Positions 1 to 64,000 of a stretch of 64,000 bases of DNA are shown here, one piece after another (within the stretch, counting starts at the first letter, position 1; every line of letters begins with the position of its first letter). The notes under the pieces were generated by a model. That model was given only the letters and a program-made list of their open reading frames with translations, did no database searches and was not told where the DNA came from. This stretch comes from Xanthomonas euroxanthea (GTDB lineage Bacteria; Pseudomonadota; Gammaproteobacteria; Xanthomonadales; Xanthomonadaceae): NCBI RefSeq assembly GCF_900476395.1, contig NZ_UIHB01000005.1:558001-622000 (forward strand), in the 5' to 3' direction. Both the position numbers and the translations under genes were made by a program.

Positions 1-33
1 TCGGGACGTGTCCACTCTTGCAGGGAGCCGCGC

Positions 34-1395
34 ATGGCCGAAGCCGTCCGCCACGACAAGACCGCGCGACAGCTGCGATTGCTGTCCGATGCGCTGGATA
101 GCGGACGCCTGGGCCCGGTACGCCGGCTGGTCAATACACTGGCGCCGGCGGAGATCGGCAACCTGCTGGAGTCGCTGCCGCCCGGCAAGCGCGAAGTGGT
201 GTGGGGCCTGGTCGACCCGGAAGACGACGGCGAAGTGCTGCTGCATGTCGGCGATGAAGTGCGCGAAAGCCTGCTGGCCGACATGGACACCGACGAGATC
301 GTCGCCGCGGTCGAAGACCTCGACATCGACGATCTGGCCAACCTGGTCGAAGACCTGCCCGACACCGTCATCGACGAAGTGCTCAAGTCGATGGACCGCG
401 AGAACCGCGAGCGGCTCGAGCAGGTGCTGTCGTATCCGGAGGACACCGCCGGCCGCCTGATGAATCCGGACGTGGTGACGGTGCGCGCCGACGTCAATGT
501 CGATGTGGTGCTGCGTTATCTGCGCCTGCGCGGCGAGCTGCCCGACCACACCGATCACCTGTACGTGGTGAGCCGACGCCATCAGTATCTGGGCCGGGTG
601 TCGCTGGCCGCGCTGGTCACGCACGAGGACAGCACGCCGGTCAATCGCCTGATCGACGACGAACAACCGGCGATCGACGTGGGCGATGGCTCCGACGAGG
701 TCGCACGGCGCTTCTCCGACCATGACTGGATCTCCGCGCCGGTGGTGGACGACAACAACATCCTGCTCGGCCGCATCACCATCGACGACGTGGTCGACAT
801 CATCCGCGAACAGGCCGAACACCAGGCCATGAGCGCGGCCGGCCTGGACGAGGACGAGGACATGTTCAGCCCGGCGCGGCGCGCATTCCGGCGCCGCCTG
901 ATCTGGCTGGGCATCAACCTGTGCACAGCGTTCCTGGCCTCCAGCGTCGTCAGCGAATTCGAAGGCACCATCGCCAAACTGGTGGCCCTGGCGGCGCTGA
1001 TGCCGATCGTTGCCGGCATGGGCGGCAACGCCGGCACCCAGGTGCTGGCGCTGATGGTCCGCGGCCTGGCGCTGGGCCAGATCGGCTCCTCCAACGTGAT
1101 GACCTTGCTGAAGAAGGAACTCACCGTCGCGCTGATTAACGGCATGGTGCTGGGGATCGGGCTGGGACTGATCGTGCTGGCGTGGTTCCGCCAGCCGATG
1201 CTGTCGCTGGTGATCGGCACCGCGCTGACCTTGAACATGCTCACCGCCGCCTTCGGCGGCGTGCTGGTCCCGGTGACGCTGAAGCGACTGGGCTTCGACC
1301 CGGCATTGGCCGGTGGCGTGATCCTGACCACGCTGACCGACGTGATGGGGTTCCTGAGCTTCCTCGGCCTGGCGACGCTGATCCTGCTGCCGTAG
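34..1395 (+). CDS. mgtE: Magnesium transporter MgtE
   Basis: 453 residues, the usual length of MgtE. It has an acidic, helical N-terminal domain (about residues 1-130), a CBS-domain pair (about 130-265) and five hydrophobic segments (about 285-453). The family signature GMGGNAGTQ is present in the membrane part, where the Mg2+ pore lies. The family imports Mg2+ (also Co2+) across the inner membrane and is gated by Mg2+ binding to the N and CBS domains. The ATG at 34 follows an AGGGAG ribosome site about 8 bases upstream, which fixes the start. No operon partner is visible. The function call is secure; real ion specificity is inferred from the family. Confidence 0.95.
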   Translation: MAEAVRHDKTARQLRLLSDALDSGRLGPVRRLVNTLAPAEIGNLLESLPPGKREVVWGLVDPEDDGEVLLHVGDEVRESLLADMDTDEIVAAVEDLDIDDLANLVEDLPDTVIDEVLKSMDRENRERLEQVLSYPEDTAGRLMNPDVVTVRADVNVDVVLRYLRLRGELPDHTDHLYVVSRRHQYLGRVSLAALVTHEDSTPVNRLIDDEQPAIDVGDGSDEVARRFSDHDWISAPVVDDNNILLGRITIDDVVDIIREQAEHQAMSAAGLDEDEDMFSPARRAFRRRLIWLGINLCTAFLASSVVSEFEGTIAKLVALAALMPIVAGMGGNAGTQVLALMVRGLALGQIGSSNVMTLLKKELTVALINGMVLGIGLGLIVLAWFRQPMLSLVIGTALTLNMLTAAFGGVLVPVTLKRLGFDPALAGGVILTTLTDVMGFLSFLGLATLILLP

Positions 1396-1544
1396 CTGCC
1401 GTATCCGGTGCTTGCGCAGAACGTCGTGCCGGGCATACAGCGGCAAGGATCGGATGAAGAGTCGGCAAAAATCGCCGCAGCGCGACATGCCAGCACACCT
1501 GCATGCGGCGATACTGCGGGTCTGTCATCGGTCAGGGGGTGTGC

Positions 1545-2342
1545 GTGATCCGTCGTTGTCTTGTTCTTGCGATTCTTGCGCTGCTGCTGGCCGGCTGTTC
1601 CAGCATGGCTGAGCGCCACCACGACGGGCGCCGCGGCCATTTCGTCACCCGCACGCTGGAACTGGAAGGACGGCTCTACCGCTATCAGGTGTTCGTGCCG
1701 GCCTCCACGGCGCCGCAACCGCGCCCGATCGTGCTGTTCCTGCATGGCTCGGGCGAACGCGGCGACAACGGACGCGATCAGGCCGAGGTCGGCGTTGGTC
1801 CCTACCTGAGCGCACACACCGCCGAGTTCCCTGCCCTGGTGGTGCTGCCGCAGGTGCCCGACGACGAGGAGTGGCTGGGCATCAATGCACGCATGGCGAT
1901 CGCCGCGCTGGATGCGGCCAGTGCCGAATTCGGTGCCGACCCGCAACGCACCTATCTCACCGGCATCTCGATGGGCGGCTATGGCGCCTGGGAAATCGGG
2001 CTGATGCAGCCGCAGCGGTTTGCCGCGATCGTGCCGATCTGCGGCGCACTCAAGGCGCCGCGCGACGAGCGTCGTACGCTGTACGTCAGCCTGGTGGCCA
2101 AGGAAGCCGATCCGTACACCGCTGCGGTCACCCAGCTCAGGCACGTGCCGATCTGGATGTTCCATGGCGCCAAGGACGACTCGGTGCCACCGCACGACGA
2201 CCGCGCGCTGTACCGGGCCGCAAAGGGCATCGGCGCCAATGTGCGCTACAGCGAATATCCAGACGGTAACCACAACGCCTGGGACGCGACCTACGCGGAC
2301 CCGGCGATGTGGGAATGGATGTTCAGGCAACGCCTGCACTGA
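1545..2342 (+). CDS. Lipoprotein alpha/beta hydrolase (esterase, dienelactone-hydrolase/PHB-depolymerase-like)
   Basis: I place the start at GTG 1545, preceded by a CAGGGGG ribosome site; an in-frame ATG at 1503 would put 14 extra residues before the signal peptide. From 1545 the protein is 265 residues and opens with a short basic stretch, a hydrophobic core and the lipobox LAGC, so it should be a lipoprotein. The nucleophile elbow GISMGG puts the catalytic serine near residue 142; an LFLHGSGE oxyanion-type motif comes earlier, and a GNHNAW histidine near the C-terminus completes a plausible triad. The family resembles prolyl-oligopeptidase-like or feruloyl-esterase-type hydrolases. Substrate is unknown; a role on plant-derived esters is only inference. 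Confidence 0.8.
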   Translation: MIRRCLVLAILALLLAGCSSMAERHHDGRRGHFVTRTLELEGRLYRYQVFVPASTAPQPRPIVLFLHGSGERGDNGRDQAEVGVGPYLSAHTAEFPALVVLPQVPDDEEWLGINARMAIAALDAASAEFGADPQRTYLTGISMGGYGAWEIGLMQPQRFAAIVPICGALKAPRDERRTLYVSLVAKEADPYTAAVTQLRHVPIWMFHGAKDDSVPPHDDRALYRAAKGIGANVRYSEYPDGNHNAWDATYADPAMWEWMFRQRLH

Positions 2343-2383
2343 GCGGGCGGCGCATCGCGCCGATGCGGTCTGCACCCGCTCAG
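2339..2383. terminator. Nested hairpin between convergent genes
   Basis: The outer arms CTGAGCGGG (2339-2347) and CCCGCTCAG (2375-2383) pair perfectly, and inside them CGCATCG (2351-2357) pairs with CGATGCG (2361-2367). The structure spans both stop codons of the convergent hydrolase and cydB genes. There is no U-tract, so I call it a probable bidirectional, non-canonical terminator or mRNA 3'-end stabiliser. Confidence 0.5.
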
Positions 2384-3399
2384 TGGTGATAGCCGGTATC
2401 GGCGGTGATCTTGCCGCGGAACACGCGGTACGACCACACCGTATACCCCAGGATCAGCGGCAGCAGCACCACCAGGCCGATCAACGCGAACAACTGCGAA
2501 GACGGCGGCGCGGCGGCCTGCCAGATCGTGTAGACCGGCGGCACCAGATACGGCCACATGCCCAGCACCAGGCCGAGAAAGCCGAGCACGAACAGGCCCA
2601 TCGCCAACAGGAACGGCGGCGTATCCGGCCGCCCCGCTTCGGTGGAACGCCAGAGCGCGAACCCCACCAGGGCGACCAGCACCGGCACCGGCATCAGCCA
2701 CAGGTAATGGGCATCGCTGAACCAGCGGTCCATCACATGCGACTGCAGCGATGGCAGCCACGCGCTGACCAGGCCGATGAAGATCAACACGCTGATCGTC
2801 AATGGCCGGCTCAGCTGGCGCGCGAGCTGTTGCACATGGCCTTCGGTCTTGAGGATCAGCCAGGTGCTGCCGAGCAGGGCGTAGCCGAACACCAGCGCGG
2901 CGCCGGTCAGCATCGCGAAGGGACTGAACCAGCCCCAGATGCCGCCGACATAGCGGTCGTTTTCGATCGGCAGGCCCTGCACCAGCGCGCCCAGGATCAC
3001 GCCCTGCGCAAATGTCGCCAGGATCGAGCCGGCAGCGAAGGCATTGCTCCACAGCCGCCGCGAGCGATGCGCCTTGAAGCGGAACTCGAACGCCACGCCG
3101 CGGAACACCAGCGCCATCACCATCAGCAACACCGGCAGGTACAGCGCCGACAGGATCACCGCATACGCCTTGGGAAACGCCGCCAGCAGCCCTGCCCCGC
3201 CCAGCACCAGCCAGGTCTCGTTGCCGTCCCAGATCGGCGCGGCGGTGTTCATCATCAGGTCCAGCTGCGCCTCGTCCTTGCGGAACGGCGCCAGGATGCC
3301 GATGCCGAGCACGAAGCCATCCAGCACCACGTACATCAGCACCCCGAAGCCGATCACCGCAAACCACGCCACCGGCAATACGCTGCTCATGTCCATCAT
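2380..3399 (-). CDS. cydB: Cytochrome bd-type quinol oxidase subunit II
   Basis: 339 residues with about eight to nine hydrophobic segments and the CydB hallmarks near the N-terminus: WFAVIGFGVLMYVVLDG and the WDGNETWLVLGG motif. CydB partners CydA in the inner membrane to form the quinol:O2 oxidoreductase. Its ATG overlaps the cydA stop by four bases (ATGA), so the pair is translationally coupled. I see no cydX-like small ORF after it and no cydDC nearby. Confidence 0.95.
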   Translation of the reverse strand: MMDMSSVLPVAWFAVIGFGVLMYVVLDGFVLGIGILAPFRKDEAQLDLMMNTAAPIWDGNETWLVLGGAGLLAAFPKAYAVILSALYLPVLLMVMALVFRGVAFEFRFKAHRSRRLWSNAFAAGSILATFAQGVILGALVQGLPIENDRYVGGIWGWFSPFAMLTGAALVFGYALLGSTWLILKTEGHVQQLARQLSRPLTISVLIFIGLVSAWLPSLQSHVMDRWFSDAHYLWLMPVPVLVALVGFALWRSTEAGRPDTPPFLLAMGLFVLGFLGLVLGMWPYLVPPVYTIWQAAAPPSSQLFALIGLVVLLPLILGYTVWSYRVFRGKITADTGYHH

Positions 3400-4793
3400 G
3401 CGGCTCCGTCGATCGGTTCATCGGCCGCCGACAGCGGCCGTGCCGGCGTGTGCTCGCCGTGGTCCAGCTGCGGCGCGTCATGCGGGGTCGGCCCGATCTT
3501 GCCGATCTTGACCAGGTACCAGATGCCCCAGCCGAACACGAAGGCATAGCCGAGCACGTAGACCGCCAGCGAGATCGCGGTCATCAACGTCGACTGCGGG
3601 CCCACCGCATCGGCAGTGCGCAACAGCCCGTACACCACATACGGCTGCCGTCCCATCTCGGTGACGAACCAGCCCGAGACCAGCGCGATGAAGCCACTCG
3701 GCAGCATCCAGCGCCAGGCCGCCAGCAGCCAGCGCCACTGCAATAACTTGCCGCGCCACCAGGCGAACGCCGAGACCCAGGCAACCAGCAGCATCAACGA
3801 GCCCAGCCCGACCATGATGCGGAAGGCGAAGAACACCGGCATCACTGGCGGGCGATCGGCGGCCGGCACCGAGGTCAACGGCTTGATGCTGCCTTCCAGA
3901 CTGTGGGTCAGGATCAGGCTGCCCAGGCGCGGGATCGCCACCTCGTAATCGTTGCGCTCGGCCTGCGCGTTGGGCAAGGCGAACAGCACCAGCGGGAAGC
4001 CCTTGTCTTGGCCCTCGTCATGCCAGTGCGCTTCCATCGCCGCGATCTTCATCGGCTGGTGCTTGAGCGTGTTCAGGCCATGCATGTCGCCGACGAAGAT
4101 CTGCAGCGGCACGGTGATTGCCGCGAAGGCCACCGCCAGCTTGAGCATGCGCAGCCCGGCCTCGCGATGCACGCCGCGATGCAGATACCACGCCCCCACC
4201 GCGCCGACCACGAAGCAGGTGGTGATGAACGAGCCCAGCGCCATGTGCGCAAGCCGGTACGGGAACGAGGGGTTGAAGATGATCTTCAGCCACGCCACCG
4301 GATGCACGATGCCGTCGACCACCTCATAGCCGGCCGGGGTCTGCAGCCAGCTGTTGGACGACAGGATCCAGAACGTGGAAAACAGCGTGCCCAGCGCCAC
4401 CATGCAGGTCGCCAGGAAATGCAGGCGCTCGGAGATGCGCCCCCAGCCGAACATCATCACGCCCAGGAAACTGGCCTCGAGGAAGAACGCGGTCAGTACT
4501 TCGTAGCTCAGCAACGGGCCGATCACGCTGCCGGCGATCCGGCTCAGCTCCGGCCAGTTCGCACCGAACTGGAAGGCCATCACGATGCCGCTGACCACGC
4601 CCATGCCGAAGGACACGGCAAAGATCTTCTGCCAGAAGAAATACAGCTCGCGCCACACCGGCAGCCGGGTGCGCAGCCAGCGCCATTCGAGAAATGCCAG
4701 CAGGCTGGACAGCCCGATGGTGAATGCGGGAAACAGCACGTGGAATGCGATGACGAATCCGAACTGGATCCGCGATAACAGCAAGGCATCCAT
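3396..4793 (-). CDS. cydA: Cytochrome bd-type quinol oxidase subunit I (CIO-like, short Q-loop)
   Basis: 465 residues. The N-terminus RIQFGFVIAFHVLFPAFTIG contains the conserved histidine that ligates haem b595, and GWFVTEMGRQPYVVYG is the conserved periplasmic segment. The protein is shorter than E. coli CydA (about 520 residues) and lacks the long Q-loop insertion, so it belongs to the short-Q-loop class that includes cyanide-insensitive oxidases (CioA). It oxidises ubiquinol and reduces O2, giving low-oxygen or cyanide-tolerant respiration. AGGAGGACTC just upstream of the start is a strong ribosome site. Annotators may prefer cioA as the name. Confidence 0.93.
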   Translation of the reverse strand: MDALLLSRIQFGFVIAFHVLFPAFTIGLSSLLAFLEWRWLRTRLPVWRELYFFWQKIFAVSFGMGVVSGIVMAFQFGANWPELSRIAGSVIGPLLSYEVLTAFFLEASFLGVMMFGWGRISERLHFLATCMVALGTLFSTFWILSSNSWLQTPAGYEVVDGIVHPVAWLKIIFNPSFPYRLAHMALGSFITTCFVVGAVGAWYLHRGVHREAGLRMLKLAVAFAAITVPLQIFVGDMHGLNTLKHQPMKIAAMEAHWHDEGQDKGFPLVLFALPNAQAERNDYEVAIPRLGSLILTHSLEGSIKPLTSVPAADRPPVMPVFFAFRIMVGLGSLMLLVAWVSAFAWWRGKLLQWRWLLAAWRWMLPSGFIALVSGWFVTEMGRQPYVVYGLLRTADAVGPQSTLMTAISLAVYVLGYAFVFGWGIWYLVKIGKIGPTPHDAPQLDHGEHTPARPLSAADEPIDGAA

Positions 4794-5006
4794 GGAGAGT
4801 CCTCCAGGAGAATGGGGAAACCGCAGCGCACCGGGTGCAGATCGATCGCCGAGACTCGCTGCGGTGGCCGATCGCGACCTCCTACGCTACCGCATCATGA
4901 TAGGGACGCTCGAGCGGGTTCCCGATGCGACACGGGGTCGCATCTGCGTCAAACCGTCGCGCCTGTCCTGCTGCCAGATGGTACGCGTTCAAGGCGCTGC
5001 GGCATG

Positions 5007-6395
5007 CTAGGCGGCGCCGCGCGTCCGCCGGGCAAGCTCGCTGACCACGGCGATGAAGACAGTCAGACCGACCATCGACAGGAACTGCGCGCGGGTGTCC
5101 ACCGACGACGCCAGCAGCACGAAGATCACCGCCAGGATCGCCAGGGCCAGCAGGGTCAGAAACGGGTAACCCCGCATGCGGAACGGCAATACGACGCCGG
5201 CGCGGTCGGCGCGTGCGCGCAGGATCAGCTGCGACAGCAGCGAGATCGTCCACACCAGCAGGCAGGTGGCACCGACGATGTTGAGCAGCATCGGCAACAC
5301 CTTGTTGGGGTACAGCAGTTCCAGCGCGGCGGCGGCAAACCCGAACAGCACGCTGGCGATCACCGCCACCAGCGGCACCTGCTCGCCGCTGGTCCTGCCA
5401 AGCACCCGCGGCGCTTCGCCGCGCTGCGCCAGCGAGAAGATCATCCGCGAGGCCCCATACAGGTTGGCGTTGAGCGCCGACAGCAAGGCCACCACGGCGA
5501 CCAGGGTGATGGCGGTGGCCGCGCCGGGAATGCGCGCCACCTCCAGCACCGCAGCGAACGGCGAGCTGAGCGCTGCGCTGGTCCACGGCACCACCGCCAC
5601 GATCACGCTGATCGAGCCGATATAGAACACCAGGATGCGCCAGGCCACGGTGCGAATCGTGCGTGCCAGGCTGCGGCCCGGGTCGGCGGTTTCCGCAGCG
5701 GCCACCGCCACGATTTCGGTGCCGCCGAAGGCGAACACCACCACCAGCAACGCCGAGCCGATGCCGGCCAATCCCTTCGGCGCGAACCCGCCGTTCTGGG
5801 TGAAGTTGGACAGCCCCGGCGACACCACGCCGGGCAACCAGCCGGCCAGCAGGGCCACGCCGATCAGCAGGAACACCACGATCGCCACGACCTTGAGGAT
5901 GGCGAACCAGAATTCGAACTCGCCGAAATTGCGCACGCCCAGCAGGTTGATCGCGGTGAAGGTGGCCATGAACACCACTGCCAGCAACGGCACCGACAAC
6001 GCCGGCCAGACCGAGGCGAGCAGGCCCGCCGCGCCGACCGCTTCGGCGGCGATCACCACCACGATCTGCAGCCACCACAACCAGCCCACCGTCGCACCGG
6101 CGGTCGGGCCCATCGCATCGGCCGCGTACACCGAGAACGCCCCGCTGGCCGGCTTGGAGGCCGCCATTTCGCCCAGCGCGTTCATCACGATGATCACCAG
6201 CGCTCCGGCGATCAGATAGGACACCAGCACTGCCGGCCCCGCCGCATGGATCCCCACGCCCGAGCCCAGAAACAGCCCGGCGCCGATCGCCGTCCCCAGG
6301 CCCATCATCATCAACTGCCGCGGTTTCAGCGCATGGCGCAACGCGGGCGTGGCGGACGGAGCGTGCTCAGCAACGGGATCGGTCGGAAGCGGCAT
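5007..6395 (-). CDS. Amino acid permease (APC superfamily, AAT/GABA-permease type)
   Basis: 462 residues when started at the ATG ending at 6395 (N-terminus MPLPTDPVAEHAP); the reading frame is open further upstream but that part has no membrane character. About 12 hydrophobic segments follow. The first carries the APC substrate motif GLGTAIGAGLFLGSG, and the segment GGTEIVAVAAAE matches the conserved TM6 region of AAT-family permeases (GabP, AnsP, ProY, LysP). It should import an amino acid with H+ symport across the inner membrane. Specificity cannot be read from sequence. It stands alone, downstream of the pectate lyase gene on the same strand but separated from it by a terminator. Confidence 0.88.
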   Translation of the reverse strand: MPLPTDPVAEHAPSATPALRHALKPRQLMMMGLGTAIGAGLFLGSGVGIHAAGPAVLVSYLIAGALVIIVMNALGEMAASKPASGAFSVYAADAMGPTAGATVGWLWWLQIVVVIAAEAVGAAGLLASVWPALSVPLLAVVFMATFTAINLLGVRNFGEFEFWFAILKVVAIVVFLLIGVALLAGWLPGVVSPGLSNFTQNGGFAPKGLAGIGSALLVVVFAFGGTEIVAVAAAETADPGRSLARTIRTVAWRILVFYIGSISVIVAVVPWTSAALSSPFAAVLEVARIPGAATAITLVAVVALLSALNANLYGASRMIFSLAQRGEAPRVLGRTSGEQVPLVAVIASVLFGFAAAALELLYPNKVLPMLLNIVGATCLLVWTISLLSQLILRARADRAGVVLPFRMRGYPFLTLLALAILAVIFVLLASSVDTRAQFLSMVGLTVFIAVVSELARRTRGAA

Positions 6396-6608
6396 GGACG
6401 GGCTTGGATGGATGGGATCGCGACACGATACCGCGTCGCGGCGCCTGCCGCGCCTCTTGACGCCGGCCCGGGAGCGGGAGTCGATCAGCCCGGAAGCGCT
6501 CTTGCCCGCATCCACCGCACGGGAGCACGGCCTCCCCGTGCGCAACCACCAGTGACCACCGTGGCTGGCCGCAACCGGCGATGCGCGAACCTGCTGCCTC
6601 GCACCGAC

Positions 6609-6633
6609 AAAAATCCCCGGACATGCCGGGGAT
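6609..6633 (-). terminator. Rho-independent terminator of the pectate lyase gene
   Basis: Arms ATCCCCGG (6613-6620) and CCGGGGAT (6626-6633) pair perfectly with a five-base loop. Read on the minus strand the stem is followed by a run of five T. It lies 26 bases after the pectate lyase stop codon. Confidence 0.85.
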
Positions 6634-6658
6634 CGGTGCGCGCGCAGGCCGTTGCCGC

Positions 6659-7720
6659 TTACTCGGCCAGGTTGGTGCCCGCACCGGCGGTGGCGATCAC
6701 CTTGGCCTTGACCTGTGCGGCCGGGGTGATGCTGTAGGTGTAGCCCAGCGGTTCGGGGAACACCTTGGTGGTGATCCAGTTGGTGGCGTTGGCGTAAGGC
6801 TTGCTGCCGTCCGGGGTGCTCCAGGTGATGCCGCTGCCGACGTAGTTGTTGATCAGGTCCCAGTAGCCGATCTCGCTGCTGTCGCGCGAGGTCACCGGGT
6901 TCTTGATGTTCTCGAAGTAGTTGGACTCGATCTTGGCCACCCCGCCCATGCGTACGTTGATGCCCGAGGTGGTGACGTTGTTGAAGTAGTTGTTGTAGAT
7001 GTGGCTCAGCCCGCGACGTTGCAGCGGCACGCGCGATTCGACGTTCTCGAAGCGGTTGTGGTGATAGGTGGTGCGTGCGGCCGAGTTCTTGGTGTCGCTG
7101 TCGCTGTATCCGTTGAGCGCGACCTTTTGATAGTTGTAGACGTGGTTGTAGGACACGGTGACGTGATGGGTACCCTTCTTCATGTCGATGCCGCCGTCGA
7201 AAGACGCATCGCCGGCACCCGAGCACTTGGTCAACGAGGCGAACACGGTGTTGTGGTCCACCCAGATATTGGACGGCGAGCCGCTGGAATTGCCTTCCAG
7301 TGAAATCGAGTCGGCATCCTCGCCGCCCTGCAGCAGGCCGATGGTCATGTTCTGGATGATGACGTTGCTGGAATTGCCAACCACCCATAGCCCGAAGTTG
7401 GCCGACGAGCCGTTGGCACCCTTGACGGTGATGTTGCTCTTGTTCTTGATCTGCACCGTCTTGGCCGGCAACTTCCACTGGGCGCAGACGTCCTTGATGG
7501 TGCTGAAGTCGAACTTGCCGGTGTAGTTGAGCACCAACCCGCCGCTGCCGGAGTAACTGTCGATGGCCGCCTGCATCGCCTCGAAGGTGGCCACGTTGAC
7601 CGGTGTCTTGTTGCCGCCGCCGGTGGTGGCGGCACCGTACCCGACCGGGCCGGCAATGGCGCCCGCAGCGCAAGCGGACAGTGCAAGCGCCAGTGCGCCA
7701 TGGAATGTCTTGATCATCAT
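6659..7720 (-). CDS. Secreted pectate lyase (polysaccharide lyase family 1)
   Basis: 353 residues from the first of two adjacent ATG codons (7720; the second is 7717), both behind a GGGAGAGG ribosome site. A Sec signal peptide covers about residues 1-23 and ends after AGAIAG. The body is a PL1 parallel beta-helix with repeated N/V-rich turns; the conserved VWVDHN-type stretch appears as IWVDHNTVF, followed by SYNHVYN and YHHNRFENV with the substrate-binding arginine region RVPLQRRG. The family cleaves polygalacturonate by beta-elimination with Ca2+, degrading plant cell wall pectin outside the cell, normally after type II secretion. An AT-rich promoter-like tract lies about 95-135 bases upstream. 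Which named Xanthomonas paralogue (pelB, pel1) this is I cannot say. Confidence 0.93.
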   Translation of the reverse strand: MMIKTFHGALALALSACAAGAIAGPVGYGAATTGGGNKTPVNVATFEAMQAAIDSYSGSGGLVLNYTGKFDFSTIKDVCAQWKLPAKTVQIKNKSNITVKGANGSSANFGLWVVGNSSNVIIQNMTIGLLQGGEDADSISLEGNSSGSPSNIWVDHNTVFASLTKCSGAGDASFDGGIDMKKGTHHVTVSYNHVYNYQKVALNGYSDSDTKNSAARTTYHHNRFENVESRVPLQRRGLSHIYNNYFNNVTTSGINVRMGGVAKIESNYFENIKNPVTSRDSSEIGYWDLINNYVGSGITWSTPDGSKPYANATNWITTKVFPEPLGYTYSITPAAQVKAKVIATAGAGTNLAE

Positions 7721-8528
7721 GCAGCCTCTCCCAAAGAAGTGGAAAAGCGATGCGTGCTGCCTGCGCCGTAGCGACGACAACAGCAAAGCGGTGCGTGGGG
7801 GCCGCATTCTTCGCGCGATTTAAAACATAAAACAATTATCCATCACTGAAACTTTGACGCACCACGGTGTTCTTCTGGCAGGACATGCAAAAGAGACAGC
7901 GGAAGACACGCGGGACAGGACAGCGCGGTGTCGTGCGCGCTGTTTTCTTATGTAGGCAGATGTGTTTTCCATGCATGCAAACGCAGACTGATGGCGGTTT
8001 GCTCACGCGCGCTTTCGACCGCAGTTGCTAGTGGCAACTGCGCTCTCCAAGAATCCATATGCATTTACCGGACGCGACGCGGTGGTAGCTGCACACGACC
8101 GCGTGCTGTGAGTCGTCAGAGGTAGTGGTGCGTAGCAGCAGTGCCATCGCACCGGCACGCGGTTTGCGCGGCATTACATGCGCTGTGCTGAAGACGAGGC
8201 GTGATCGCGCTTTGGATCACTCGCGACAGTGGGCGAGCGCTGGCGCCATGACAAGTCTATCGGCAAGGTCAGGCCACTTCAGCCCGACCACGTGGTGCCT
8301 GAGGGAATGTCCGACCGCAGCGTGGCGATCAGCAGTGGATGCGTGGAGGTAGCGACACGCCGTTGCGGCGCATCTGCGTGTCCCAAGACGACGACTCTTA
8401 AAACGTTGCCACACCGACGCTTGCGATGCGCAGGCCGCAGCGCAGGCTGCATCGAGACGCACCGCAGCAGCGCCCGGCAGGCCGGGCACGCTCGGGATCG
8501 CGCGGACTCACACGCCCGCCCCACCGGC
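7721..8528. other. Gene-free region upstream of the pectate lyase
   Basis: 808 bases with no convincing coding sequence. The part nearest the pectate lyase (about 7815-7855) is clearly AT-rich against the GC-rich background and probably holds its promoter. I did not find a convincing cAMP-receptor/Clp palindrome or a plant-inducible-promoter box. Confidence 0.5.
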
Positions 8529-9470
8529 TCACACCGCGCGGCTGGCCAGCGTGGACGCATGCGCCAGTTCCGCACCGGGCCACGGCGTGTGGTCGTCGAG
8601 GAAATTGCCGACCAGGCGCATGCACGCCGGGCGCTCTTCCACATGCGGCATATGGCTGGAATTGGCGAACACATGCCACCGCGCGTCCGGGATCAGGCGC
8701 GCGTACGGCTCCACCGTTTCCGGCGTGGCTTCGTCGTACTTGCCCGACAGCACCAGCGTGGGCACGCTGATGCGATGCAGGCGCTCGATGATGCTCCAGT
8801 TGCGCAGGCTGCCGACCACGTGGAATTCGGTCGGACCATTCATGGCGTGGTACACGGTCGGGTCGGCATCGATGGCGGCGAAGGTGCGCGCCACGTCGGC
8901 AGGCCACGGCAGCACGCGGCAGACGTGCTGGGCGTAGAACACCTGACTTGCGGCGCGATAGGCCGGGGCGTCCAGGGTGCCGGCCGCTTCGTGCGCATCC
9001 AGCACCGCCTGGATGTCCTCGGGCAGGCGCGCGCGCAGCCGTAGCGCGGCAGCGCGCCACAGGCCCATCGACGCCGGCGAGTTGGCAATCACCAACGCAC
9101 GCAGGCCGGCCGGCCGGCGCACCGCATGCTCGGCCGCCAGCATCCCGCCCCAGGACTGCCCCAGCAACGCGTACTGCGACAGCCCCAACTGCGTGATCAG
9201 GGCCTGCAACTCGTCCAGAAACAGCCCTACCGTCCAGAAACCGGGGTCGGCATCGGGCAGATGGGTGGACTTGCCGTTGCCGAGCTGGTCGTAATGGATC
9301 ACCGCGCGGCCGTTGGCGGCCAGGTCCTTGAAGCTGTCCACGTAGTCATGGGTGCAGCCGGGGCCGCCGTGCAGCACGATCAGCGGGCAGGCGTCGCTGC
9401 GCAGGTCGCCGGTGATGCGGTACCAGGTGCGGTACCCATGGAATTGGACGTAACCCTCGGTGGACTGCAT
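8529..9470 (-). CDS. pip: Proline iminopeptidase-like alpha/beta hydrolase, LuxR-solo target
   Basis: 313 residues. The oxyanion motif HGGPG lies at residues 34-38 and the nucleophile elbow GQSWGG at 104-109 (Ser106). The motifs GKYDEATP and [10 protein letters not shown] near the C-terminus supply the acid and histidine. This is the S33 prolyl aminopeptidase pattern; the enzyme removes N-terminal proline from small peptides or amides. No signal peptide is evident. It lies just downstream of a LuxR solo on the same strand, the arrangement known for oryR-pip and xccR-pip in Xanthomonas, where the regulator activates pip in response to plant material. A lux-box-like palindrome 64 bases upstream fits that regulation. 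Confidence 0.92.
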
Positions 9471-9533
9471 GACCTACGCCTGCTGACGGCAAGAATGAGC
9501 GCCGAGCCTAGCGGGCGAACCGCCGCGCGTTAA

Positions 9534-9549
9534 CTGGCAAAACTCCCAG
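9534..9549. promoter_or_regulatory. lux-box-like operator upstream of pip
   Basis: The sequence matches the CTG-N10-CAG pattern of LasR/LuxR-type operators, with partial symmetry extending one or two bases either side (9532-9552). It is centred about 71 bases before the pip start, where a class II activator site overlapping the -35 would be expected. It is the only such match I noticed in the pip/luxR region. Confidence 0.6.
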
Positions 9550-9740
9550 GTTCGCGCTGCTTTCGGGGACAGACGCCCGACCAAGGCGATGCGATCCAGC
9601 TGCGCATGCCGTTGGTGGCCCGGATGCCATCGACCAGCACTGCGATGGCACGCGCCACTCGCAGGTCTTGGCCAGGGCGAACTCGCTATCGTCCGTCGCC
9701 TATCGCTGAGGCGTCGGCGCAGCCGCCGAACCAGACGCGC

Positions 9741-10505
9741 CTACGGCTCCAGCAACCGGTAATGCATGCCACGCACCACGGCCTCGACGCGATTGCGCGC
9801 ACCCAGCTTGCGTGCTGCCGAGTTCAGATGCAGGTTCACCGTGGCGGTGGAACGGTTGAGCGCAGCGGCGATGCTCTTGGCTGTCAGCCCCCTGGCCGAG
9901 TACTGCAGGCATTCGCGCTCGCGGCGGGTCAATGCAATGTGGTGGCAGCGGCGTTCCTGCGGATCGAGCAACTCCTGTGCACGTGCCTGGAAGGCATGCG
10001 CCAGCAGCAGGAAGGGCGACAGCTGCGCTTCAGCCAGCCGTGGCGCCTCGGCCGCGACGGCGTCCACCGCGGCGCTGAATGTTGCAAACGCGCCTCCAGG
10101 CAGATGCAGCGGCACGGTGACACCGGTTCCCATGCCGCTGTCGCACAGATAGCGCGTGACCTGCCGATGCTGGCTGCCGACGTATTCCACGCCCTCCATG
10201 TCGCCATCGTTGCGATAGGACCACACGAATGGCGTGGTACGCCGGGTCGCACGCTGCTGAACCGGGTCATGTTGGTAATACCCGTGCTCGCACCAGACGT
10301 GCTGCATATCGCCCGGCGCGTTGCGCTGCATGAAGACCGACGGCGTGATCAAGGCACCTTCCAGACTCAGCGGGACCGGTGCGTAGTCGTAGACCAACGA
10401 CTGGAAGCCCAGTCCGCAGACATCGGCAAACACCCGATCCAGGCAGGCATTGAGCGTGTGCAGCACCTGCAGATCGCGGCCCAGGCTGGCCAGAGTGTCG
10501 AACAT
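9741..10505 (-). CDS. oryR: LuxR-family solo regulator of the plant-signal-responsive subgroup (OryR/XccR-like)
   Basis: 254 residues: an autoinducer-binding-like domain (about 15-165) and a C-terminal GerE-type HTH (about 190-245, LTRRERECLQYSARG...). Aligned by spacing to TraR, the ligand-site residues W57, Y61, D70 and W85 correspond here to Met67, Trp71, Asp80 and Trp95. The M/W pair in place of W/Y is the signature of plant-associated-bacteria LuxR solos that respond to plant compounds and not to acyl-homoserine lactones. No luxI homologue is present in the window. It is followed by pip on the same strand and is divergent from an APC permease. The symbol follows the X. oryzae name; the X. 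campestris equivalent is xccR. Confidence 0.9.
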   Translation of the reverse strand: MFDTLASLGRDLQVLHTLNACLDRVFADVCGLGFQSLVYDYAPVPLSLEGALITPSVFMQRNAPGDMQHVWCEHGYYQHDPVQQRATRRTTPFVWSYRNDGDMEGVEYVGSQHRQVTRYLCDSGMGTGVTVPLHLPGGAFATFSAAVDAVAAEAPRLAEAQLSPFLLLAHAFQARAQELLDPQERRCHHIALTRRERECLQYSARGLTAKSIAAALNRSTATVNLHLNSAARKLGARNRVEAVVRGMHYRLLEP

Positions 10506-10699
10506 GGTGGGTCCTTCGGTGTCGACGTGTGCCGCTGGAGCGCATCCAGCATGGAAAACCTAGCATTTTTACCAATGGATGGGCTTGGCGGCCACATTAT
10601 GGTCACAATGCCAGGCCGGCAGTTGCACTGCAGCATCGCCGTTCAGACGCTCCACCGCGTCTGCGTCGCGACCCGGCACTCCTTTCAGCGGACACCTGC

Positions 10700-12085
10700 A
10701 TGACCGACACACCCCGCCGCGACGACGCGGCTGCGCTGGAACGCTTTGGCTACACCCAGGAACTCAAGCGGCAGCTCACGCTCAAGGACCTGCTGATCTA
10801 CGGTCTGGTGTCCATGGTACCGACCGCGCCGTTTTCCATTTTCGGCGGCGTGTTCGACATCAGCGCCGGGATGGTGCCGCTGACCTACCTGCTCGGCTTC
10901 GTGGCGATGCTGTTCACCGCATTGAGCTACCAGCAGATGTCGCAGGCGTTTCCGGTGGCCGGCTCGGTGTATGCATATGTGGGGCGCGGCCTGAGCAGCG
11001 GCATGGGCTTTCTGGCCGGCTGGGCGATCCTGCTGGATTATCTGCTGGTGCCCACGCTGCTCTACGTGGTCGGCGCCAATGCCATGCACAACGTGCTGCC
11101 GGCGGTGCCGCAGCCGGCCTGGATCGCCTTCTTCGTGGTGCTCAACACGCTGGTCAACCTGCGCGGCATCGAAACCACCGCGCGTGCCAATCGCGTCTTC
11201 CTCTACGCGCAGCTGGTGGTGCTGGCGGTGTTCGTGGTGCTGGCCACCGTGGCGATCCAGCATGGCGTCAATGGTGCGCAGTGGAGCCTGCGCCCCTTCT
11301 ATAACCCGCAGGCCTTTTCGCCGCAGCTGATCTTCAGCGCCTTGTCGGTAGCAGTGGTGTCGTTCCTGGGCTTCGATGCGATCTCCACGCTGTCGGAAGA
11401 GGCCCGTGGCGGCAACCGCGTGGTCGGCCGGGCAACCCTGCTGGCGCTGTTGCTGGTGGCCGGCCTGTTCGTGCTGCAGACCTGGCTGGCCGCGCTGCTG
11501 CAACCCACCTTGCAACGCTATCCCAGCGCGCAGGCCTCCAACGATGCCTTCTTCGAGATCGGGCGCCTGATCGCCGGGCCGTGGTTGCAGGTCGTCATTG
11601 CGCTCACGGTGGCGATCAGTGCGGCGATCGCCAATTCACTGGTGGCGCAGGCCGCCACCTCGCGGCTGCTGTTCGCCATGGCACGCGACCGCCAGCTGCC
11701 CGCCTTCCTGCGCTACATCCATCCACGCACCGGCGTACCGCAGCGCGCCATCCTGCTGGTGGCAGGCTTGAGCATGGTGCTGGGCGAAGTCTTCGTCGGA
11801 CAGATCGCGCTGCTGTCCTCGCTGTGCAACGTCGGCGCACTGACCGCCTTCATCCTGTTGCACGTGGCGGTGCTGTGGCATTTTCGCGGACGGGGCCGCA
11901 GCCTGCTGTTGCATGTTGCGACGCCGTTGATCGGCATCCTCATCCTGGCCTACGTGCTGATCAATGCCGACCGGCATGCGCAACTTGGCGGTACCGCCTG
12001 GATGGTGATCGGCCTTGCGGTCCTGGCGTTCTTGAAGGCCAGCGGCCGCTCGACCGACTTCCGCGCCAACGACGCGCTGGAATAA
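10700..12085 (+). CDS. APC-family amino acid/amine permease divergent from the LuxR solo
   Basis: 461 residues from ATG 10700 (N-terminus MTDTPRRDD); the frame is open for 171 bases upstream, but that extension has no protein character. About 12 membrane segments start near residue 33. The motif GLVSMVPTAPFSIFG and the TM6 segment FLGFDAISTLSEEARG match the APC subfamily that includes PuuP and YbaT-type putrescine/amino acid importers. Its position opposite the plant-signal LuxR regulator suggests that it could import the signal or a peptide-derived product, as transporters near PipR-type regulators in pseudomonads are thought to do. That link is inference. Confidence 0.87.
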   Translation: MTDTPRRDDAAALERFGYTQELKRQLTLKDLLIYGLVSMVPTAPFSIFGGVFDISAGMVPLTYLLGFVAMLFTALSYQQMSQAFPVAGSVYAYVGRGLSSGMGFLAGWAILLDYLLVPTLLYVVGANAMHNVLPAVPQPAWIAFFVVLNTLVNLRGIETTARANRVFLYAQLVVLAVFVVLATVAIQHGVNGAQWSLRPFYNPQAFSPQLIFSALSVAVVSFLGFDAISTLSEEARGGNRVVGRATLLALLLVAGLFVLQTWLAALLQPTLQRYPSAQASNDAFFEIGRLIAGPWLQVVIALTVAISAAIANSLVAQAATSRLLFAMARDRQLPAFLRYIHPRTGVPQRAILLVAGLSMVLGEVFVGQIALLSSLCNVGALTAFILLHVAVLWHFRGRGRSLLLHVATPLIGILILAYVLINADRHAQLGGTAWMVIGLAVLAFLKASGRSTDFRANDALE

Positions 12086-12148
12086 CCTGCAGCGCCTTCG
12101 CCTACAGGCACTACCCGTGCCGACATCGGGGGAGCGCACGCCACCTTC

Positions 12149-12177
12149 AGGCCTGCGCGGGTGAGGGCCGCAGGCCT
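12149..12177. terminator. Hairpin after the APC permease
   Basis: Arms AGGCCTGCG (12149-12157) and CGCAGGCCT (12169-12177) pair perfectly, 64 bases past the permease stop, and are followed by only a short TTTC. It is a possible weak terminator. Confidence 0.4.
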
Positions 12178-12521
12178 TTCCACATGCGGCCTGCCTGTAT
12201 CGCCTGACGGCTCGATCCAGGCGTCGCTGCAGATGCAGTGCACGATCGCGTTGCTGCCTGTATGGCGGTGTACGTGGTGCAAACGATTAAGGCGCGCCTG
12301 CGCTGCGGCGCCTCCCGCGTTTGCAAGACAAGATGGCTGCGCGTGCACGCGTGGAGCTGCGCAGAACGCGATTATCTTTTTGTGGACTGCCAATCTCTGA
12401 ACGAGATTTTCAGCACATATTCAGCTTTAAACATTCGCTAGTCTCGTTCGGCGCCAACGATGGCGCCCGCAGGATGTGGCCCCCGCCGCAGCCTGCCGTT
12501 CCCTGACGAGAAGGACTACCC
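12178..12521. other. Gene-free leader of the secreted protease
   Basis: About 340 bases with no supportable gene. The stretch near 12370-12440 is AT-richer than its surroundings and probably contains the protease promoter, but no single -35/-10 pair stands out. Confidence 0.4.
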
Positions 12522-13919
12522 ATGAATCGCAAGAATGCGTTGTACCTGGCGCTGTTTTCCGCATTTTCCGGCTCCGCACTGGCAGCGCCGCCGACCGAAA
12601 TGGACGCAGCGCCGGTGAGCACCGCGCCGCAAGCGGCCAAACTCGGTGCGGCGACATTGCAGTCGGCAAGTCTGCGTGGCGGCATCCTGCCCACGCGTGT
12701 GGTGCAACTCACTGCGCCCACCAGCACCGAGATCAGTCGCGTGCGTGAGCGCCGCATCGCACAGGTCAAACATGGGCAGCCCTTGCAGATCGGTTTTTCG
12801 CGCACGGTCGCCAAGCCCTTGGTCAACCTGGCCACGCTTGACTGGCAGATGGCCAAGGATGGCTCGCGCGTGGCGACCCTGAAGGTCGGCTCCGCGCAGG
12901 CGGCCTCGCTGCGTGCGTCGCTGATCCTGCGTGGCGCCGGCGCCACCCCGGGTGATCCGTCCAAGGTGACGCTGCGCTTTGCCGGCGACGACGGCCGGGT
13001 GTTCGAACAATCCGGTGCCAGCTTCGCCGCCGGCGGCGATGCGATCGGCTGGTCGCCCACCGTCAGCGGCGAGAACCTGCTGGTGGAACTGTCGCTACCG
13101 GCCGGCCAGTATCCGGAGAACTTCAGCCTGAGCATCCCGCAGCTGTCGCATCTGGACATCAGCCCCACCGCCAGCCCACGCGACATGATGACCATTGCCA
13201 TCGGCGAGAGCGATTCCTGCCAGAACGACGTCGTCTGCCGCGCCAATCCCACCACCGGTTTCACCAATGCCGCAAAGGCAGTGGCGCGCATGGTGTTCAC
13301 CACCAGCCAGGGCTCGTTCCTGTGCACCGGCACGCTGCTCAACAACACCAACTCGCCCAAGCGCAACCTGTTCTGGACCGCGGCACATTGCATCAGCACG
13401 CAGACCGTCGCCAACACACTGCAGACGTACTGGTTCTACGATGCGGCCAGCTGCAACGGCAACACCGCCAGCGCGCAGGCCACCACCTTGACCGGCGGTG
13501 CGTTCCTGCGCCACGCCAACACCACGCGTGACACCGCGTTGCTGGAACTGAAGACCGCACCGCCAAGCGGCGCGTTCTACGCGGCATGGAACAGCGCGGC
13601 GATCGGCGCAACCGGCACGTCGATCGTCGGCATCCACCACCCCTCCGGCGACGTCAAGAAGTATTCGCTGGGCTCAGTCAATGGATTGAGCACCAGCATC
13701 GACGGCAAGAGCCCGCTGTATCGGGTGGTGTGGAACGATGGCGTCACCGAGGGCGGCTCGTCCGGCTCGGGCCTGTTCACCGTCGCCAGCGGTGGCGCGT
13801 ACCAGCTGCGCGGCGGCCTGTACGGCGGCTACTCGTACTGCACCGCGCAGACCGATCCGGATTACTACTCGCGCTTCTCGGACGTGTATTCCAGCATTTC
13901 CACCTACTTCGGCCAGTAA
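12522..13919 (+). CDS. Secreted trypsin-like serine protease (lysyl-endopeptidase-like, S1)
   Basis: 465 residues, preceded by an AGAAGGAC ribosome site. A signal peptide ends near ALAAPP (about residue 22). A propeptide-like region (about 25-220) precedes a chymotrypsin-fold domain. The triad is visible: TAAHC (His about 289), the Asp of TTRDTALLEL (about 336) and GGSSGSG (Ser about 414). Paired cysteines (DSCQNDVVC, SFLCTG, TAAHC) resemble Achromobacter lysyl endopeptidase. Such enzymes are typically type II-secreted extracellular proteases in Xanthomonas. Cleavage specificity is inferred from the resemblance only. A long hairpin follows the stop codon. Confidence 0.88.
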   Translation: MNRKNALYLALFSAFSGSALAAPPTEMDAAPVSTAPQAAKLGAATLQSASLRGGILPTRVVQLTAPTSTEISRVRERRIAQVKHGQPLQIGFSRTVAKPLVNLATLDWQMAKDGSRVATLKVGSAQAASLRASLILRGAGATPGDPSKVTLRFAGDDGRVFEQSGASFAAGGDAIGWSPTVSGENLLVELSLPAGQYPENFSLSIPQLSHLDISPTASPRDMMTIAIGESDSCQNDVVCRANPTTGFTNAAKAVARMVFTTSQGSFLCTGTLLNNTNSPKRNLFWTAAHCISTQTVANTLQTYWFYDAASCNGNTASAQATTLTGGAFLRHANTTRDTALLELKTAPPSGAFYAAWNSAAIGATGTSIVGIHHPSGDVKKYSLGSVNGLSTSIDGKSPLYRVVWNDGVTEGGSSGSGLFTVASGGAYQLRGGLYGGYSYCTAQTDPDYYSRFSDVYSSISTYFGQ

Positions 13920-13928
13920 GCGGGTGAT

Positions 13929-13962
13929 GCACGTGGCAGGCGGGGTCTCGCCTGCCACGTGC
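13929..13962. terminator. 14-bp perfect inverted repeat after the protease gene
   Basis: Arms 13929-13942 (GCACGTGGCAGGCG) and 13949-13962 are perfect reverse complements around a six-base loop, ten bases after the stop codon. There is no U-tract, so it is either a factor-assisted terminator or a 3'-end stabiliser. Confidence 0.6.
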
Positions 13963-14163
13963 GACGACGCCTGGCCTGCGCCGAATGCGGTCGATTGTTT
14001 GGCCTGCCTGAAGGATCGGTCCAGTTGCCCCGTTCTCTGTGCTTCGATGGTGCTGCGTCGCCCTGGGAACATTATCGAACACGCGCGTCGAGCCGCCTGC
14101 AGCACTTCATCTGCAGCGTGCGGATGATGCAGACTTGGCAGATCCTCCTTCACCTGGATCGGC

Positions 14164-14568
14164 ATGCCCGTTCAACGCACTCCTCACCTCGTTGCCGCAG
14201 CTGCACTGCTGGCCTTGTCGCTACAGGTCACCGCCAACGCAGCCGGCGCACCAGCCAATCGCGACGACGTCAAGGCATACGCGCTTCAGCTGTGCCTGGA
14301 CAACAACTACGAACGCAGCGGCAAGTACACTTCCGACCAGCTACGCGACCGCTCGTATCTGCTGACGACCTATGCGCTCGACAATGCCAAGGTCGGCGCC
14401 ACCGAGCGGCTGCATCGCTTCGTGGCCGAGCAGACGGCGGACTTCCATCGCGCCGAGGTGCCGATGAAGGACGAAGCGCGCCGCGGGCCGTTCAACAGGA
14501 TCTTTGCGCAATGCATGGCGTTCTATCGTTCGCCCGCGTTGAACGAGTTCATCGCGCACAAGCTCTGA
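14164..14568 (+). CDS. Small exported protein resembling T6SS amidase immunity protein Tai4
   Basis: 134 residues with a signal peptide (cleavage near TANAAG, about residue 27). The mature part is helical with two cysteines, in YALQLCLDNNY and FAQCMAFYRSPALNEF. The pattern of a leading A-x-x-x-C, an internal helix, then C-x-x-x-Y-x-S-x-x-L resembles the periplasmic Tai4 immunity family, which neutralises Tae4 peptidoglycan amidases. No amidase effector or T6SS gene is adjacent, so it would be an orphan. The family assignment is from memory of the pattern and is moderate; otherwise it is an unrecognised periplasmic protein. Confidence 0.55.
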   Translation: MPVQRTPHLVAAAALLALSLQVTANAAGAPANRDDVKAYALQLCLDNNYERSGKYTSDQLRDRSYLLTTYALDNAKVGATERLHRFVAEQTADFHRAEVPMKDEARRGPFNRIFAQCMAFYRSPALNEFIAHKL

Positions 14569-14803
14569 CGGCCATTGCGGCAAGCTCACCGTTCGAGCGC
14601 GGCGGATGGATCGGCACGACCGATCCAGCGCAGCTCCCCCGCCCGCAGCGTACGGCGCGGCTGCCGCGCTCCGGTCTTCGGGCGCGCAGACATCCGTGCC
14701 GGGATTTGCGTGACGCAGTCGCAGGCCCGGCCACCTCGCGATCATCTGACGCAGCGCCGCGCGCCGCCTGGCACATCCTCCCCATGCTTCGACAGGAGCC
14801 GTC

Positions 14804-15811
14804 ATGTCCGCATCTTCTCCACGCACTTCCCGCCGCCAGATGCTGCGCCTCGCGCTGGCTGCGGGCACGCTGGGCGTGGCGAGCCCGCTGGGTGCCGCAC
14901 TCCGGCGCGAGCCGAAGGACGCCATTGCGGCAGCGGACCCGGCATCGCCAGCGCCCTTCCCGGCCAACGGCAGCGTGCTGGTCCTGCTCGGCACCAAGGG
15001 CGGCCCCACGCCCTCACCGCTGCGCGCCGCAGCCGCCAATGCGCTGGTCATCGACGGGCAGCCCTATCTGATCGACTGCGGCAACGGCGTTGCACAGCAG
15101 CTGGCCAGGGCCGGCATCCGCCTGCCCGCGCTGCGCGACATCTTTCTCACCCACCACCACTCCGACCACAACGCCGACCTGCTCAACGTGGTGTGGCTGG
15201 CATGGGCGAGCGGGCTGCAGACGCCGGTGCGGTTGTATGGGCCGCCCGGCATCGCCAGCATGGTGGATGCGTTTGTCGACATGAATGCCATGGACATCGA
15301 TGCGCGCATCCGCGAAGAAGGCCGCCCGCCGTTCAGGCAGCTGATTCAGGTGCACGAGTTCGACCAACCCGGCATGGTGCTGCAGAACGACCAGGTCACC
15401 GTCACCGCCACGCTGGTGGATCACTACACCCTCAAGCCCGCATTCGCGTACCGCTTCGCCACGCGCGAGCGCACGGTGGTGTTCTCCGGCGATACGCGCT
15501 ACCTGCCCGCACTGGCCGAGTTCGCGAAGGACACCGACATCCTGGTGCATGAGGTGATGTACCTGCCCGCACTGGAAAGGATGCTCAAGACCAACGACAA
15601 CGCGCCGACCTTGCTCGACCATCTGCTCAAGAGCCACTCCACCAGCGAGGACGTCGGCAGGATCGCAGCGGCAGCCAATGCAAAGATGCTCGTGCTCAAT
15701 CACTTCGTGCCCGGCGGCGACCCGACGATCACCGATGCCATGTGGAGCGCGGGCGCGCGCAAGCACTACGCCGGGCCGATTGTGGTCGGCAGGGATCTGA
15801 TGCGGTTGTAG
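14804..15811 (+). CDS. Tat-exported metallo-beta-lactamase-fold hydrolase
   Basis: 335 residues. The N-terminus has a twin-arginine signal, SRRQMLRLALAAG, so a folded metalloenzyme is probably exported. The metal-binding motif HHHSDH lies at about residues 117-122, with further ligands in LVDHYT, VVFSGDTRYLP and LVLNHFVP, the order found in RNase Z/arylsulfatase-like MBL proteins. It is preceded by a GACAGGAG ribosome site. The substrate is unknown; the Tat signal argues against RNA processing and for hydrolysis of a small ester or phosphodiester in the periplasm. Confidence 0.85.
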   Translation: MSASSPRTSRRQMLRLALAAGTLGVASPLGAALRREPKDAIAAADPASPAPFPANGSVLVLLGTKGGPTPSPLRAAAANALVIDGQPYLIDCGNGVAQQLARAGIRLPALRDIFLTHHHSDHNADLLNVVWLAWASGLQTPVRLYGPPGIASMVDAFVDMNAMDIDARIREEGRPPFRQLIQVHEFDQPGMVLQNDQVTVTATLVDHYTLKPAFAYRFATRERTVVFSGDTRYLPALAEFAKDTDILVHEVMYLPALERMLKTNDNAPTLLDHLLKSHSTSEDVGRIAAAANAKMLVLNHFVPGGDPTITDAMWSAGARKHYAGPIVVGRDLMRL

Positions 15812-15980
15812 GCGAGCAGCTGGGCACCGTGGTGATGGACTGGCCGCGTGCTGTTGCCAGCGTGGCCCACCTGCGGCTGACGGCACTCCCTCGCGGCGCG
15901 ATCAGCGATGCGAGATCGAAAACGTCGTGCGGGCAGCATATGAACCACCACGCGGCACTGCATCGCGGTTGGTCGCCTGC

Positions 15981-17498
15981 CTATGCCACGACCGGGCTGC
16001 GCAAGCCCCACACGCGTTCCCCGGCCTTGCAATACGCGTCGATAAACGCCTGCTGCGACGGCATCTGCTCCACCGCGTGCCGGATCGGCTGGGCGATGCC
16101 GTCGAGCAGGCGACGCAGATCGTGATCGGAGATCGCGCGCGCCAGTGGGTGATGCTGCGCGGGCACGATGCCCTGCCCCATCAAGACGTGGGTCCAGGAG
16201 TCCACGCGGAACAGTTCATCGGCCGCTTGCCAGGCATGTGCGCGCTCACGCCAGGCGCGCAGGCGCAGCGCGAGCGATGCGGGCAGCTCCATCGCGCGGC
16301 ACTGGCGCCACAGCGGCTCGTCGCGCTGGGTGGCGTGGTAGTGCAGGATGATGAAGTCGCGCACGTGCTCCATCTCGGCGCGGCTGATGTCGTTGAACAG
16401 CTCCACCTGCGAGGGCGCGATGCCGTCTGCCGGGAACAGGGTGATCAGCCGCACTACCGCGGCGATGGTGAGATGGATGCTGGTGGATTCCAGCGGTTCG
16501 ATGAAGCCGCTGGCCAGGCCCAGCGACACCACGTTCCTGTTCCAGGCCTTGCGCCGGCGTCCGGTGCGGAATGGCACCAGCCAGGGATCCTTCAGCGCAG
16601 GCGCGGCCACATCGCGCAGCAGCCTGGCATGCGCTTCGTCGTCGGACAGGTGCTTGCTGGAAAACACCAGGCCGTTTCCCACCCGATGCTGCAATGGAAT
16701 CTGCCAACGCCATCCGGCCTCGTGCGCGATGGCGCGGGTGTACGGCACCGGCGGGCCAAGCGCCTGGGTCTGTACCGCAACGGCGCGATCGCAGGGCAAC
16801 CAATGGCTCCAGTCTTCGTAACCGGTGTGCAGCGCCTGTTCGATCAGCAGGCCGCGAAAGCCGCTGCAATCGATGAACAGGTCGCCCTCGAGCACCTGCC
16901 CGTCTTCCAGCACCAGGCTGGCGACATCGCCACTGTCCGGTTGCAGCGTCACCTGCTGGATCCTGCCCTCGATGCGCCTGACACCGCAGGCCTCGCTGCG
17001 CGTGCGCAGGAACCTGGCATACAGCGCGGCATCCAGGTGATAGGCGTAATTGACCGCGGGCTCGCGCAGCAGTGCGAAGCGATCCAGGCGCGATGCCACG
17101 GTTTCCAGGCAGTAATCGCCAAAGCTGCCCGGCATGCCGCGGCGCTGGCTTTCCAGCCATAGATGATGGAAGGCGCACACCAGCGTGCTCTGCCCGGTGA
17201 TGCCGAACGGATGGATGTAGCGCTCGCCCTGGCGGCGCCAATGCTCGAAGGAGATCGACAGCTTGAAGGTGCCGGCCACCGCGCGCAGGAATTCCTGCTC
17301 GTCGATCTGCAGGAAGCGATGGAAGCTGCGGATCGGCGGCACCGTGGATTCGCCCACGCCCACGGTGCCGATCTGCTCGGACTCGACCAGGGTGATCTCC
17401 AGCAGGTCGCGGAACTGGTGCGACAGCGCGCAGGCGGCGATCCAGCCGGCAGTGCCGCCACCGGCGATGACGACCTTGCGAATCGGGGCCTGGCTCAC
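15981..17498 (-). CDS. Flavin-dependent tryptophan-halogenase-family protein
   Basis: 505 residues. The FAD motif GGGTAGW is at 13-19, the halogenase motif WRWQIP at 263-268, the catalytic lysine in TFKLSISFEHW is Lys79 (the same number as in PrnA), and the glutamate of FIEPLESTS is Glu337 (PrnA Glu346). All key residues of a flavin halogenase are therefore present. It is the last gene of a minus-strand set, TBDR - SapC-like - cupin-like - halogenase, which recurs in Caulobacter and Xanthomonas next to TonB-dependent receptors for plant glycans. Its natural substrate is unknown in such loci, and free tryptophan need not be the target. Confidence 0.9.
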   Translation of the reverse strand: MSQAPIRKVVIAGGGTAGWIAACALSHQFRDLLEITLVESEQIGTVGVGESTVPPIRSFHRFLQIDEQEFLRAVAGTFKLSISFEHWRRQGERYIHPFGITGQSTLVCAFHHLWLESQRRGMPGSFGDYCLETVASRLDRFALLREPAVNYAYHLDAALYARFLRTRSEACGVRRIEGRIQQVTLQPDSGDVASLVLEDGQVLEGDLFIDCSGFRGLLIEQALHTGYEDWSHWLPCDRAVAVQTQALGPPVPYTRAIAHEAGWRWQIPLQHRVGNGLVFSSKHLSDDEAHARLLRDVAAPALKDPWLVPFRTGRRRKAWNRNVVSLGLASGFIEPLESTSIHLTIAAVVRLITLFPADGIAPSQVELFNDISRAEMEHVRDFIILHYHATQRDEPLWRQCRAMELPASLALRLRAWRERAHAWQAADELFRVDSWTHVLMGQGIVPAQHHPLARAISDHDLRRLLDGIAQPIRHAVEQMPSQQAFIDAYCKAGERVWGLRSPVVA

Positions 17499-17682
17499 TG
17501 CGCGCTCCTGTGGGGTGGATGTCGGTTGGCCGGCACAGCATCGTGCTCGAACGTGTGGGTGACGCGGAAGTCACGCAGTGACCGCTCGCCTGGGTGGCCC
17601 ACGCGGATGCCGCACACCGGTTGCGCCGGACGGCGCAGCTGCGCAGTGGTCCGGCCAGTCGCCTGGACGCCGATCGCGCACA

Positions 17683-18720
17683 TCAGCGGTTGAGCTTGCC
17701 GATCAACATCGCGCGGAGCTGTCGCGCGAGGATCGGGTCGATCGGGCCCAACGCATGCCGCGCCTGCTCGGGCAGGTGTTCGCCCGCGCGCTCGGCCGGA
17801 CCGAACACGTAGTAGTCGAACAGGGCGCGCCATGCCGCTTTTTCCGCTGCCGGGCGGTCGCGGATGGACCATAGCGCGTGATACAGCGCCGGCATCGGTG
17901 CCGGCAGGTGTGCAGGCACGCTGTTCCACCAGTAGTTGACCAGCACGTTGAATGGCTGCAGCGAGTGCACGTGATGCCACCACATGCCGGGAATGAACAG
18001 GGCATCGCCCGGCTCCAGCACGGTGGTGCGCGCCTGCGCCAGCGCCTGGGCGAAGCGTGGATACCGCAGCAGATCCGGGTTGGCGATATCCACCATGCTG
18101 ACGACCTGCCCGCCCGGCGTGGGATCCAGCGGGCCGGGATACAGGTTGGCCACCTGCGCGGGCGGAAACAGCGTGAAGCGACGTTGCCCCACCGCGCAGC
18201 ACGCCAGGTTGTTGGGGACATCGTAATGGCAGGAGGCGATGACGCGATTGCCGATCCAGATGCTCGGCTGCACCGCGATGCCGCTGGCGACCACATCCAG
18301 ATCATTGCCCGCGCGCAAGCCCGGCAGGTTGTCGTCGATCGGCAACGACGCCAGGTAGTAGGTGGGCGGCTGCGGGTCATCGCGATGCGTGACGATCGCC
18401 TCCAGCAAGCTGCTCAGGCTGCCACGTTGCACATCGAAATTCAGCGCGCTGCAATCGTCGCTGTAGAACGGGCGGCTGGCGATCTCCGGGCCGCCATGGG
18501 AATACTGCAAGGCGCGCCCGCCATCGTGCGCGCGCAGCAGCGCCATCGCCTCGTCGGCGCTGCGCAGCCCGGCCTGCACCAGCGACCAGTCGCGTGCGAT
18601 GCCACGCAGCACCACCGGCTCGGCCGCCTCGCACAGTGCAGCAAGCGGCGGCGCGTCGGGACGGCAATCGCGGCGCTCGGCGATGGGCGCGATGGAGGAA
18701 ATGGCTGCGCCGGTCGTCAT
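17683..18720 (-). CDS. Cupin-like (JmjC/cupin_8) domain protein
   Basis: 345 residues. The core has the iron-binding pattern of JmjC-type dioxygenases: CHYDVPNN (HxD) followed about 75 residues later by FIPGMWWHHVHS with the distal histidine. N-terminal VVLRGIARDW matches the start of cupin_8 proteins. The family includes 2-oxoglutarate/Fe(II) hydroxylases. It starts four bases after the SapC-like stop, so translation is probably coupled. Function in this locus is unknown; oxidation of the same molecule the halogenase acts on is possible. Confidence 0.85.
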   Translation of the reverse strand: MTTGAAISSIAPIAERRDCRPDAPPLAALCEAAEPVVLRGIARDWSLVQAGLRSADEAMALLRAHDGGRALQYSHGGPEIASRPFYSDDCSALNFDVQRGSLSSLLEAIVTHRDDPQPPTYYLASLPIDDNLPGLRAGNDLDVVASGIAVQPSIWIGNRVIASCHYDVPNNLACCAVGQRRFTLFPPAQVANLYPGPLDPTPGGQVVSMVDIANPDLLRYPRFAQALAQARTTVLEPGDALFIPGMWWHHVHSLQPFNVLVNYWWNSVPAHLPAPMPALYHALWSIRDRPAAEKAAWRALFDYYVFGPAERAGEHLPEQARHALGPIDPILARQLRAMLIGKLNR

Positions 18721-18724
18721 GCGC

Positions 18725-19486
18725 TCAGGCGAATGCGGCGGTCGCAGATGCAGCGTGCACCTGCTGCAGGCGGCGCTGCTTTTCGGCCATCAGCCGGCGC
18801 ACGTTGTGCAGCGAGGCCAGCATCAGGAACGCAGCTTCCAGATGGCCGGCCCGGTGCAATTGCTGCAACGACGACGCATCGAGTGCGGCAAGCCGCTCGC
18901 GGTCGATGACGAACAGGCCTTCCAGCGTGGTGGCGTGGGTGGCATCCAGCGTGACATCCAGCTGCACCGGCTGGATCAGCCCCAAGGTGTCGAAGGCGGC
19001 CGCCATCGCCTGGCCGGCATCCACACCGTCGCGGATGCCGCGCAGCACATCGATGACATGCTCCAGATACGGGCTGTGGCCACCCTGCGGCAGAAACACC
19101 GCCTCGCCTTCATGGCGGCTGACGCGTGGATGCTCCAGATCGACGTGGATCACCGGCGCCTGTGCCAACACGCCATCGATGCGCTGCTCCTGGAAGCCGA
19201 TCAAAAATGGCCCCTTGGCCACGATGCCCGGCAGATAGCTCGCTGCCCAGCGCCCCTCCTGCAGGAACAGGTTCTCGTCCTGCGCAAAGCCCAGCAGCGC
19301 GACCGACTGGTAGCCGCCGGCGGCAGCATCCTTGCGAAAGAACAACGGGTACTCGCGCTGCAGCTCGGCGTACTCGGTGACAAAGGCCGGCACCAGGCCG
19401 AGCGCGTCGCCGAACTCGGCACCAAAGCGCAGGATGACGCGCAGATCGTGATGCGCCACGTTGTTGAGCACTGCGTACCGCGTCAT
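18725..19486 (-). CDS. SapC-family protein
   Basis: 253 residues from the ATG ending at 19486, behind a GTGGGAG ribosome site; the frame is open upstream but without protein character. MTRYAVLNNVAHHDLRV, FVTEYAELQREYPLFFRK and ENLFLQEGRW are typical of the SapC family, named for a Campylobacter surface-array gene. In Xanthomonas and Caulobacter it is regularly linked to a TBDR and a tryptophan-halogenase-like gene. Biochemical role unknown. A hairpin stands directly before its ribosome site. Confidence 0.87.
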   Translation of the reverse strand: MTRYAVLNNVAHHDLRVILRFGAEFGDALGLVPAFVTEYAELQREYPLFFRKDAAAGGYQSVALLGFAQDENLFLQEGRWAASYLPGIVAKGPFLIGFQEQRIDGVLAQAPVIHVDLEHPRVSRHEGEAVFLPQGGHSPYLEHVIDVLRGIRDGVDAGQAMAAAFDTLGLIQPVQLDVTLDATHATTLEGLFVIDRERLAALDASSLQQLHRAGHLEAAFLMLASLHNVRRLMAEKQRRLQQVHAASATAAFA

Positions 19487-19499
19487 CTGAAACTCCCAC

Positions 19500-19520
19500 G
19501 GTGCTCCGCGATGGAGCACC
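19500..19520. promoter_or_regulatory. Intercistronic hairpin between the TBDR and SapC genes
   Basis: Arms GGTGCTCC (19500-19507) and GGAGCACC (19513-19520) are perfect with a five-base loop, 13 bases before the SapC start on the minus strand and touching its GGGAG ribosome site. It may protect the upstream receptor mRNA or lower downstream translation. Confidence 0.5.
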
Positions 19521-19685
19521 GCATTACGAGGAATGCGTCGATCGCGCCGCCCGGTGCCGCGCCTGCCGTGACGAGCATTGCCAAAAAGCGACAGGCCGGC
19601 AAGCGGCACAGCAGCATGGGAGCCAGCCCTGCCGCAAGCCGCGTCGCTGCGCCCACTGGGAGGGGAGCTGAGCGCCGCCGGCCTG

Positions 19686-22600
19686 TCAGAACGCGTAACG
19701 CACACCCAGCGTGTAGCGCGGCTGCTGGTCGATCAGGCGGATGATCTGCTTGTCCGAGCGCCCATGCCAACGCACGTCTTCGCCGGTCAGGTTGATCGCC
19801 TCAAAGCCCACGGAAAGCTGCTTGCTGAAGCTGTAGCTGACGCTGAGATCCCACTGCTGGTAGGCCTCGACGTAGTACGGATTGCGGTTGGCATTGTCCT
19901 GGTTGGCGGCGATCAGGTATTCGTCGCGCCAGTTCCAGGCCAGACGCGCGCTCCAGCCGTATTTTTCGTACATCAGCATCACATTGGCGGTGTCGCTCAG
20001 GCCGAGCAGCGCGAACTGGTCGCGATCGATGACGGTATTGTCGAAGCCCACATCGCCTTCGACGATGGTGTAGTTGGCATAGATGCCGAAACCGGTGGTG
20101 TCGAAGAAGTACTGCCCGCCCAGTTCCCAGCCGTGGATATTGGCCTTGTTCTGGTTGACCGGACGCGACACATCGAACTGATACAACGGGTCGGAGGCAT
20201 TGCCGACGATGTCGTAGGCGTTCTCCAGTGCCAGGCTCTGCGCGGAGCTGCCGTTGTAGGCGGCCAGCCCGCCGGTGGCTGCGGCGTTGCGCAGCAAGGC
20301 CATCGCCGCAAACAGCGAGGTGTCGTTGGCCGAGCACGCGGCGGCGACGTCGTTGCCCGACGCCCCCACTTGCGCTGCGCAGGCCCCGCTCTGCAGGAAC
20401 GCCAGCGCTGACTGTGCATCCGGGCCGGAGGTGGGATCGCTCAGCCCGTACAGGGATTCGCGCGAGACCGTATTGCCGATGAAGTTGCTGACGCGCTTGT
20501 TCCAGAACGTGGCCGACACGTAGCTGGCATCGGCGAAGTACCACTCCAGCGCCAGGTCGAGGTTGTCCGATTCCAGCGGATCCAGCTGCGGATTCTGCGC
20601 GCTGCCGCCGGCCCGGTTGGAGGGATTGATCAGGATCGAGCCATTGGGCGTATTCGGCGTCGGGCCGGCGATCAGGTTGTTGTAGGGCGCACGCGCGATG
20701 GTCTGGCCGAACGAGGCGCGCCCCTTCAGCTGATCGGAGATGTCGATGCTGAAGTCCAGATTGGGCAGGATGTAGTTGTAGCTGGTCTTTTCGCTGAAGG
20801 GCTGCTGCTCGGTGGAACGCAACAGCTGGAAGTCGTTGTTGGCCTGCCACAGCAGCGCCGTGGGCGTGGCCACCTGCGAGGTGGATTCCACATCGGTACG
20901 CTCGTAGCGCAGGCCCAGCCGGGTATTGGTGGTCATGCCGGAGATGTCGCCCTTCAGTTCCAGCTGCACGTAGGCGGCGCGGGTCTTCTCTTCCACCTGG
21001 TTATCGGCGCTGTACTGCGGGTTGTAGCGGGTCGTGGCGCCGTACTGGCTGCCACCCCACAGCGCCAGCTGATCGGCATCGCCGCGCCATGCATTGGGCG
21101 CGGCGCCGTTGGCGTTGAAGTCCTTGAACATGCCGGTGATGCTCACCGGCCGCAGCAGTGCCTGCATGCCGGGCTCGTTGCCGGCGTTGGCCACGCCCCA
21201 GTCGCCCAGCGTGGAGTTGGTGTCGCTGGTAAGCCGGTTCATGGTGGTATTGGCGGTACTCACGCCGAACTGGAAGCGCCCGTCCTCGAAGTCGAAGGTG
21301 CCGTCCATGCGGCCTTCCTTGATCTCGGTGACCTGCGATTGATAGAAGATGCGCAGGACCTGCGAGCCGAGTTCGGCGGGGGTGAAGTCCGGGTTGAGCA
21401 CGCCGTTGGTGCCGGCCACGGAATCGGCCGCGGTGGGATACCAGGTGCGCGCGCCAATCGGCAGCCCGCCATTGAAGCGCAGCTCCTGCCCCCACTGGCC
21501 GCCACAGGACGGGCCGTTGCTGCAGTTGTTGGTGCCGGCGAAACTGAAATACGTGGCGCTGCCGCCGGTGACCGGGTCGTTGGGCAGGCTCTTGGTCTTG
21601 GAGTTGTGCGCATCGAAGGACAGCTGGAAGCGGTCGTTCACCTGCCAATCGGCATTGAAGCCGAGCGAGCCGAGCGTGTACTTCTGCTCGTTGCGCTGCT
21701 GCTCCATGCCGAAGTCCTTGGCACCGTTGGGCACATCGCGCAGGTACACCGGCGTGGCCACCGCCTGGCCGGTGTCGAAGGTCAGATCGGTGAAGCTGTT
21801 GGCGCGCTGCAGCCAGATGCCCTGCTCGCCGCGTTCTTCGCGGATCTCGTTGGACGAATAGGTGTAGTCCAGGGTCAGGGTCAGGCTGTCGCTGGGCGCG
21901 AACTGCATCACCGCCTGGCCGTTGGTGCGCTCGCGCTGGAAGTCGGCGAAGGCATAGCGCAGGTCGTTGGGCATGCCGTACAACTGGCCGTTCGCCGGGG
22001 CGTTGGTCACCACCGCATCCGGACGCAAGGCCGGATCGGTGCCGGTCCAGCGCTGGATGTTCCAGGTGTTTTCGGTGGCCTGCACCGAGCCGCCGTGGCG
22101 CTTCTGGTAACTGCCGCTCAAGCCGATACCGAAGGTCTTGTCGGGATTGGTGTAGCTGAAGATGCCGGAGACTTCGGGGGTGAGCGAATCGCCGAACGGC
22201 TGCGAACGATCCGACACCATCTTGGCGCCGGCGTTGGCCACCACACCGGAATGGTTGAACGGCTTGTCGGTCTGGATGTTGATGGTGGCGCCGATCCCCC
22301 CGCTGGGTGCGGTGGCGCGGCTGGTCTTGTAGACCTCGATCCCGGTGATGGCCTCGGAGGCGAGCTGGGCGAAATTGAACGCACGCGTGCCCACATCCAC
22401 GCCCCCGATTGGGGTCTGGCCAGGCGCGCCGAATGCATCGGCACCGGGAATCAGGCGGCCGTTGAGGGTGACCGTATTGAACTGCGGGCCAAAGCCGCGT
22501 GCCGTGACCTGCGCGCCTTCGCCGTCGCGGCGCTCGATCGAGATGCCGGTGATGCGTTGCAGCGACTCGGCCAGATTGGTGTCGGGAAATTTGCCGATGT

Positions 22601-22844
22601 CTTCGGCGCTGATTGCATCCACCACGCCGGCAGCGTCGCGCTTGATGCCCATCGACTGGTCCAGGCTGCTGCGGATGCCGGTCACGTTGACCGCATCCAG
22701 GGTGGTGGCAGTTTGTGCGCTGGACTGCGGCGGCGACACCTGCTGCGCAGGAGCCTCCTGCGCGAAGGCCGGATTGATCACCAGGATGCCACCGACAAAG
22801 GTGAACATGGCCTTCGACTTCACATTGCTCAACGTACGACGCAT
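19686..22844 (-). CDS. TonB-dependent receptor
   Basis: 1052 residues from the ATG ending at 22844 (N-terminus MRRTLSNVKSKAMF). A signal peptide ends near NPAFAQEA (about residue 29). A linker with the TonB-box-like TLDAVNVTGIR precedes the plug (about 60-190, with GKFPDTNLAESLQRITG and the ARGFGPQFN motif). A 22-strand barrel fills the rest and ends in the terminal phenylalanine of YTLGVRYAF required for outer-membrane insertion. The length and plug wording match the large carbohydrate-type TBDRs of Xanthomonas and Caulobacter. It heads the SapC/cupin/halogenase set and has a 787-base leader with LacI-type palindromes, suggesting glycan import under LacI-family control. Confidence 0.92.
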   Translation of the reverse strand: MRRTLSNVKSKAMFTFVGGILVINPAFAQEAPAQQVSPPQSSAQTATTLDAVNVTGIRSSLDQSMGIKRDAAGVVDAISAEDIGKFPDTNLAESLQRITGISIERRDGEGAQVTARGFGPQFNTVTLNGRLIPGADAFGAPGQTPIGGVDVGTRAFNFAQLASEAITGIEVYKTSRATAPSGGIGATINIQTDKPFNHSGVVANAGAKMVSDRSQPFGDSLTPEVSGIFSYTNPDKTFGIGLSGSYQKRHGGSVQATENTWNIQRWTGTDPALRPDAVVTNAPANGQLYGMPNDLRYAFADFQRERTNGQAVMQFAPSDSLTLTLDYTYSSNEIREERGEQGIWLQRANSFTDLTFDTGQAVATPVYLRDVPNGAKDFGMEQQRNEQKYTLGSLGFNADWQVNDRFQLSFDAHNSKTKSLPNDPVTGGSATYFSFAGTNNCSNGPSCGGQWGQELRFNGGLPIGARTWYPTAADSVAGTNGVLNPDFTPAELGSQVLRIFYQSQVTEIKEGRMDGTFDFEDGRFQFGVSTANTTMNRLTSDTNSTLGDWGVANAGNEPGMQALLRPVSITGMFKDFNANGAAPNAWRGDADQLALWGGSQYGATTRYNPQYSADNQVEEKTRAAYVQLELKGDISGMTTNTRLGLRYERTDVESTSQVATPTALLWQANNDFQLLRSTEQQPFSEKTSYNYILPNLDFSIDISDQLKGRASFGQTIARAPYNNLIAGPTPNTPNGSILINPSNRAGGSAQNPQLDPLESDNLDLALEWYFADASYVSATFWNKRVSNFIGNTVSRESLYGLSDPTSGPDAQSALAFLQSGACAAQVGASGNDVAAACSANDTSLFAAMALLRNAAATGGLAAYNGSSAQSLALENAYDIVGNASDPLYQFDVSRPVNQNKANIHGWELGGQYFFDTTGFGIYANYTIVEGDVGFDNTVIDRDQFALLGLSDTANVMLMYEKYGWSARLAWNWRDEYLIAANQDNANRNPYYVEAYQQWDLSVSYSFSKQLSVGFEAINLTGEDVRWHGRSDKQIIRLIDQQPRYTLGVRYAF

Positions 22845-23147
22845 CGATCTATCCTCGGGTCTGGTCCAACACCCACGGCCGTGGTCGCGGAATGCGACGC
22901 GGCGCTTGCCTGGCCACGCACCTTGGACGGCACACGACCTGTCTGCCTGCAGCACTTCATCCGACCCGCCGCCTCGAACGCCGGCAGATCCCCCTTGATG
23001 CCAGCCGTGCGTGCCACGTTCCTGACGAACGCGGCCTGCGCCTCGACCTGTACAGCACCTGCGACTGCCTTCCCAATCGGTACGCCTGCGCCCCGCGTGC
23101 CATGAGCGCCCCTGCACGCAACCCCGTGCCAGCACGCGATGCAGGAC

Positions 23148-23161
23148 TGATAGCGCTAACA
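23148..23161. promoter_or_regulatory. xyl-box-like LacI-family operator
   Basis: TGATAGCGCTAACA differs at one base from TGGTAGCGCTAACA, which I recall as the xylan-regulon box of Xanthomonas. It sits 304 bases before the TBDR start. LacI-family operators are palindromes of this type with a central CG. Confidence 0.5.
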
Positions 23162-23608
23162 CGCGGCGCAGCCTAGTCACGCGTGCCGGGGCTTGTCACC
23201 GTGCGTTGCAGCAAACACACAAGGCCACACGCAGGCACGAAACACCGCGCGCGCTTGAGTCCGCAGCCCGGATGCAGACGCAGCGTGGCTGTAAGCGTTA
23301 CCAGCGGGCGACCGCAAAAATTGCGCCGCAATGGCGTTACCGCATCTCATTGCCGCGCAGCGCGGACACGGCATGGAACCGTTGCGCAAAGCGTCGCGGT
23401 GATCGCAACGCGGCAGCCTTCAGTGCCGATGCGCTCGGCGATGCGTGCACCTGGCAGCTGGCGCCGACGCGCATGCATTGCGGCGCGTCTGCGCATGACG
23501 TCGGGCCGCACGCCGCCACGAAAAACGGCGCAATCGCTGCAATCGATTGCGTCGTTGGTGGCGGCGAGACGGTGTGCCGCAAGCCTGCAACAGCTGCGCC
23601 ATTGCAGC

Positions 23609-23626
23609 GCCGATGCATGCATCGGC
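23609..23626. repeat. 18-bp perfect palindrome after the M1 peptidase gene
   Basis: GCCGATGCATGCATCGGC reads the same on both strands and begins six bases past the peptidase stop codon (minus strand). It could be a terminator stem with a tight loop or a dimeric protein site. Confidence 0.5.
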
Positions 23627-23631
23627 AGCCG

Positions 23632-25623
23632 CTAGCCGATCGTGTTTACCTGGTTGTCGCCACGCTGGGCATCGGGCAATACATGGTCCGGATCCAGCGT
23701 CACATGCAGCACTTTCTGCGTGGTCGGCAGCGTCAGCTTGGGCGCGGTGGTCTGCAGCCAGGTTTCCACCGGCACGCGGCGGTCCAGATGGCTGCCGTCG
23801 GCCAGATCCACCCGCACGGTCACCGGCATCACCAGTTTCTGGCTGCTGCGCAGCGTGAGTTGCAGGCCCTTGGCAGGATCGTGATCGATGTAATGGGCCT
23901 CGCTGATACCCATATCCAGCTGCCAGTTGTTGAGATACCAACCGCGCCACCACCAGGCCAGATTTTCGCCACTCTCGCTTTCCATCAGCCGGAAGAAATC
24001 CGATGGCGTGGGGTGCTTGTAGGCCCAGGTTGCGATGTATTTGCGAAAGGCCGGATCGAAGCGTTCCGGCCCGAGGATCTGCTCGCGCAACAGCACCAGC
24101 CCCAATGCGCCCTTGAAATAGGTCAGTGGATGGCGGTAGGTCTCGCTGGTGGAATCGGCATTGTCCATCAACGTCGGCGCGCGGGTATCGGCCAGCAACG
24201 GCAGGATTTCATCGACCGGGTTGCCGCCCTTGGGCGCATATTCCGAGTCGCGCTTGGGTGCGTACTCGCCCTTGTTGAAGGCATCGGACGCATAGACATC
24301 GATGAAGGTATTGAAGCCTTCGTCCATGAATGCATGCCGGCGCTCATTGGAGCCGACGATCATCGGGAACCAGGTGTGGCCGATCTCGTGCGCGGTGATC
24401 CAGAACAGCTCCTTGCCGCCATCTTCGAAACCATCGAAGACGATGCCGGGATACTCCATGCCCGCGCCGTAGCCGCCCAGGTTGATCGCGGCCGGCCACG
24501 GATACGGGTACCACTGCGAGAAATGTTCGATCGCGCCTTTGACGTATTCGGTGGAACGGTTCCACTTGTCCGCGCCCACGCCTTCCAGCGGGTACACCGA
24601 CATCGCCAGCGACTGCTTGCCGCCCGGCAACTTGATGCGTGCGGCATCCCATACAAACGCAGGCGAGGCGGCAAACGCCACATCGCGGGTGTTGTCCATA
24701 TGGAAGCGCCAGGTGCGCGTGCTGCTCCCCGCCGGCCTGGCAGCGCGCGCGCCCACTTCCTCGGGCGTGCGGATCAGCACCGTGCGATCGCTGCCACGCG
24801 CCTGTTGCAGGCGTTGTTGTTCGGTGCGGCTGAGCACCTCGGCCGGATTGGTCAGTACGCCGGAGCCGGCCACCAGGAAGCCCTCCGGCACGGTCACCGC
24901 ATAGTCGAAGTCGCCGTACTCCAGATAGAACTCCGAGCCCAGGTACGGCTGCGTGTCCCAGCCGCGCAGATCGTCGTACACGGCCATGCGCGGATACCAC
25001 TGCGCAATCTCGTAGATCTCGCCCTGCTTGCTGGCACTGACCGCGGTACGCCCGCCCCAGGTGCCCGGGATCGTGTAGCGGTAGCGGATATGCACGGTCA
25101 GCGCCTTGCCCTGCCCCGCCAACGGCTGCGGCAGGTCCACCCGCATGCGGGTGTCGTCGACGACGAAGTGCGCAGGCTGGCGACGCCCGCCGTCGTCGAT
25201 CTCGACACTGGCGATCTGCATGCCGTCGGTGAACTGGGTCCGGCGCGACGGCCGGCTGGCGGCAGCACGCGCATCGGCGCGGTAGATGTTCTGGTCCAGC
25301 TGCAGCCACAGCACGTCCAGCGTGTCCGGGCTGCGGTTGGTGTAGTGGATCGCCGCCTCGCCCGTGAGCGTGTGCGTTGCCGGGTCGATGCTGGCGTCGA
25401 GGCTGTAGTCGGCGCGGTTTTGCCAGAACAACGGCCCGGGCACGCCGCTGCCGCTGCGGTAGGCGTTGGGTGCGTCGGGCAGTTGCAGCGGTGCGAACAG
25501 GGCCAGCGGATCGAACGCGCTTGCCGGCGCGGTGGCGTTGGTTGCAGGCGCGGCCTGCGCGTTGGCGGTGATGCACGCCAGCGACAGCGCAACGGCGAGC
25601 GATCGGCGCAAGGTGGGGAACAT
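23632..25623 (-). CDS. Exported M1-family zinc metallopeptidase
   Basis: 663 residues with a signal peptide (cleavage near ANAQAAP, about residue 24). The zinc site HEIGH lies at about 411-415 and the third ligand in FMDEGFN (about 434), which is the HExxH-x18-E spacing of M1 aminopeptidases. The exopeptidase motif GAMEN is replaced by GAGMEYPG. The family trims N-terminal residues from peptides; this one should act in the periplasm or outside. It stands alone. The substitution in the GxMEN loop keeps Met and Glu, so activity is likely retained. Confidence 0.9.
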   Translation of the reverse strand: MFPTLRRSLAVALSLACITANAQAAPATNATAPASAFDPLALFAPLQLPDAPNAYRSGSGVPGPLFWQNRADYSLDASIDPATHTLTGEAAIHYTNRSPDTLDVLWLQLDQNIYRADARAAASRPSRRTQFTDGMQIASVEIDDGGRRQPAHFVVDDTRMRVDLPQPLAGQGKALTVHIRYRYTIPGTWGGRTAVSASKQGEIYEIAQWYPRMAVYDDLRGWDTQPYLGSEFYLEYGDFDYAVTVPEGFLVAGSGVLTNPAEVLSRTEQQRLQQARGSDRTVLIRTPEEVGARAARPAGSSTRTWRFHMDNTRDVAFAASPAFVWDAARIKLPGGKQSLAMSVYPLEGVGADKWNRSTEYVKGAIEHFSQWYPYPWPAAINLGGYGAGMEYPGIVFDGFEDGGKELFWITAHEIGHTWFPMIVGSNERRHAFMDEGFNTFIDVYASDAFNKGEYAPKRDSEYAPKGGNPVDEILPLLADTRAPTLMDNADSTSETYRHPLTYFKGALGLVLLREQILGPERFDPAFRKYIATWAYKHPTPSDFFRLMESESGENLAWWWRGWYLNNWQLDMGISEAHYIDHDPAKGLQLTLRSSQKLVMPVTVRVDLADGSHLDRRVPVETWLQTTAPKLTLPTTQKVLHVTLDPDHVLPDAQRGDNQVNTIG

Positions 25624-25820
25624 GCGTAAGGTCCTGCGGCGGAGGGATCCCCATCCTACGGTCGCCTTCGCCCCTCACGGCACTGCCATTGGTCCCGGTT
25701 GCGGCTGTAACCCGGGACGGCGACAGGCGCGCCCCGGGCATGCAAGCGGCGCAGTAGCTGCGGCCCGCGCACGGCCTGCAGATGCCGATCACGCCCGCGG
25801 CGCAGCCCGCGCACGCCATC

Positions 25821-26267
25821 TCAGTCGGCAGCAAGCCGCGACAATCGCAAGGCACCATCCCCACCTTCGGCCAGCGTGTCGCCCGGATTGCTCAACCGGC
25901 AGCGGCGCAGCGACAGACAGCCGCAGCCGATGCAGTCGGTGAGCTGGTCGCGCAAGGCCTGCAGCTCGGCGATACGCGCCTCCAGCTGCCCACGCCAACG
26001 CGCCGACATGCGTGCCCATTCCGCACGGGTGGGCGTGCGCTGGTCCGGCAGCACCGAGAACGCGTCCAGCACCTGCTGCAACGGCACGCCGAGCCGTTGC
26101 GCGACGCGGATCACGGCGATGCGTCGCAGCACATCGCGCGCATAGCGGCGCTGGTTTCCTGCCGTGCGCAGGCTTTGGATCAGGCCTTTGCGCTCGTAAA
26201 AATGCAATGCCGACACCGCCACGCCACTACGCCTGGCCACCTCACCCACCGACAACTCACGCTGCAT
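25821..26267 (-). CDS. soxR: Redox-sensing MerR-family regulator SoxR
   Basis: 148 residues if started at the ATG ending at 26267 ([10 protein letters not shown]), which has AAGG upstream and matches the length of known SoxR (about 154). An upstream in-frame ATG at 26336 would run translation through the operator, so I reject it. The winged HTH (about 5-75) contains the SoxR-typical [19 protein letters not shown]. The [2Fe-2S] cluster ligands are Cys112, 115, 117 and 123 (C-x2-C-x-C-x5-C). Oxidation by redox-cycling compounds turns SoxR into an activator. It is divergent from an MFS exporter; there is no soxS here, so it probably controls that exporter directly. Confidence 0.95.
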
Positions 26268-26271
26268 TGCC

Positions 26272-26302
26272 TTGACCTCAACCTTGGTTGAGGCAGGATG
26301 CT
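26272..26302 (+). promoter_or_regulatory. MerR-type promoter of the MFS exporter
   Basis: A -35 TTGACC (26272-26277) and a weak -10 GATGCT (26297-26302) are separated by 19 bases, and most of the SoxR palindrome lies in the spacer. The long spacer is the hallmark of promoters that MerR-family activators untwist. The -10 is poor by consensus, so the exact pair is uncertain. Confidence 0.55.
26276..26293. promoter_or_regulatory. SoxR operator
   Basis: CCTCAACC-TT-GGTTGAGG is an 18-base inverted repeat with perfect 8-base arms. It shares both outer half-sites with the E. coli soxS operator (CCTCAA...TTGAGG). It lies between soxR and the divergent MFS gene. Confidence 0.85.
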
Positions 26303-26366
26303 GCGCGGCCACGAGCGGTGCAAGCACCGTGCTCATGGTTCTACACACTGCCGTCCTGGATGTTCG

Positions 26367-27737
26367 ATGACTACCGATACCGCCCTATCCGCCGCCTCGC
26401 CTGGCGACACCCGCCCCACCTCCATCCTGGCCGCTCCGTATCGCGCGGCGACGCTGGGCATGGTGGCGCTGGTGTCGCTCAACGCCTTCGAATCGCTGGC
26501 GGTGGCCGCCGCCATGCCCACCGTTGCGCGCGCATTGAACGGCCTGCCACTATACGCGCTGGCATTTGGCGGCACCTTGGCGACCAGTGTGGTCGGCATG
26601 ACGGCCGCCGGGCGCTGGAGCGACCGTCGCGGCCCGGGTGGCGCGCTGGCTTACGGCCTGCTGTGCTTCGTGATCGGCCTGCTGGTGGCGGGGCTGGCAC
26701 CGAGCATGCCCGTGCTGATTGCCGGGCGCCTGCTGCAGGGCCTGGGCGCCGGCGCGTATTCGGTGGCGCTGTACGTGATCGTCGGGCGCCTGTATCCGGA
26801 CGCCTTGCGGCCGCGCGTGTTTGCCGCGTTTTCGGCCGGCTGGGTGGTGCCCTCGTTGATCGGGCCGGGCATCAGCGGGTTGATCGTGCAGCACGTGGGC
26901 TGGCGCTGGGTGTTCCTGTCGGTGCCGCTGCTGGCGATCCCGGCCGGGTTGATGCTGTGGCCGGCGATCCGCGGGCGCAGCTGGTCGAGCGACACCACCG
27001 GCGCATCGCATTCCGCGTTGCGCTGGGCGATCGGTGCGGCCCTGGGTGTGCTCGGCGTGTATCTGGGCGGGCAGCTGCACGGCCCGGTCGCGTTGCTGGC
27101 GATGCTGCCGGCACTGCTGCTCAGCGTGTGCTGCGCCTGGCGTCTGTTGCCGACCGGCACGCTGCGGCTTGCGCGTGGCCTGCCCAGCGTGATCGCGCTG
27201 CGCGGTATCGCAGCCGCGGCCTTCTTCGGGTTCGAGGCGTTCCTGCCGTTGCTGCTGTCGCGCGAACGTGGCCTGTCGCCGCTGCTGGCCGGCGTGGCGC
27301 TGAGCGTCGGTGCGCTGGGCTGGTTCAGTGGCTCCTGGTACCAGGGCCATAGCCGCGCCGGCTGGTCGCGCCCACGCCTGCTCAAGACCGGTGCGTGCTT
27401 CATGTCGCTGGGCATCGTGATCAGCGCAGGTGCGGTGTGGCCGGTCATCCCGGTGCCGGTGGCGATTGCCGGCTGGGCGCTGACCGGCCTGGGCATGGGC
27501 CTGCTGTATCCGAGCCTGTCGGTGTTGACGTTGTCGCTGTCGCCGCCGGCGCAGCAAGGCGCCAACAGTTCGGCGCTGCAGTTGAGCGAGGCGATCGCGG
27601 TGGCCGGCATGCTGGCGCTGGCCGGCGCGCTGTTTGCCGCGCTGCTGGCCTCCGCGACCTCGGCCGCGTACCTGAGCGTGTTCGCCCTGGCGTGGCTGCT
27701 CGCCGTTGCGGGCTTTTTCGTGGCGCGGCGGGTGTGA
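26367..27737 (+). CDS. MFS efflux transporter, probable SoxR target
   Basis: 456 residues from ATG 26367 ([13 protein letters not shown]). About 12 or more hydrophobic segments, with the MFS motif [16 protein letters not shown] between TM2 and TM3 and [22 protein letters not shown] as motif C/B-like stretches. It belongs to the drug:H+ antiporter group of the inner membrane. The divergent SoxR operator suggests export of redox-active compounds such as phenazines, quinones or plant phenolics. Substrate not determinable from sequence. Confidence 0.87.
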
Positions 27738-28299
27738 TGGCTGCGCGGTGTGCGCAAGCTGTCGCCGCAGGCGAGCACTGGTCGCAAGCGCAGGCGCATC
27801 GCGGTCGGTCGCTGCGTATCGTGCGCCTTGCCTACACCGCACGTGCGCCCTGCACGATTCGCATGCTCAGCACCACGCGTTGGCAGGGCGCACTGCAGGC
27901 CAGCGCATCGCAGCGATCGGGGCGCACGCGGCTTTGCCGATCCTGCCGGGATCGCTGCGATCGCGAGGGAACCACCTCGCCCGCGAACGACTGGTCATTT
28001 TTTCACCACCCATCTTGACAGCGTTGCAGGCCGGGGCCTGCGCCCACTTGTCCACAGCCTTGTGCAACTTCCATCCACAGGGGGTGTGGAAAACCTGCGC
28101 TGCCCGGCAGGCCGCGCGGGGCTTGCGTGCCACTGCAGCGTGTGTCAGGCGATACTGGGCGACAGCTGTCTCATGCAGCGCGGGCCGTTACGTACCACCC
28201 GGCTATGCGGAAGCAGCGCTTTACTCACGACCACATGCAAGGGCGATCACGCCACACGGCAGCGCCACCTCGCAGTGGCGACGCACACCCTTTGCTGCG
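27738..28299. other. Gene-free region with DnaA-box-like repeats
   Basis: About 560 bases with no supportable gene between the MFS gene and the 3' end of the GspS-like gene. At 28048-28056 (TTGTCCACA), 28071-28079 (CCATCCACA) and, inverted, 28085-28093 (TTTTCCACA on the minus strand) there are three near matches to the DnaA box TTATCCACA within 46 bases. Confidence 0.35.
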
Positions 28300-29466
28300 T
28301 CAGTCCACGATCACGTGCGGTACGAAGCGCGAGGTGTCGCGGGTGATCGGGCCATCGTCGTCGCGCATGCCCAGCCCGGCAGGACGATCGGCCACCACCC
28401 AGCTGCCGACCAGGGCGTGCCGGCCATCGAATACCGGCAACGGATGGTGCGCCTGCAGGATCGCCGGCCCGTCCACATACGGGCCGTCTGTGTGCGCCGC
28501 CTCTCCCTGTGCGCTGACCAGGGAGATATTGGCGCCCTCACGCGACAGCAGTGGCTTGCGCACCCAGCCTGCCGTCGGTGCCTGGCCGGTTTGCGCAAAG
28601 CGCGCCGGCAGCAGATTGGGATGGCCCTGATGCCGCTCCCACAACAGCGGCAGAATGCCCTTGTTGCTCAGCACCGATTTCCATGCCGGCTCGATCAGGC
28701 GCACACGGTTGGCAATCAATGCCGGGCCGAAGCGTTCTTCCATCATGAATTCCAGCGGGTAGAGCTTGAACAGCGTGTGGATCACCCGGTCCTGCTCATC
28801 GGTGAACCAGCCATCGGCGCTCAGGCCGATGTCCTCGATGGCCACTTCCTCGGTGCTGATGCCAACCTGATGCGCGCAGTCGCGCAGGTAGCGCACCGTG
28901 GCGCGGTCTTCCAGCGAATCGCGCACCGCGGAAAAATGCATCTGCGCGCCGAGCGCGCCATCGGCCGCCAACGCGCCCAGGGTTTCGCACAGCAGATCCT
29001 GGATCAGGTTGTACTGATCGGTGCCCTTGGGAAGCGCACCTGCGGCGATCTGCTGTTCCAGCCACAGCCACTGGAAATACGCCGATTCGTACAGCGAGGT
29101 CGGCGTGTCGTAGTTGAGTTCGTACAGCTTGGCCGGGCCGTTGCCGGCATAGGCCAAGTCCATGCGGCCGTACAGATGCGGGTCGCGGTCCTTCCACGAG
29201 GTGGCGATCCAGTCCCAGTAGAACGGCGGAATCGCCAGCTGTGTCATCAGCTGTTCCGAGCCCACCACCTCGTCCACCAACTGCATCGCCATGTCGTGCA
29301 GTTCCTGCGTGGGCGCTTCGATGTCGTCCTCGATCTGCTGCAGCGTAAACGCGTAGTACGCGCTTTCGTCCCAGTACCGCTCGCCGTCGATGGTGTGGAA
29401 GTGGAAACCGAGCGATTCGGCCTGTTCGCGCCAGTCCGGGCGCTCGGCGATTGCGATCCGTTGCAT
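28300..29466 (-). CDS. Glutathionylspermidine-synthase-like ATP-grasp protein (YjfC/YgiC type)
   Basis: 388 residues from the ATG ending at 29466 (MQRIAIAERPDW). The sequence contains the family stretches YELNYDTPTSLYE, RMDLAYAG, LLSNKGILPLLWE-like SVLSNKGILPLLWERH and GWVRKPLLSREGANI, corresponding to the synthetase half of GspS; the amidase half is absent. The C-terminus ends in SRFVPHVIVD, as in YgiC/YjfC. Such proteins have an ATP-grasp fold and are thought to form an amide bond on an unknown substrate. It is the last gene of the yjf-type operon and starts one base after the DUF1190 stop. Confidence 0.88.
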   Translation of the reverse strand: MQRIAIAERPDWREQAESLGFHFHTIDGERYWDESAYYAFTLQQIEDDIEAPTQELHDMAMQLVDEVVGSEQLMTQLAIPPFYWDWIATSWKDRDPHLYGRMDLAYAGNGPAKLYELNYDTPTSLYESAYFQWLWLEQQIAAGALPKGTDQYNLIQDLLCETLGALAADGALGAQMHFSAVRDSLEDRATVRYLRDCAHQVGISTEEVAIEDIGLSADGWFTDEQDRVIHTLFKLYPLEFMMEERFGPALIANRVRLIEPAWKSVLSNKGILPLLWERHQGHPNLLPARFAQTGQAPTAGWVRKPLLSREGANISLVSAQGEAAHTDGPYVDGPAILQAHHPLPVFDGRHALVGSWVVADRPAGLGMRDDDGPITRDTSRFVPHVIVD

Positions 29467-29467
29467 G

Positions 29468-30043
29468 TCAGCCGCCGTACCCGGAGCTGCGCCCGCCGCT
29501 GCCGAACGAACTGCGCGCGGCCGCACTGGAGCCGAAACCCGAGCGCGACACGGTGATCGCCCGCGACGGCATGTCGATGGCGCCGCTGCGCCCGCGCACG
29601 GTGCCGACGCGGTTGCTGGCCAGATCGCCATTGGGCTTGTAGTACCCGCCGCTGCGGTAATCGCGGTACAGCGGCATCGCGCCGCCATAGCGGTAACCGC
29701 CACCACCGGTCATGTTGCCCAACGCGTAACCCAGCAGGAACCCGCCCATCGGCGGGATCCAGCTCTGCTGGCCCTGCGCCGTCTGCACCGCGGTGCAACT
29801 GCCGAACTGCTCGTCGCACTCGTAGCGCGTACTGAAGCGCGGCGCGGCCTGCTGATGCTTGGCCACCGCCTCGTCATAGGCCTTGAGGCATTGCTGGATG
29901 TCGGTCTGTTCCTGCTTGATCTGGTAGCAGTCGGAGGCCGACTGCAGTACCACCCCGGTCTCCGGTTCGGAACCGCAGCCGGTGACGAGGGCGGCCGGCA
30001 ATGCGGCCATCAGGGTGAGCTTGAGGTTGCGTGATCGCTTCAT
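29468..30043 (-). CDS. DUF1190 lipoprotein (YjfM/YgiB type)
   Basis: 191 residues with a lipobox ALVTGC near residue 23, so probably a lipoprotein. A cysteine-containing N-terminal region (DCYQIKQEQTDIQQC, YECDEQFGSC) is followed by a Gly/Tyr/Ser/Arg-rich tail. This matches DUF1190 proteins, which in E. coli lie beside the GspS-like genes (ygiB-ygiC, yjfM-yjfC), the same order seen here. Function unknown; the pair likely acts on the envelope. Confidence 0.85.
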   Translation of the reverse strand: MKRSRNLKLTLMAALPAALVTGCGSEPETGVVLQSASDCYQIKQEQTDIQQCLKAYDEAVAKHQQAAPRFSTRYECDEQFGSCTAVQTAQGQQSWIPPMGGFLLGYALGNMTGGGGYRYGGAMPLYRDYRSGGYYKPNGDLASNRVGTVRGRSGAIDMPSRAITVSRSGFGSSAAARSSFGSGGRSSGYGG

Positions 30044-30055
30044 GCCTGCGCTCCG

Positions 30056-30460
30056 TTACGGCGTGATCGCCGCGGCATTGATCAGCCCGACCGCGATCGA
30101 CACGCCGGCCGAGAAGATGCCGGCGGCGGTGACGTTGTCGGTGATCTGCCGCGAGATGCGCCCGGCCACCAGGTTGGCCAGCAGGTACGCCACGATCTGG
30201 ATGCCGCAGGCGACCGCGCCCCAGATCAGCGCATCGACCAGGCTCACCGAATGGGTGATGGCCGAATGCAGCGGCAATGCCACACCGATCAGGTTGCCGG
30301 CCAGGGCGGTGGCCGCCGCCACGTTGCCCTGCCGCAGCAGGGTGAAATCCTTGTGCGGGGTGACCAGGGTCACCAGCACCACCGCCACGATCAACACGCC
30401 CAGGCCGGTGCCGAAGTAGGAAAGAAACGCGAGAAAACTCTGCAGGTTGATCGGGTTCAT
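30056..30460 (-). CDS. DUF350 membrane protein (YjfL type)
   Basis: 134 residues from the ATG ending at 30460 (MNPINLQSFLAF). Four hydrophobic segments are visible, with TVAAA/LPLHSAI-type motifs of DUF350 (here IGVALPLHSAITHSVS). In E. coli yjfL precedes yjfM, as here. It is a small inner-membrane protein of unknown role. It lies 12 bases before the DUF1190 gene. Confidence 0.85.
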   Translation of the reverse strand: MNPINLQSFLAFLSYFGTGLGVLIVAVVLVTLVTPHKDFTLLRQGNVAAATALAGNLIGVALPLHSAITHSVSLVDALIWGAVACGIQIVAYLLANLVAGRISRQITDNVTAAGIFSAGVSIAVGLINAAAITP

Positions 30461-30497
30461 GACAGGACCAGGGTAAGTGGAGGACGAGCGCGCACGC

Positions 30498-31169
30498 TCA
30501 GGTGATATCCAGATCGGCAACGGTGACATCGATGCCGACCGCATAGGTGACGCAGAATTCATTGGGGCCGGAATCCTCGCCGGTGACCAGCAGGAATTCC
30601 TCACGCTGCAGCTCCGGCACATCGCGGCTGTAGAGCATGGCGTAATGGGTCAGATCGCCATCGCGGCGCGGCGGCTGATAGCGGTACAGCACTTCGTCAT
30701 AGGCAATCGGCGGAATCCGCGCAGCATCGTCGGTGGACTGCGTGGCGCGTTGCCAGCGCTTGCCGGCGTAGTCGATCTGCGCCGCACCCAGATGCGGATG
30801 CTGCATCACGAACTCCTGAAACGCCTGCTTGCTGGGCGGATTGACCGTCTCGCAATACACGAAGGCCTTCATCGCCTCCAGATCGCCGCCCACGGTGGTG
30901 ACCTGCAGGAACGCGTCATCGTCCAGGTAGAACCGATGCAGGGAATAGCCATCGCCCAGATTGACGTGGCCGTAGCACGGAATGCCTTGATGCCCGCCCG
31001 GCAACTCGGCGGTCATGGCCTCCGGTGCCATGCGGTACAACGTGGTATCGATCTCCAGCTGCCCACCCACGCGCAAGCCCAGCGGCAGCGCGTGACCGAT
31101 GGCGCCGGTGCCGGAGCTGGGCAACGGCGGCGGTTGTGGTTGACCGAACAACTTGCTGAAAAAACTCAT
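30498..31169 (-). CDS. DUF2491 protein (YjfK type)
   Basis: 223 residues from the ATG ending at 31169 (MSFFSKLFGQ). An ATG two codons upstream (31175) would overlap the upstream stop by four bases (ATGA) but sits too close to the AAGG ribosome site, so the downstream ATG is my choice. The sequence PLGLRVGGQLEIDTTLYR and the C-terminal VTYAVGIDVTVADLDIT fit YjfK. Soluble, function unknown. In E. coli yjfK follows the PspA-like yjfJ; here the K+ channel gene separates them. Confidence 0.83.
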   Translation of the reverse strand: MSFFSKLFGQPQPPPLPSSGTGAIGHALPLGLRVGGQLEIDTTLYRMAPEAMTAELPGGHQGIPCYGHVNLGDGYSLHRFYLDDDAFLQVTTVGGDLEAMKAFVYCETVNPPSKQAFQEFVMQHPHLGAAQIDYAGKRWQRATQSTDDAARIPPIAYDEVLYRYQPPRRDGDLTHYAMLYSRDVPELQREEFLLVTGEDSGPNEFCVTYAVGIDVTVADLDIT

Positions 31170-31171
31170 CG

Positions 31172-32254
31172 TCATGCACCTTGTGGCGATGGGGAACGGG
31201 ACACGGCCGCGGTGCGCAGGGCCTGCCATGCGATGGCAGACACGGGCACGCGCTGCTCGGCCAGGTAATACAGCATGGCACCGGCCGGCACGGCGGTGTG
31301 TGCTGGCGGGTTCAAGCGCAGCGCGCCATCGGGCGCGCGCAGGCCCAGCAGCAGGGCGCCACGCTGGCTGAAATCGGCGGCCAGCACGCGGTACTCCAGC
31401 GGATCGACATCCGCAGGAACCGCCAGGCCGAACTGGGTCGGACCATCGTCCACCGACAGCAGCTCGGCGGTGATCGCCGCGCTGCCCGGGTCCTGCGCAG
31501 CGCGCGCCAGGATCTCGGCAGTCATCGGCCGTGTGCATTCGATCGCCGGATAGTGGCAACCGACCAGCCGCGCCGCGCTGGCCGAAGCGAAGTGCGCCAC
31601 GATGTGCGCACGCGGCGCATGCGCCATCAGCGCGAACACCGCCGCCAGGGCCTGGTCGTCCGAGGGCGGGTTGACGATCACCCGCGCCGCACCCGCGATG
31701 CCCGCACGCAGGTAGACCTCGGTGTGCGTGTACGACTCGGCGGCGATGAAGCGCATGTGGTCAGGCATCGGGTTCTCGGCCACGCCCTCGGCGATCAGCA
31801 CCACGCCTTCGTCGTCGGTGGCGGTGTCGGACAGCAGCAGCTCCAGCAAGCGCGTGGACGCGGCGCCCTGCCAGCCGATCAGGATGGTGTGCCCGCGCAG
31901 ATCGGCGTAAGCCATCTTGCCCATGTGGTGGCGCCTCCAGAAGGTGATGAGCACGCCGCTGGTCTTGGCCAGCACCGTGGCGAACAATGCCACTGCGCCC
32001 GGCATCAACACGAATGCGGCAATGTAGCGCCCGGCCACCGAGCCCGGCGACAGGTCGCCATAGCCGATGGTGGTGGCCGTGGTCATGTAGTAATACGGGA
32101 ACGCGTCCAGGCCGACGAGCGTGTGCTCGCCGGCCAGCAGCAGCAATACCCAGCTCAGCCCCATGTGCGCCAGCAATGCCAGCGCCACCATGCCCCAGCT
32201 GACGCGGCGCACGTGGCGCCGCACCACCCGCAACAGCTTTCCGACGATGATCAT
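31172..32254 (-). CDS. Two-TM potassium channel with RCK/TrkA-N domain
   Basis: 360 residues. Two membrane helices (about 20-42 and 74-98) flank a pore loop with the K+ filter TTIGYGD (residues 61-67). A cytoplasmic Rossmann-like RCK domain follows (GHTILIGWQGAASTRLLELLL), then a second C-terminal domain (about 260-345). It should be a tetrameric K+ channel or sensor in the inner membrane. The gene lies between the PspA-like and DUF2491 genes, so K+ flux or membrane potential may be part of this stress module. The glycine-rich nucleotide motif is GWQGAAST rather than GxGxxG, so ligand binding may differ. Confidence 0.88.
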   Translation of the reverse strand: MIIVGKLLRVVRRHVRRVSWGMVALALLAHMGLSWVLLLLAGEHTLVGLDAFPYYYMTTATTIGYGDLSPGSVAGRYIAAFVLMPGAVALFATVLAKTSGVLITFWRRHHMGKMAYADLRGHTILIGWQGAASTRLLELLLSDTATDDEGVVLIAEGVAENPMPDHMRFIAAESYTHTEVYLRAGIAGAARVIVNPPSDDQALAAVFALMAHAPRAHIVAHFASASAARLVGCHYPAIECTRPMTAEILARAAQDPGSAAITAELLSVDDGPTQFGLAVPADVDPLEYRVLAADFSQRGALLLGLRAPDGALRLNPPAHTAVPAGAMLYYLAEQRVPVSAIAWQALRTAAVSRSPSPQGA

Positions 32255-32279
32255 GGCGCGTCCTGTGCCGTGCGGCCGG

Positions 32280-33050
32280 TCAGCTGTCGCTGCGCGGAAC
32301 CTGCTGCACGTCGCGCACCTGGCCGATCAGCGGCGCGCTGCCGCCGGCGCTGTCGTGGCCGAGCTGGGCCGGCTTCTTGAAACGTGCCAGCACCGCGGCG
32401 GCGTTGGATTCGCCCTCCATCAGGCCGGCCGCGGCGAGGCGCCGATTCAGATCGCCGTCGCCGCTGGATGCCTCCAGCTCTTCGGCCGATTCGATGCGTG
32501 CGGAGGTTTCGGCCTGACGCGCCTTGATCCGCTCCAGCGATTCCAGTGCCGAGCCCATCTTGCTGCTGGCGCCGGAATGGCGCGCGGCAATCGCCGCCTG
32601 CGCCTTCTGCACCGCGTCGGTGGCCTTGACCGTGTCGATCTGCTGGCGCATGCCGCGCAGCTGGTTTTCGGTCTTCTGGATGGTGGCCTTGAGCGTCACC
32701 ACCGACTGGTCCAGCGATGTCTTGGAGGCCTTGTCGCCGGCATCCTCGCTTTCCAGCGCGGCCAGTTTGGTCGCCACATCGTGGGCCAGCGATTCGTCGC
32801 CCTTGGCCAGCGCACCTTCGATATAGCGCGTGTATTCGGCCATCTTGCCGGCGCGCGCGTCGATCTTCTGCTGGGCGAGCTTGCTCTGCGCCATCAGCTT
32901 GGTCAGCTCTTCGCGCGAACGCGTGAGCTGGGCGCCGGCATCGCGCATTTCCTGGTCCAGGATGCGCAGCGCGTTGGCGTCGACCGCCTTCTGGCCGGTT
33001 TCGTGTGCAGTGCCACGCAGCAGCGTGATCAGCTTTGAAAAGATACTCAT
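32280..33050 (-). CDS. PspA/IM30-family protein (YjfJ type)
   Basis: 256 residues, almost entirely helical with long heptad-bearing stretches (about 25-190), as expected for the PspA coiled-coil that coats damaged inner membrane. N-terminal MSIFSKLITLLRG gives the amphipathic helix. It is the second gene of the operon. PspA proteins respond to loss of membrane integrity; the rest of the psp system (pspB, pspC, pspF) is absent here. Confidence 0.88.
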   Translation of the reverse strand: MSIFSKLITLLRGTAHETGQKAVDANALRILDQEMRDAGAQLTRSREELTKLMAQSKLAQQKIDARAGKMAEYTRYIEGALAKGDESLAHDVATKLAALESEDAGDKASKTSLDQSVVTLKATIQKTENQLRGMRQQIDTVKATDAVQKAQAAIAARHSGASSKMGSALESLERIKARQAETSARIESAEELEASSGDGDLNRRLAAAGLMEGESNAAAVLARFKKPAQLGHDSAGGSAPLIGQVRDVQQVPRSDS

Positions 33051-33062
33051 GACAACACGCCT

Positions 33063-33479
33063 TTAGGAAAAGAACGGCTTGAGAGATTCGGCGGCATCCA
33101 GCGTATTGGCCGCCAGGGTCTGGATTTCCTCGTCGATCTGGTCCAGCGTGGACGACGCCGACAGTTCGCCGAAGACCACGTAGCTATCCTTGCCGTCGAC
33201 CTGCACCAGGCCCAGGTTGGACAAGGGATTGAGCGGGTTGAGCCGCAGGCAGGCGTCGTTGAACGCCGCGCGATCGCTGACCTGGTCGGCGTTGGCCAGC
33301 AATGTGGAAACGAACACCTGCGAGCCGGAGGCGGCGACCTGGATCTGCATGTCGCCATGGTCGGCCAGGGTGAGGTTGATGGCCGGTTCCAGCCCGTCGA
33401 TCAGCTCGACCTCGATCGGCTGGTCGCGGTAGCGCTCGGCCAGCAGGCCGTGCAATTCGACAGTGGTGTACTGCGTCAT
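33063..33479 (-). CDS. DUF2170 protein (YjfI type), first gene of the yjf-like operon
   Basis: 138 residues from the ATG ending at 33479 (MTQYTTVELHGLL); the open frame upstream has no protein character. The soluble mixed alpha/beta sequence with LNPLNPLSNLGLV and YVVFGELSASSTLDQIDEEI fits DUF2170. It precedes the PspA-like gene by 12 bases, as yjfI precedes yjfJ in E. coli. Function unknown. Confidence 0.83.
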   Translation of the reverse strand: MTQYTTVELHGLLAERYRDQPIEVELIDGLEPAINLTLADHGDMQIQVAASGSQVFVSTLLANADQVSDRAAFNDACLRLNPLNPLSNLGLVQVDGKDSYVVFGELSASSTLDQIDEEIQTLAANTLDAAESLKPFFS

Positions 33480-33619
33480 ACGATGTCCTGTCCTTTGGTC
33501 ATGCGGCGGTGGTGAAGCAACTGCGGTGATGCCGCTGCGGTGATGCAGCAACACGCGTGCAATGGGCGGACATACTACAGACTGTCCGCGACCGGCAGAA
33601 AGGGCCGGACGTCAGCCGG

Positions 33620-34090
33620 TCAGGCCAGCTGCAGGCGGTAGTAGACCACCCGTTCAGTTGGCTCGAAGCCGCACGCCGCATGCGCCGCCTGGGCGCCGCC
33701 GTCGTCCAGCTGCGCATCGGAGGCCAGCTCCGTGCAACCCCGATCCCGCGTCCACGCGACCGCCGCCGCCACCAGCGCGCGACCGAGCCCGCGACCGCGC
33801 CAGGCCGGACTCACATACCAGCCTTCCAGAAAACCCACCGGCGTGCTTTCGGTGCCATTGACGTAGTCGTGGCGCACCGACACCTCGGCAAACCCCAGCG
33901 CCGCATCCGCCTCGTCCACCACCAGCAGATGGCTGGCGTCTGCACGCGCCAGCGCGGCCTGCAGTTCGGCGACGCCATCGTCGGCAACGCTGTCATCGGC
34001 ATCGGGCCACAAGGCCAGGCGCAAGGCCAGCAAGGCCTGCGCATCGGCACCGACCGCCGCGCGCACCCGCCACCCGCCCGGCGTGCTCAC
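33620..34090 (-). CDS. GNAT-family N-acetyltransferase (AAC(6')-like)
   Basis: 156 residues from a GTG start ending at 34090, which overlaps the pdxH stop (GTGA). The acetyl-CoA loop is [18 protein letters not shown] (R/Q-x-x-G-x-G/A pattern). N-terminal [22 protein letters not shown] and [19 protein letters not shown] resemble aminoglycoside 6'-N-acetyltransferases. Substrate cannot be deduced; many chromosomal relatives act on other amines. Confidence 0.82.
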
Positions 34091-34686
34091 GGATACAGCA
34101 TCCGCTTGCTCCAGTGGCTGGCCGCATCGGCCTCGTACCGCCAGCGCTCGTGCAGGCGGAACCTGGCGCCGTACCAGAACTCGAACGCCTGCGGCACCAC
34201 CCGGAACCCGCCCCAGCCATCCGGGCGCGGCACCTCGCGGCCTTCGAAGGTGGCTTCGACCTTGGCGATGGCCGCGTCGAACTCCTCGCGCGAGCCCAGC
34301 GTCTGCGACTGCAGCGAGGCCCAGGCACCGATCTGGCTCATGCGCGGGCGCGAGGCGAAGTAGGCATCGGCCTCCTCTGCACCGACCAGCTGCACGCCGC
34401 CTTCGATGCGCACCTGGATGCCGGCCTCGCGCAGGCTGCGCCACAGGAACAGCAGCGCGGCCTGCGGATGGGTCTGCAGGTCGCGGCCCTTGGCGCTGTC
34501 CAGATGGGTGTAGAACACGAACCCGCGCGCATCGAAGGCCTTGAGCAGCACGGTGCGTGCGCTCGGCCGGCCGTCGACGCTGGCGGTGGCCACGGTCATT
34601 GCGCTGGCTTCGAGCTCGGCGCCGGCGTGCGCCTCTGCGTACAGCGCGGTAAAGGTGGCAAGGGCTTCTGCATACAGATCGGTCAT
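34087..34686 (-). CDS. pdxH: Pyridoxamine 5'-phosphate oxidase
   Basis: 199 residues, typical for PdxH. Conserved stretches include [32 protein letters not shown] and the C-terminal RLHERWRYE...WSKRMLYP. It oxidises pyridoxine or pyridoxamine 5'-phosphate to pyridoxal 5'-phosphate with FMN in the cytoplasm. The downstream GNAT gene overlaps its stop by four bases. Confidence 0.95.
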
Positions 34687-35028
34687 GACGGTGCGAGGGC
34701 AGCAAGATTGGCGCCTATTGTGGGCGCATCGCGCCTGCTTCGCCTATGCGCGGCGGCCGACAGCGGCGTGCCCGCCGCCAGGGCTGCGGCCGACGCCGGC
34801 AAGGCACGTCGGGCGCGTGTTTCCCGGCGTCTTCGCACCACAGACGCCTGCCGCCAGGCGCTCGCCCCGCGGTGCGCGCCGCCGATCCATCGCCAGCCAT
34901 GGCTGCGGTCGATCTCCCCCCAGCGGGGTGTCGAAGCTGCGGCGCGCAGCCGACGCGCGCCCGCGGAAATGGTTTCAGTCCATGCCGACCGGCCCGATGC
35001 ACGGGCCTGAATGCTACGATCCCTGCGC
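34687..35028. other. Divergent intergenic region pdxH / aroK
   Basis: 342 bases with no supportable gene. It must contain promoters in both directions, but I see no clear -35/-10 pair or terminator. Confidence 0.4.
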
Positions 35029-35571
35029 ATGAACCCCGCTCCCAATCTCGTGATGGTCGGCCCGATGGGCGCCGGAAAAAGCTGCATCGGCCGCCGCCTA
35101 GCCGAGCGCTTCGGGCTGGAGTTCGTCGATGTGGATCAGGCCATCGTCGAGCAGGTCGGCAGCAGCATCCCGGCCATTTTCGAACAGCACGGCGAAGCGC
35201 GATTCCGGCAGCACGAGGTCCAGACCCTGCAGACGCTGCTGGAGCAGGACAACAAGCTGATTTCCACAGGCGGTGGCGCGGTACTGGACCCGCTCAACCG
35301 CCAGCGCATCCGCGCGCGTGGGTTCGTGGTGTACCTGCACGTCAGCGTGCCGGCACAGCTCACCCGGCTGGCACGCGACCGCAACCGGCCGCTGTTGCAA
35401 CGCGCCGACCGCGAGCAGGTGCTGCACGCGATGGCCGCGCAGCGCACCCCGCTGTACCAGGAGGTCGCCGACCTCAGCCTGGAAACCGATCACTTCTCCC
35501 CCGCCGAGGCCACCGCGCAGCTGGTGCTGCGCCTGGCCGCGCAATGGCGCATGTCGAGTACCCCCGCATGA
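35029..35571 (+). CDS. aroK: Shikimate kinase
   Basis: 180 residues from ATG 35029 ([11 protein letters not shown]); an upstream ATG at 35011 would add six residues. The P-loop GPMGAGKS is at about residues 11-18, the shikimate-binding D near FVDVD, then R in FRQHE and GGGAVLDP, and the lid RNRPLL. It phosphorylates shikimate with ATP in the chorismate pathway. The aroB ATG overlaps its stop by four bases. Confidence 0.96.
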
Positions 35572-36680
35572 CACTCCCCCGTTCTTCGCGCAGCGTCGAT
35601 GTCGACGGCGCGCAGCCGTACACCATCACCATCGCGCCCGGCCTGCTGGCCGACGGCGCACGCCTGGCCAGCCATGTGCGCGGCCGCCACGTGCTGCTGC
35701 TCAGCGACTCGCAGGTGGCCCCGCATTACGCCGCCGGGGTGCGCAAGGCCCTGTTGCAGGCGCGCCCGGACCTGCAGCTGGGCGAGCTGGTGATCGCCGC
35801 CGGCGAAGCCTCCAAGACACTGGACAATTTCGGTGCCGCGATTGCGGCGTTGGCCGAACTGGGCGCCACCCGCGACGCCTGCGTGTTCGCGCTCGGCGGC
35901 GGCGTGGTCGGCGACCTGGCCGGGTTCGCGGCGGCCTGCTGGATGCGTGGGGTGGACTGCGTGCAACTGCCCACCAGCCTGCTGGCAATGGTGGATTCCT
36001 CGGTCGGCGGCAAGACCGCGGTGGACATCCCGCAGGGCAAGAACCTGGTTGGCGCGTTCCATCCGCCGCGCGCGGTGATCGCCGATACCGACACCTTGCA
36101 CACCCTGCCCGCGCGCGAGCTGCGCGCCGGGCTGGCCGAGGTGATCAAGTACGGCGCCATCCGCGACCCGCTGTTCTTCCAGTGGCTGCATGCCGAACGC
36201 CGGGCGTTGCTGGAGGGCGATGCCGACGCCCTCGCACAGGCGATCGCACGCAGTTGCGAGCACAAGGCCGACATCGTGGCGCGCGATCCGCTGGAAAAGG
36301 GCGAGCGTGCGCTGCTCAACCTGGGCCACACCTTCGGCCATGCGATCGAGACCGAACAAGGTTACGGCGCGCCCGGCAACGACAACCTCAACCATGGCGA
36401 AGCGGTCGCGGTGGGCATGGTGCTGGCCGCGCGGCTGTCGGCTGCGCTGGGCATGAGCGATGCACAGGACACCGAGGCGCTGCGCGCCCTGCTGCGCGAC
36501 TTCGACCTGCCAACCGACATTCCGCCCGGCCTGTCGCCACAGGCCCTGCTGGGGCGCATGCGGCTGGACAAGAAGAACACCGCCGGCCGCCTGCGGCTGG
36601 TGTTGTGGCGCGGCATCGGCAAGGCCGAGGTGGTGCCCGACGTCGACGAGGCAGCAGTGCTGGAGATCCTCGCGGGCTGA
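35568..36680 (+). CDS. aroB: 3-Dehydroquinate synthase
   Basis: 370 residues. The NAD-binding motif [27 protein letters not shown], the zinc-site region [10 protein letters not shown] and GHTFGHAIE are all present. It converts DAHP to 3-dehydroquinate, the step that feeds the pathway aroK serves. The ATG at 35568 overlaps aroK (ATGA). The stop codon falls inside the first unit of the tandem repeat that follows. Confidence 0.96.
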
Positions 36681-36752
36681 GGCCGGCCGGCACGCACGGA
36701 ACGTTGAATGGCCGCGCCCCGCTGCCGTCGACCGCCCGACCTTCAGCTCTTC

Positions 36753-36820
36753 GTAGGAGCGCCCCCGGGCGCGATGGGGCCTTCCCGATAAATCCCCATC
36801 GCGCCCAGGTGCGCTCCTAC
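36753..36820. repeat. REP-like hairpin, copy 1
   Basis: GTAGGAGCG (36753-36761) pairs with CGCTCCTAC (36812-36820), and an inner GCGCGATGGGG / CCCCATCGCGC stem extends it. GTAGGAGC-type palindromes are a repeated extragenic element in Xanthomonas and Pseudomonas. Confidence 0.75.
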
Positions 36821-36981
36821 GCAGTGCCTGCCTGCCGATCGCCTGCGCAGATAAGGCGGGACGTCGCCCACGCAGGAGCCTGGTGGCACGCGCGGCCCTT
36901 GCCGGCGGGTGAGGCCGGCCAGACACGGAATGCTGGACAGCCGCACCCAGCTGCCGTCGGTCGCACGACCCTTAGCTCTTC

Positions 36982-37049
36982 GTAGGAGCGCCCCTGGGCG
37001 CGATGGGGACTTCCCGATAAATCCCCATCGCGCCCAGGTGCGCTCCTAC
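36982..37049. repeat. REP-like hairpin, copy 2
   Basis: It has the same 68-base structure as copy 1, with two substitutions inside the first arm and centre (CCTGGG for CCCGGG and GGAC for GGCC), so the stem is preserved. Confidence 0.75.
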
Positions 37050-37206
37050 GCAATACCTGCCCGCCGATCGCCTGCGTGGACGAGGCGGAACGCCCATCCG
37101 CCACCGCACCGATTGCCACCGCTGCCCGCTGGACCTTCGCACCTGGAGCAACCCGGCGCGCCCACTGCCTCCCAGCCTTCAGCACCGCCCGGCTACAATC
37201 GGCGCC

Positions 37207-37458
37207 ATGCGCATCCACTTGCAACACGATCCTGGCGGCAACGCGCCGCTTCGCTACGTCCAGCTGACCCTGCAACCGGATCTGTTCGGCGGCTGGGAGC
37301 TGCTGCGCGAGAGCGGCGAGATCGGTGGACGCTCGCAGTTGCGACGCGACCAATACCTGCTGCAGGACGAAGCGGACCGGGCCTTCGACAAGGCGCGCGA
37401 CACCCACCTCAAACGCGGCTTCCAACTCATCACCGGCGGCGCCGACGCGCCGCTTTGA
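37207..37458 (+). CDS. WGR-domain small protein
   Basis: 83 residues. The sequence [17 protein letters not shown] gives the W-x-L...G...GR pattern of the WGR domain, followed by [16 protein letters not shown] domains bind nucleic acid in PARPs and in some bacterial MolR-type regulators; stand-alone versions are uncharacterised. It ends 14 bases before hemE and is probably co-transcribed with it. Confidence 0.8.
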
Positions 37459-37472
37459 GGACATCTCTCCCC

Positions 37473-38537
37473 ATGCTCAAGAACGATCGCCTGCTGCGCG
37501 CCCTCAACCGCCAGCCCGTGGACCGCACCCCTGTTTGGCTGATGCGCCAGGCCGGCCGCTACCTGCCGGAATACCGCGCCACCCGCGCGCGCGCCGGCAG
37601 TTTCCTGGGCATGGCCAAGAACCCCGAGATCGCCTGCGAAGTGACGCTGCAACCGCTGCAACGCTTCCCGCTGGACGCGGCGATCCTGTTCTCCGACATC
37701 CTGACCATTCCCGATGCGATGGGCCTGGAGCTGTACTTCGTCGAAGGCGAAGGCCCCAAGTTCCGCCACCCGGTGCGCGATGCGGCCGCGATCCATCGGC
37801 TGGGCGTACCGGACATGGAAACCGAGCTGCGTTACGTGATGGATGCGGTGCGCCTGATCCGCCGTGAGCTCGATGGCGCGGTGCCGCTGATCGGCTTCTC
37901 CGGCAGCCCGTGGACGCTGGCCTGCTACATGATCGAAGGCGGCGGCAGCAAGGAATACGCGCGCATCAAGGCCATGGCCTTCAATGCGCCGGACGTGCTG
38001 CATCACCTGCTCGGTACCGTCACCGATGCGGTGATCGCCTACCTGTCGGCGCAACGCGCGGCCGGCGCGCAGGCACTGCAGGTATTCGACACCTGGGGCG
38101 GCGTGCTGTCGCCGGCGATGTACCGCGAGTTTTCGCTGCCCTATCTCACCCGCATCGCGCGCGAGCTGGAACGCGGCGACGGTGCCGAGCGCACCCCGCT
38201 GGTGTTGTTCGGCAAGGGCAACGGTGCCTACGTCAGCGAGCTGGCGGCCAGCGGCGCCGAAGCGGTAGGCGTGGACTGGACCATCGCGCTGGCCGACGCC
38301 GCCCAGCGCGCCGGCGGCCGCGTCGCGCTGCAGGGCAACCTGGACCCGGCCACCCTGTACGGCTCGCCCGAGGCGATCCGCGCCGAAGTCGGCAAGACCC
38401 TGGACAGCTACGCCCAGGGCAATGGCGGCTCGCGCGAAGGCCATGTCTTCAACCTCGGCCACGGCATGTCGCCGGATATGAATCCGGAGCACGTGGGCGT
38501 GCTGGTGGACGCGGTGCAGACGCTGAGCAAGCGGTAA
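37473..38537 (+). CDS. hemE: Uroporphyrinogen decarboxylase
   Basis: 354 residues from ATG 37473, the usual HemE length. The signatures [16 protein letters not shown] and [16 protein letters not shown] are present, with the active-site Asp in [14 protein letters not shown] and the C-terminal FNLGHG. It decarboxylates uroporphyrinogen III to coproporphyrinogen III in haem synthesis. The frame is open upstream through the repeat, but that part is not coding. Two strong hairpins follow. Confidence 0.97.
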
Positions 38538-38548
38538 TCCAAGGCACG

Positions 38549-38617
38549 GGTCGACAGCGCACCGGTGTGCTGTCGACCGCCGCTCAGCGCGCGCACCCGA
38601 GCAGCGCGCGCTGAGCG
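38549..38617. terminator. Twin perfect hairpins after hemE
   Basis: First hairpin: GGTCGACAGC (38549-38558) with GCTGTCGACC (38569-38578). Second: 14-base arms 38581-38594 and 38604-38617 around a nine-base loop. Both are perfect. No U-tract follows, so they may stop transcription with Rho or protect the mRNA 3' end. Confidence 0.6.
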
Positions 38618-39332
38618 TGATGACGGGCGGTGGCTGCATCGGCAATAGATCGGCAGCACCGCCGATACTTATGGGATGCTGCCAGGCCGCCCCAGGCATG
38701 CGGCACAGTGACGAAGGCAGTCTTCAGCGATAGCAAGGCCAGCCTCCATGCCGTCACCCGCATCAAGCCTGCATCCACTCCAAACACGGCCCTCCCGCCT
38801 CGTTCCGTTGAACGTGATCTCGCCACTCCACTGATGTGCGGCAGTGAGCGCCCTGCCGACGTCACTGCGACGTGATGCGCGCCGAGCTCAACCGCAACGC
38901 GGTCAATCATCCACGCGCGTGGGCTCCGGTTTCGCAAGGCACCGACAGCGTACCGGCTGCCCATTAACTTGCCGCAGAGAGTCGCCAAGCGGACGCGAGC
39001 TTTGCTGCCTTTGCGTCAGGAGCAGCCTGTGCTCGCCTGTTCTGCATGGTCCTTCTGTAACTGCCTTTGCGATTCACCACGACATTCCCCGCACGCCGTT
39101 CCAAAACGCGTCTTTACATCGCATACGCTCTAAAGCGGATCGGGTTTCACGTCGATAAGCCCGGCATTGCCGTCGTTTAAACCAATTTTCCCGGACCAAG
39201 GAGATTTACTGTTTCTCCACGGTGATGCGGTGCCACTGCAACACATCTCCGGACAGGCAGGCCGCCTGCCGAACCTCGACATCGTCACATTCGTTCAAGC
39301 GCTCCACTCATTCGAGAAACAGGGAGAAAAGC
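38618..39332. other. Gene-free region upstream of the reb cluster
   Basis: About 715 bases with no supportable gene. The last 200 bases are AT-richer than the surroundings and probably hold the promoter and a long leader for the first reb gene. I find no convincing sigma-54 (GG-N10-GC) element. The ribosome site of the first gene is AGGGAGAA. Confidence 0.45.
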
Positions 39333-39626
39333 ATGGCATTTCCAACCGCCGTCAACGACCAGATCACCGACTCCGTCACCCAAGCCAACACCAAGGTACT
39401 GGGCGACGCCCCGGCTATCGCCATGGGCAATCTGTACCAGGCCACCGCGCAGGCGCTGGCCAATGCCGCCCACAACGCGACCAACGCACAGCAGCAGAGT
39501 TATGTCACTGCGCAGTCGGCCACCACCATGGGCGTGGCCACGCTCTACTCCATCGACACCGCCACCACCGGCGTAGCCACCAAGCAGATTCTAAGCACCG
39601 GCGTGCCCGGACTCGTGTCGCGCTAA
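39333..39626 (+). CDS. RebB-family R-body protein, copy 1
   Basis: 97 residues from ATG 39333, behind AGGGAG. The sequence begins MAFPTAVNDQITDSVTQ and carries the family core VLGDAPAIAMGNLYQATAQALANAAHNAT...QQQ. This is the RebB ('killing trait') family, subunits of R-bodies: large protein ribbons coiled in the cytoplasm that can extend like a spring, first known from Caedibacter. The copy has an eight-residue C-terminal extension not found in copies 2-4. First of four tandem paralogues. Confidence 0.85.
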   Translation: MAFPTAVNDQITDSVTQANTKVLGDAPAIAMGNLYQATAQALANAAHNATNAQQQSYVTAQSATTMGVATLYSIDTATTGVATKQILSTGVPGLVSR

Positions 39627-39648
39627 CTCACATCTTTAGGAGAAGAAA

Positions 39649-39918
39649 ATGGCATTTCCGACCGCCGTCAATAACCAGATCACCGATTCCGTTACCCAGG
39701 TCAATACCAAGGTGCTGGGCGACGCTCCCGCCATCGCCATGGGCAACCTGTATCAGGCCACCGCGCAGGCGCTGGCCAATGCCGCCCACAACGCGACCAA
39801 CGCGCAGCAGCAGAGCTACGTCACTGCGCAATCGGCCACCACCATGGGCGTGGCCACCCTGTACTCGATCGACACCGCCAGTACCGGCGTGGTCACCAAG
39901 CAGATCCTGGGCGTCTGA
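39649..39918 (+). CDS. RebB-family R-body protein, copy 2
   Basis: 89 residues, preceded by AGGAGAAG. It differs from copy 1 at only a handful of positions through residue 80 (for example N for D at residue 9), and the DNA is also nearly identical, so the duplication is recent or maintained by conversion. It would co-polymerise with the other RebB subunits. It follows copy 1 by 22 bases. Confidence 0.85.
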   Translation: MAFPTAVNNQITDSVTQVNTKVLGDAPAIAMGNLYQATAQALANAAHNATNAQQQSYVTAQSATTMGVATLYSIDTASTGVVTKQILGV

Positions 39919-39948
39919 CGGCCCGGCTAACGCCAAGGACATTCGCCA

Positions 39949-40215
39949 ATGGCATTTCCCACCGCCGTCAACGACCAGATCACCGACTCGGTCACCCAGG
40001 CCAACCTGCAGGTGCTGGGAAGCTCCCCTGCCGCAGCCATGGGCAATCTGTACCAGGCCACCGCGCAGGCGCTGGCGAACGCGGCACACAACGCAACACT
40101 CGCGCAACAACAGATGTATGTCACCGCACAGGCAGCAACCACCATGGGCGTTTCGCTGCTGTATTCGCTCGATACCGGCGCCACGGGTGCCGCCACCAAG
40201 AAGATGTTCGGCTAA
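39949..40215 (+). CDS. RebB-family R-body protein, copy 3
   Basis: 88 residues, ATG at 39949. The start MAFPTAVNDQITDSVTQAN is shared with copy 1, but the core reads QVLGSSPAAAMGNLYQ and the second half has diverged (MYVTAQAATTMGVSLLYSLDTGATGAATKKMFG). It is the most diverged of the four tandem copies. A distinct structural role in the ribbon is possible. Confidence 0.85.
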   Translation: MAFPTAVNDQITDSVTQANLQVLGSSPAAAMGNLYQATAQALANAAHNATLAQQQMYVTAQAATTMGVSLLYSLDTGATGAATKKMFG

Positions 40216-40267
40216 CCGCTAACGCCGCAGCGTCTTCGTTCTTTTCCTACCTCAAGGAGCTATCACC

Positions 40268-40546
40268 ATGGCCTTTCCGACCGCCGTCAACAGCCAGATC
40301 ACCGATTCCGTTTCCCAGGTCAACACCAAGGTCCTCGGCGATGCGCCGGCGATTGCAATGGGCAACCTGTTCGTTGCCACCAGCCAGGCGCTGTCCAACG
40401 CCGCCCACAACGCCACCAACAATCAGCAGCAGTCCTACGTGACGATGCAGGCGTCGACGACTCAGGGCGTGTCCACGCTGTATTCGATCGATACCGCGTC
40501 CGATGGTGTCGCCACCCGGGAAATCCTCAGCGCCGGGTTGACTTAA
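40268..40546 (+). CDS. RebB-family R-body protein, copy 4
   Basis: 92 residues behind an AAGGAG ribosome site. It opens MAFPTAVNSQITDSVSQVN and keeps VLGDAPAIAMGNL, then FVATSQALSNAAHNATNNQQQ. Silent differences from copies 1-2 are more common here, indicating an older duplication. Confidence 0.85.
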   Translation: MAFPTAVNSQITDSVSQVNTKVLGDAPAIAMGNLFVATSQALSNAAHNATNNQQQSYVTMQASTTQGVSTLYSIDTASDGVATREILSAGLT

Positions 40547-40652
40547 TCGGCCACCAGGCGTCGCTGCTGCCGCACGAGCGGCGCCTGGTTCGATACGCGA
40601 AGCCTTTGCAACCACCACGCAGTTCGCTGGCCGAATCGAGAAAGGACGCCTC

Positions 40653-40988
40653 ATGCTGCAACTACGTCATATCCCTACGTCCAACACCCTGGATGTCGTC
40701 GTCAGACTGATCCGGGGCCGCACCATCGTGGCGACATTCGCGCCGCATCAAAAGGCAGTGATCAACGTCGAGTTCGACGGCATCCTGCCTGTGATTCCCG
40801 GAGCGCAGCCGTTGGTCTATCGCCAGAAGCTGGGCAACATGATCGACGTGCCGCAGGGCAATTTTGCATTCCTGGAACGCGTGCCCGATGGCGTGGCCTT
40901 GCAGTACGCGTGCAGACACGAACCACAGAACACCGTGCTGTTCTCGGCGTCGGCTGGCGTTGAACAGCGCAGGCCGTCGTTGGCCTAG
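40653..40988 (+). CDS. Hypothetical protein in the reb cluster
   Basis: 111 residues, not recognised. No signal peptide or membrane segment; the sequence is rich in beta-type residues (LDVVVRLIRGRTIVATFAPHQKAVINVEFDG), suggesting a small beta domain. It lies between RebB copy 4 and the divergent RebB-like genes on the same strand. It may be an assembly factor or a dual-start polypeptide; no function can be assigned. Confidence 0.7.
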   Translation: MLQLRHIPTSNTLDVVVRLIRGRTIVATFAPHQKAVINVEFDGILPVIPGAQPLVYRQKLGNMIDVPQGNFAFLERVPDGVALQYACRHEPQNTVLFSASAGVEQRRPSLA

Positions 40989-41011
40989 GACACTGATGCC
41001 AGTGCCCCGTC

Positions 41012-41257
41012 ATGGAGCCAAGCGCGCAGGTCGCAAGCGTCGCCAGCCTGATCGGTACCGCCGCTACAGGTGCAGCGATGGCGATCGGCCAGGCGCCGGC
41101 CTTCGCGATGGGGGCGACCTATCTGGCGCTGTCGGATTCCATCGCGCTCGCAATGGAAAACGCGGTCGCCAACCAGCAGCGCGGACAGGTGCTCGCCGAT
41201 GCAGCTCTCACTCAAATCCTTGCCTTAATCATCCAGAAGGGAGCGACTTCGTCATGA
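41012..41257 (+). CDS. Divergent RebB-like protein (fifth)
   Basis: 81 residues. It keeps the RebB skeleton: a hydrophobic helix, IGQAPAFAMGATYLALSDSIALAMENAVANQQRGQ, matching G-x-x-P-A-x-AMG...NA-x-x-x-QQ. The N-terminal FPTAVN of copies 1-4 is lost. Its stop overlaps the next start by four bases. Confidence 0.72.
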   Translation: MEPSAQVASVASLIGTAATGAAMAIGQAPAFAMGATYLALSDSIALAMENAVANQQRGQVLADAALTQILALIIQKGATSS

Positions 41258-41916
41258 TCGACGACAGTAGCGTGAACAGCCAGATCGTCGATGCGGTGAG
41301 CAGCATCGTGACGCTGACCACCGGTCAGGCACCGGCACAGGCGCTCGGCATGCTCGATGCCGTGATGCTGGAGACGCTGGGCATGGCAATGCACAACGCC
41401 GTCAATCGGCAGCAAGGCGCCGGCATGATCAATGCAGCAGCGATCACCGCCGCCTGCGCCAAGATGATCTCGGCACCGTTCCCGGTTCCGCCGCCACCAC
41501 CGCCTGCACCACCCGGACCACCACCGACGGTCGCGCCATTGCCAGGTCCTCCCCCCGTACCGCCCCCGCCTGCAGCGCTCATCGCCGCCGCCGCGGCCGA
41601 AGCCAAGGTGGCCGTCGACGTGCTGAAGACGCAAGCACAAGGCGCCTCGGCAGATGCCGCGACCGCAACCGCCGACCTCATGGAAGTGCATGCGCTGAGC
41701 GTCCCGCCGCCCCTGCCCGCCACTCCCCCCGCTTCCGGTGCCGGCCTCGATCATGCTGCCACTTCTGATGCTCCTGCTGCTGCAGCCGCAACTTCACCCG
41801 CAGCTGCAGCTACAGGCACACCCCCTGTCGCTGCTGCATCTGCACCTGCTGCTCCTGTTGCACCTGCATCTGCATCTAGCTCTGCACCTGCACCTGCGCC
41901 GCCTGCTCAGTCATAG
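41254..41916 (+). CDS. RebB-like protein with proline-rich and Ala/Pro/Ser-rich tail
   Basis: 220 residues. Residues 1-72 follow the RebB pattern (NSQIVDAVSSIVTLTTGQAPAQALGMLD...HNAVNRQQG). Residues 75-107 are a polyproline stretch, followed by an Ala-rich helix (about 108-140) and a low-complexity A/P/S/T tail (about 145-220) encoded by imperfect hexanucleotide repeats. The start overlaps the previous gene (ATGA). The tail could be a flexible linker or a cargo-binding arm on the ribbon. The fusion is unlike classical RebB. Confidence 0.75.
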   Translation: MIDDSSVNSQIVDAVSSIVTLTTGQAPAQALGMLDAVMLETLGMAMHNAVNRQQGAGMINAAAITAACAKMISAPFPVPPPPPPAPPGPPPTVAPLPGPPPVPPPPAALIAAAAAEAKVAVDVLKTQAQGASADAATATADLMEVHALSVPPPLPATPPASGAGLDHAATSDAPAAAAATSPAAAATGTPPVAAASAPAAPVAPASASSSAPAPAPPAQS

Positions 41917-41983
41917 GCCGTCCGCAGAGATGAGGTCAGCTCCCCCTACCACCAGGCCTCATTGAAAGGCGGCCGATCATTCC

Positions 41984-42343
41984 ATGGGAACCACGATGGA
42001 ACCGACAAAGGTCAATGCGCAGGTCATCGATGTCATCAACCAGGTGCAGCTGGCGACCATGAGCCCGCAGGTCGTGCTGACCAGCGGAGCCGGCAAAGCC
42101 TATCAATCGGTGGCGCAGTCCACCGCCATTGCGGTGCAGGACGCCACCGACGCGCTACGCAATGTCTCCACGATCGCCACCACGGCCGTTGGCGTGGCGA
42201 TGGCGCAGTACCTGGCCACCGGCGATGACAAGTACGTCACTGCACTCAACCAGGCGCAGGCACTGATGCAGGGCGCCACCGACGACTTTGCCAGGATCGG
42301 TTCGGCGGCCGGGCTGGTGCTGAAGAATTTCCCCGCTGGTTGA
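41984..42343 (+). CDS. Divergent RebB-like protein (seventh)
   Basis: 119 residues; an in-frame ATG at 41996 (MEPTKVNAQVID) is an alternative start. VNAQVIDVINQVQLATMSPQVVLTSGAGKAYQSVAQSTAIAVQDATDAL aligns with the RebB core by spacing but has lost the NAT-QQQ end. It has a longer C-terminus. Family membership is likely but less certain than for the others. Confidence 0.62.
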   Translation: MGTTMEPTKVNAQVIDVINQVQLATMSPQVVLTSGAGKAYQSVAQSTAIAVQDATDALRNVSTIATTAVGVAMAQYLATGDDKYVTALNQAQALMQGATDDFARIGSAAGLVLKNFPAG

Positions 42344-42362
42344 ATCCACAAGGAGTCATGCA

Positions 42363-43433
42363 ATGTCCGTTTCGATCGCAGGCCGCCTCATCTCGATGCC
42401 GACGATGCTCTCGACGCTGGGCAGGCAGTGCCTGGCCTTCATCGATGGAGGCACCCAGTGGCTGGCATGGGCGATCCAGTCGCCCGGTGTGCGCTACGAC
42501 TTTCCCGACGAGAGCAGCTTGCTCGACGAAGTGCAGCAAGGCCTGCATGGCTCGCGCCTGGCCTTGTTGCCGCAGCTGGAGCTGAGGGTCAGCCCGGTCA
42601 AGCTGATGACCTTGAGCCCGACCGACCTGGGCACGCTGGCGCAGGCCGAAGCCGGAGACACTGGCTCGGTGGTCAAGGCGCAGCTGCAGCGGATCTTTCG
42701 CGACAACGCCCTGTACACCGCAAGCGACCTGGCCGCAGGCCGCAGCCTGCTGACCCAGCTGAAGATCGATGGCGCCGGCGTGTTCCAGTCGCTGGACCTG
42801 GAAGAAAGCCTGGCACTCCGCCAGCTGGCCGCCGACGCGCCGCCGGCCAACGTGACGCCGGCACTGCAGCAGGAAGCGGCGGCATTCGCCATCGAGCAGG
42901 CGCGCACGCCCCTGGAATTCTGCGATTACTACCGCTTCTACCTGGCCTGCACCGCCACCATCGCCGCTGAGGACGAACGTGCGCATGCGGCGGCCTCGGC
43001 ACTGCAGACGCTGTTGCCACAGCTGTTCACCACCCTGGATTGCCCGCAGGTCCAGGGCCTGCCCTCGCCCAACGAGGTCGAACGCAGCGTTGCCGAATGG
43101 CTGGCACGCGGTCGCCAGATCGGCTTCGCGCGGCTATCGCTGGCGGCCCAGCAGATCGTCCAGCACACCCGTTACCGAGGCGACGGCGGCGACCAGGCGG
43201 CCAGCGATGCGATCCGCCTCTATTTGCAGTCTGCGCAGGCATTTCTGGCGGCCAACCGGCCCAGCCGTGGCGTGCTGGGCCAGGATGGCAGCAGCTGCGT
43301 GTTCACCATGCAGAACGACGCCCTGGCTGCACTGCTGCAGGTCAACGGCGGCATCATCTCGCTCCGCGACTTCGGTGCCGCACCTGCATCATCCACCACC
43401 TCGCAAGACACGGATGCGGAGGCCACGCAGTGA
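42363..43433 (+). CDS. Hypothetical 356-residue protein in the reb cluster
   Basis: Not recognised. Predicted mainly helical, without signal peptide or membrane helix. It starts 20 bases after the preceding RebB-like gene, behind AAGGAG, and its stop overlaps the next gene (GTGA), so it belongs to the operon. Its end (SSTTSQDTDAEATQ) is low complexity. A scaffold or assembly role for R-bodies is a guess. Confidence 0.7.
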   Translation: MSVSIAGRLISMPTMLSTLGRQCLAFIDGGTQWLAWAIQSPGVRYDFPDESSLLDEVQQGLHGSRLALLPQLELRVSPVKLMTLSPTDLGTLAQAEAGDTGSVVKAQLQRIFRDNALYTASDLAAGRSLLTQLKIDGAGVFQSLDLEESLALRQLAADAPPANVTPALQQEAAAFAIEQARTPLEFCDYYRFYLACTATIAAEDERAHAAASALQTLLPQLFTTLDCPQVQGLPSPNEVERSVAEWLARGRQIGFARLSLAAQQIVQHTRYRGDGGDQAASDAIRLYLQSAQAFLAANRPSRGVLGQDGSSCVFTMQNDALAALLQVNGGIISLRDFGAAPASSTTSQDTDAEATQ

Positions 43434-44065
43434 GCGCACCGCCCCCGCCTGCTGCGGCCGGCGACCAGGCCCCGCCTGCGGCCAGCGCCGCCGACGCGGC
43501 GCGCGAAGCGGTGCATGCAGGTCGCGCCGCTGCCCTGGCGGCCGCACGCCAGGGCATGGCGCAGGCCGAACACGCACTGGGCGAGAGGCTGCGCGCGCTT
43601 GCAGCGCAGCGTCCAACCGAAACCGCACCACTCGCCGCTCCGATGCGGCCATCGCGTGCCGATGCCGTCACCCCGCTCCATTCCGCGTCCACTTCAGGAG
43701 ATACCAGCATGTCCGACGATACCCAGCCCACGCCCCCGAACCAGACACCAGCCTCCACTGCGCAATCGTCAGGATCCTCGCAGATCGAAGCGGCGCTGAA
43801 AGCGGCGCAAGCCCAGATCGATCAGGCGATGGCGGCCAGCAATATGGCAGTGCAGGCGGCGATGCAGGCCGCAACCGCGGCGACTGCCGCAGCTGGCAAT
43901 GACCAGGCGATCGATAGCGCAAACCAGGCACTGCAGCAGGCCGAACAGGCCGCCGCTGCGGCGGTGGCCGCCGCGCAGCAGCAGACCGAGCAGGCAATGA
44001 GCGCCGGCATACCCGACTCGCCGCCGCCGGAAGGATCGCCCCCATCGACGCCGGACCGGAGCTGA
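43430..44065 (+). CDS. Ala/Gln-rich coiled-coil protein in the reb cluster (two possible starts)
   Basis: 211 residues from a GTG at 43430 that overlaps the previous stop. An internal ATG at 43710 (MSDDTQPTPPNQ) has its own good AGGAGA ribosome site and would give a 118-residue product. Both halves contain long Ala/Gln/Glu helices (QAEHALGERLRALAAQ; IDQAMAASNMAVQAAMQAAT), suggesting coiled coil. The C-terminus is proline-rich. No family recognised. Use of both starts would give two proteins that share the second helix. Confidence 0.65.
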   Translation: MSAPPPPAAAGDQAPPAASAADAAREAVHAGRAAALAAARQGMAQAEHALGERLRALAAQRPTETAPLAAPMRPSRADAVTPLHSASTSGDTSMSDDTQPTPPNQTPASTAQSSGSSQIEAALKAAQAQIDQAMAASNMAVQAAMQAATAATAAAGNDQAIDSANQALQQAEQAAAAAVAAAQQQTEQAMSAGIPDSPPPEGSPPSTPDRS

Positions 44066-44069
44066 TGGC

Positions 44070-45116
44070 ATGCCACAGGTCTATGCGGCGGTGTCGGATG
44101 GGGGCGGCAATTATCTGATTGCACGCAAACGCCTACTCAATCAGTGGTGGGCGGAATACGCGGCGCCGGTACTGGCGATGGAAGCGCTTGCGCTGGTATG
44201 TCAGACCAATGCGGATCCAGCGCAGGATTGGAACACCGCCCGGGTTCGGCTAGGTAACGCATACCAGGCGGCAAACGGGGTCTTGTGCGACGGGATACCC
44301 GTCTTTCCCGACGCAGCAAGCGCACTCGATCGTGCAAGAAACGCATGCATCGCCACTCCCGACGGGAAAGTGATCGCCAACAACGCGCTGTTCGCAGTCC
44401 AGAATCTCATCGATGTGACGATTGCACGCCGCCCGGCCATTCCGTTTTCTCCGTGCATCAAGGCCGATACCGCCACGCTCGCATCCAGCATCGCCGCTGC
44501 CGGCGGCAATCCCCTGCAATGGAACACCCCGCGCGCGCAGGCCGAGGCGATCGCGGCCGCGCTCGATGACTGGGCAGCCGCCCAACCACCAAGCATCGTC
44601 AATCAGGCAGCCCAATGGGCATTACCCGGTGGCGGCATCCACGACGGCGAATCTCCCGAGACTGCGGCGCGGCGCGAGTTTGCCGAGGAGACCGGTTTTT
44701 CGCTCGACAACTCGAGCGACTTCCCGAGCGATCCGCCCGTGCAACTGACCGACCCGAAACGCAAATCGTTCTGGCTGGCGTGTTTCTCGACCAGGCTTTC
44801 TCTGGATGACATTGTGACATCCATCAATCGGGCCACTGTTCCGCGCGCAAGCGGCAATCGACCGACCAGCAGCGCAGTCTGCGATTGGGAAATCGAAGGC
44901 GTGCAACGCGTCGAGAAATCGCAACTGCGCGCCTATCTGGGTACCTACCAAGTCCTGTCGCGGGCCGCTGTAAGCAACGCGGCTTACGCCCAGGCACGCA
45001 TTGACCATCCGGGTTCGCCCACCCCAACCAGTTATGACAGAAGGTGGCAGGCAAGCAGACGCCATGCCATCGATTGGTACGCGCTGATCGCCATGCATCT
45101 GCAAGTCACTGTTTGA
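44070..45116 (+). CDS. NUDIX-domain protein of the reb cluster
   Basis: 348 residues. A full Nudix box (G-x5-E-x7-REU-x-EE-x-G-U) is present at about residues 188-211: GGIHDGESPETAARREFAEETGF. Residues 1-170 precede it and are unrecognised. NUDIX enzymes hydrolyse nucleoside diphosphates linked to another moiety. The gene starts four bases after the coiled-coil gene, so it is part of the operon. A catalytic NUDIX domain is not a usual R-body component; it might be cargo or a regulator of nucleotide signals. Confidence 0.8.
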   Translation: MPQVYAAVSDGGGNYLIARKRLLNQWWAEYAAPVLAMEALALVCQTNADPAQDWNTARVRLGNAYQAANGVLCDGIPVFPDAASALDRARNACIATPDGKVIANNALFAVQNLIDVTIARRPAIPFSPCIKADTATLASSIAAAGGNPLQWNTPRAQAEAIAAALDDWAAAQPPSIVNQAAQWALPGGGIHDGESPETAARREFAEETGFSLDNSSDFPSDPPVQLTDPKRKSFWLACFSTRLSLDDIVTSINRATVPRASGNRPTSSAVCDWEIEGVQRVEKSQLRAYLGTYQVLSRAAVSNAAYAQARIDHPGSPTPTSYDRRWQASRRHAIDWYALIAMHLQVTV

Positions 45117-45157
45117 TTACCCGTTCCACCAGCCCTCGCCATACGCGGAGCTTCACC

Positions 45158-45844
45158 ATGACCTTCCACATCGGCTTTGACACCGACCGCTTTCCGGGAC
45201 TGCCCGCGCTCGCCTGGTTGAAGACACAGACCGGGCTGGCCTGGTGCGGCTATTACCTGGCGCCTGCGCCCAGCCATGCGGATACCGGATGGATGGGATG
45301 GCGACCGACGTTGGTCGCCAATGGCTGGGGGCTGGCGCCGATCTATCTTGGCCAACAGAGCGCCGGTCCGGACTCGCATACCGTGACCGCAGACCAGGGC
45401 AGCGTAGACGGCGCAAACGCGGCTTTCCTGGCCGATCAAGAGGGCTTTCCCGTTGGTGCGACGGTCTATCTTGACTGGGAAGACGGCGGGGAACCCAGTG
45501 ACGCTGGAGTCGCCTACATCCGCGCCTGGATCGCGGCACTGGTCGCTGCCGGCTATGCACCGGGCCTATATTGCTCGCACGCACTGGCCGCCAGCCTGGT
45601 TGCCGCACTCGCGCCGGGGCCGACGCTGCAGGTCTGGGCCTGGCGCGTCGCCAACGCCAACACCCACACCTACGCCGGCGACATCCAGACGGTGACCGCA
45701 TCCGATCCGGCCGGCTGCGGTTATGCGCACGCCGCGCTCTGGCAGTGCGAACAGAACGCGGTGCTGTCGCTGCCGGGAACGCCCTGCGATGGTCTGCAGA
45801 TCGACCTCACTTACTCCGACGCCGCAGATCCAAGCGCTCCCTGA
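45158..45844 (+). CDS. DUF1906 glycoside-hydrolase-like (GH25-type fold) protein
   Basis: 228 residues from ATG 45158, behind GCGGAG; the frame is open upstream but without protein character. The TIM-barrel pattern of DUF1906 is visible: IGFDTDRFPG at the N-terminus, WCGYYLAPAP, GLAPIYLGQQ, VYLDWEDGG with the acidic pair, GYAPGLYCSH and LQVWAWRVAN. Such domains are related to lysozyme-like GH25 enzymes that cleave peptidoglycan. There is no signal peptide, so export would need another route. It may be the lytic cargo of the R-body system. Confidence 0.8.
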   Translation: MTFHIGFDTDRFPGLPALAWLKTQTGLAWCGYYLAPAPSHADTGWMGWRPTLVANGWGLAPIYLGQQSAGPDSHTVTADQGSVDGANAAFLADQEGFPVGATVYLDWEDGGEPSDAGVAYIRAWIAALVAAGYAPGLYCSHALAASLVAALAPGPTLQVWAWRVANANTHTYAGDIQTVTASDPAGCGYAHAALWQCEQNAVLSLPGTPCDGLQIDLTYSDAADPSAP

Positions 45845-45883
45845 GCAAACGCCCCCTTCCCCTTTGCGAGCCGAGACCACGCC

Positions 45884-47668
45884 ATGAAGGAATCTCCCGA
45901 ACAAGAACAACTGCGCCGTGCGATCAGCGGCGAGTTGACCAAACGGATCAACGACGCGGCGCGCTATCCCAACGTGCGCTCTGCGGTGATCCAGGCATTG
46001 GGCACCATCCAGGATCGGATCGCGGGTCTATGCATCGCGGTGCGCGAGCGATTCATGTTGCGCGACGACCAGCCGCTGGCACGCTTCTACATCAAGGGCG
46101 GCAATGCATTCACAGCATGCATGGACCTATTGCAAGGGCAGGACCAGCACCTGTTCGATTCGGGAAGCTCGGATTGGGACACGCAGGTCGCGATCGACCC
46201 CTGGCTTCCCACATCCGTGCAGGATGCGCTGCATGCGGAAATTGAGGACATCGTCGTCGATGAGATGAAGAAGGCCGGCGTCCTCATCGCCTTCGAGCTC
46301 AGTCTGCTGACGGCCCCCGAATCTCCGCTGTCGGAGCAGCTTTACCCCATTCCACGTGCGCAATGGGGTCCGAACACAGTCGACGTGAGGTGTCTGGTCA
46401 CCTGTGACGCGCCGCAGACATTACGCCGGGTCTTCGAGCGTGACCGCACCGGCCTGTCCGCCTATACCGGTGTGGAGATCGCCAAGATCGGGGAGCGCGA
46501 TACCCCATCCCCGCCAGGCATCGTGCTGAACGACGGGATCAAGCCATTCGTGCTCTATCGCCTGGGTTACACCTGGCACGCCAACCTCATGGAAACCTAT
46601 GTCGACCGGATTGTCACGGAACCGGCAAGTCCACGCGGCATACTGATGGAATTGATCGACGTGAGCCTTCCGCGCCGCGACACGATCGAAGCGATCACGA
46701 TCTGGTCGGAGATGGAAAACGGACACCTGACCATTGCAACTGCTGGTGGCACGCAGGAGCGTTGGCAATTGCCGTTACCGGACCTGGATTATCATCTGCG
46801 CGAGAATCTGCTGATGTTGTGCGAGATCGCAAGCGACCCGCTCGCACTGGGCGCGCATAAGGAAGCCAAGCGACGCGAACGTGTGGCCGCAATCCACGCC
46901 TGGTACGCGTCCAGAGCGCAGCTGCAGCATTTTCAAGACGTCCTCGATGTAATGGCGGGCAGACACGTCGGGCAAGCTGGCGACGACGCCACCGCGCTGG
47001 TGAACGCGTTAATGGCATCAGTACGTGCGCGCACGTTGGGAGCCGCACCGGACTACGTCAACGGGCAACCGACCGATACAACGCGCACGCGCATCCTTGC
47101 CGCACGCTACGGCACCGGCACCCTGCTCACGCTGATGTCGGCGTCCTTCACCTCGCCGGTCGTGCTTTCGGCAGCTTTCAGCGATGATCTGCGGTTGATG
47201 AGCATCCTCGGCCAGAGCCCTTATCTGGCGATCGACCGACTGCGTTTTTCCGGCGTGGACATGGCGGCGGTGGCACGGGTGACCCACAAACAGCTACGTG
47301 GGCTGGACATTGCCGTATTTGAGCAAGCAGTCGGACGCTGGCTCGGCGAGAATGTCCAGGTCCTGGCCCAACCCCACAACACGCCACGGGTGGGAGGTCT
47401 TAGCTACGAGTGCACGCTGGTGGTGTTCGTCAAAAACAAGAAACCGCCGTTCGCAAAAACGGTTGTCGCGTTTCTGACTCTCACGACGGCTACTGCCGCG
47501 CAGGCACCCTTCCATTCCAGCCCGTCCGATCAGGGCAATGCATATGCGGCGCTGCTGGACATCGACGGTCAGCGCAAGGCGGCTGCTGCGCTGATCGGAG
47601 AGTTCGTGCTGCGTGATCTGCTGTCCAAGCAGCACGAAACCATCAAGACACTGCTACCTAACGCCTAG
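45884..47668 (+). CDS. Unrecognised 594-residue protein with nucleotidyltransferase-like motif
   Basis: No family recognised with confidence. At about residues 66-104 the sequence FYIKGGNAF, then SDWDTQVAI, has the form hG[GS]...[D]h[DE]h of minimal nucleotidyltransferases (as in AbiEii-type toxins), which suggests an NTase fold. The rest is mixed, with a helical region about 310-400. Near residues 525-550 the segment FAKTVVAFLTLTTATAAQAPF is hydrophobic. It is the last gene of the forward reb operon, and its stop overlaps the convergent regulator stop in a shared CTAG. Confidence 0.65.
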   Translation: MKESPEQEQLRRAISGELTKRINDAARYPNVRSAVIQALGTIQDRIAGLCIAVRERFMLRDDQPLARFYIKGGNAFTACMDLLQGQDQHLFDSGSSDWDTQVAIDPWLPTSVQDALHAEIEDIVVDEMKKAGVLIAFELSLLTAPESPLSEQLYPIPRAQWGPNTVDVRCLVTCDAPQTLRRVFERDRTGLSAYTGVEIAKIGERDTPSPPGIVLNDGIKPFVLYRLGYTWHANLMETYVDRIVTEPASPRGILMELIDVSLPRRDTIEAITIWSEMENGHLTIATAGGTQERWQLPLPDLDYHLRENLLMLCEIASDPLALGAHKEAKRRERVAAIHAWYASRAQLQHFQDVLDVMAGRHVGQAGDDATALVNALMASVRARTLGAAPDYVNGQPTDTTRTRILAARYGTGTLLTLMSASFTSPVVLSAAFSDDLRLMSILGQSPYLAIDRLRFSGVDMAAVARVTHKQLRGLDIAVFEQAVGRWLGENVQVLAQPHNTPRVGGLSYECTLVVFVKNKKPPFAKTVVAFLTLTTATAAQAPFHSSPSDQGNAYAALLDIDGQRKAAAALIGEFVLRDLLSKQHETIKTLLPNA

Positions 47669-49203
47669 ACCGGTGACGCACCGACTTGGGCACCGGCGTT
47701 ACGGAACACACGCGGGCTCACCCCAACCAGCCGTCGGAAGCTCTTTTCGAAATGGCTCAGGTCGCCGAAACCGACCTTCAGCGCCACTTCGGTGATGCGC
47801 AGCCTGCGCTGCTGATGCAAAAGCTCCTTGGCCTTTTCGATCCGTAGCTGCTGCAGCATCGGTTTGAACGGGGTGCCGAGTTCGTCGCGGAACAGAAAGC
47901 CCAGATGCGACTGGCTGACATGCGCCTGCCGGGCCAGATCGCCCAGGGTCAGCGGCTCGGCATAGTGCTCACCCAGATGCACCAGGGCGCGCCGCAGCGC
48001 GTCGTGCAGGCTGGCAAGACGCTGGCCGGGGCGATGCGGAAGGCCGGCGATCCAGTCGACCGGCGTTTCCGGCTGCGTAGGCTCAGCCGGAAGATCGGCC
48101 GGTTGCGACATCGTCGCGCATGCATCGTGCTGCGCTCCCTGCACCCGGCCTTCCAACAGACGCGGTGCGTGGCGCTGGATGTCGGCGCTGCCGACCGGCC
48201 TGCAGGCGGTCATGACCGCCAGACGCAGCACCACCCGCTCCAGCTCCTGGAGGTTTTCCGGCCATGGGTAGTGGGTCAGGGCGTCCATCAACACGTCGGT
48301 GACCACCTGACCGTGATCCAGGCCATGCCGATCCAGCACGTGCTCGACGTGAAAGCCGATATCTGCCCGCCGCTTGCGCAACGGGGTAAGTTCGATCGAC
48401 AGGACATCCAGTTGCGACAGCAGCGCCCGCGAGAAGCGTCCGGCACGTACGAGGCGCGACAGATCAGCGGTCGTGGAGGCGACCACGCGTGGCGAGTCCT
48501 CGCCGTCCACGGCGGACCATGGCCCGCCGAGGCCACAAAGCTGCCAGGCCAACTGGCGCTGTAGCGCGTCGTCGAGCTCGTCCACGCCCTGCAGGAACAG
48601 CGTTCCCCCGGCCCCGCGCTTGAACCATGCTGCCGGTGCGTCGCCGGGAGCGGCGCAGTCGATCGCAACGAACGGCCCCTCCCGCCAGGGTGCAGCTGCA
48701 TGCAGCAAAACGGCCACCTTTTCCTTCTCGGTTCCGAACTCGCCGCGCACGATGACCGGCAAGCGACTGTATGCGGCGTGCTCGACAAATTCGTCGATCG
48801 TCAAGACCTCTTCGCTCACGCCCACGATCGACAGCGCGCGACCAAACCGGTCTTGCGCGAACGCCCGCGCGGCATCGCGCTTGATCAGGTACGCACAATA
48901 CTTTGCGATCTGCTGGCACAGCGTCATCGCCTCCGGGGTCATTCGTTCTTGAGCCGGCGTGACATTCAGTGTGCCGAGCACTTGCCGGCCGTGCTGGACG
49001 GGAAAACACTGCGTGGGCGGGGGCTGGATTTCTGCCAGAACCGGCCCCGGTGGACCGTGATGCTCCACCGCGACAAACTTACATACCGCGCCGTTCGTGA
49101 TCGCGCTCTGCGACAGTTGTGCAGCGATCTTTCCCAGCATTTTCTCCAAGGGATCGCCTGGGAAATAGGCGCACTGCACTACATCAAAGACTTGCTTTTC
49201 CAT
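47665..49203 (-). CDS. Regulator with degenerate NtrC-type AAA+ domain and AraC HTH (reb regulator)
   Basis: 512 residues. N-terminal GAF-like part (about 1-130), AAA+-like domain (about 135-340) and AraC/XylS HTH (about 410-505, LTLGDLARQAHVSQSHLGFLFRDELG and GFGDLSHFEKSFRRLVGVSPRVFR). The Walker A is GEFGTEKEKV, with glutamate where GxxGxGK is expected; Walker B is GGTLFLQGVDEL instead of GGTLFLDEI. The GAFTGA loop that contacts sigma-54 is missing, and the usual Fis-type HTH is replaced. It can therefore hardly activate sigma-54 and should bind as an AraC-type factor. It converges on the reb operon, the likely target. Confidence 0.82.
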   Translation of the reverse strand: MEKQVFDVVQCAYFPGDPLEKMLGKIAAQLSQSAITNGAVCKFVAVEHHGPPGPVLAEIQPPPTQCFPVQHGRQVLGTLNVTPAQERMTPEAMTLCQQIAKYCAYLIKRDAARAFAQDRFGRALSIVGVSEEVLTIDEFVEHAAYSRLPVIVRGEFGTEKEKVAVLLHAAAPWREGPFVAIDCAAPGDAPAAWFKRGAGGTLFLQGVDELDDALQRQLAWQLCGLGGPWSAVDGEDSPRVVASTTADLSRLVRAGRFSRALLSQLDVLSIELTPLRKRRADIGFHVEHVLDRHGLDHGQVVTDVLMDALTHYPWPENLQELERVVLRLAVMTACRPVGSADIQRHAPRLLEGRVQGAQHDACATMSQPADLPAEPTQPETPVDWIAGLPHRPGQRLASLHDALRRALVHLGEHYAEPLTLGDLARQAHVSQSHLGFLFRDELGTPFKPMLQQLRIEKAKELLHQQRRLRITEVALKVGFGDLSHFEKSFRRLVGVSPRVFRNAGAQVGASPV

Positions 49204-49636
49204 GGATGCTTTCGACCTGATCTACTGGCGCGCTCGGAAGGCGGCCAGACCCAAGTCGCGCCATCCCTGACCAGACCGTCGGCAAAGCTCCAAGCGTGCA
49301 TTCCGCTTTTTCTACGAACGCTCCCCTCGCCCGCCCTCGGTCGATCCACCCTGATGTGAGACAACGCTCGCTTGCGGTGACTGGACGGTGGCAGGCGCAA
49401 AACGATTCGCCAGCAAAACAACCGCTTGGTGCAAGCCAGATCTGGCATTAGCACGCCGCCACAGCCCGTTCCCGACGATTCGTAGCATCGGGCTTGTCCG
49501 CAATTGGATTGGGTGCGGCGCGTCTCACTCGTTGCCGCTGCGGCGATGCGACGCTGCGACGGGCTCAAGCAATGGCGTCGTCTATAGTGTTGCGACGTTC
49601 TGCACGCGCGCGCAGGGATAATGCGCTGTCTTCCCG
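49204..49636. other. Gene-free region between the reb regulator and an exporter
   Basis: About 430 bases without a supportable gene; divergent promoters for the regulator and the exporter must lie here. No clear operator palindrome seen. Confidence 0.4.
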
Positions 49637-51070
49637 ATGGCGATGCTCATGTCCCAGCCCGTGCCCACCTTGCGCGCCTACGACACCATCAAGCCGCTGC
49701 TGTGGCTGGTGTCATTGGCGATCTTCATGCAGATGCTGGATGCGACCATCGTCAATACGGCGTTGCCGTCGATGGCGCGCAGCCTGCACGAAAGCCCGCT
49801 GCAGATGCAGTCGGTGGTCTTCAGCTATGCGTTGGCGGTGGCGATGTTCATCCCCGCCTCGGGCTGGATTGCCGACCGCTTCGGCACGCGGCGCACCTTC
49901 CTGGCGGCGATCATCGTGTTCACGCTGGGCTCGCTGCTATGCGCGGCCGCGCAACAGCTGCCGCAACTGGTGGCCGCGCGCGTGGTGCAAGGCATCGGTG
50001 GGGCGATGCTGCTGCCGGTGGGCCGGCTGGCAGTGCTCAAGACCGTGGCGCGCGCCGACTTCCTGCGCGCAATGAGCTTCATCGCGATCCCGGCGCTGAT
50101 CGGACCGCTGATTGGCCCCACCTTGGGTGGCTACCTGGTCGAAGTCGCCTCCTGGCATTGGGTGTTCCTGATCAACCTGCCGATTGGCGTGATCGGTTTC
50201 ATTGCCGCGCTGAAGATCATGCCCGACCACTACGGCGATGCGCGCCAGCGCTTCGATCTGATCGGCTATCTGATGCTGGCGTTCGGCATGGTGGCACTGT
50301 CGTTGGCGTTGGACGGCATCTCCGAACTCGGCCTGCGCCACGCCTTCGTCATGCTGCTGGCAATCGGCGGGCTTGCTGCGCTGGCCGGTTACTGGCTGCA
50401 TGCGGCCAGTACGCCGGCGGCATTGTTTCCGCTGGCCTTGTTCAAGGTGGCCAGCTATCGCATCGGCATCCTGGGCAACCTGTTCGCGCGGGTGGGCAGT
50501 GGCTCGATGCCGTTCCTGATTCCGCTGCTGCTGCAGGTCGGCCTGGGCATGAGCCCGATGAATGCCGGGCTGATGATGGTGCCGGTGGCGCTGGCCGGCA
50601 TGGCCGCCAAGCGGGCCGCCGTGAAGCTGGTCGGCCGCTTCGGCTACCGCCGCGTGTTGATGCTCAATACCGTGCTGGTGGGCCTGGCGATGGCCAGTTT
50701 CGCCTTGGTCGATGTCGGCCAGCCGCTATGGCTGCGGCTGCTGCAGCTGGCCTGCTTTGGCGCGGTGAACTCGTTGCAGTTCACCGTCATGAACACCGTC
50801 ACCCTGCGCGACCTGGATCGCGAGCAGGCCAGCCCCGGCAACAGCTTGTTGTCGATGGTGATGATGCTGGCCACCGGTTTCGGCGCGGCGGCAGCGGGCA
50901 GTCTGCTGGCCGCCTTCAACACGCATCTGGGCGACAGCCACGGCGCCACGGCGGCGCTGCATGCGACCTTTCTGTGCGTCGGTGGCATCACCTTGTCCTC
51001 GACGCTGATCTTCTGGCAACTGGCCGAGACGCGGCCGCATCCCAGGCAGGTGGAGGAAGTTGCCGAATAG
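49637..51070 (+). CDS. DHA2-family multidrug MFS exporter (MdtD-like)
   Basis: 477 residues; start uncertain between ATG 49637, 49643 and 49649 because no good ribosome site marks one. The DHA2 motif LDATIVNTALPSMARSL follows TM1, motif A is GWIADRFGTRRTF and motif C is IPALIGPLIGPTLGGYLVE. Of the DHA2 group it most resembles E. coli MdtD. It should export drugs or other hydrophobic compounds with H+ antiport. It stands alone. Confidence 0.85.
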   Translation: MAMLMSQPVPTLRAYDTIKPLLWLVSLAIFMQMLDATIVNTALPSMARSLHESPLQMQSVVFSYALAVAMFIPASGWIADRFGTRRTFLAAIIVFTLGSLLCAAAQQLPQLVAARVVQGIGGAMLLPVGRLAVLKTVARADFLRAMSFIAIPALIGPLIGPTLGGYLVEVASWHWVFLINLPIGVIGFIAALKIMPDHYGDARQRFDLIGYLMLAFGMVALSLALDGISELGLRHAFVMLLAIGGLAALAGYWLHAASTPAALFPLALFKVASYRIGILGNLFARVGSGSMPFLIPLLLQVGLGMSPMNAGLMMVPVALAGMAAKRAAVKLVGRFGYRRVLMLNTVLVGLAMASFALVDVGQPLWLRLLQLACFGAVNSLQFTVMNTVTLRDLDREQASPGNSLLSMVMMLATGFGAAAAGSLLAAFNTHLGDSHGATAALHATFLCVGGITLSSTLIFWQLAETRPHPRQVEEVAE

Positions 51071-51142
51071 CGATGGCTGGGCGACATCGCCTAGCGCGGC
51101 GCGGGTCAATGGCGTGTGCGATCCTGGCCGCGGTACATGGCG

Positions 51143-54727
<3,585 letters not shown>

Positions 54728-55160
54728 TGGACAGGTTTCACGACAAGTCGCCGCATAGTGCGGGCCACGCGCGGTGCGAGCAAGCCCGAGCGAGCTTGCC
54801 ACGCCGCGCATCCGTTTTCACCCCAAGGCCGAACCGGCACCTGCACGGGGTCGATCTGGTTTACCGCTGCTGCATGCGCGCCAAGCAGCAACGGTGCGAC
54901 GGGGCAAGCGACGAGAGCAGCACGTCCTCCATGCTCGGCCCTCCCCATCGCCGCCTGCGCGGCCGCGCGGACTCCCTGACGGGACCGCACCGTTCCGGCT
55001 CCACGGAAGGTGGCCTCGGAATGACCTCGGAGCGGCCGACGAAACCGCTGCGCCGCCGCCAGGGGGCCGCGGCGGTGCTCGGAACCCGCGTGTGCCACGC
55101 GTATGCTCCGGCGCTGGGCGCGCCGGCCGCATCCAGTTGCCGCGCGCTTGCCACGTTTCG
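54728..55160. other. Region between the two sensor kinase genes
   Basis: About 430 bases with no supportable gene apart from a possible 28-codon N-terminal extension of the first kinase. A promoter for the first kinase should lie here, but none stands out. Confidence 0.35.
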
Positions 55161-58100
55161 TTAGCCGCCGTGAGTCGCCAGCCGGGCGGCGCGCGCATCG
55201 GCGGCATCTGCCAGCACACCTGCCAGTGCCTGTGCCAGCAACTCGCCGGTGACCGGCTTGCGCAGGAAGCCATTGCAGCCGGCAGCCATCGCCTGCGGCT
55301 CTGCGTCGGCATCGGCGCGCGCGGTGACCGCGACGATCGGAAAGCGCACGCCGCGCGCGCGCAACTGCGTCACCAGTGCCGCACCGTCGATACCTGGCAG
55401 GTCCAGGTCGCACAGGCCCGCGTCGAAGCTGCGGGTACTCAGCTCGGCCAACGCCGCCAGACCATGCAGGACATGGGTGACCTGGTGGCCACGGGTCTGC
55501 AGCAGGCCAACGATCACCTGCGCCACGGTCGGGTCGTCTTCGATCAGCAGCAACTGCAATGGCGCCTGGGCCTGCGGCGAGGTTGCGCGGGCAGACGCAG
55601 GCACTGCGGGCAGCGCACTCACCCAGCGCAGCGGCAGCTCGACCACAAAGCACGCGCCCTGCCCCAGTTCACTGCTGACCGTCACCGCACCGCCCATCGC
55701 CGCCGCCAGTTCGCGGCAGATTGCCAGGCCCAGCCCGCTGCCGCCATGCCGGGCAAGCGTCACTGCGCCTTCGGCCTGCTCGAAGCGCTGGAACAGGCGT
55801 CCGCGCTGTTCTGCGCTCATGCCCGGGCCGGTATCGCACACCTCGATCCGGATGCCTTGCCCGGGGCGTTGCGGCGCCACCGCCACACGCAGGCTGACGC
55901 TGCCACGCTCGGTGAACTTGACCGCGTTGAACAACAGGTTGAGCAGGATCTGCTGCACCCGGCTGGCATCGCCGTGCAATGCCGGCGGCAGCGCGTCATC
56001 CAGCTCGCACGCGAAGGCCAACTGCTTCTGCTCGGCGCTCGGGCGCACCAGCTCGGCCACCTGCCTGATCAGCTGACGCAGGTCGAAGTCGCGATAATCC
56101 AGCGGCAGCTTGCCGGCTTCGATCCGCGCCAGATCCAGCGCATCGTTGACCAGCCGCAGCAGATGCTTGCCTGCCGACTGGATCGCGCTGGCATAGCCCT
56201 GCTGACGTCCATCCAATGGCGTCTGCAACAGCAACTCGCTCATGCCCAGCACACCGGTCATCGGCGTGCGCACCTCATGCCCAAGGGTCGCCAGAAAGCG
56301 CGTCTTGGCCAACGAAGCCTGTTCGGCGAGCTCGCGTTTGTGCTGGGCCAGCTGCCATTGCGCGCGCATGCGCACACGGCGGCGATAGGCGGCCGCAAGC
56401 AATGCGCCCAGCAGCAGCACGAGCAGGAAAATGAGCGCGATGCCTGCGTCACTGCGCCACCATGGTGGATTGACCGAGAACCGCAGCGATTGCACCTGCG
56501 ATGCATTTCCCAGTGGATCGATCCCCTGCATCTCCAGGACATAGTTACCTGGCGGTAGCGAGGAGAACTCGCGCATTCCCGCAGCACCATGTTCCACCCA
56601 CTCGGTATCAAACCCCGACAGCCGCGTACGGTACCGATTGGCCATCGGGTCGACAAACGAGAGCAGCCGCATATTGATCCGCAACTGGCGATCACTCGGC
56701 GCAAGCGAAAAGCCACCGAGGATCGGCAATGCCTGACGGCGGTCGGCACGCTGGATGCTGACCGCCTCCAGGCGCATCTGTGGTGTGAATGACGGTACAT
56801 CTGGTGCTTTTGTATCGATCAGCAGCGTGTAGCCGTCTGCAGTTCCTCCGACCAGCACCCCGTCACGTGCCATCAGCAGACAGCGGCGACTGAACTCCTG
56901 GCTGGTCAATCCGTCGCGCGCATTGAAACTGCGGATCTTGGCGCGCGATGTGCGTGCATCGATGCGCCACAAGCCACGCGGACCGGACATCCATACGCGT
57001 CCGAGCTCATCGAGTTCAAGACCATAGGCATCCATTGCCGGAAACCCTTCGGCAGCAGGAATCCGGCGCACCCGCTTCCACGCGGCACCGTCTTTCTGCC
57101 AACGCTCCATGCTGCCGGCGCGATAAAGCCACAGGTGACTTTGATCCTCGAAGACAAAGCGCTGGATCGGATCGATCTGCAGGCCGGGCACCGATACAAA
57201 CCGATGTGACTCGGACTGCCAGACGTACAGGCCGCCGACGGCACTCAGCCACACGTTTCCATCCGGTGCCACGCTCAGCTGACCGGGAATAACCTCTTTC
57301 AAGCCATGCGGGTCGGCCTGGGAAATCGTCTCCATCACGCGCCCGGTCACCGGACTTCGCCGCTGGATCACCTGCTCGTAAGCAGTCCACAGCGTGCCGT
57401 CGCCAGATTCGCCCAACCAGATAACTGCCTCGGGTGGCCCGTCACCGCTGAAGTGCTCAAGAGCGCCCGTTTCGAGGTCCAGACGCGACAAGTGGTGCTC
57501 CTCATTGCCCAGCCAGAGCTTTCCCCGACTGTCCTCCAGGGTCGTTGCAATCTGCAGATCGCGCAGGTCGGGATGCTGGACACCAGTCTGTACGAGTGCT
57601 CCGTTAGACGTGTCGTAACGCAGCAACCGCCCACTGCTGTCGAACTGCCAAAGCCCGCCAGATCGATTGGCTGGCGCAAGGCTGCATGCGATGCCCTTGC
57701 CCTGGTCGTTGATCTGTTTGAAGGCGGCAGTTCGGCGCCAGTCTTCGCGCAAGTAGGCCAGCCCGCGCCCATGCAAAGGTACCCAGATCCCTCCGTGCGG
57801 GCTACGCCAGATCGTCGTCACGTGGCGATTGGAGACCAGGGGCGCATCGCCATTGTTGACCGGCGTCGGCGGGTGATCCGGGCGGGTATGCCACAGGCCT
57901 TGCTCGGTGCCCAGCCAGAATTCCCCATCGCCGGCATCGGCCACCGCCCAAGCCCGGTTGCCGGCGGCGAACATCGGTGCCCAGGAGGGCGTGTGCCACG
58001 CACCGGACGCGTCCATGTAGCGCAGCCCGGTATCCATGGAGGCCCACAGCCGCTGACCCACCCATTGCAATGCAGTGATGCCGCTGTCGTCACCGTCCGG

Positions 58101-58724
58101 CCGCACCCGGTGCAATGCGAGACCGTCGTAATACGCCAATCCTCCCAGCGTGCCGATCCACATCCGATCGCGATCGTCCAGCGCAAGCGCATACACCGGA
58201 CTTGCCGGCAGCGGCTGCTCCATCTTCGACAGGTCGAAGGAGGTGAATTGCCCCGCAGCATCCAGGCGCAAGACGTTGCCGGTGGACAACCCAAACCAGA
58301 CGTCGTCGCCGCGCCCGGCGATGGCGTAGACGTCACCCAGCGCCAGCTCAGGCACGTCGTCGGGAAGATACGCGGTGAGCTTGCTCCGATCGGCACTGAG
58401 CATCGCCACGCCTGCGCCGCCCAACGCCAGCCAGATCCGATCCTGACTGTCGATGTACAGCGCCTGCAAGATATTGCTTCGCAGCGAGTAACGATCGGCA
58501 GGGTCGTTTCGCCAGACCTTGAACTCTGCGCCGTCGTACCGGACCAAGCCGTCGGTGGTGGTCATCCACAGATAGCCGGCGCGGTCCTGCGCAATGGCGG
58601 TGATCATGGTCGAGGGTAGCCCCTCGGCAGCGCCGACGATGCGGAAGCGCGGAATCGCCGGCACGCCTGCCAGTGCCGGGAGTGCGGTCAGGGCGGCAAG
58701 CAGCGCGAACAACAGGTAACGCAT
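55161..58724 (-). CDS. Hybrid sensor histidine kinase with periplasmic propeller (paralogue B)
   Basis: 1187 residues from the ATG ending at 58724, behind AAAGGATG. A signal peptide (MRYLLFALLAALTALPALAG) precedes propeller repeats (SMITAIAQDRAGYLWMTTTDGLVRYDG-type, about 25-680), Y_Y_Y (about 680-750), one membrane helix (about 755-785), HisKA (HEVRTPM, His about 816), HATPase (NLLFNAVKFTERG, DTGPGM, GSGLGLAI) and a receiver with LCDLDLPGIDG (Asp about 1106). The cytoplasmic half is very close to paralogue A, while the periplasmic half has diverged, suggesting different signals. This architecture in plant pathogens is often tied to polysaccharide sensing. Confidence 0.9.
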   Translation of the reverse strand: MRYLLFALLAALTALPALAGVPAIPRFRIVGAAEGLPSTMITAIAQDRAGYLWMTTTDGLVRYDGAEFKVWRNDPADRYSLRSNILQALYIDSQDRIWLALGGAGVAMLSADRSKLTAYLPDDVPELALGDVYAIAGRGDDVWFGLSTGNVLRLDAAGQFTSFDLSKMEQPLPASPVYALALDDRDRMWIGTLGGLAYYDGLALHRVRPDGDDSGITALQWVGQRLWASMDTGLRYMDASGAWHTPSWAPMFAAGNRAWAVADAGDGEFWLGTEQGLWHTRPDHPPTPVNNGDAPLVSNRHVTTIWRSPHGGIWVPLHGRGLAYLREDWRRTAAFKQINDQGKGIACSLAPANRSGGLWQFDSSGRLLRYDTSNGALVQTGVQHPDLRDLQIATTLEDSRGKLWLGNEEHHLSRLDLETGALEHFSGDGPPEAVIWLGESGDGTLWTAYEQVIQRRSPVTGRVMETISQADPHGLKEVIPGQLSVAPDGNVWLSAVGGLYVWQSESHRFVSVPGLQIDPIQRFVFEDQSHLWLYRAGSMERWQKDGAAWKRVRRIPAAEGFPAMDAYGLELDELGRVWMSGPRGLWRIDARTSRAKIRSFNARDGLTSQEFSRRCLLMARDGVLVGGTADGYTLLIDTKAPDVPSFTPQMRLEAVSIQRADRRQALPILGGFSLAPSDRQLRINMRLLSFVDPMANRYRTRLSGFDTEWVEHGAAGMREFSSLPPGNYVLEMQGIDPLGNASQVQSLRFSVNPPWWRSDAGIALIFLLVLLLGALLAAAYRRRVRMRAQWQLAQHKRELAEQASLAKTRFLATLGHEVRTPMTGVLGMSELLLQTPLDGRQQGYASAIQSAGKHLLRLVNDALDLARIEAGKLPLDYRDFDLRQLIRQVAELVRPSAEQKQLAFACELDDALPPALHGDASRVQQILLNLLFNAVKFTERGSVSLRVAVAPQRPGQGIRIEVCDTGPGMSAEQRGRLFQRFEQAEGAVTLARHGGSGLGLAICRELAAAMGGAVTVSSELGQGACFVVELPLRWVSALPAVPASARATSPQAQAPLQLLLIEDDPTVAQVIVGLLQTRGHQVTHVLHGLAALAELSTRSFDAGLCDLDLPGIDGAALVTQLRARGVRFPIVAVTARADADAEPQAMAAGCNGFLRKPVTGELLAQALAGVLADAADARAARLATHGG

Positions 58725-58820
58725 GTGGGCATCCTTTCCACGTCCAGCCCGCATGCTCGCAACGGATCGTTGCGAGCGCAAGCCAAGCGCGCTGCAGCGG
58801 GATATGTCTAGAATCCGCCC

Positions 58821-59480
58821 ATGACAACCCTCGCCCGCCTGTTGCTGCTTCCCGCCCTGGCCGTGACCAGCCTTGCCGCAACCGCCGCGCCGGTGCGTTA
58901 CGCGCTGGATCCGGTGCACACACGGGTGCTGTTCGCGGTCGAACACGCCGGCTTTTCCAAGGCACTGGGCACCGTTTCCGGAAGCAGCGGCTCGCTGGTG
59001 TTCGACCCGGACGACTGGGCTGCGGCGCGCCTGGACGTCACCGTGCCCCTGCACCGCGCCGACCTGGGCGATGCCAAGTGGAACGAGGCCACGCTGGCAC
59101 GCAACCTACTCGACGCCGAGCGGTTTCCCGACGCGCATTTCGTCTCCACGCAGGTGGAAGCCAGCGGGCAGAACCACGCCAGGGTCACCGGCAATCTGAC
59201 CCTGCACGGGGTCACCCGCCCGGTCACCCTGGATGTCACCCTCAATGCGCTCAAGCGCCATCCGCTGCCGCCGTTCCGGCGCACCGCCGGGTTCTCGGCC
59301 ACGGCCACGCTGAGCCGTGCGGAGTTCGGCATCGACGCGTGGAAATCGATGATCGGCGATGCGGTGGAACTGCGCATCGAAGCCGAAGCCGTGCGCGAAG
59401 GCCGCGCCGACGACGACGCGCCGCAGCCGCAGCCACAAAACGCACCCGCCGCCGACACTGCCACCAGCCCGGAATCCTGA
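58821..59480 (+). CDS. YceI-family periplasmic protein 1
   Basis: 219 residues with a signal peptide (cleavage near TAAPV, about residue 22). YceI lipocalin-like fold: YALDPVHTRVLFAVEHAGFSKALG, then LDVTVPLHRADLG, NLTLHGVTRPVTLDVTLN and AEFGIDAWKSMIGDAVELRIEAEA. The family binds long isoprenoids such as polyprenyl or quinone-like lipids. The tail is a low-complexity acidic Pro/Gln/Ala stretch. It overlaps closely with the next gene (2-base gap). Confidence 0.9.
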   Translation: MTTLARLLLLPALAVTSLAATAAPVRYALDPVHTRVLFAVEHAGFSKALGTVSGSSGSLVFDPDDWAAARLDVTVPLHRADLGDAKWNEATLARNLLDAERFPDAHFVSTQVEASGQNHARVTGNLTLHGVTRPVTLDVTLNALKRHPLPPFRRTAGFSATATLSRAEFGIDAWKSMIGDAVELRIEAEAVREGRADDDAPQPQPQNAPAADTATSPES

Positions 59481-59482
59481 GC

Positions 59483-60046
59483 ATGACCCTGAAGAACGTC
59501 GAACGTTGGGGCGGTGTCAGCCAGACCCTGCACTGGCTGATCGCACTGCTGATCCTGGTGCTGGGCATCGTCGGCCTCACCATGGGCGAATTGCCCAAGA
59601 CGCCGAAATACTTCTGGGTCTACACCGCGCACAAATCGGTGGGCCTGACCGTGCTGGCACTGGTGATCGTCCGGCTGGGCTGGCGCCTCTACGCGGGCGC
59701 GCCGCCGCCGGTGGCCGGCACCCCGCGCTGGCAGGAACGCATCGCCGGGCTGACGCACTGGCTGCTGTACGCGATGATCTTCGCAATGCCGCTGTCGGGC
59801 TGGTTGTACGACTCCACCAGCGGCCTGCGCCCGTTCCGCTGGTTCGGCCTGTTTGCCGTGCCCAAGCTCAGCCCGCCGGACGAACAATTGCGCGCGATTG
59901 CGCACTTCATCCACGAGTGGGGCTTCTGGTTGTTGATTGCCGTGGTGCTGGCGCATGCCGGCGCCGCGCTCTACCACCACCTGTTCCAGCGTGACGCCAC
60001 CCTGGTGCGGATGCTGCCGCGCGGTTGGCTCTCTTCCAAAACTTAA
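59483..60046 (+). CDS. Cytochrome b561
   Basis: 187 residues with four hydrophobic segments. Histidines His17 (TLHW), His50 (TAHKS), His144 (HFIHEWG) and His158 (LAHAG) are placed as haem ligands of the prokaryotic b561 family (two b haems). It would pass electrons from a donor to quinone in the inner membrane. It lies between two YceI genes, the usual arrangement, so the three probably act on the same isoprenoid or quinone. Confidence 0.9.
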   Translation: MTLKNVERWGGVSQTLHWLIALLILVLGIVGLTMGELPKTPKYFWVYTAHKSVGLTVLALVIVRLGWRLYAGAPPPVAGTPRWQERIAGLTHWLLYAMIFAMPLSGWLYDSTSGLRPFRWFGLFAVPKLSPPDEQLRAIAHFIHEWGFWLLIAVVLAHAGAALYHHLFQRDATLVRMLPRGWLSSKT

Positions 60047-60057
60047 AGGATTCCCCA

Positions 60058-60627
60058 ATGTCGTCCAGGTTGTTCGCCTCTCCCCTGCTGGTCGCCGCGT
60101 CCCTGGTGGCCACGTTCGCCGCCGCCCCGGTCCTCGCTGCCGACTACGTGCAGGCGCCCGGCTCGTCGCTGGTGTTTGCCAGCAAGTACGACGGCGAAGT
60201 CTTCACCGGCAAGTTCCCCGGTTTCGCCACCACGCTGCATTTCGACCCGGCCAACCTGGCCGGCGCCAAGCTCGATGTGCGCATCCCCCTGGCCAGCGCC
60301 GTCAGCGGCAACAACGACCGTGATTCGACCCTGCAGGGCCCGGATTTCTTCAACGTCGCCAAGTTCGCCACCGCGCGCTACCGCGCCGACAAGTTCCGCG
60401 CACTCGGCGGCAACCAGTACGCCGCCGACGGCACCCTGGAGCTGCGCGGCGTCAGCAAGCCGGTCACGCTGACCTTCACCTGGACCCCGGGCGCGCAGCC
60501 GGTGCTGGCCGGCAAGGCGACGGTCAAGCGCCTGGACTTCGGCGTGGGCGGCGGCGACTGGGCCGATACCAAGACCATCCCCAATGAAACCGCGATCAGT
60601 ACCAAGGTCGTGTTCAAGGCGAAGTAA
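60058..60627 (+). CDS. YceI-family periplasmic protein 2
   Basis: 189 residues from ATG 60058, behind TAAAGGA. Signal peptide about 1-27 (APVLAADY). YceI motifs: GSSLVFASKYDGEVFTGKFPGF, LDVRIPLASAVSG, DSTLQGPDFFNVAKFATARY, GTLELRGVSKPVTLTFTW and DFGVGGGDWADTKTI. It is only distantly similar to YceI 1, so the duplication is old. It ends in a strong terminator. Confidence 0.92.
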   Translation: MSSRLFASPLLVAASLVATFAAAPVLAADYVQAPGSSLVFASKYDGEVFTGKFPGFATTLHFDPANLAGAKLDVRIPLASAVSGNNDRDSTLQGPDFFNVAKFATARYRADKFRALGGNQYAADGTLELRGVSKPVTLTFTWTPGAQPVLAGKATVKRLDFGVGGGDWADTKTIPNETAISTKVVFKAK

Positions 60628-60658
60628 CGCCACCGGCCGCAACCGGACGCGGCCATTG

Positions 60659-60694
60659 AACGGCGGACTACCTCGTCGGGTCCGCCGTTTTTTT
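60659..60694 (+). terminator. Rho-independent terminator of the YceI/b561 operon
   Basis: Arms AACGGCGGAC (60659-60668) and GTCCGCCGTT (60680-60689) are perfect, and the run of seven T (60688-60694) follows directly. It begins 32 bases after the stop codon. Confidence 0.95.
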
Positions 60695-60815
60695 ATGCCT
60701 GGGAAGAGGATGACACCGCGCGACAGCTAGGCATCCACCCCGGGTACGGCTGAACGGGCGGCCGACAAAATGAGTTTGTTGGCCCCATCTTGTTAGGTGC
60801 AGTCAAAAGCCAAGG

Positions 60816-60918
60816 TCAAACGCTGAAGCCGGCCAGTTCAGCCGCGGCCGCCTGGTCGCGGAACAGCATCGACAGCTCGAAGTTCAGGCGAAATCGGTCG
60901 AGGGCGCGGCGCCCTCAC
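60816..60918 (-). pseudogene. Possible 3' remnant of a lost gene
   Basis: A short frame on the minus strand ends at the stop 60816-60818 and reads ...LDRFRLNFELSMLFRDQAAA... before it; upstream it meets a stop after about 34 codons. It looks like the natural C-terminus of a protein, but without start or ribosome site. I cannot name the family. Confidence 0.3.
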
Positions 60919-61303
60919 CGTTCGCGGGACACGCCGTGAACCCGTCCCTGGGGCTCGGTGGCGGCATCCATGCCGCCACACTATCCCGCAACCGGCGAAG
61001 ACACCGCACCAGAAACTTTGCCGATTGCTCTGTTGAAAACCATGCGCACCGACCAGCTCGACTGGTCCTTGTCCGCCCACCGTCGCGGGCTCTTACGCGG
61101 CATGGATGTCGCGTAAGAGCCTACATGGACGTCCTTGCGGCGTGTCCCGCGATGGTGGGCGGGCAAGGGCCCGGCAGCCAAGCAGCAGATCGGCCGCCTT
61201 GCAGCGAAGGCCCAGATCATCCGCTCCGCACCAGACCGGCGCGACGTCGTTTTCAGCCGCTCAGAATCCACATCTGGCGCGTGCCGAGTGCGCGCAAGCC
61301 ACA
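60919..61303. other. Gene-free region with a 12-bp perfect hairpin
   Basis: No gene is supportable. At 61088-61121 GGCTCTTACGCG pairs perfectly with CGCGTAAGAGCC around a ten-base loop, making a strong stem without U-tract. Confidence 0.5.
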
Positions 61304-61537
61304 TCATCGCGTGCCGGCATCCAACCACTCGCGCAATCGCCGGCTGTCGAACGGCCAGTCCAGCTCGCGCCCATCCGCATCGCGCAGCACCGGCACACGC
61401 TCCCCGTAAGCGGCCTCAAGCGCCGCATCGCCGTCGATGAAGACGCTGCTGAACTCGCCAGCGCGTGCCTGCGCCAGCACTTCCACGGCCTGGTCGCACA
61501 GGTGGCAGTCGTCGCGCTGGTAAAGGATCAAGGCCAT
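61304..61537 (-). CDS. Glutaredoxin-like protein (DUF836 type)
   Basis: 77 residues. [15 protein letters not shown] gives a CxxC thiol motif at residues 11-14, with the cis-proline in ERVPVLR. It is the short, thioredoxin-fold DUF836/glutaredoxin-2 group. It is divergent from sdaA (85 bases apart). Redox partner unknown. Confidence 0.85.
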
Positions 61538-61622
61538 CGGGAGGTCTCATGCTGCGCTGCAGCCGTGCCGCAATCGCCGACCGACTAGAATAGCCGCCTT
61601 TACGCTCACCTCTCCGGCAAGC

Positions 61623-63005
61623 ATGGCTGTCAGCACGTTCGACCTGTTCAAGATCGGCATCGGTCCGAGTTCCTCCCACACCGTGGGGCCGATGCGCGCG
61701 GCCGAGCGCTTCGTGCATCGCTGGCTGCTCGACGCCGGCCGCCTGCCCGATGCGGTGCGCATCCGCGCCGAAGTCTTCGGCTCGCTGGCCCTGACCGGCC
61801 GCGGCCATGGCACCGACAAGGCCGTGCTGCTTGGCCTAGAGGGCCACCGCCCCAACCTGATCGATCCGGACATCATCCCCGCCACGCTGGAGCGCATCCG
61901 CGCGAGCAAGCGCATCAACCTGATGGGCCAGCACGCCATCGCCTTCGACGAAAAGCGCGACCTGCCGATGAACAAGCGGCAGAAGCTGCCGTACCACACC
62001 AACGGCATGCGCTTTACCGCCTACGACGCCGATGAGGCGGTGATCGCCACGCGCGATTACTACTCGGTCGGTGGCGGTTTTGTGGTCAACCAGGACGATG
62101 CCGCCGACGACCGCATCGTGGCCGACGAAACGCCGCTGCCCTACCCCTTCCTCAGTGGCGACGAACTGCTCGCGCAATGCGCGCGCAGTGGCCTGAGCAT
62201 CGCCGCGCTGATGTTCGAAAACGAAAAGAGCTGGCGCAGCGAGGACGAGATTCGCGCCGGCCTGCGCGAGCTGTGGGCGGCAATGCAGTCCTGCGTGGAG
62301 CGCGGCATCCGCCAGGAAGGCACACTGCCCGGCGGCCTGAACGTCTCGCGGCGCGCGCCGGCCTTGTATCGCGAGCTCTCCTCCAAACCGGAAGCGGCGA
62401 TGCGCGATCCGCTGACCACGCTGGACTGGGTCAACCTGTACGCACTGGCCGTCAACGAAGAAAACGCGGCCGGCGGCCGTGTGGTCACCGCGCCCACCAA
62501 CGGCGCGGCCGGCATCATCCCGGCGGTGCTGCATTACTTCGACCGTTTCTGCCCCGGCGCGTCCGAGCAGCGCATCTTCGACTTCCTGCTCACCGCTGCG
62601 GCCATCGGCATTCTCTACAAAGAGAACGCCTCCATTTCCGGCGCCGAGGTCGGCTGCCAGGGCGAAGTGGGCGTGGCCTGCTCGATGGCGGCCGGTGGCC
62701 TGGTCGCCGCGCTGGGCGGCAATCCCGGGCAGATCGAGAATGCCGCGGAGATCGGCATGGAACACAACCTGGGCCTGACCTGCGACCCGATCGGCGGCCT
62801 GGTGCAGATCCCGTGCATCGAACGCAACGCGATGGGCGCGGTGAAGGCGATCAACGCCAGCCGCATGGCCATGCGCGGCGACGGCAAGCACAAGGTGTCG
62901 CTGGACAAGGTCATCAAGACCATGCGCGACACCGGCCGCGACATGCAGGACAAGTACAAGGAAACCAGCCGCGGCGGGCTGGCGGTGAACGTCATCGAAT
63001 GCTGA
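61623..63005 (+). CDS. sdaA: L-serine dehydratase (L-serine ammonia-lyase)
   Basis: 460 residues, the length of the fused one-chain bacterial enzyme. N-terminal [19 protein letters not shown] is the conserved beta-domain start. Cysteines for the [4Fe-4S] cluster are in [13 protein letters not shown] and [14 protein letters not shown]. It deaminates L-serine to pyruvate and ammonia. The enzyme is oxygen-sensitive. It is transcribed alone, with the hydrolase gene 113 bases downstream. Confidence 0.96.
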
Positions 63006-63118
63006 GCCGGGCGCGGCCCTGGGCCGCGCCATGCCTGTCCACCCGGCGCAGCGACGCTGTACGTCCCCACGACATTTCCCCGTGTACCGTCTGATGCTGG
63101 ATTCCGACGGAGATCGCG

Positions 63119-64000
63119 ATGCGACAGCTTGCCTGCACTCTCGCCCTTGCCCTTGCCTGCGGCCCCCTGATGGCGCAGGAAACCCGCTATGGCCCGCGCC
63201 TGGAGGGCTTCGACTATCCCTACCCGGTCAAGACCTTCGCGTTCACCTCGCAACAGCAGCCGCTGGAAATGGCGTACCTGGATGTCGCGCCCACCGGCAA
63301 GCCCAACGGACGTACCGCCGTACTGCTGCACGGCAAGAACTTCTGCGCCGCCACCTGGGAGCAGAGCATTGCCGCACTGAGCAAGGCCGGCTACCGCGTC
63401 ATCGCGCCGGACCAGGTCGGCTTCTGCAAATCCAGCAAACCGGCCGCCTATCAGTTTTCCTTCGCGCAGCTGGCCGACAACACGCAGGCACTGCTGAAGA
63501 AGCTGGGCATCGAACGTGCCGTGGTGGTCGGTCATTCAATGGGCGGCATGCTCGCCATCCGCTATGCACTGATGTATCCGCAGGCCACCGAGCACCTGGC
63601 ATTGGTCGACCCGATCGGACTGGAAGACTGGAAGGCCGAAGGCATTCCGTGGCGCAGCGTCGATGCGTGGTACGACAACGAACTGAAGATCAGTTTCGAA
63701 CGCATCAAGAAGTATCAGATGGAGGTCTATTACGCCGGCCAATGGAAGCCCGAGTTCGAACGCTGGGCGCGCATGCAGGCCGGCATGTCGCTGGGCAACG
63801 GCAGGCAGGCGGTCGCCTGGAACCAGGCGCTGACCTACGACATGGTATTCAACCAACCAGTTGTCTATGAACTGCCCAAGCTCGCCGTGCCCACCACCTT
63901 GTTCATCGGCCTCAAGGACCGCACCGCGATCGGCAAGGACACCGCGCCGCCCGAGGTCAAGGCACGGGTCGGCGATTACACCAAGCTGGGCAAGCGGGCA
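63119..64000 (+). CDS. Exported alpha/beta hydrolase, cut by the window end
   Basis: The first 294 residues, open to the last base, with no stop in the window. ATG 63119 follows GGAG. A signal peptide ends near LMAQET (about residue 20). The oxyanion motif is VLLHGKNF and the nucleophile elbow GHSMGG places Ser140. Typical continuation VPTTLFIGLKDRTA holds the catalytic acid; the histidine would lie beyond the window. Closest in general to bacterial epoxide-hydrolase/haloperoxidase-like esterases. Substrate unknown. Confidence 0.82.
   Translation, partial: MRQLACTLALALACGPLMAQETRYGPRLEGFDYPYPVKTFAFTSQQQPLEMAYLDVAPTGKPNGRTAVLLHGKNFCAATWEQSIAALSKAGYRVIAPDQVGFCKSSKPAAYQFSFAQLADNTQALLKKLGIERAVVVGHSMGGMLAIRYALMYPQATEHLALVDPIGLEDWKAEGIPWRSVDAWYDNELKISFERIKKYQMEVYYAGQWKPEFERWARMQAGMSLGNGRQAVAWNQALTYDMVFNQPVVYELPKLAVPTTLFIGLKDRTAIGKDTAPPEVKARVGDYTKLGKRA

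Follow-up and report, generated by a model that had tools for sequence, protein, structure and literature searches.

The DNA analyzed here, a stretch of 64,000 nucleotides (the window) from a Xanthomonas bacterium, contains a Group 1 R-body (reb) locus, which is predicted to produce a coiled, spring-like ribbon. The locus spans from the ATG of its first gene, at position 39333, to the start of a regulator gene, at 49203. It consists of an operon-like run of genes (39333-47668), which is capped at its 3' end by the convergent regulator; the coordinates and gene order given in the preliminary description were correct. The stretch between orf10 and the regulator is called the slot. The locus is composed as follows (E-values are given after the family accessions):

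39170-39225, plus strand: conserved promoter- or operator-like element, CCGTCGTTTNNNCCAAT-N20-TACTGT-N4-CCACGGTGA, 107 bp before reb1
39333-39626, plus strand: reb1, typical Reb protein of 97 residues (PF11747, 1.1e-30)
39649-39918, plus strand: reb2, typical Reb protein of 89 residues (PF11747, 5.8e-31)
39949-40215, plus strand: reb3, typical Reb protein of 88 residues (PF11747, 2.7e-29)
40268-40546, plus strand: reb4, typical Reb protein of 92 residues (PF11747, 1.8e-31)
40653-40988, plus strand: orf5, 111 residues, of no family (without match in Pfam, NCBIfam or PADLOC)
41012-41257, plus strand: reb6, short divergent Reb protein of 81 residues, HP1.4 by size and place (PF11747, 2.5e-13)
41254-41916, plus strand: reb7, divergent protein of 220 residues with a Reb domain and a proline-rich tail, HP1.3 by place (PF11747, 1.2e-20)
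41984-42343, plus strand: orf8, 119 residues, corresponding to HP1.2 (no RebB match)
42363-43433, plus strand: orf9, 356 residues, corresponding to HP1.1 (no Pfam or NCBIfam match)
43430-44065, plus strand: orf10, 211 residues, Ala/Gln-rich, GTG start uncertain; the final core gene ahead of the slot
44070-45116, plus strand: NUDIX slot protein, 348 residues, with a stretch of ~150 residues ahead of the Nudix box (PF00293, 2.5e-11)
45158-45844, plus strand: DUF1906/Rv2525c glycoside-hydrolase-like slot protein, 228 residues (PF08924, 2.4e-15)
45884-47668, plus strand: p594, slot protein of 594 residues with a KGGNA...SDWDTQ motif, from a family without library match
47665-49203, minus strand: regulator, 512 residues, with a degenerate bEBP-type AAA domain (PF14532, 2.4e-19) and an AraC HTH (PF12833, 5.1e-23)

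Six genes match RebB (PF11747), at 50-108 bits compared to a cut-off of 24, and they are the sole matches in the genome searched. Seven RebB-like genes had been counted earlier; the seventh (41984-42343) is missed by the Pfam model and corresponds to HP1.2. The arrangement is that of the published Group 1 synteny, which contains several reb genes and HP1.1-HP1.4 (Raymann et al. 2013, PMC3583457), and the ribbon half of the locus is already known. The counterparts of HP1.4, HP1.3, HP1.2 and HP1.1 (81, 220, 119 and 356 residues) follow each other in the published order, their assignment being based on size, order and relatives rather than on comparison to the published HP1 sequences. The published sizes are ~60-80, ~170, ~110-120 and ~360 residues, respectively, so that reb7 is somewhat longer than the published HP1.3 (PMC3583457). 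The proteins of 119 and 356 residues, which had been listed as unrecognized, agree with HP1.2 and HP1.1, respectively, in both size and order. An Azospirillum brasilense plasmid was named as a bearer of all four HP1 proteins (PMC3583457).

The core is conserved. The identity of orf8 is 77-98% in the Xanthomonas, Stenotrophomonas, Eleftheria and Azospirillum loci and 50% in locus G824. The identity of orf9 is 41-96% across six aligned relatives; it amounts to 60% for Eleftheria, some 50% for Azospirillum and 25% for G824. Orf10 is probably a helical protein, as judged by eye, and the Stenotrophomonas loci have a similar gene after HP1.1, as do, judging from position, those of Eleftheria and Azospirillum. 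Orf5 was seen in Xanthomonas loci only; the loci of Stenotrophomonas, Eleftheria and Azospirillum and locus G824 yielded no match.

The three slot proteins are unequally well recognized. The Nudix box has the consensus GX5EX7REUXEEXGU. It is intact in the NUDIX protein, as G188, E194, R202-E203, E206-E207 and G209 are invariant in all six aligned sequences, which bears out the earlier identification. The DUF1906 protein, previously described as lysozyme-like, is indeed a member of its family (57.6 bits compared to a cut-off of 27.2 for PF08924; 0.0023 for PDB entry 1sfs), the family itself being glycoside-hydrolase-like (Rv2525c_GlyHyd-like); a lysozyme activity, with cleavage of peptidoglycan, is putative. 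Searches of p594 against Pfam, NCBIfam and PADLOC gave no hit at E-values up to 1. Its pattern KGGNA...SDWDTQ...ELID is invariant, with K71, G72, G73, D97, W98, D99, E256 and D259 retained across ten p594 proteins that are as little as 43% identical. The KGG, DxD and acidic residues form a candidate nucleotidyltransferase active site, and, by this motif, p594 looks like a nucleotidyltransferase. The AbiEii and MenT nucleotidyltransferase toxins have the same KGG...DxD order, but p594 is far longer, and the comparison with the AbiEii profile was non-significant, the KGG segment alone being aligned (probability 1.3-1.4%, E-value 0.036-0.039). In a PADLOC scan of seven window proteins orf5, orf9, the DUF1906 protein and p594 had no match, whereas the NUDIX protein matched PDC-S07 (3.5e-6), orf10 matched LmuB (0.0066) and the regulator matched RtcR models via its AAA domain (1.3e-28).

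The gaps within the run are 4-106 bp, and there are 4-base overlaps at 41254-41257 and 43430-43433, as well as a convergent one with the regulator at 47665-47668. This agrees with the earlier description and makes a single operon of reb and slot genes plausible. The region 38400-49800 yielded no sigma-70-like promoter (shuffled sequences, 1.8) and 5 terminator-like sites (shuffled sequences, 6.8). The regulator, whose convergent orientation had been noted, was considered as a sigma-54 activator. The hallmarks of such activators are the GAFTGA loop and a Fis-type HTH; the GAFTGA region is missing in all seven aligned regulators, which have an AraC HTH instead.

In the window, the element upstream of reb1 matches at all 29 positions, and in the remaining Xanthomonas and Stenotrophomonas loci that have the upstream stretch on the contig it matches at 25-29; S. 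nematodicola has 24 and Eleftheria 21. At a threshold of 19 the window contains one site, and shuffled windows reach 16-20. No such element was found ahead of reb1 in the seven Azospirillum loci or in G824, and the argument for a shared promoter is therefore limited to Xanthomonas, Stenotrophomonas and Eleftheria.

The slot was surveyed in 37 Group 1 loci. Among the 12 Xanthomonas loci, seven contain NUDIX, DUF1906 and p594, one DUF1906 and p594, three DUF1906 with other ORFs, and one DUF1906 followed by the contig end. Fourteen of the 16 Stenotrophomonas slots are empty; one contains p594 (S. nematodicola) and one an HNH-like and a DUF4135/LanM-like protein. The seven Azospirillum loci have a protein of 1155-1174 residues with an antiparallel gene of 266-295 residues (four loci), a protein of 1707 residues (one) or no gene listed (two). 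The core proteins of the last two have identical accessions, and these loci may thus belong to near-identical strains. The single Eleftheria locus contains NUDIX, DUF1906 and p594, and G824 has an HNH-like protein, a 96-residue ORF and a PLD protein. Since some loci have other genes or nothing in place of NUDIX, DUF1906 and p594, the enzyme stretch is a variable slot rather than one fixed set. Exchange is also evident at the DNA level in G285 and G1007, where the reb1-HP1.1 genes (89-97%), the regulator (85-86%) and the MFS gene (92-93%) are close to the window, whereas DUF1906 is at 71-73% and NUDIX and p594 do not align.

The enzymes could simply be chance neighbors downstream of reb in a single Xanthomonas lineage. 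Bacterial operon ends accumulate genes, and uroD and/or the same MFS gene adjoins all 12 Xanthomonas loci, which places them at one chromosomal site. This explanation is very improbable, however. The Eleftheria terrae plasmid (Burkholderiales) carries reb1-4, HP1.4, HP1.3, HP1.2, HP1.1, orf10, NUDIX, DUF1906, p594 and the regulator in the same order, without orf5, at identities of 56% for p594, 65% for DUF1906, 36% for NUDIX and 47% for the regulator. Together with the presence of p594 in the slot of S. nematodicola and with the detached copies preceded by the reb1 element (below), this nearly refutes a chance association. The enzyme half is not random, and the expectation that the three genes stay with reb holds in a member of another bacterial order, although not in every locus.

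Co-occurrence was analyzed in 126 Xanthomonas and Stenotrophomonas genomes, 28 with the locus and 98 without, the counts not being corrected for phylogeny. P594 is present in 18 of the 28 and in none of the 98 (Fisher 4.7e-15): 8/12 versus 0/23 in Xanthomonas and 10/16 versus 0/75 in Stenotrophomonas. The NUDIX type is likewise found in 18 of 28 and 0 of 98 (7/12 versus 0/23 and 11/16 versus 0/75, respectively). The search for detached copies covered these two genera. Nine of the 14 empty-slot Stenotrophomonas genomes have p594 elsewhere (six directly behind a NUDIX gene) and the other five have a NUDIX gene before reb1, so all 14 keep p594 or NUDIX. Each of the nine detached units (p594 or NUDIX-p594) has the reb1 element in front of it, at scores of 16.0-30.2; the maximum in 6000 background pieces is 9.4, and none scores as high as the detached units. 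For the five NUDIX genes before reb1, no separate element is present within 200 bp. The neighborhood comparison proposed earlier thereby gave a positive result for the link between these enzymes and reb.

These data also bear on another possibility, in which the slot would be a hot spot where genes for anti-phage defense or toxin-antitoxin systems, unrelated to R-bodies, have inserted behind a stable operon and borrow its promoter. The turnover of the slot is high, the NUDIX protein has the PDC-S07 match, and HNH slot proteins resemble TIGR02646/PtuB, models of retron effectors, although below curated cut-offs (best E-values, 1.6e-7 for G957 and 2.2e-6 for G824). Nevertheless, such a hot spot is improbable, given that, among the 126 genomes of both genera, p594 and the NUDIX type are confined to those with the locus, that detached p594 keeps the reb1 element and that PADLOC is blank for p594 and the DUF1906 protein. 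Furthermore, p594 has no relative in the phage records or viral contigs searched, and HP1.1 has none in these viral contigs.

The locus is likely to be an R-body operon with co-regulated, exchangeable enzymes that would be expressed alongside the ribbon and freed into a target, the slot enzymes probably being R-body cargo. The core, comprising four Reb ribbon proteins, two divergent Reb proteins, HP1.2, HP1.1 and the helical protein, is probably run from the promoter upstream of reb1 and would be switched on by the AraC/AAA regulator, presumably through binding to the reb1 element. The slot enzymes would be made together with the ribbon, possibly from one transcript. Conservation of the core, variation of the slot, co-occurrence and the element shared by detached copies are observed, whereas R-body assembly, the packing or liberation of the enzymes, a toxic effect and the nature of the target are inferred. 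The R-body-forming cell would act as a one-shot release device: when it is eaten or meets its trigger, the ribbon would extend and rupture the bacterial and target membranes, letting the enzymes enter the target, which would most likely be a protist or some other eukaryote.

The slot enzymes might instead act within the producer, as a fate switch, in metabolic shutdown, in wall loosening (DUF1906) or in nucleotide tuning (NUDIX, p594), enabling the R-body to form and the cell to burst, and would then be part of the release machinery and not the poison. This is equally compatible with the shared element and the co-occurrence, a wall-acting enzyme beside a piston is logical, and Caedibacter cells making R-bodies cease dividing (PMC3583457). 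Such a role is nonetheless unlikely, because it predicts one conserved gene set, whereas unrelated HNH, PLD, LanM-like and hydrolase-like proteins interchange and some slots are empty.

The cargo explanation addresses a question about R-body killing. Killing of Paramecium by Caedibacter requires R-bodies, but ribbons produced in E. coli have no killing activity, and an additional toxin has been assumed; its nature was left open, with 'species-specific toxins' raised as a possibility (Raymann et al. 2013, PMC3583457). The slot enzymes change between relatives while the ribbon genes persist, which makes them good, concrete and testable candidates for the R-body poison. The element, in turn, can be used for a genome-wide search for further R-body effectors. 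More broadly, and with slightly less than even confidence, the Group 1 loci of Alpha-, Beta- and Gammaproteobacteria may form a toxin-cartridge class. In it, a ribbon-and-adaptor core (Reb, HP1.1, HP1.2, orf10) would be combined with a swappable enzyme slot, and a single promoter element would control the operon in Xanthomonas, Stenotrophomonas and Eleftheria, its reach in Stenotrophomonas extending to effector genes at other sites of the genome. If so, the slot genes would encode the toxins that R-body killing has lacked, and p594, together with its NUDIX partner, would be the first such family to be named, suggesting a modular anti-grazer weapon common to soil, plant and water bacteria.

In polymorphic toxin systems a conserved machinery is combined with exchanged enzyme genes. 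The slot survey resembles this, as does one ~1158-residue protein part in Azospirillum that has differing C-termini. Unlike those systems, no export signal and no common docking or delivery domain was seen by eye in the slot proteins, and no immunity gene was recognized among the slot ORFs, which makes a bacteria-targeted toxin less likely; small unknown ORFs are present in G824, G1009 and Azospirillum. The Pseudomonas aeruginosa PA14 reb cluster also has Reb ribbons and dedicated regulators, and extension of its R-bodies was proposed to release other bacterial products. It is, however, of the RebP/RebD type with RcgA and FecI2 as regulators, and the available sections of that paper mention no variable enzyme slot (PMC8322103). 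The slot, enzyme genes, AraC/AAA regulator and promoter element are likewise unmentioned in the available sections of the Group 1 account (PMC3583457). The arrangement had been called not described in this form; this is incorrect for the reb half, whereas no description of the enzyme half was found in the literature searched. 'Nudix' and 'DUF1906' do not occur in the main text of Doerr et al. (2026, PMC13430693), who, in the sections available, left aside non-Reb neighbors such as HP1.1. They distinguish reb groups 1, S1, S2 and S3, with Group 1 genes co-occurring with S1-S3, and the proline-rich tail of S2 resembles that of reb7 (PMC13430693).

The locus consists of 13 consecutive plus-strand genes, flanked by uroD and an MFS transporter gene and closed by a convergent regulator gene. 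Its relevant parts are as follows:

39170-39225, reb1 element, a conserved 56-bp promoter- or operator-like sequence upstream of reb1
39333-47668, plus strand, the 13-gene run
44070-45116, plus strand, NUDIX gene
45158-45844, plus strand, DUF1906 (Rv2525c-like) gene
45884-47668, plus strand, p594, encoding a 594-aa protein
47665-49203, convergent to the run, AraC/AAA regulator gene

The three enzyme genes occupy the slot, i.e. the stretch between orf10, the last core gene, and the regulator. The preliminary description had placed a convergent regulator at the end of the locus and had noted short gaps and 4-base overlaps. Both features are present: neighboring genes of the run are 4-106 bp apart or, in two cases, overlap by 4 bases. 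The same description counted seven RebB-like genes; RebB (PF11747) matches are found in six of the 13 genes, and nowhere else in the genome. A 196-bp unit is present twice between the end of aroB and uroD (36668-36863 and 36897-37092, 229 bp from start to start, 83% identical). The Xanthomonadaceae sRNA Xoo2 is present in the source DNA. A large hybrid histidine kinase (Reg_prop/Y_Y_Y/HATPase/receiver) is encoded at 51143-54811, and in several relatives (L061, L064, L065, L066, L081) it is adjoined by a second related kinase gene.

The ribbon half of the locus is the already known Group 1 reb synteny, defined with four proteins (Raymann et al. 2013, PMC3583457): HP1.1 of ~360 aa, HP1.2 of ~110-120 aa and the Reb-like HP1.3 (about 170 aa) and HP1.4 (~60-80 aa). 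Proteins of 81, 220, 119 and 356 aa follow each other in the window in the order of this set, the HP numbers being given by size, order and relatives. In a 2026 survey group 1 genes co-occur with S1-S3, the non-Reb neighbors are set aside, and the terms 'nudix' and 'DUF1906' do not appear in the main text (PMC13430693). Within the literature covered, which holds few subscription journals, no paper was found that links R-bodies with nudix.

The enzyme genes keep company with reb genes in other organisms, in the neighborhood comparison that the preliminary description had called for. A plasmid of Eleftheria terrae (Burkholderiales) shares the gene order of the window all the way from reb1 through the regulator, lacking only the 111-aa gene orf5, and its NUDIX, DUF1906 and p594 proteins are 36%, 65% and 56% identical to those of the window. 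A scan of genome contigs with two peptide patterns found p594 at ten loci. Six of these are in Xanthomonas and, to the extent that their contigs reach, all lie within the reb locus, one is inside the reb locus of S. nematodicola, and three are away from reb in S. maltophilia strains. Among 35 Xanthomonas and 91 Stenotrophomonas genomes the locus is present in 12 and 16, respectively. Genomes with the locus carry p594 in 8/12 and 10/16 cases, the others in 0/23 and 0/75 (Fisher 4.7e-15 across the 126 genomes, phylogeny ignored). The NUDIX type accompanies the locus in 7/12 and 11/16 genomes, again with phylogeny ignored, and was absent from the remaining genomes of both genera at E up to 1e-15 (in Stenotrophomonas, among at most 23 first-look candidates scored per genome). 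DUF1906, for which only the loci were examined, is present in all 12 Xanthomonas loci. In a separate family-wide draw of 297 genomes, 68 have some RebB gene and five have p594, all five with the full locus. Chance neighborhood was weighed as an explanation of the linkage between the enzymes and reb, and was dropped.

The contents of the slot were surveyed in 37 Group 1 loci. Genes of unannotated genomes came from a purpose-made simple codon-usage gene finder, which found almost every gene of the window, though not reb7. Vibrio and Photobacterium plasmids that match HP1.2 without an HP1.1 match were left out. The 12 Xanthomonas slots, two of which (G1008 and G1016) lie on contigs that begin near HP1.2 with the reb genes outside, contain NUDIX, DUF1906 and p594 (seven), DUF1906 and p594 (G1011), DUF1906 with other ORFs (G285, G1007 and G1009), or DUF1906 followed by the contig end before the regulator (G140). 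The 16 Stenotrophomonas slots hold p594 in one case, HNH-like and DUF4135/LanM-like proteins in another (G957) and are empty in 14. The survey also includes the Eleftheria locus, seven Azospirillum plasmids and G824, a genome from another family of the class. Two Azospirillum slots (Sp 7 and MTCC4038, with identical protein accessions in the core) are ~500 bp long without a listed gene; four have a protein of 1155-1174 aa with an antiparallel gene for 266-295 aa; and one has a 1707-aa protein. The ~1158-aa N-terminal part of the latter is shared with the 1155-1174 aa proteins (64-66% identical), and its about 550 extra residues (L093 10866-15989 versus L086 14032-17553) have no family match.

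The G824 slot contains an HNH-like protein, a 96-aa ORF and a PLD-like protein (PLDc_2, 1.5e-17, over the cut-off). The G824 HNH-like protein is homologous to its counterpart in G957 (30% identity over 478 aa); the best matches of the two to TIGR02646/PtuB (2.2e-6 in G824 and 1.6e-7 in G957) are under the curated cut-offs. The other protein of the G957 slot matches DUF4135 over the cut-off (1.7e-27) and LanM under it (4.6e-27). A 410-aa protein in the G285 slot has no match in Pfam or NCBIfam; it resembles PDB entry 4m0m (2.2e-7) around a GxSRG...DxVPGP segment, which we take to be typical of hydrolases. It also resembles a 502-aa α/β-hydrolase-like protein of G824 (37% over 81 aa), the gene of which adjoins the far side of the regulator (L094 17081-18589). 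This relationship raises the possibility that genes are exchanged at a further point of the locus, beyond the regulator. Homology of the 220-aa G285 protein with the Azospirillum 266-295 aa proteins was not upheld (weak local match, E 0.002-0.007), and neither was a by-eye likeness of a 365-aa ORF in G1007 to nitrilases, which has nothing credible in Pfam, NCBIfam or the PDB.

The slot is exchanged inside an otherwise stable locus, as a mosaic of DNA identities shows. G285 and G1007 are 89-97% identical to the window in the genes from reb1 to HP1.1, 85-86% in the regulator and 92-93% in the MFS gene. Their DUF1906 DNA is only 71-73% identical, and NUDIX and p594 cannot be aligned. No description of an exchangeable slot was found in the papers cited here or in the titles and abstracts of other R-body literature on cargo, toxins, effectors or delivery, with few subscription journals covered.

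Where the slot is empty in Stenotrophomonas (14 genomes), p594 (nine) or NUDIX (five, just before reb1) is in every case present elsewhere. Six of the nine detached p594 genes are in a NUDIX-p594 pair, with the p594 start 19-27 kb from that of HP1.1; the other three (G124, G958 and G959) are on a different contig without NUDIX. With a matrix derived from 26 reb1 sites, the reb1 element is detected upstream of all nine detached units, starting at -85 to -207, with scores of 16.0-30.2. As background, random 350-bp pieces of Stenotrophomonas loci (n = 6000) score 9.4 at most. The nine units represent a few related groups and should not be counted as independent events. An initial scan (fixed spacing, 200 bp) found 5/9 units (p 0.0003) against a background that contained at least one true reb1 site. 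The second version, with 350 bp, flexible spacing and a background redrawn without such sites, was widened after that outcome was seen. The scores of four HP1.1 genes that occur without reb resemble the background, being reached by between 149 and 3814 of the 6000 pieces. The element was not found within 200 bp of the five NUDIX genes that precede reb1, nor ahead of reb1 in G824 or in any of the seven Azospirillum loci. These negative results, together with the existence of HP1.1 genes without reb, speak against the reading of the locus as an R-body operon with co-regulated enzymes.

The element is the presumed binding site of the regulator. This protein has a bEBP-type AAA domain with the Walker A sequence GEFGTEK in five of the aligned members, GGFGTEK in one and GEFGSGK in G824. 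It should act without σ54, because the GAFTGA loop is missing in 7/7 aligned members and an AraC HTH replaces the Fis-type HTH; a role as a σ54 activator was thus dropped.

Judging from sequence, p594 could work as a nucleotidyltransferase, with the NUDIX protein as a possible partner. In a comparison of p594 with the AbiEii nucleotidyltransferase profile only the KGG segment aligned, without significance, and the p594 profile gave one chance-level match among PDB sequences (E 1.7). No relatives of p594 were found in phage records or viral contigs.

Unrelated proteins replace one another at a single site, the slot ORFs include no recognized immunity genes and the promoter element is shared, all of which would fit toxins directed against eukaryotes. 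As the chief alternative, the slot enzymes may work inside the producing cell, DUF1906, for example, on the cell's own wall. The ribbon core and the enzymes would probably be produced jointly, possibly by just some of the cells, as is the case for the R-body genes of PA14 (PMC8322103). By analogy with Caedibacter and the PA14 model (PMC8322103), the ribbon would extend after uptake by a eukaryotic cell, rupture both bacterium and vacuole, and so release the enzymes.

Two Xanthomonas genomes, G159 and G231, have only remnants of the locus and are probably in the course of losing it. Reb4- and HP1.1-like genes are all that is left at the same site (L080 9000-13000 and L081 8800-12900, respectively), apart from traces of orf10 and the regulator in L080, and the reb1 element was not found in these decayed loci. 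A class-wide search for HP1.1 found it in 2/369 genomes, the window's own and G824, and no relatives were found in viral contigs. Two Stenotrophomonas genomes (G1000 and G954) have HP1.1 and no reb within the 19 kb examined. The places where HP1.1-like genes lie without reb in the stretch examined are L137, L138 and L139 in Stenotrophomonas and, in another genus, L082 10819-11856, where the gene is apparently fused to an orf10-like tail.
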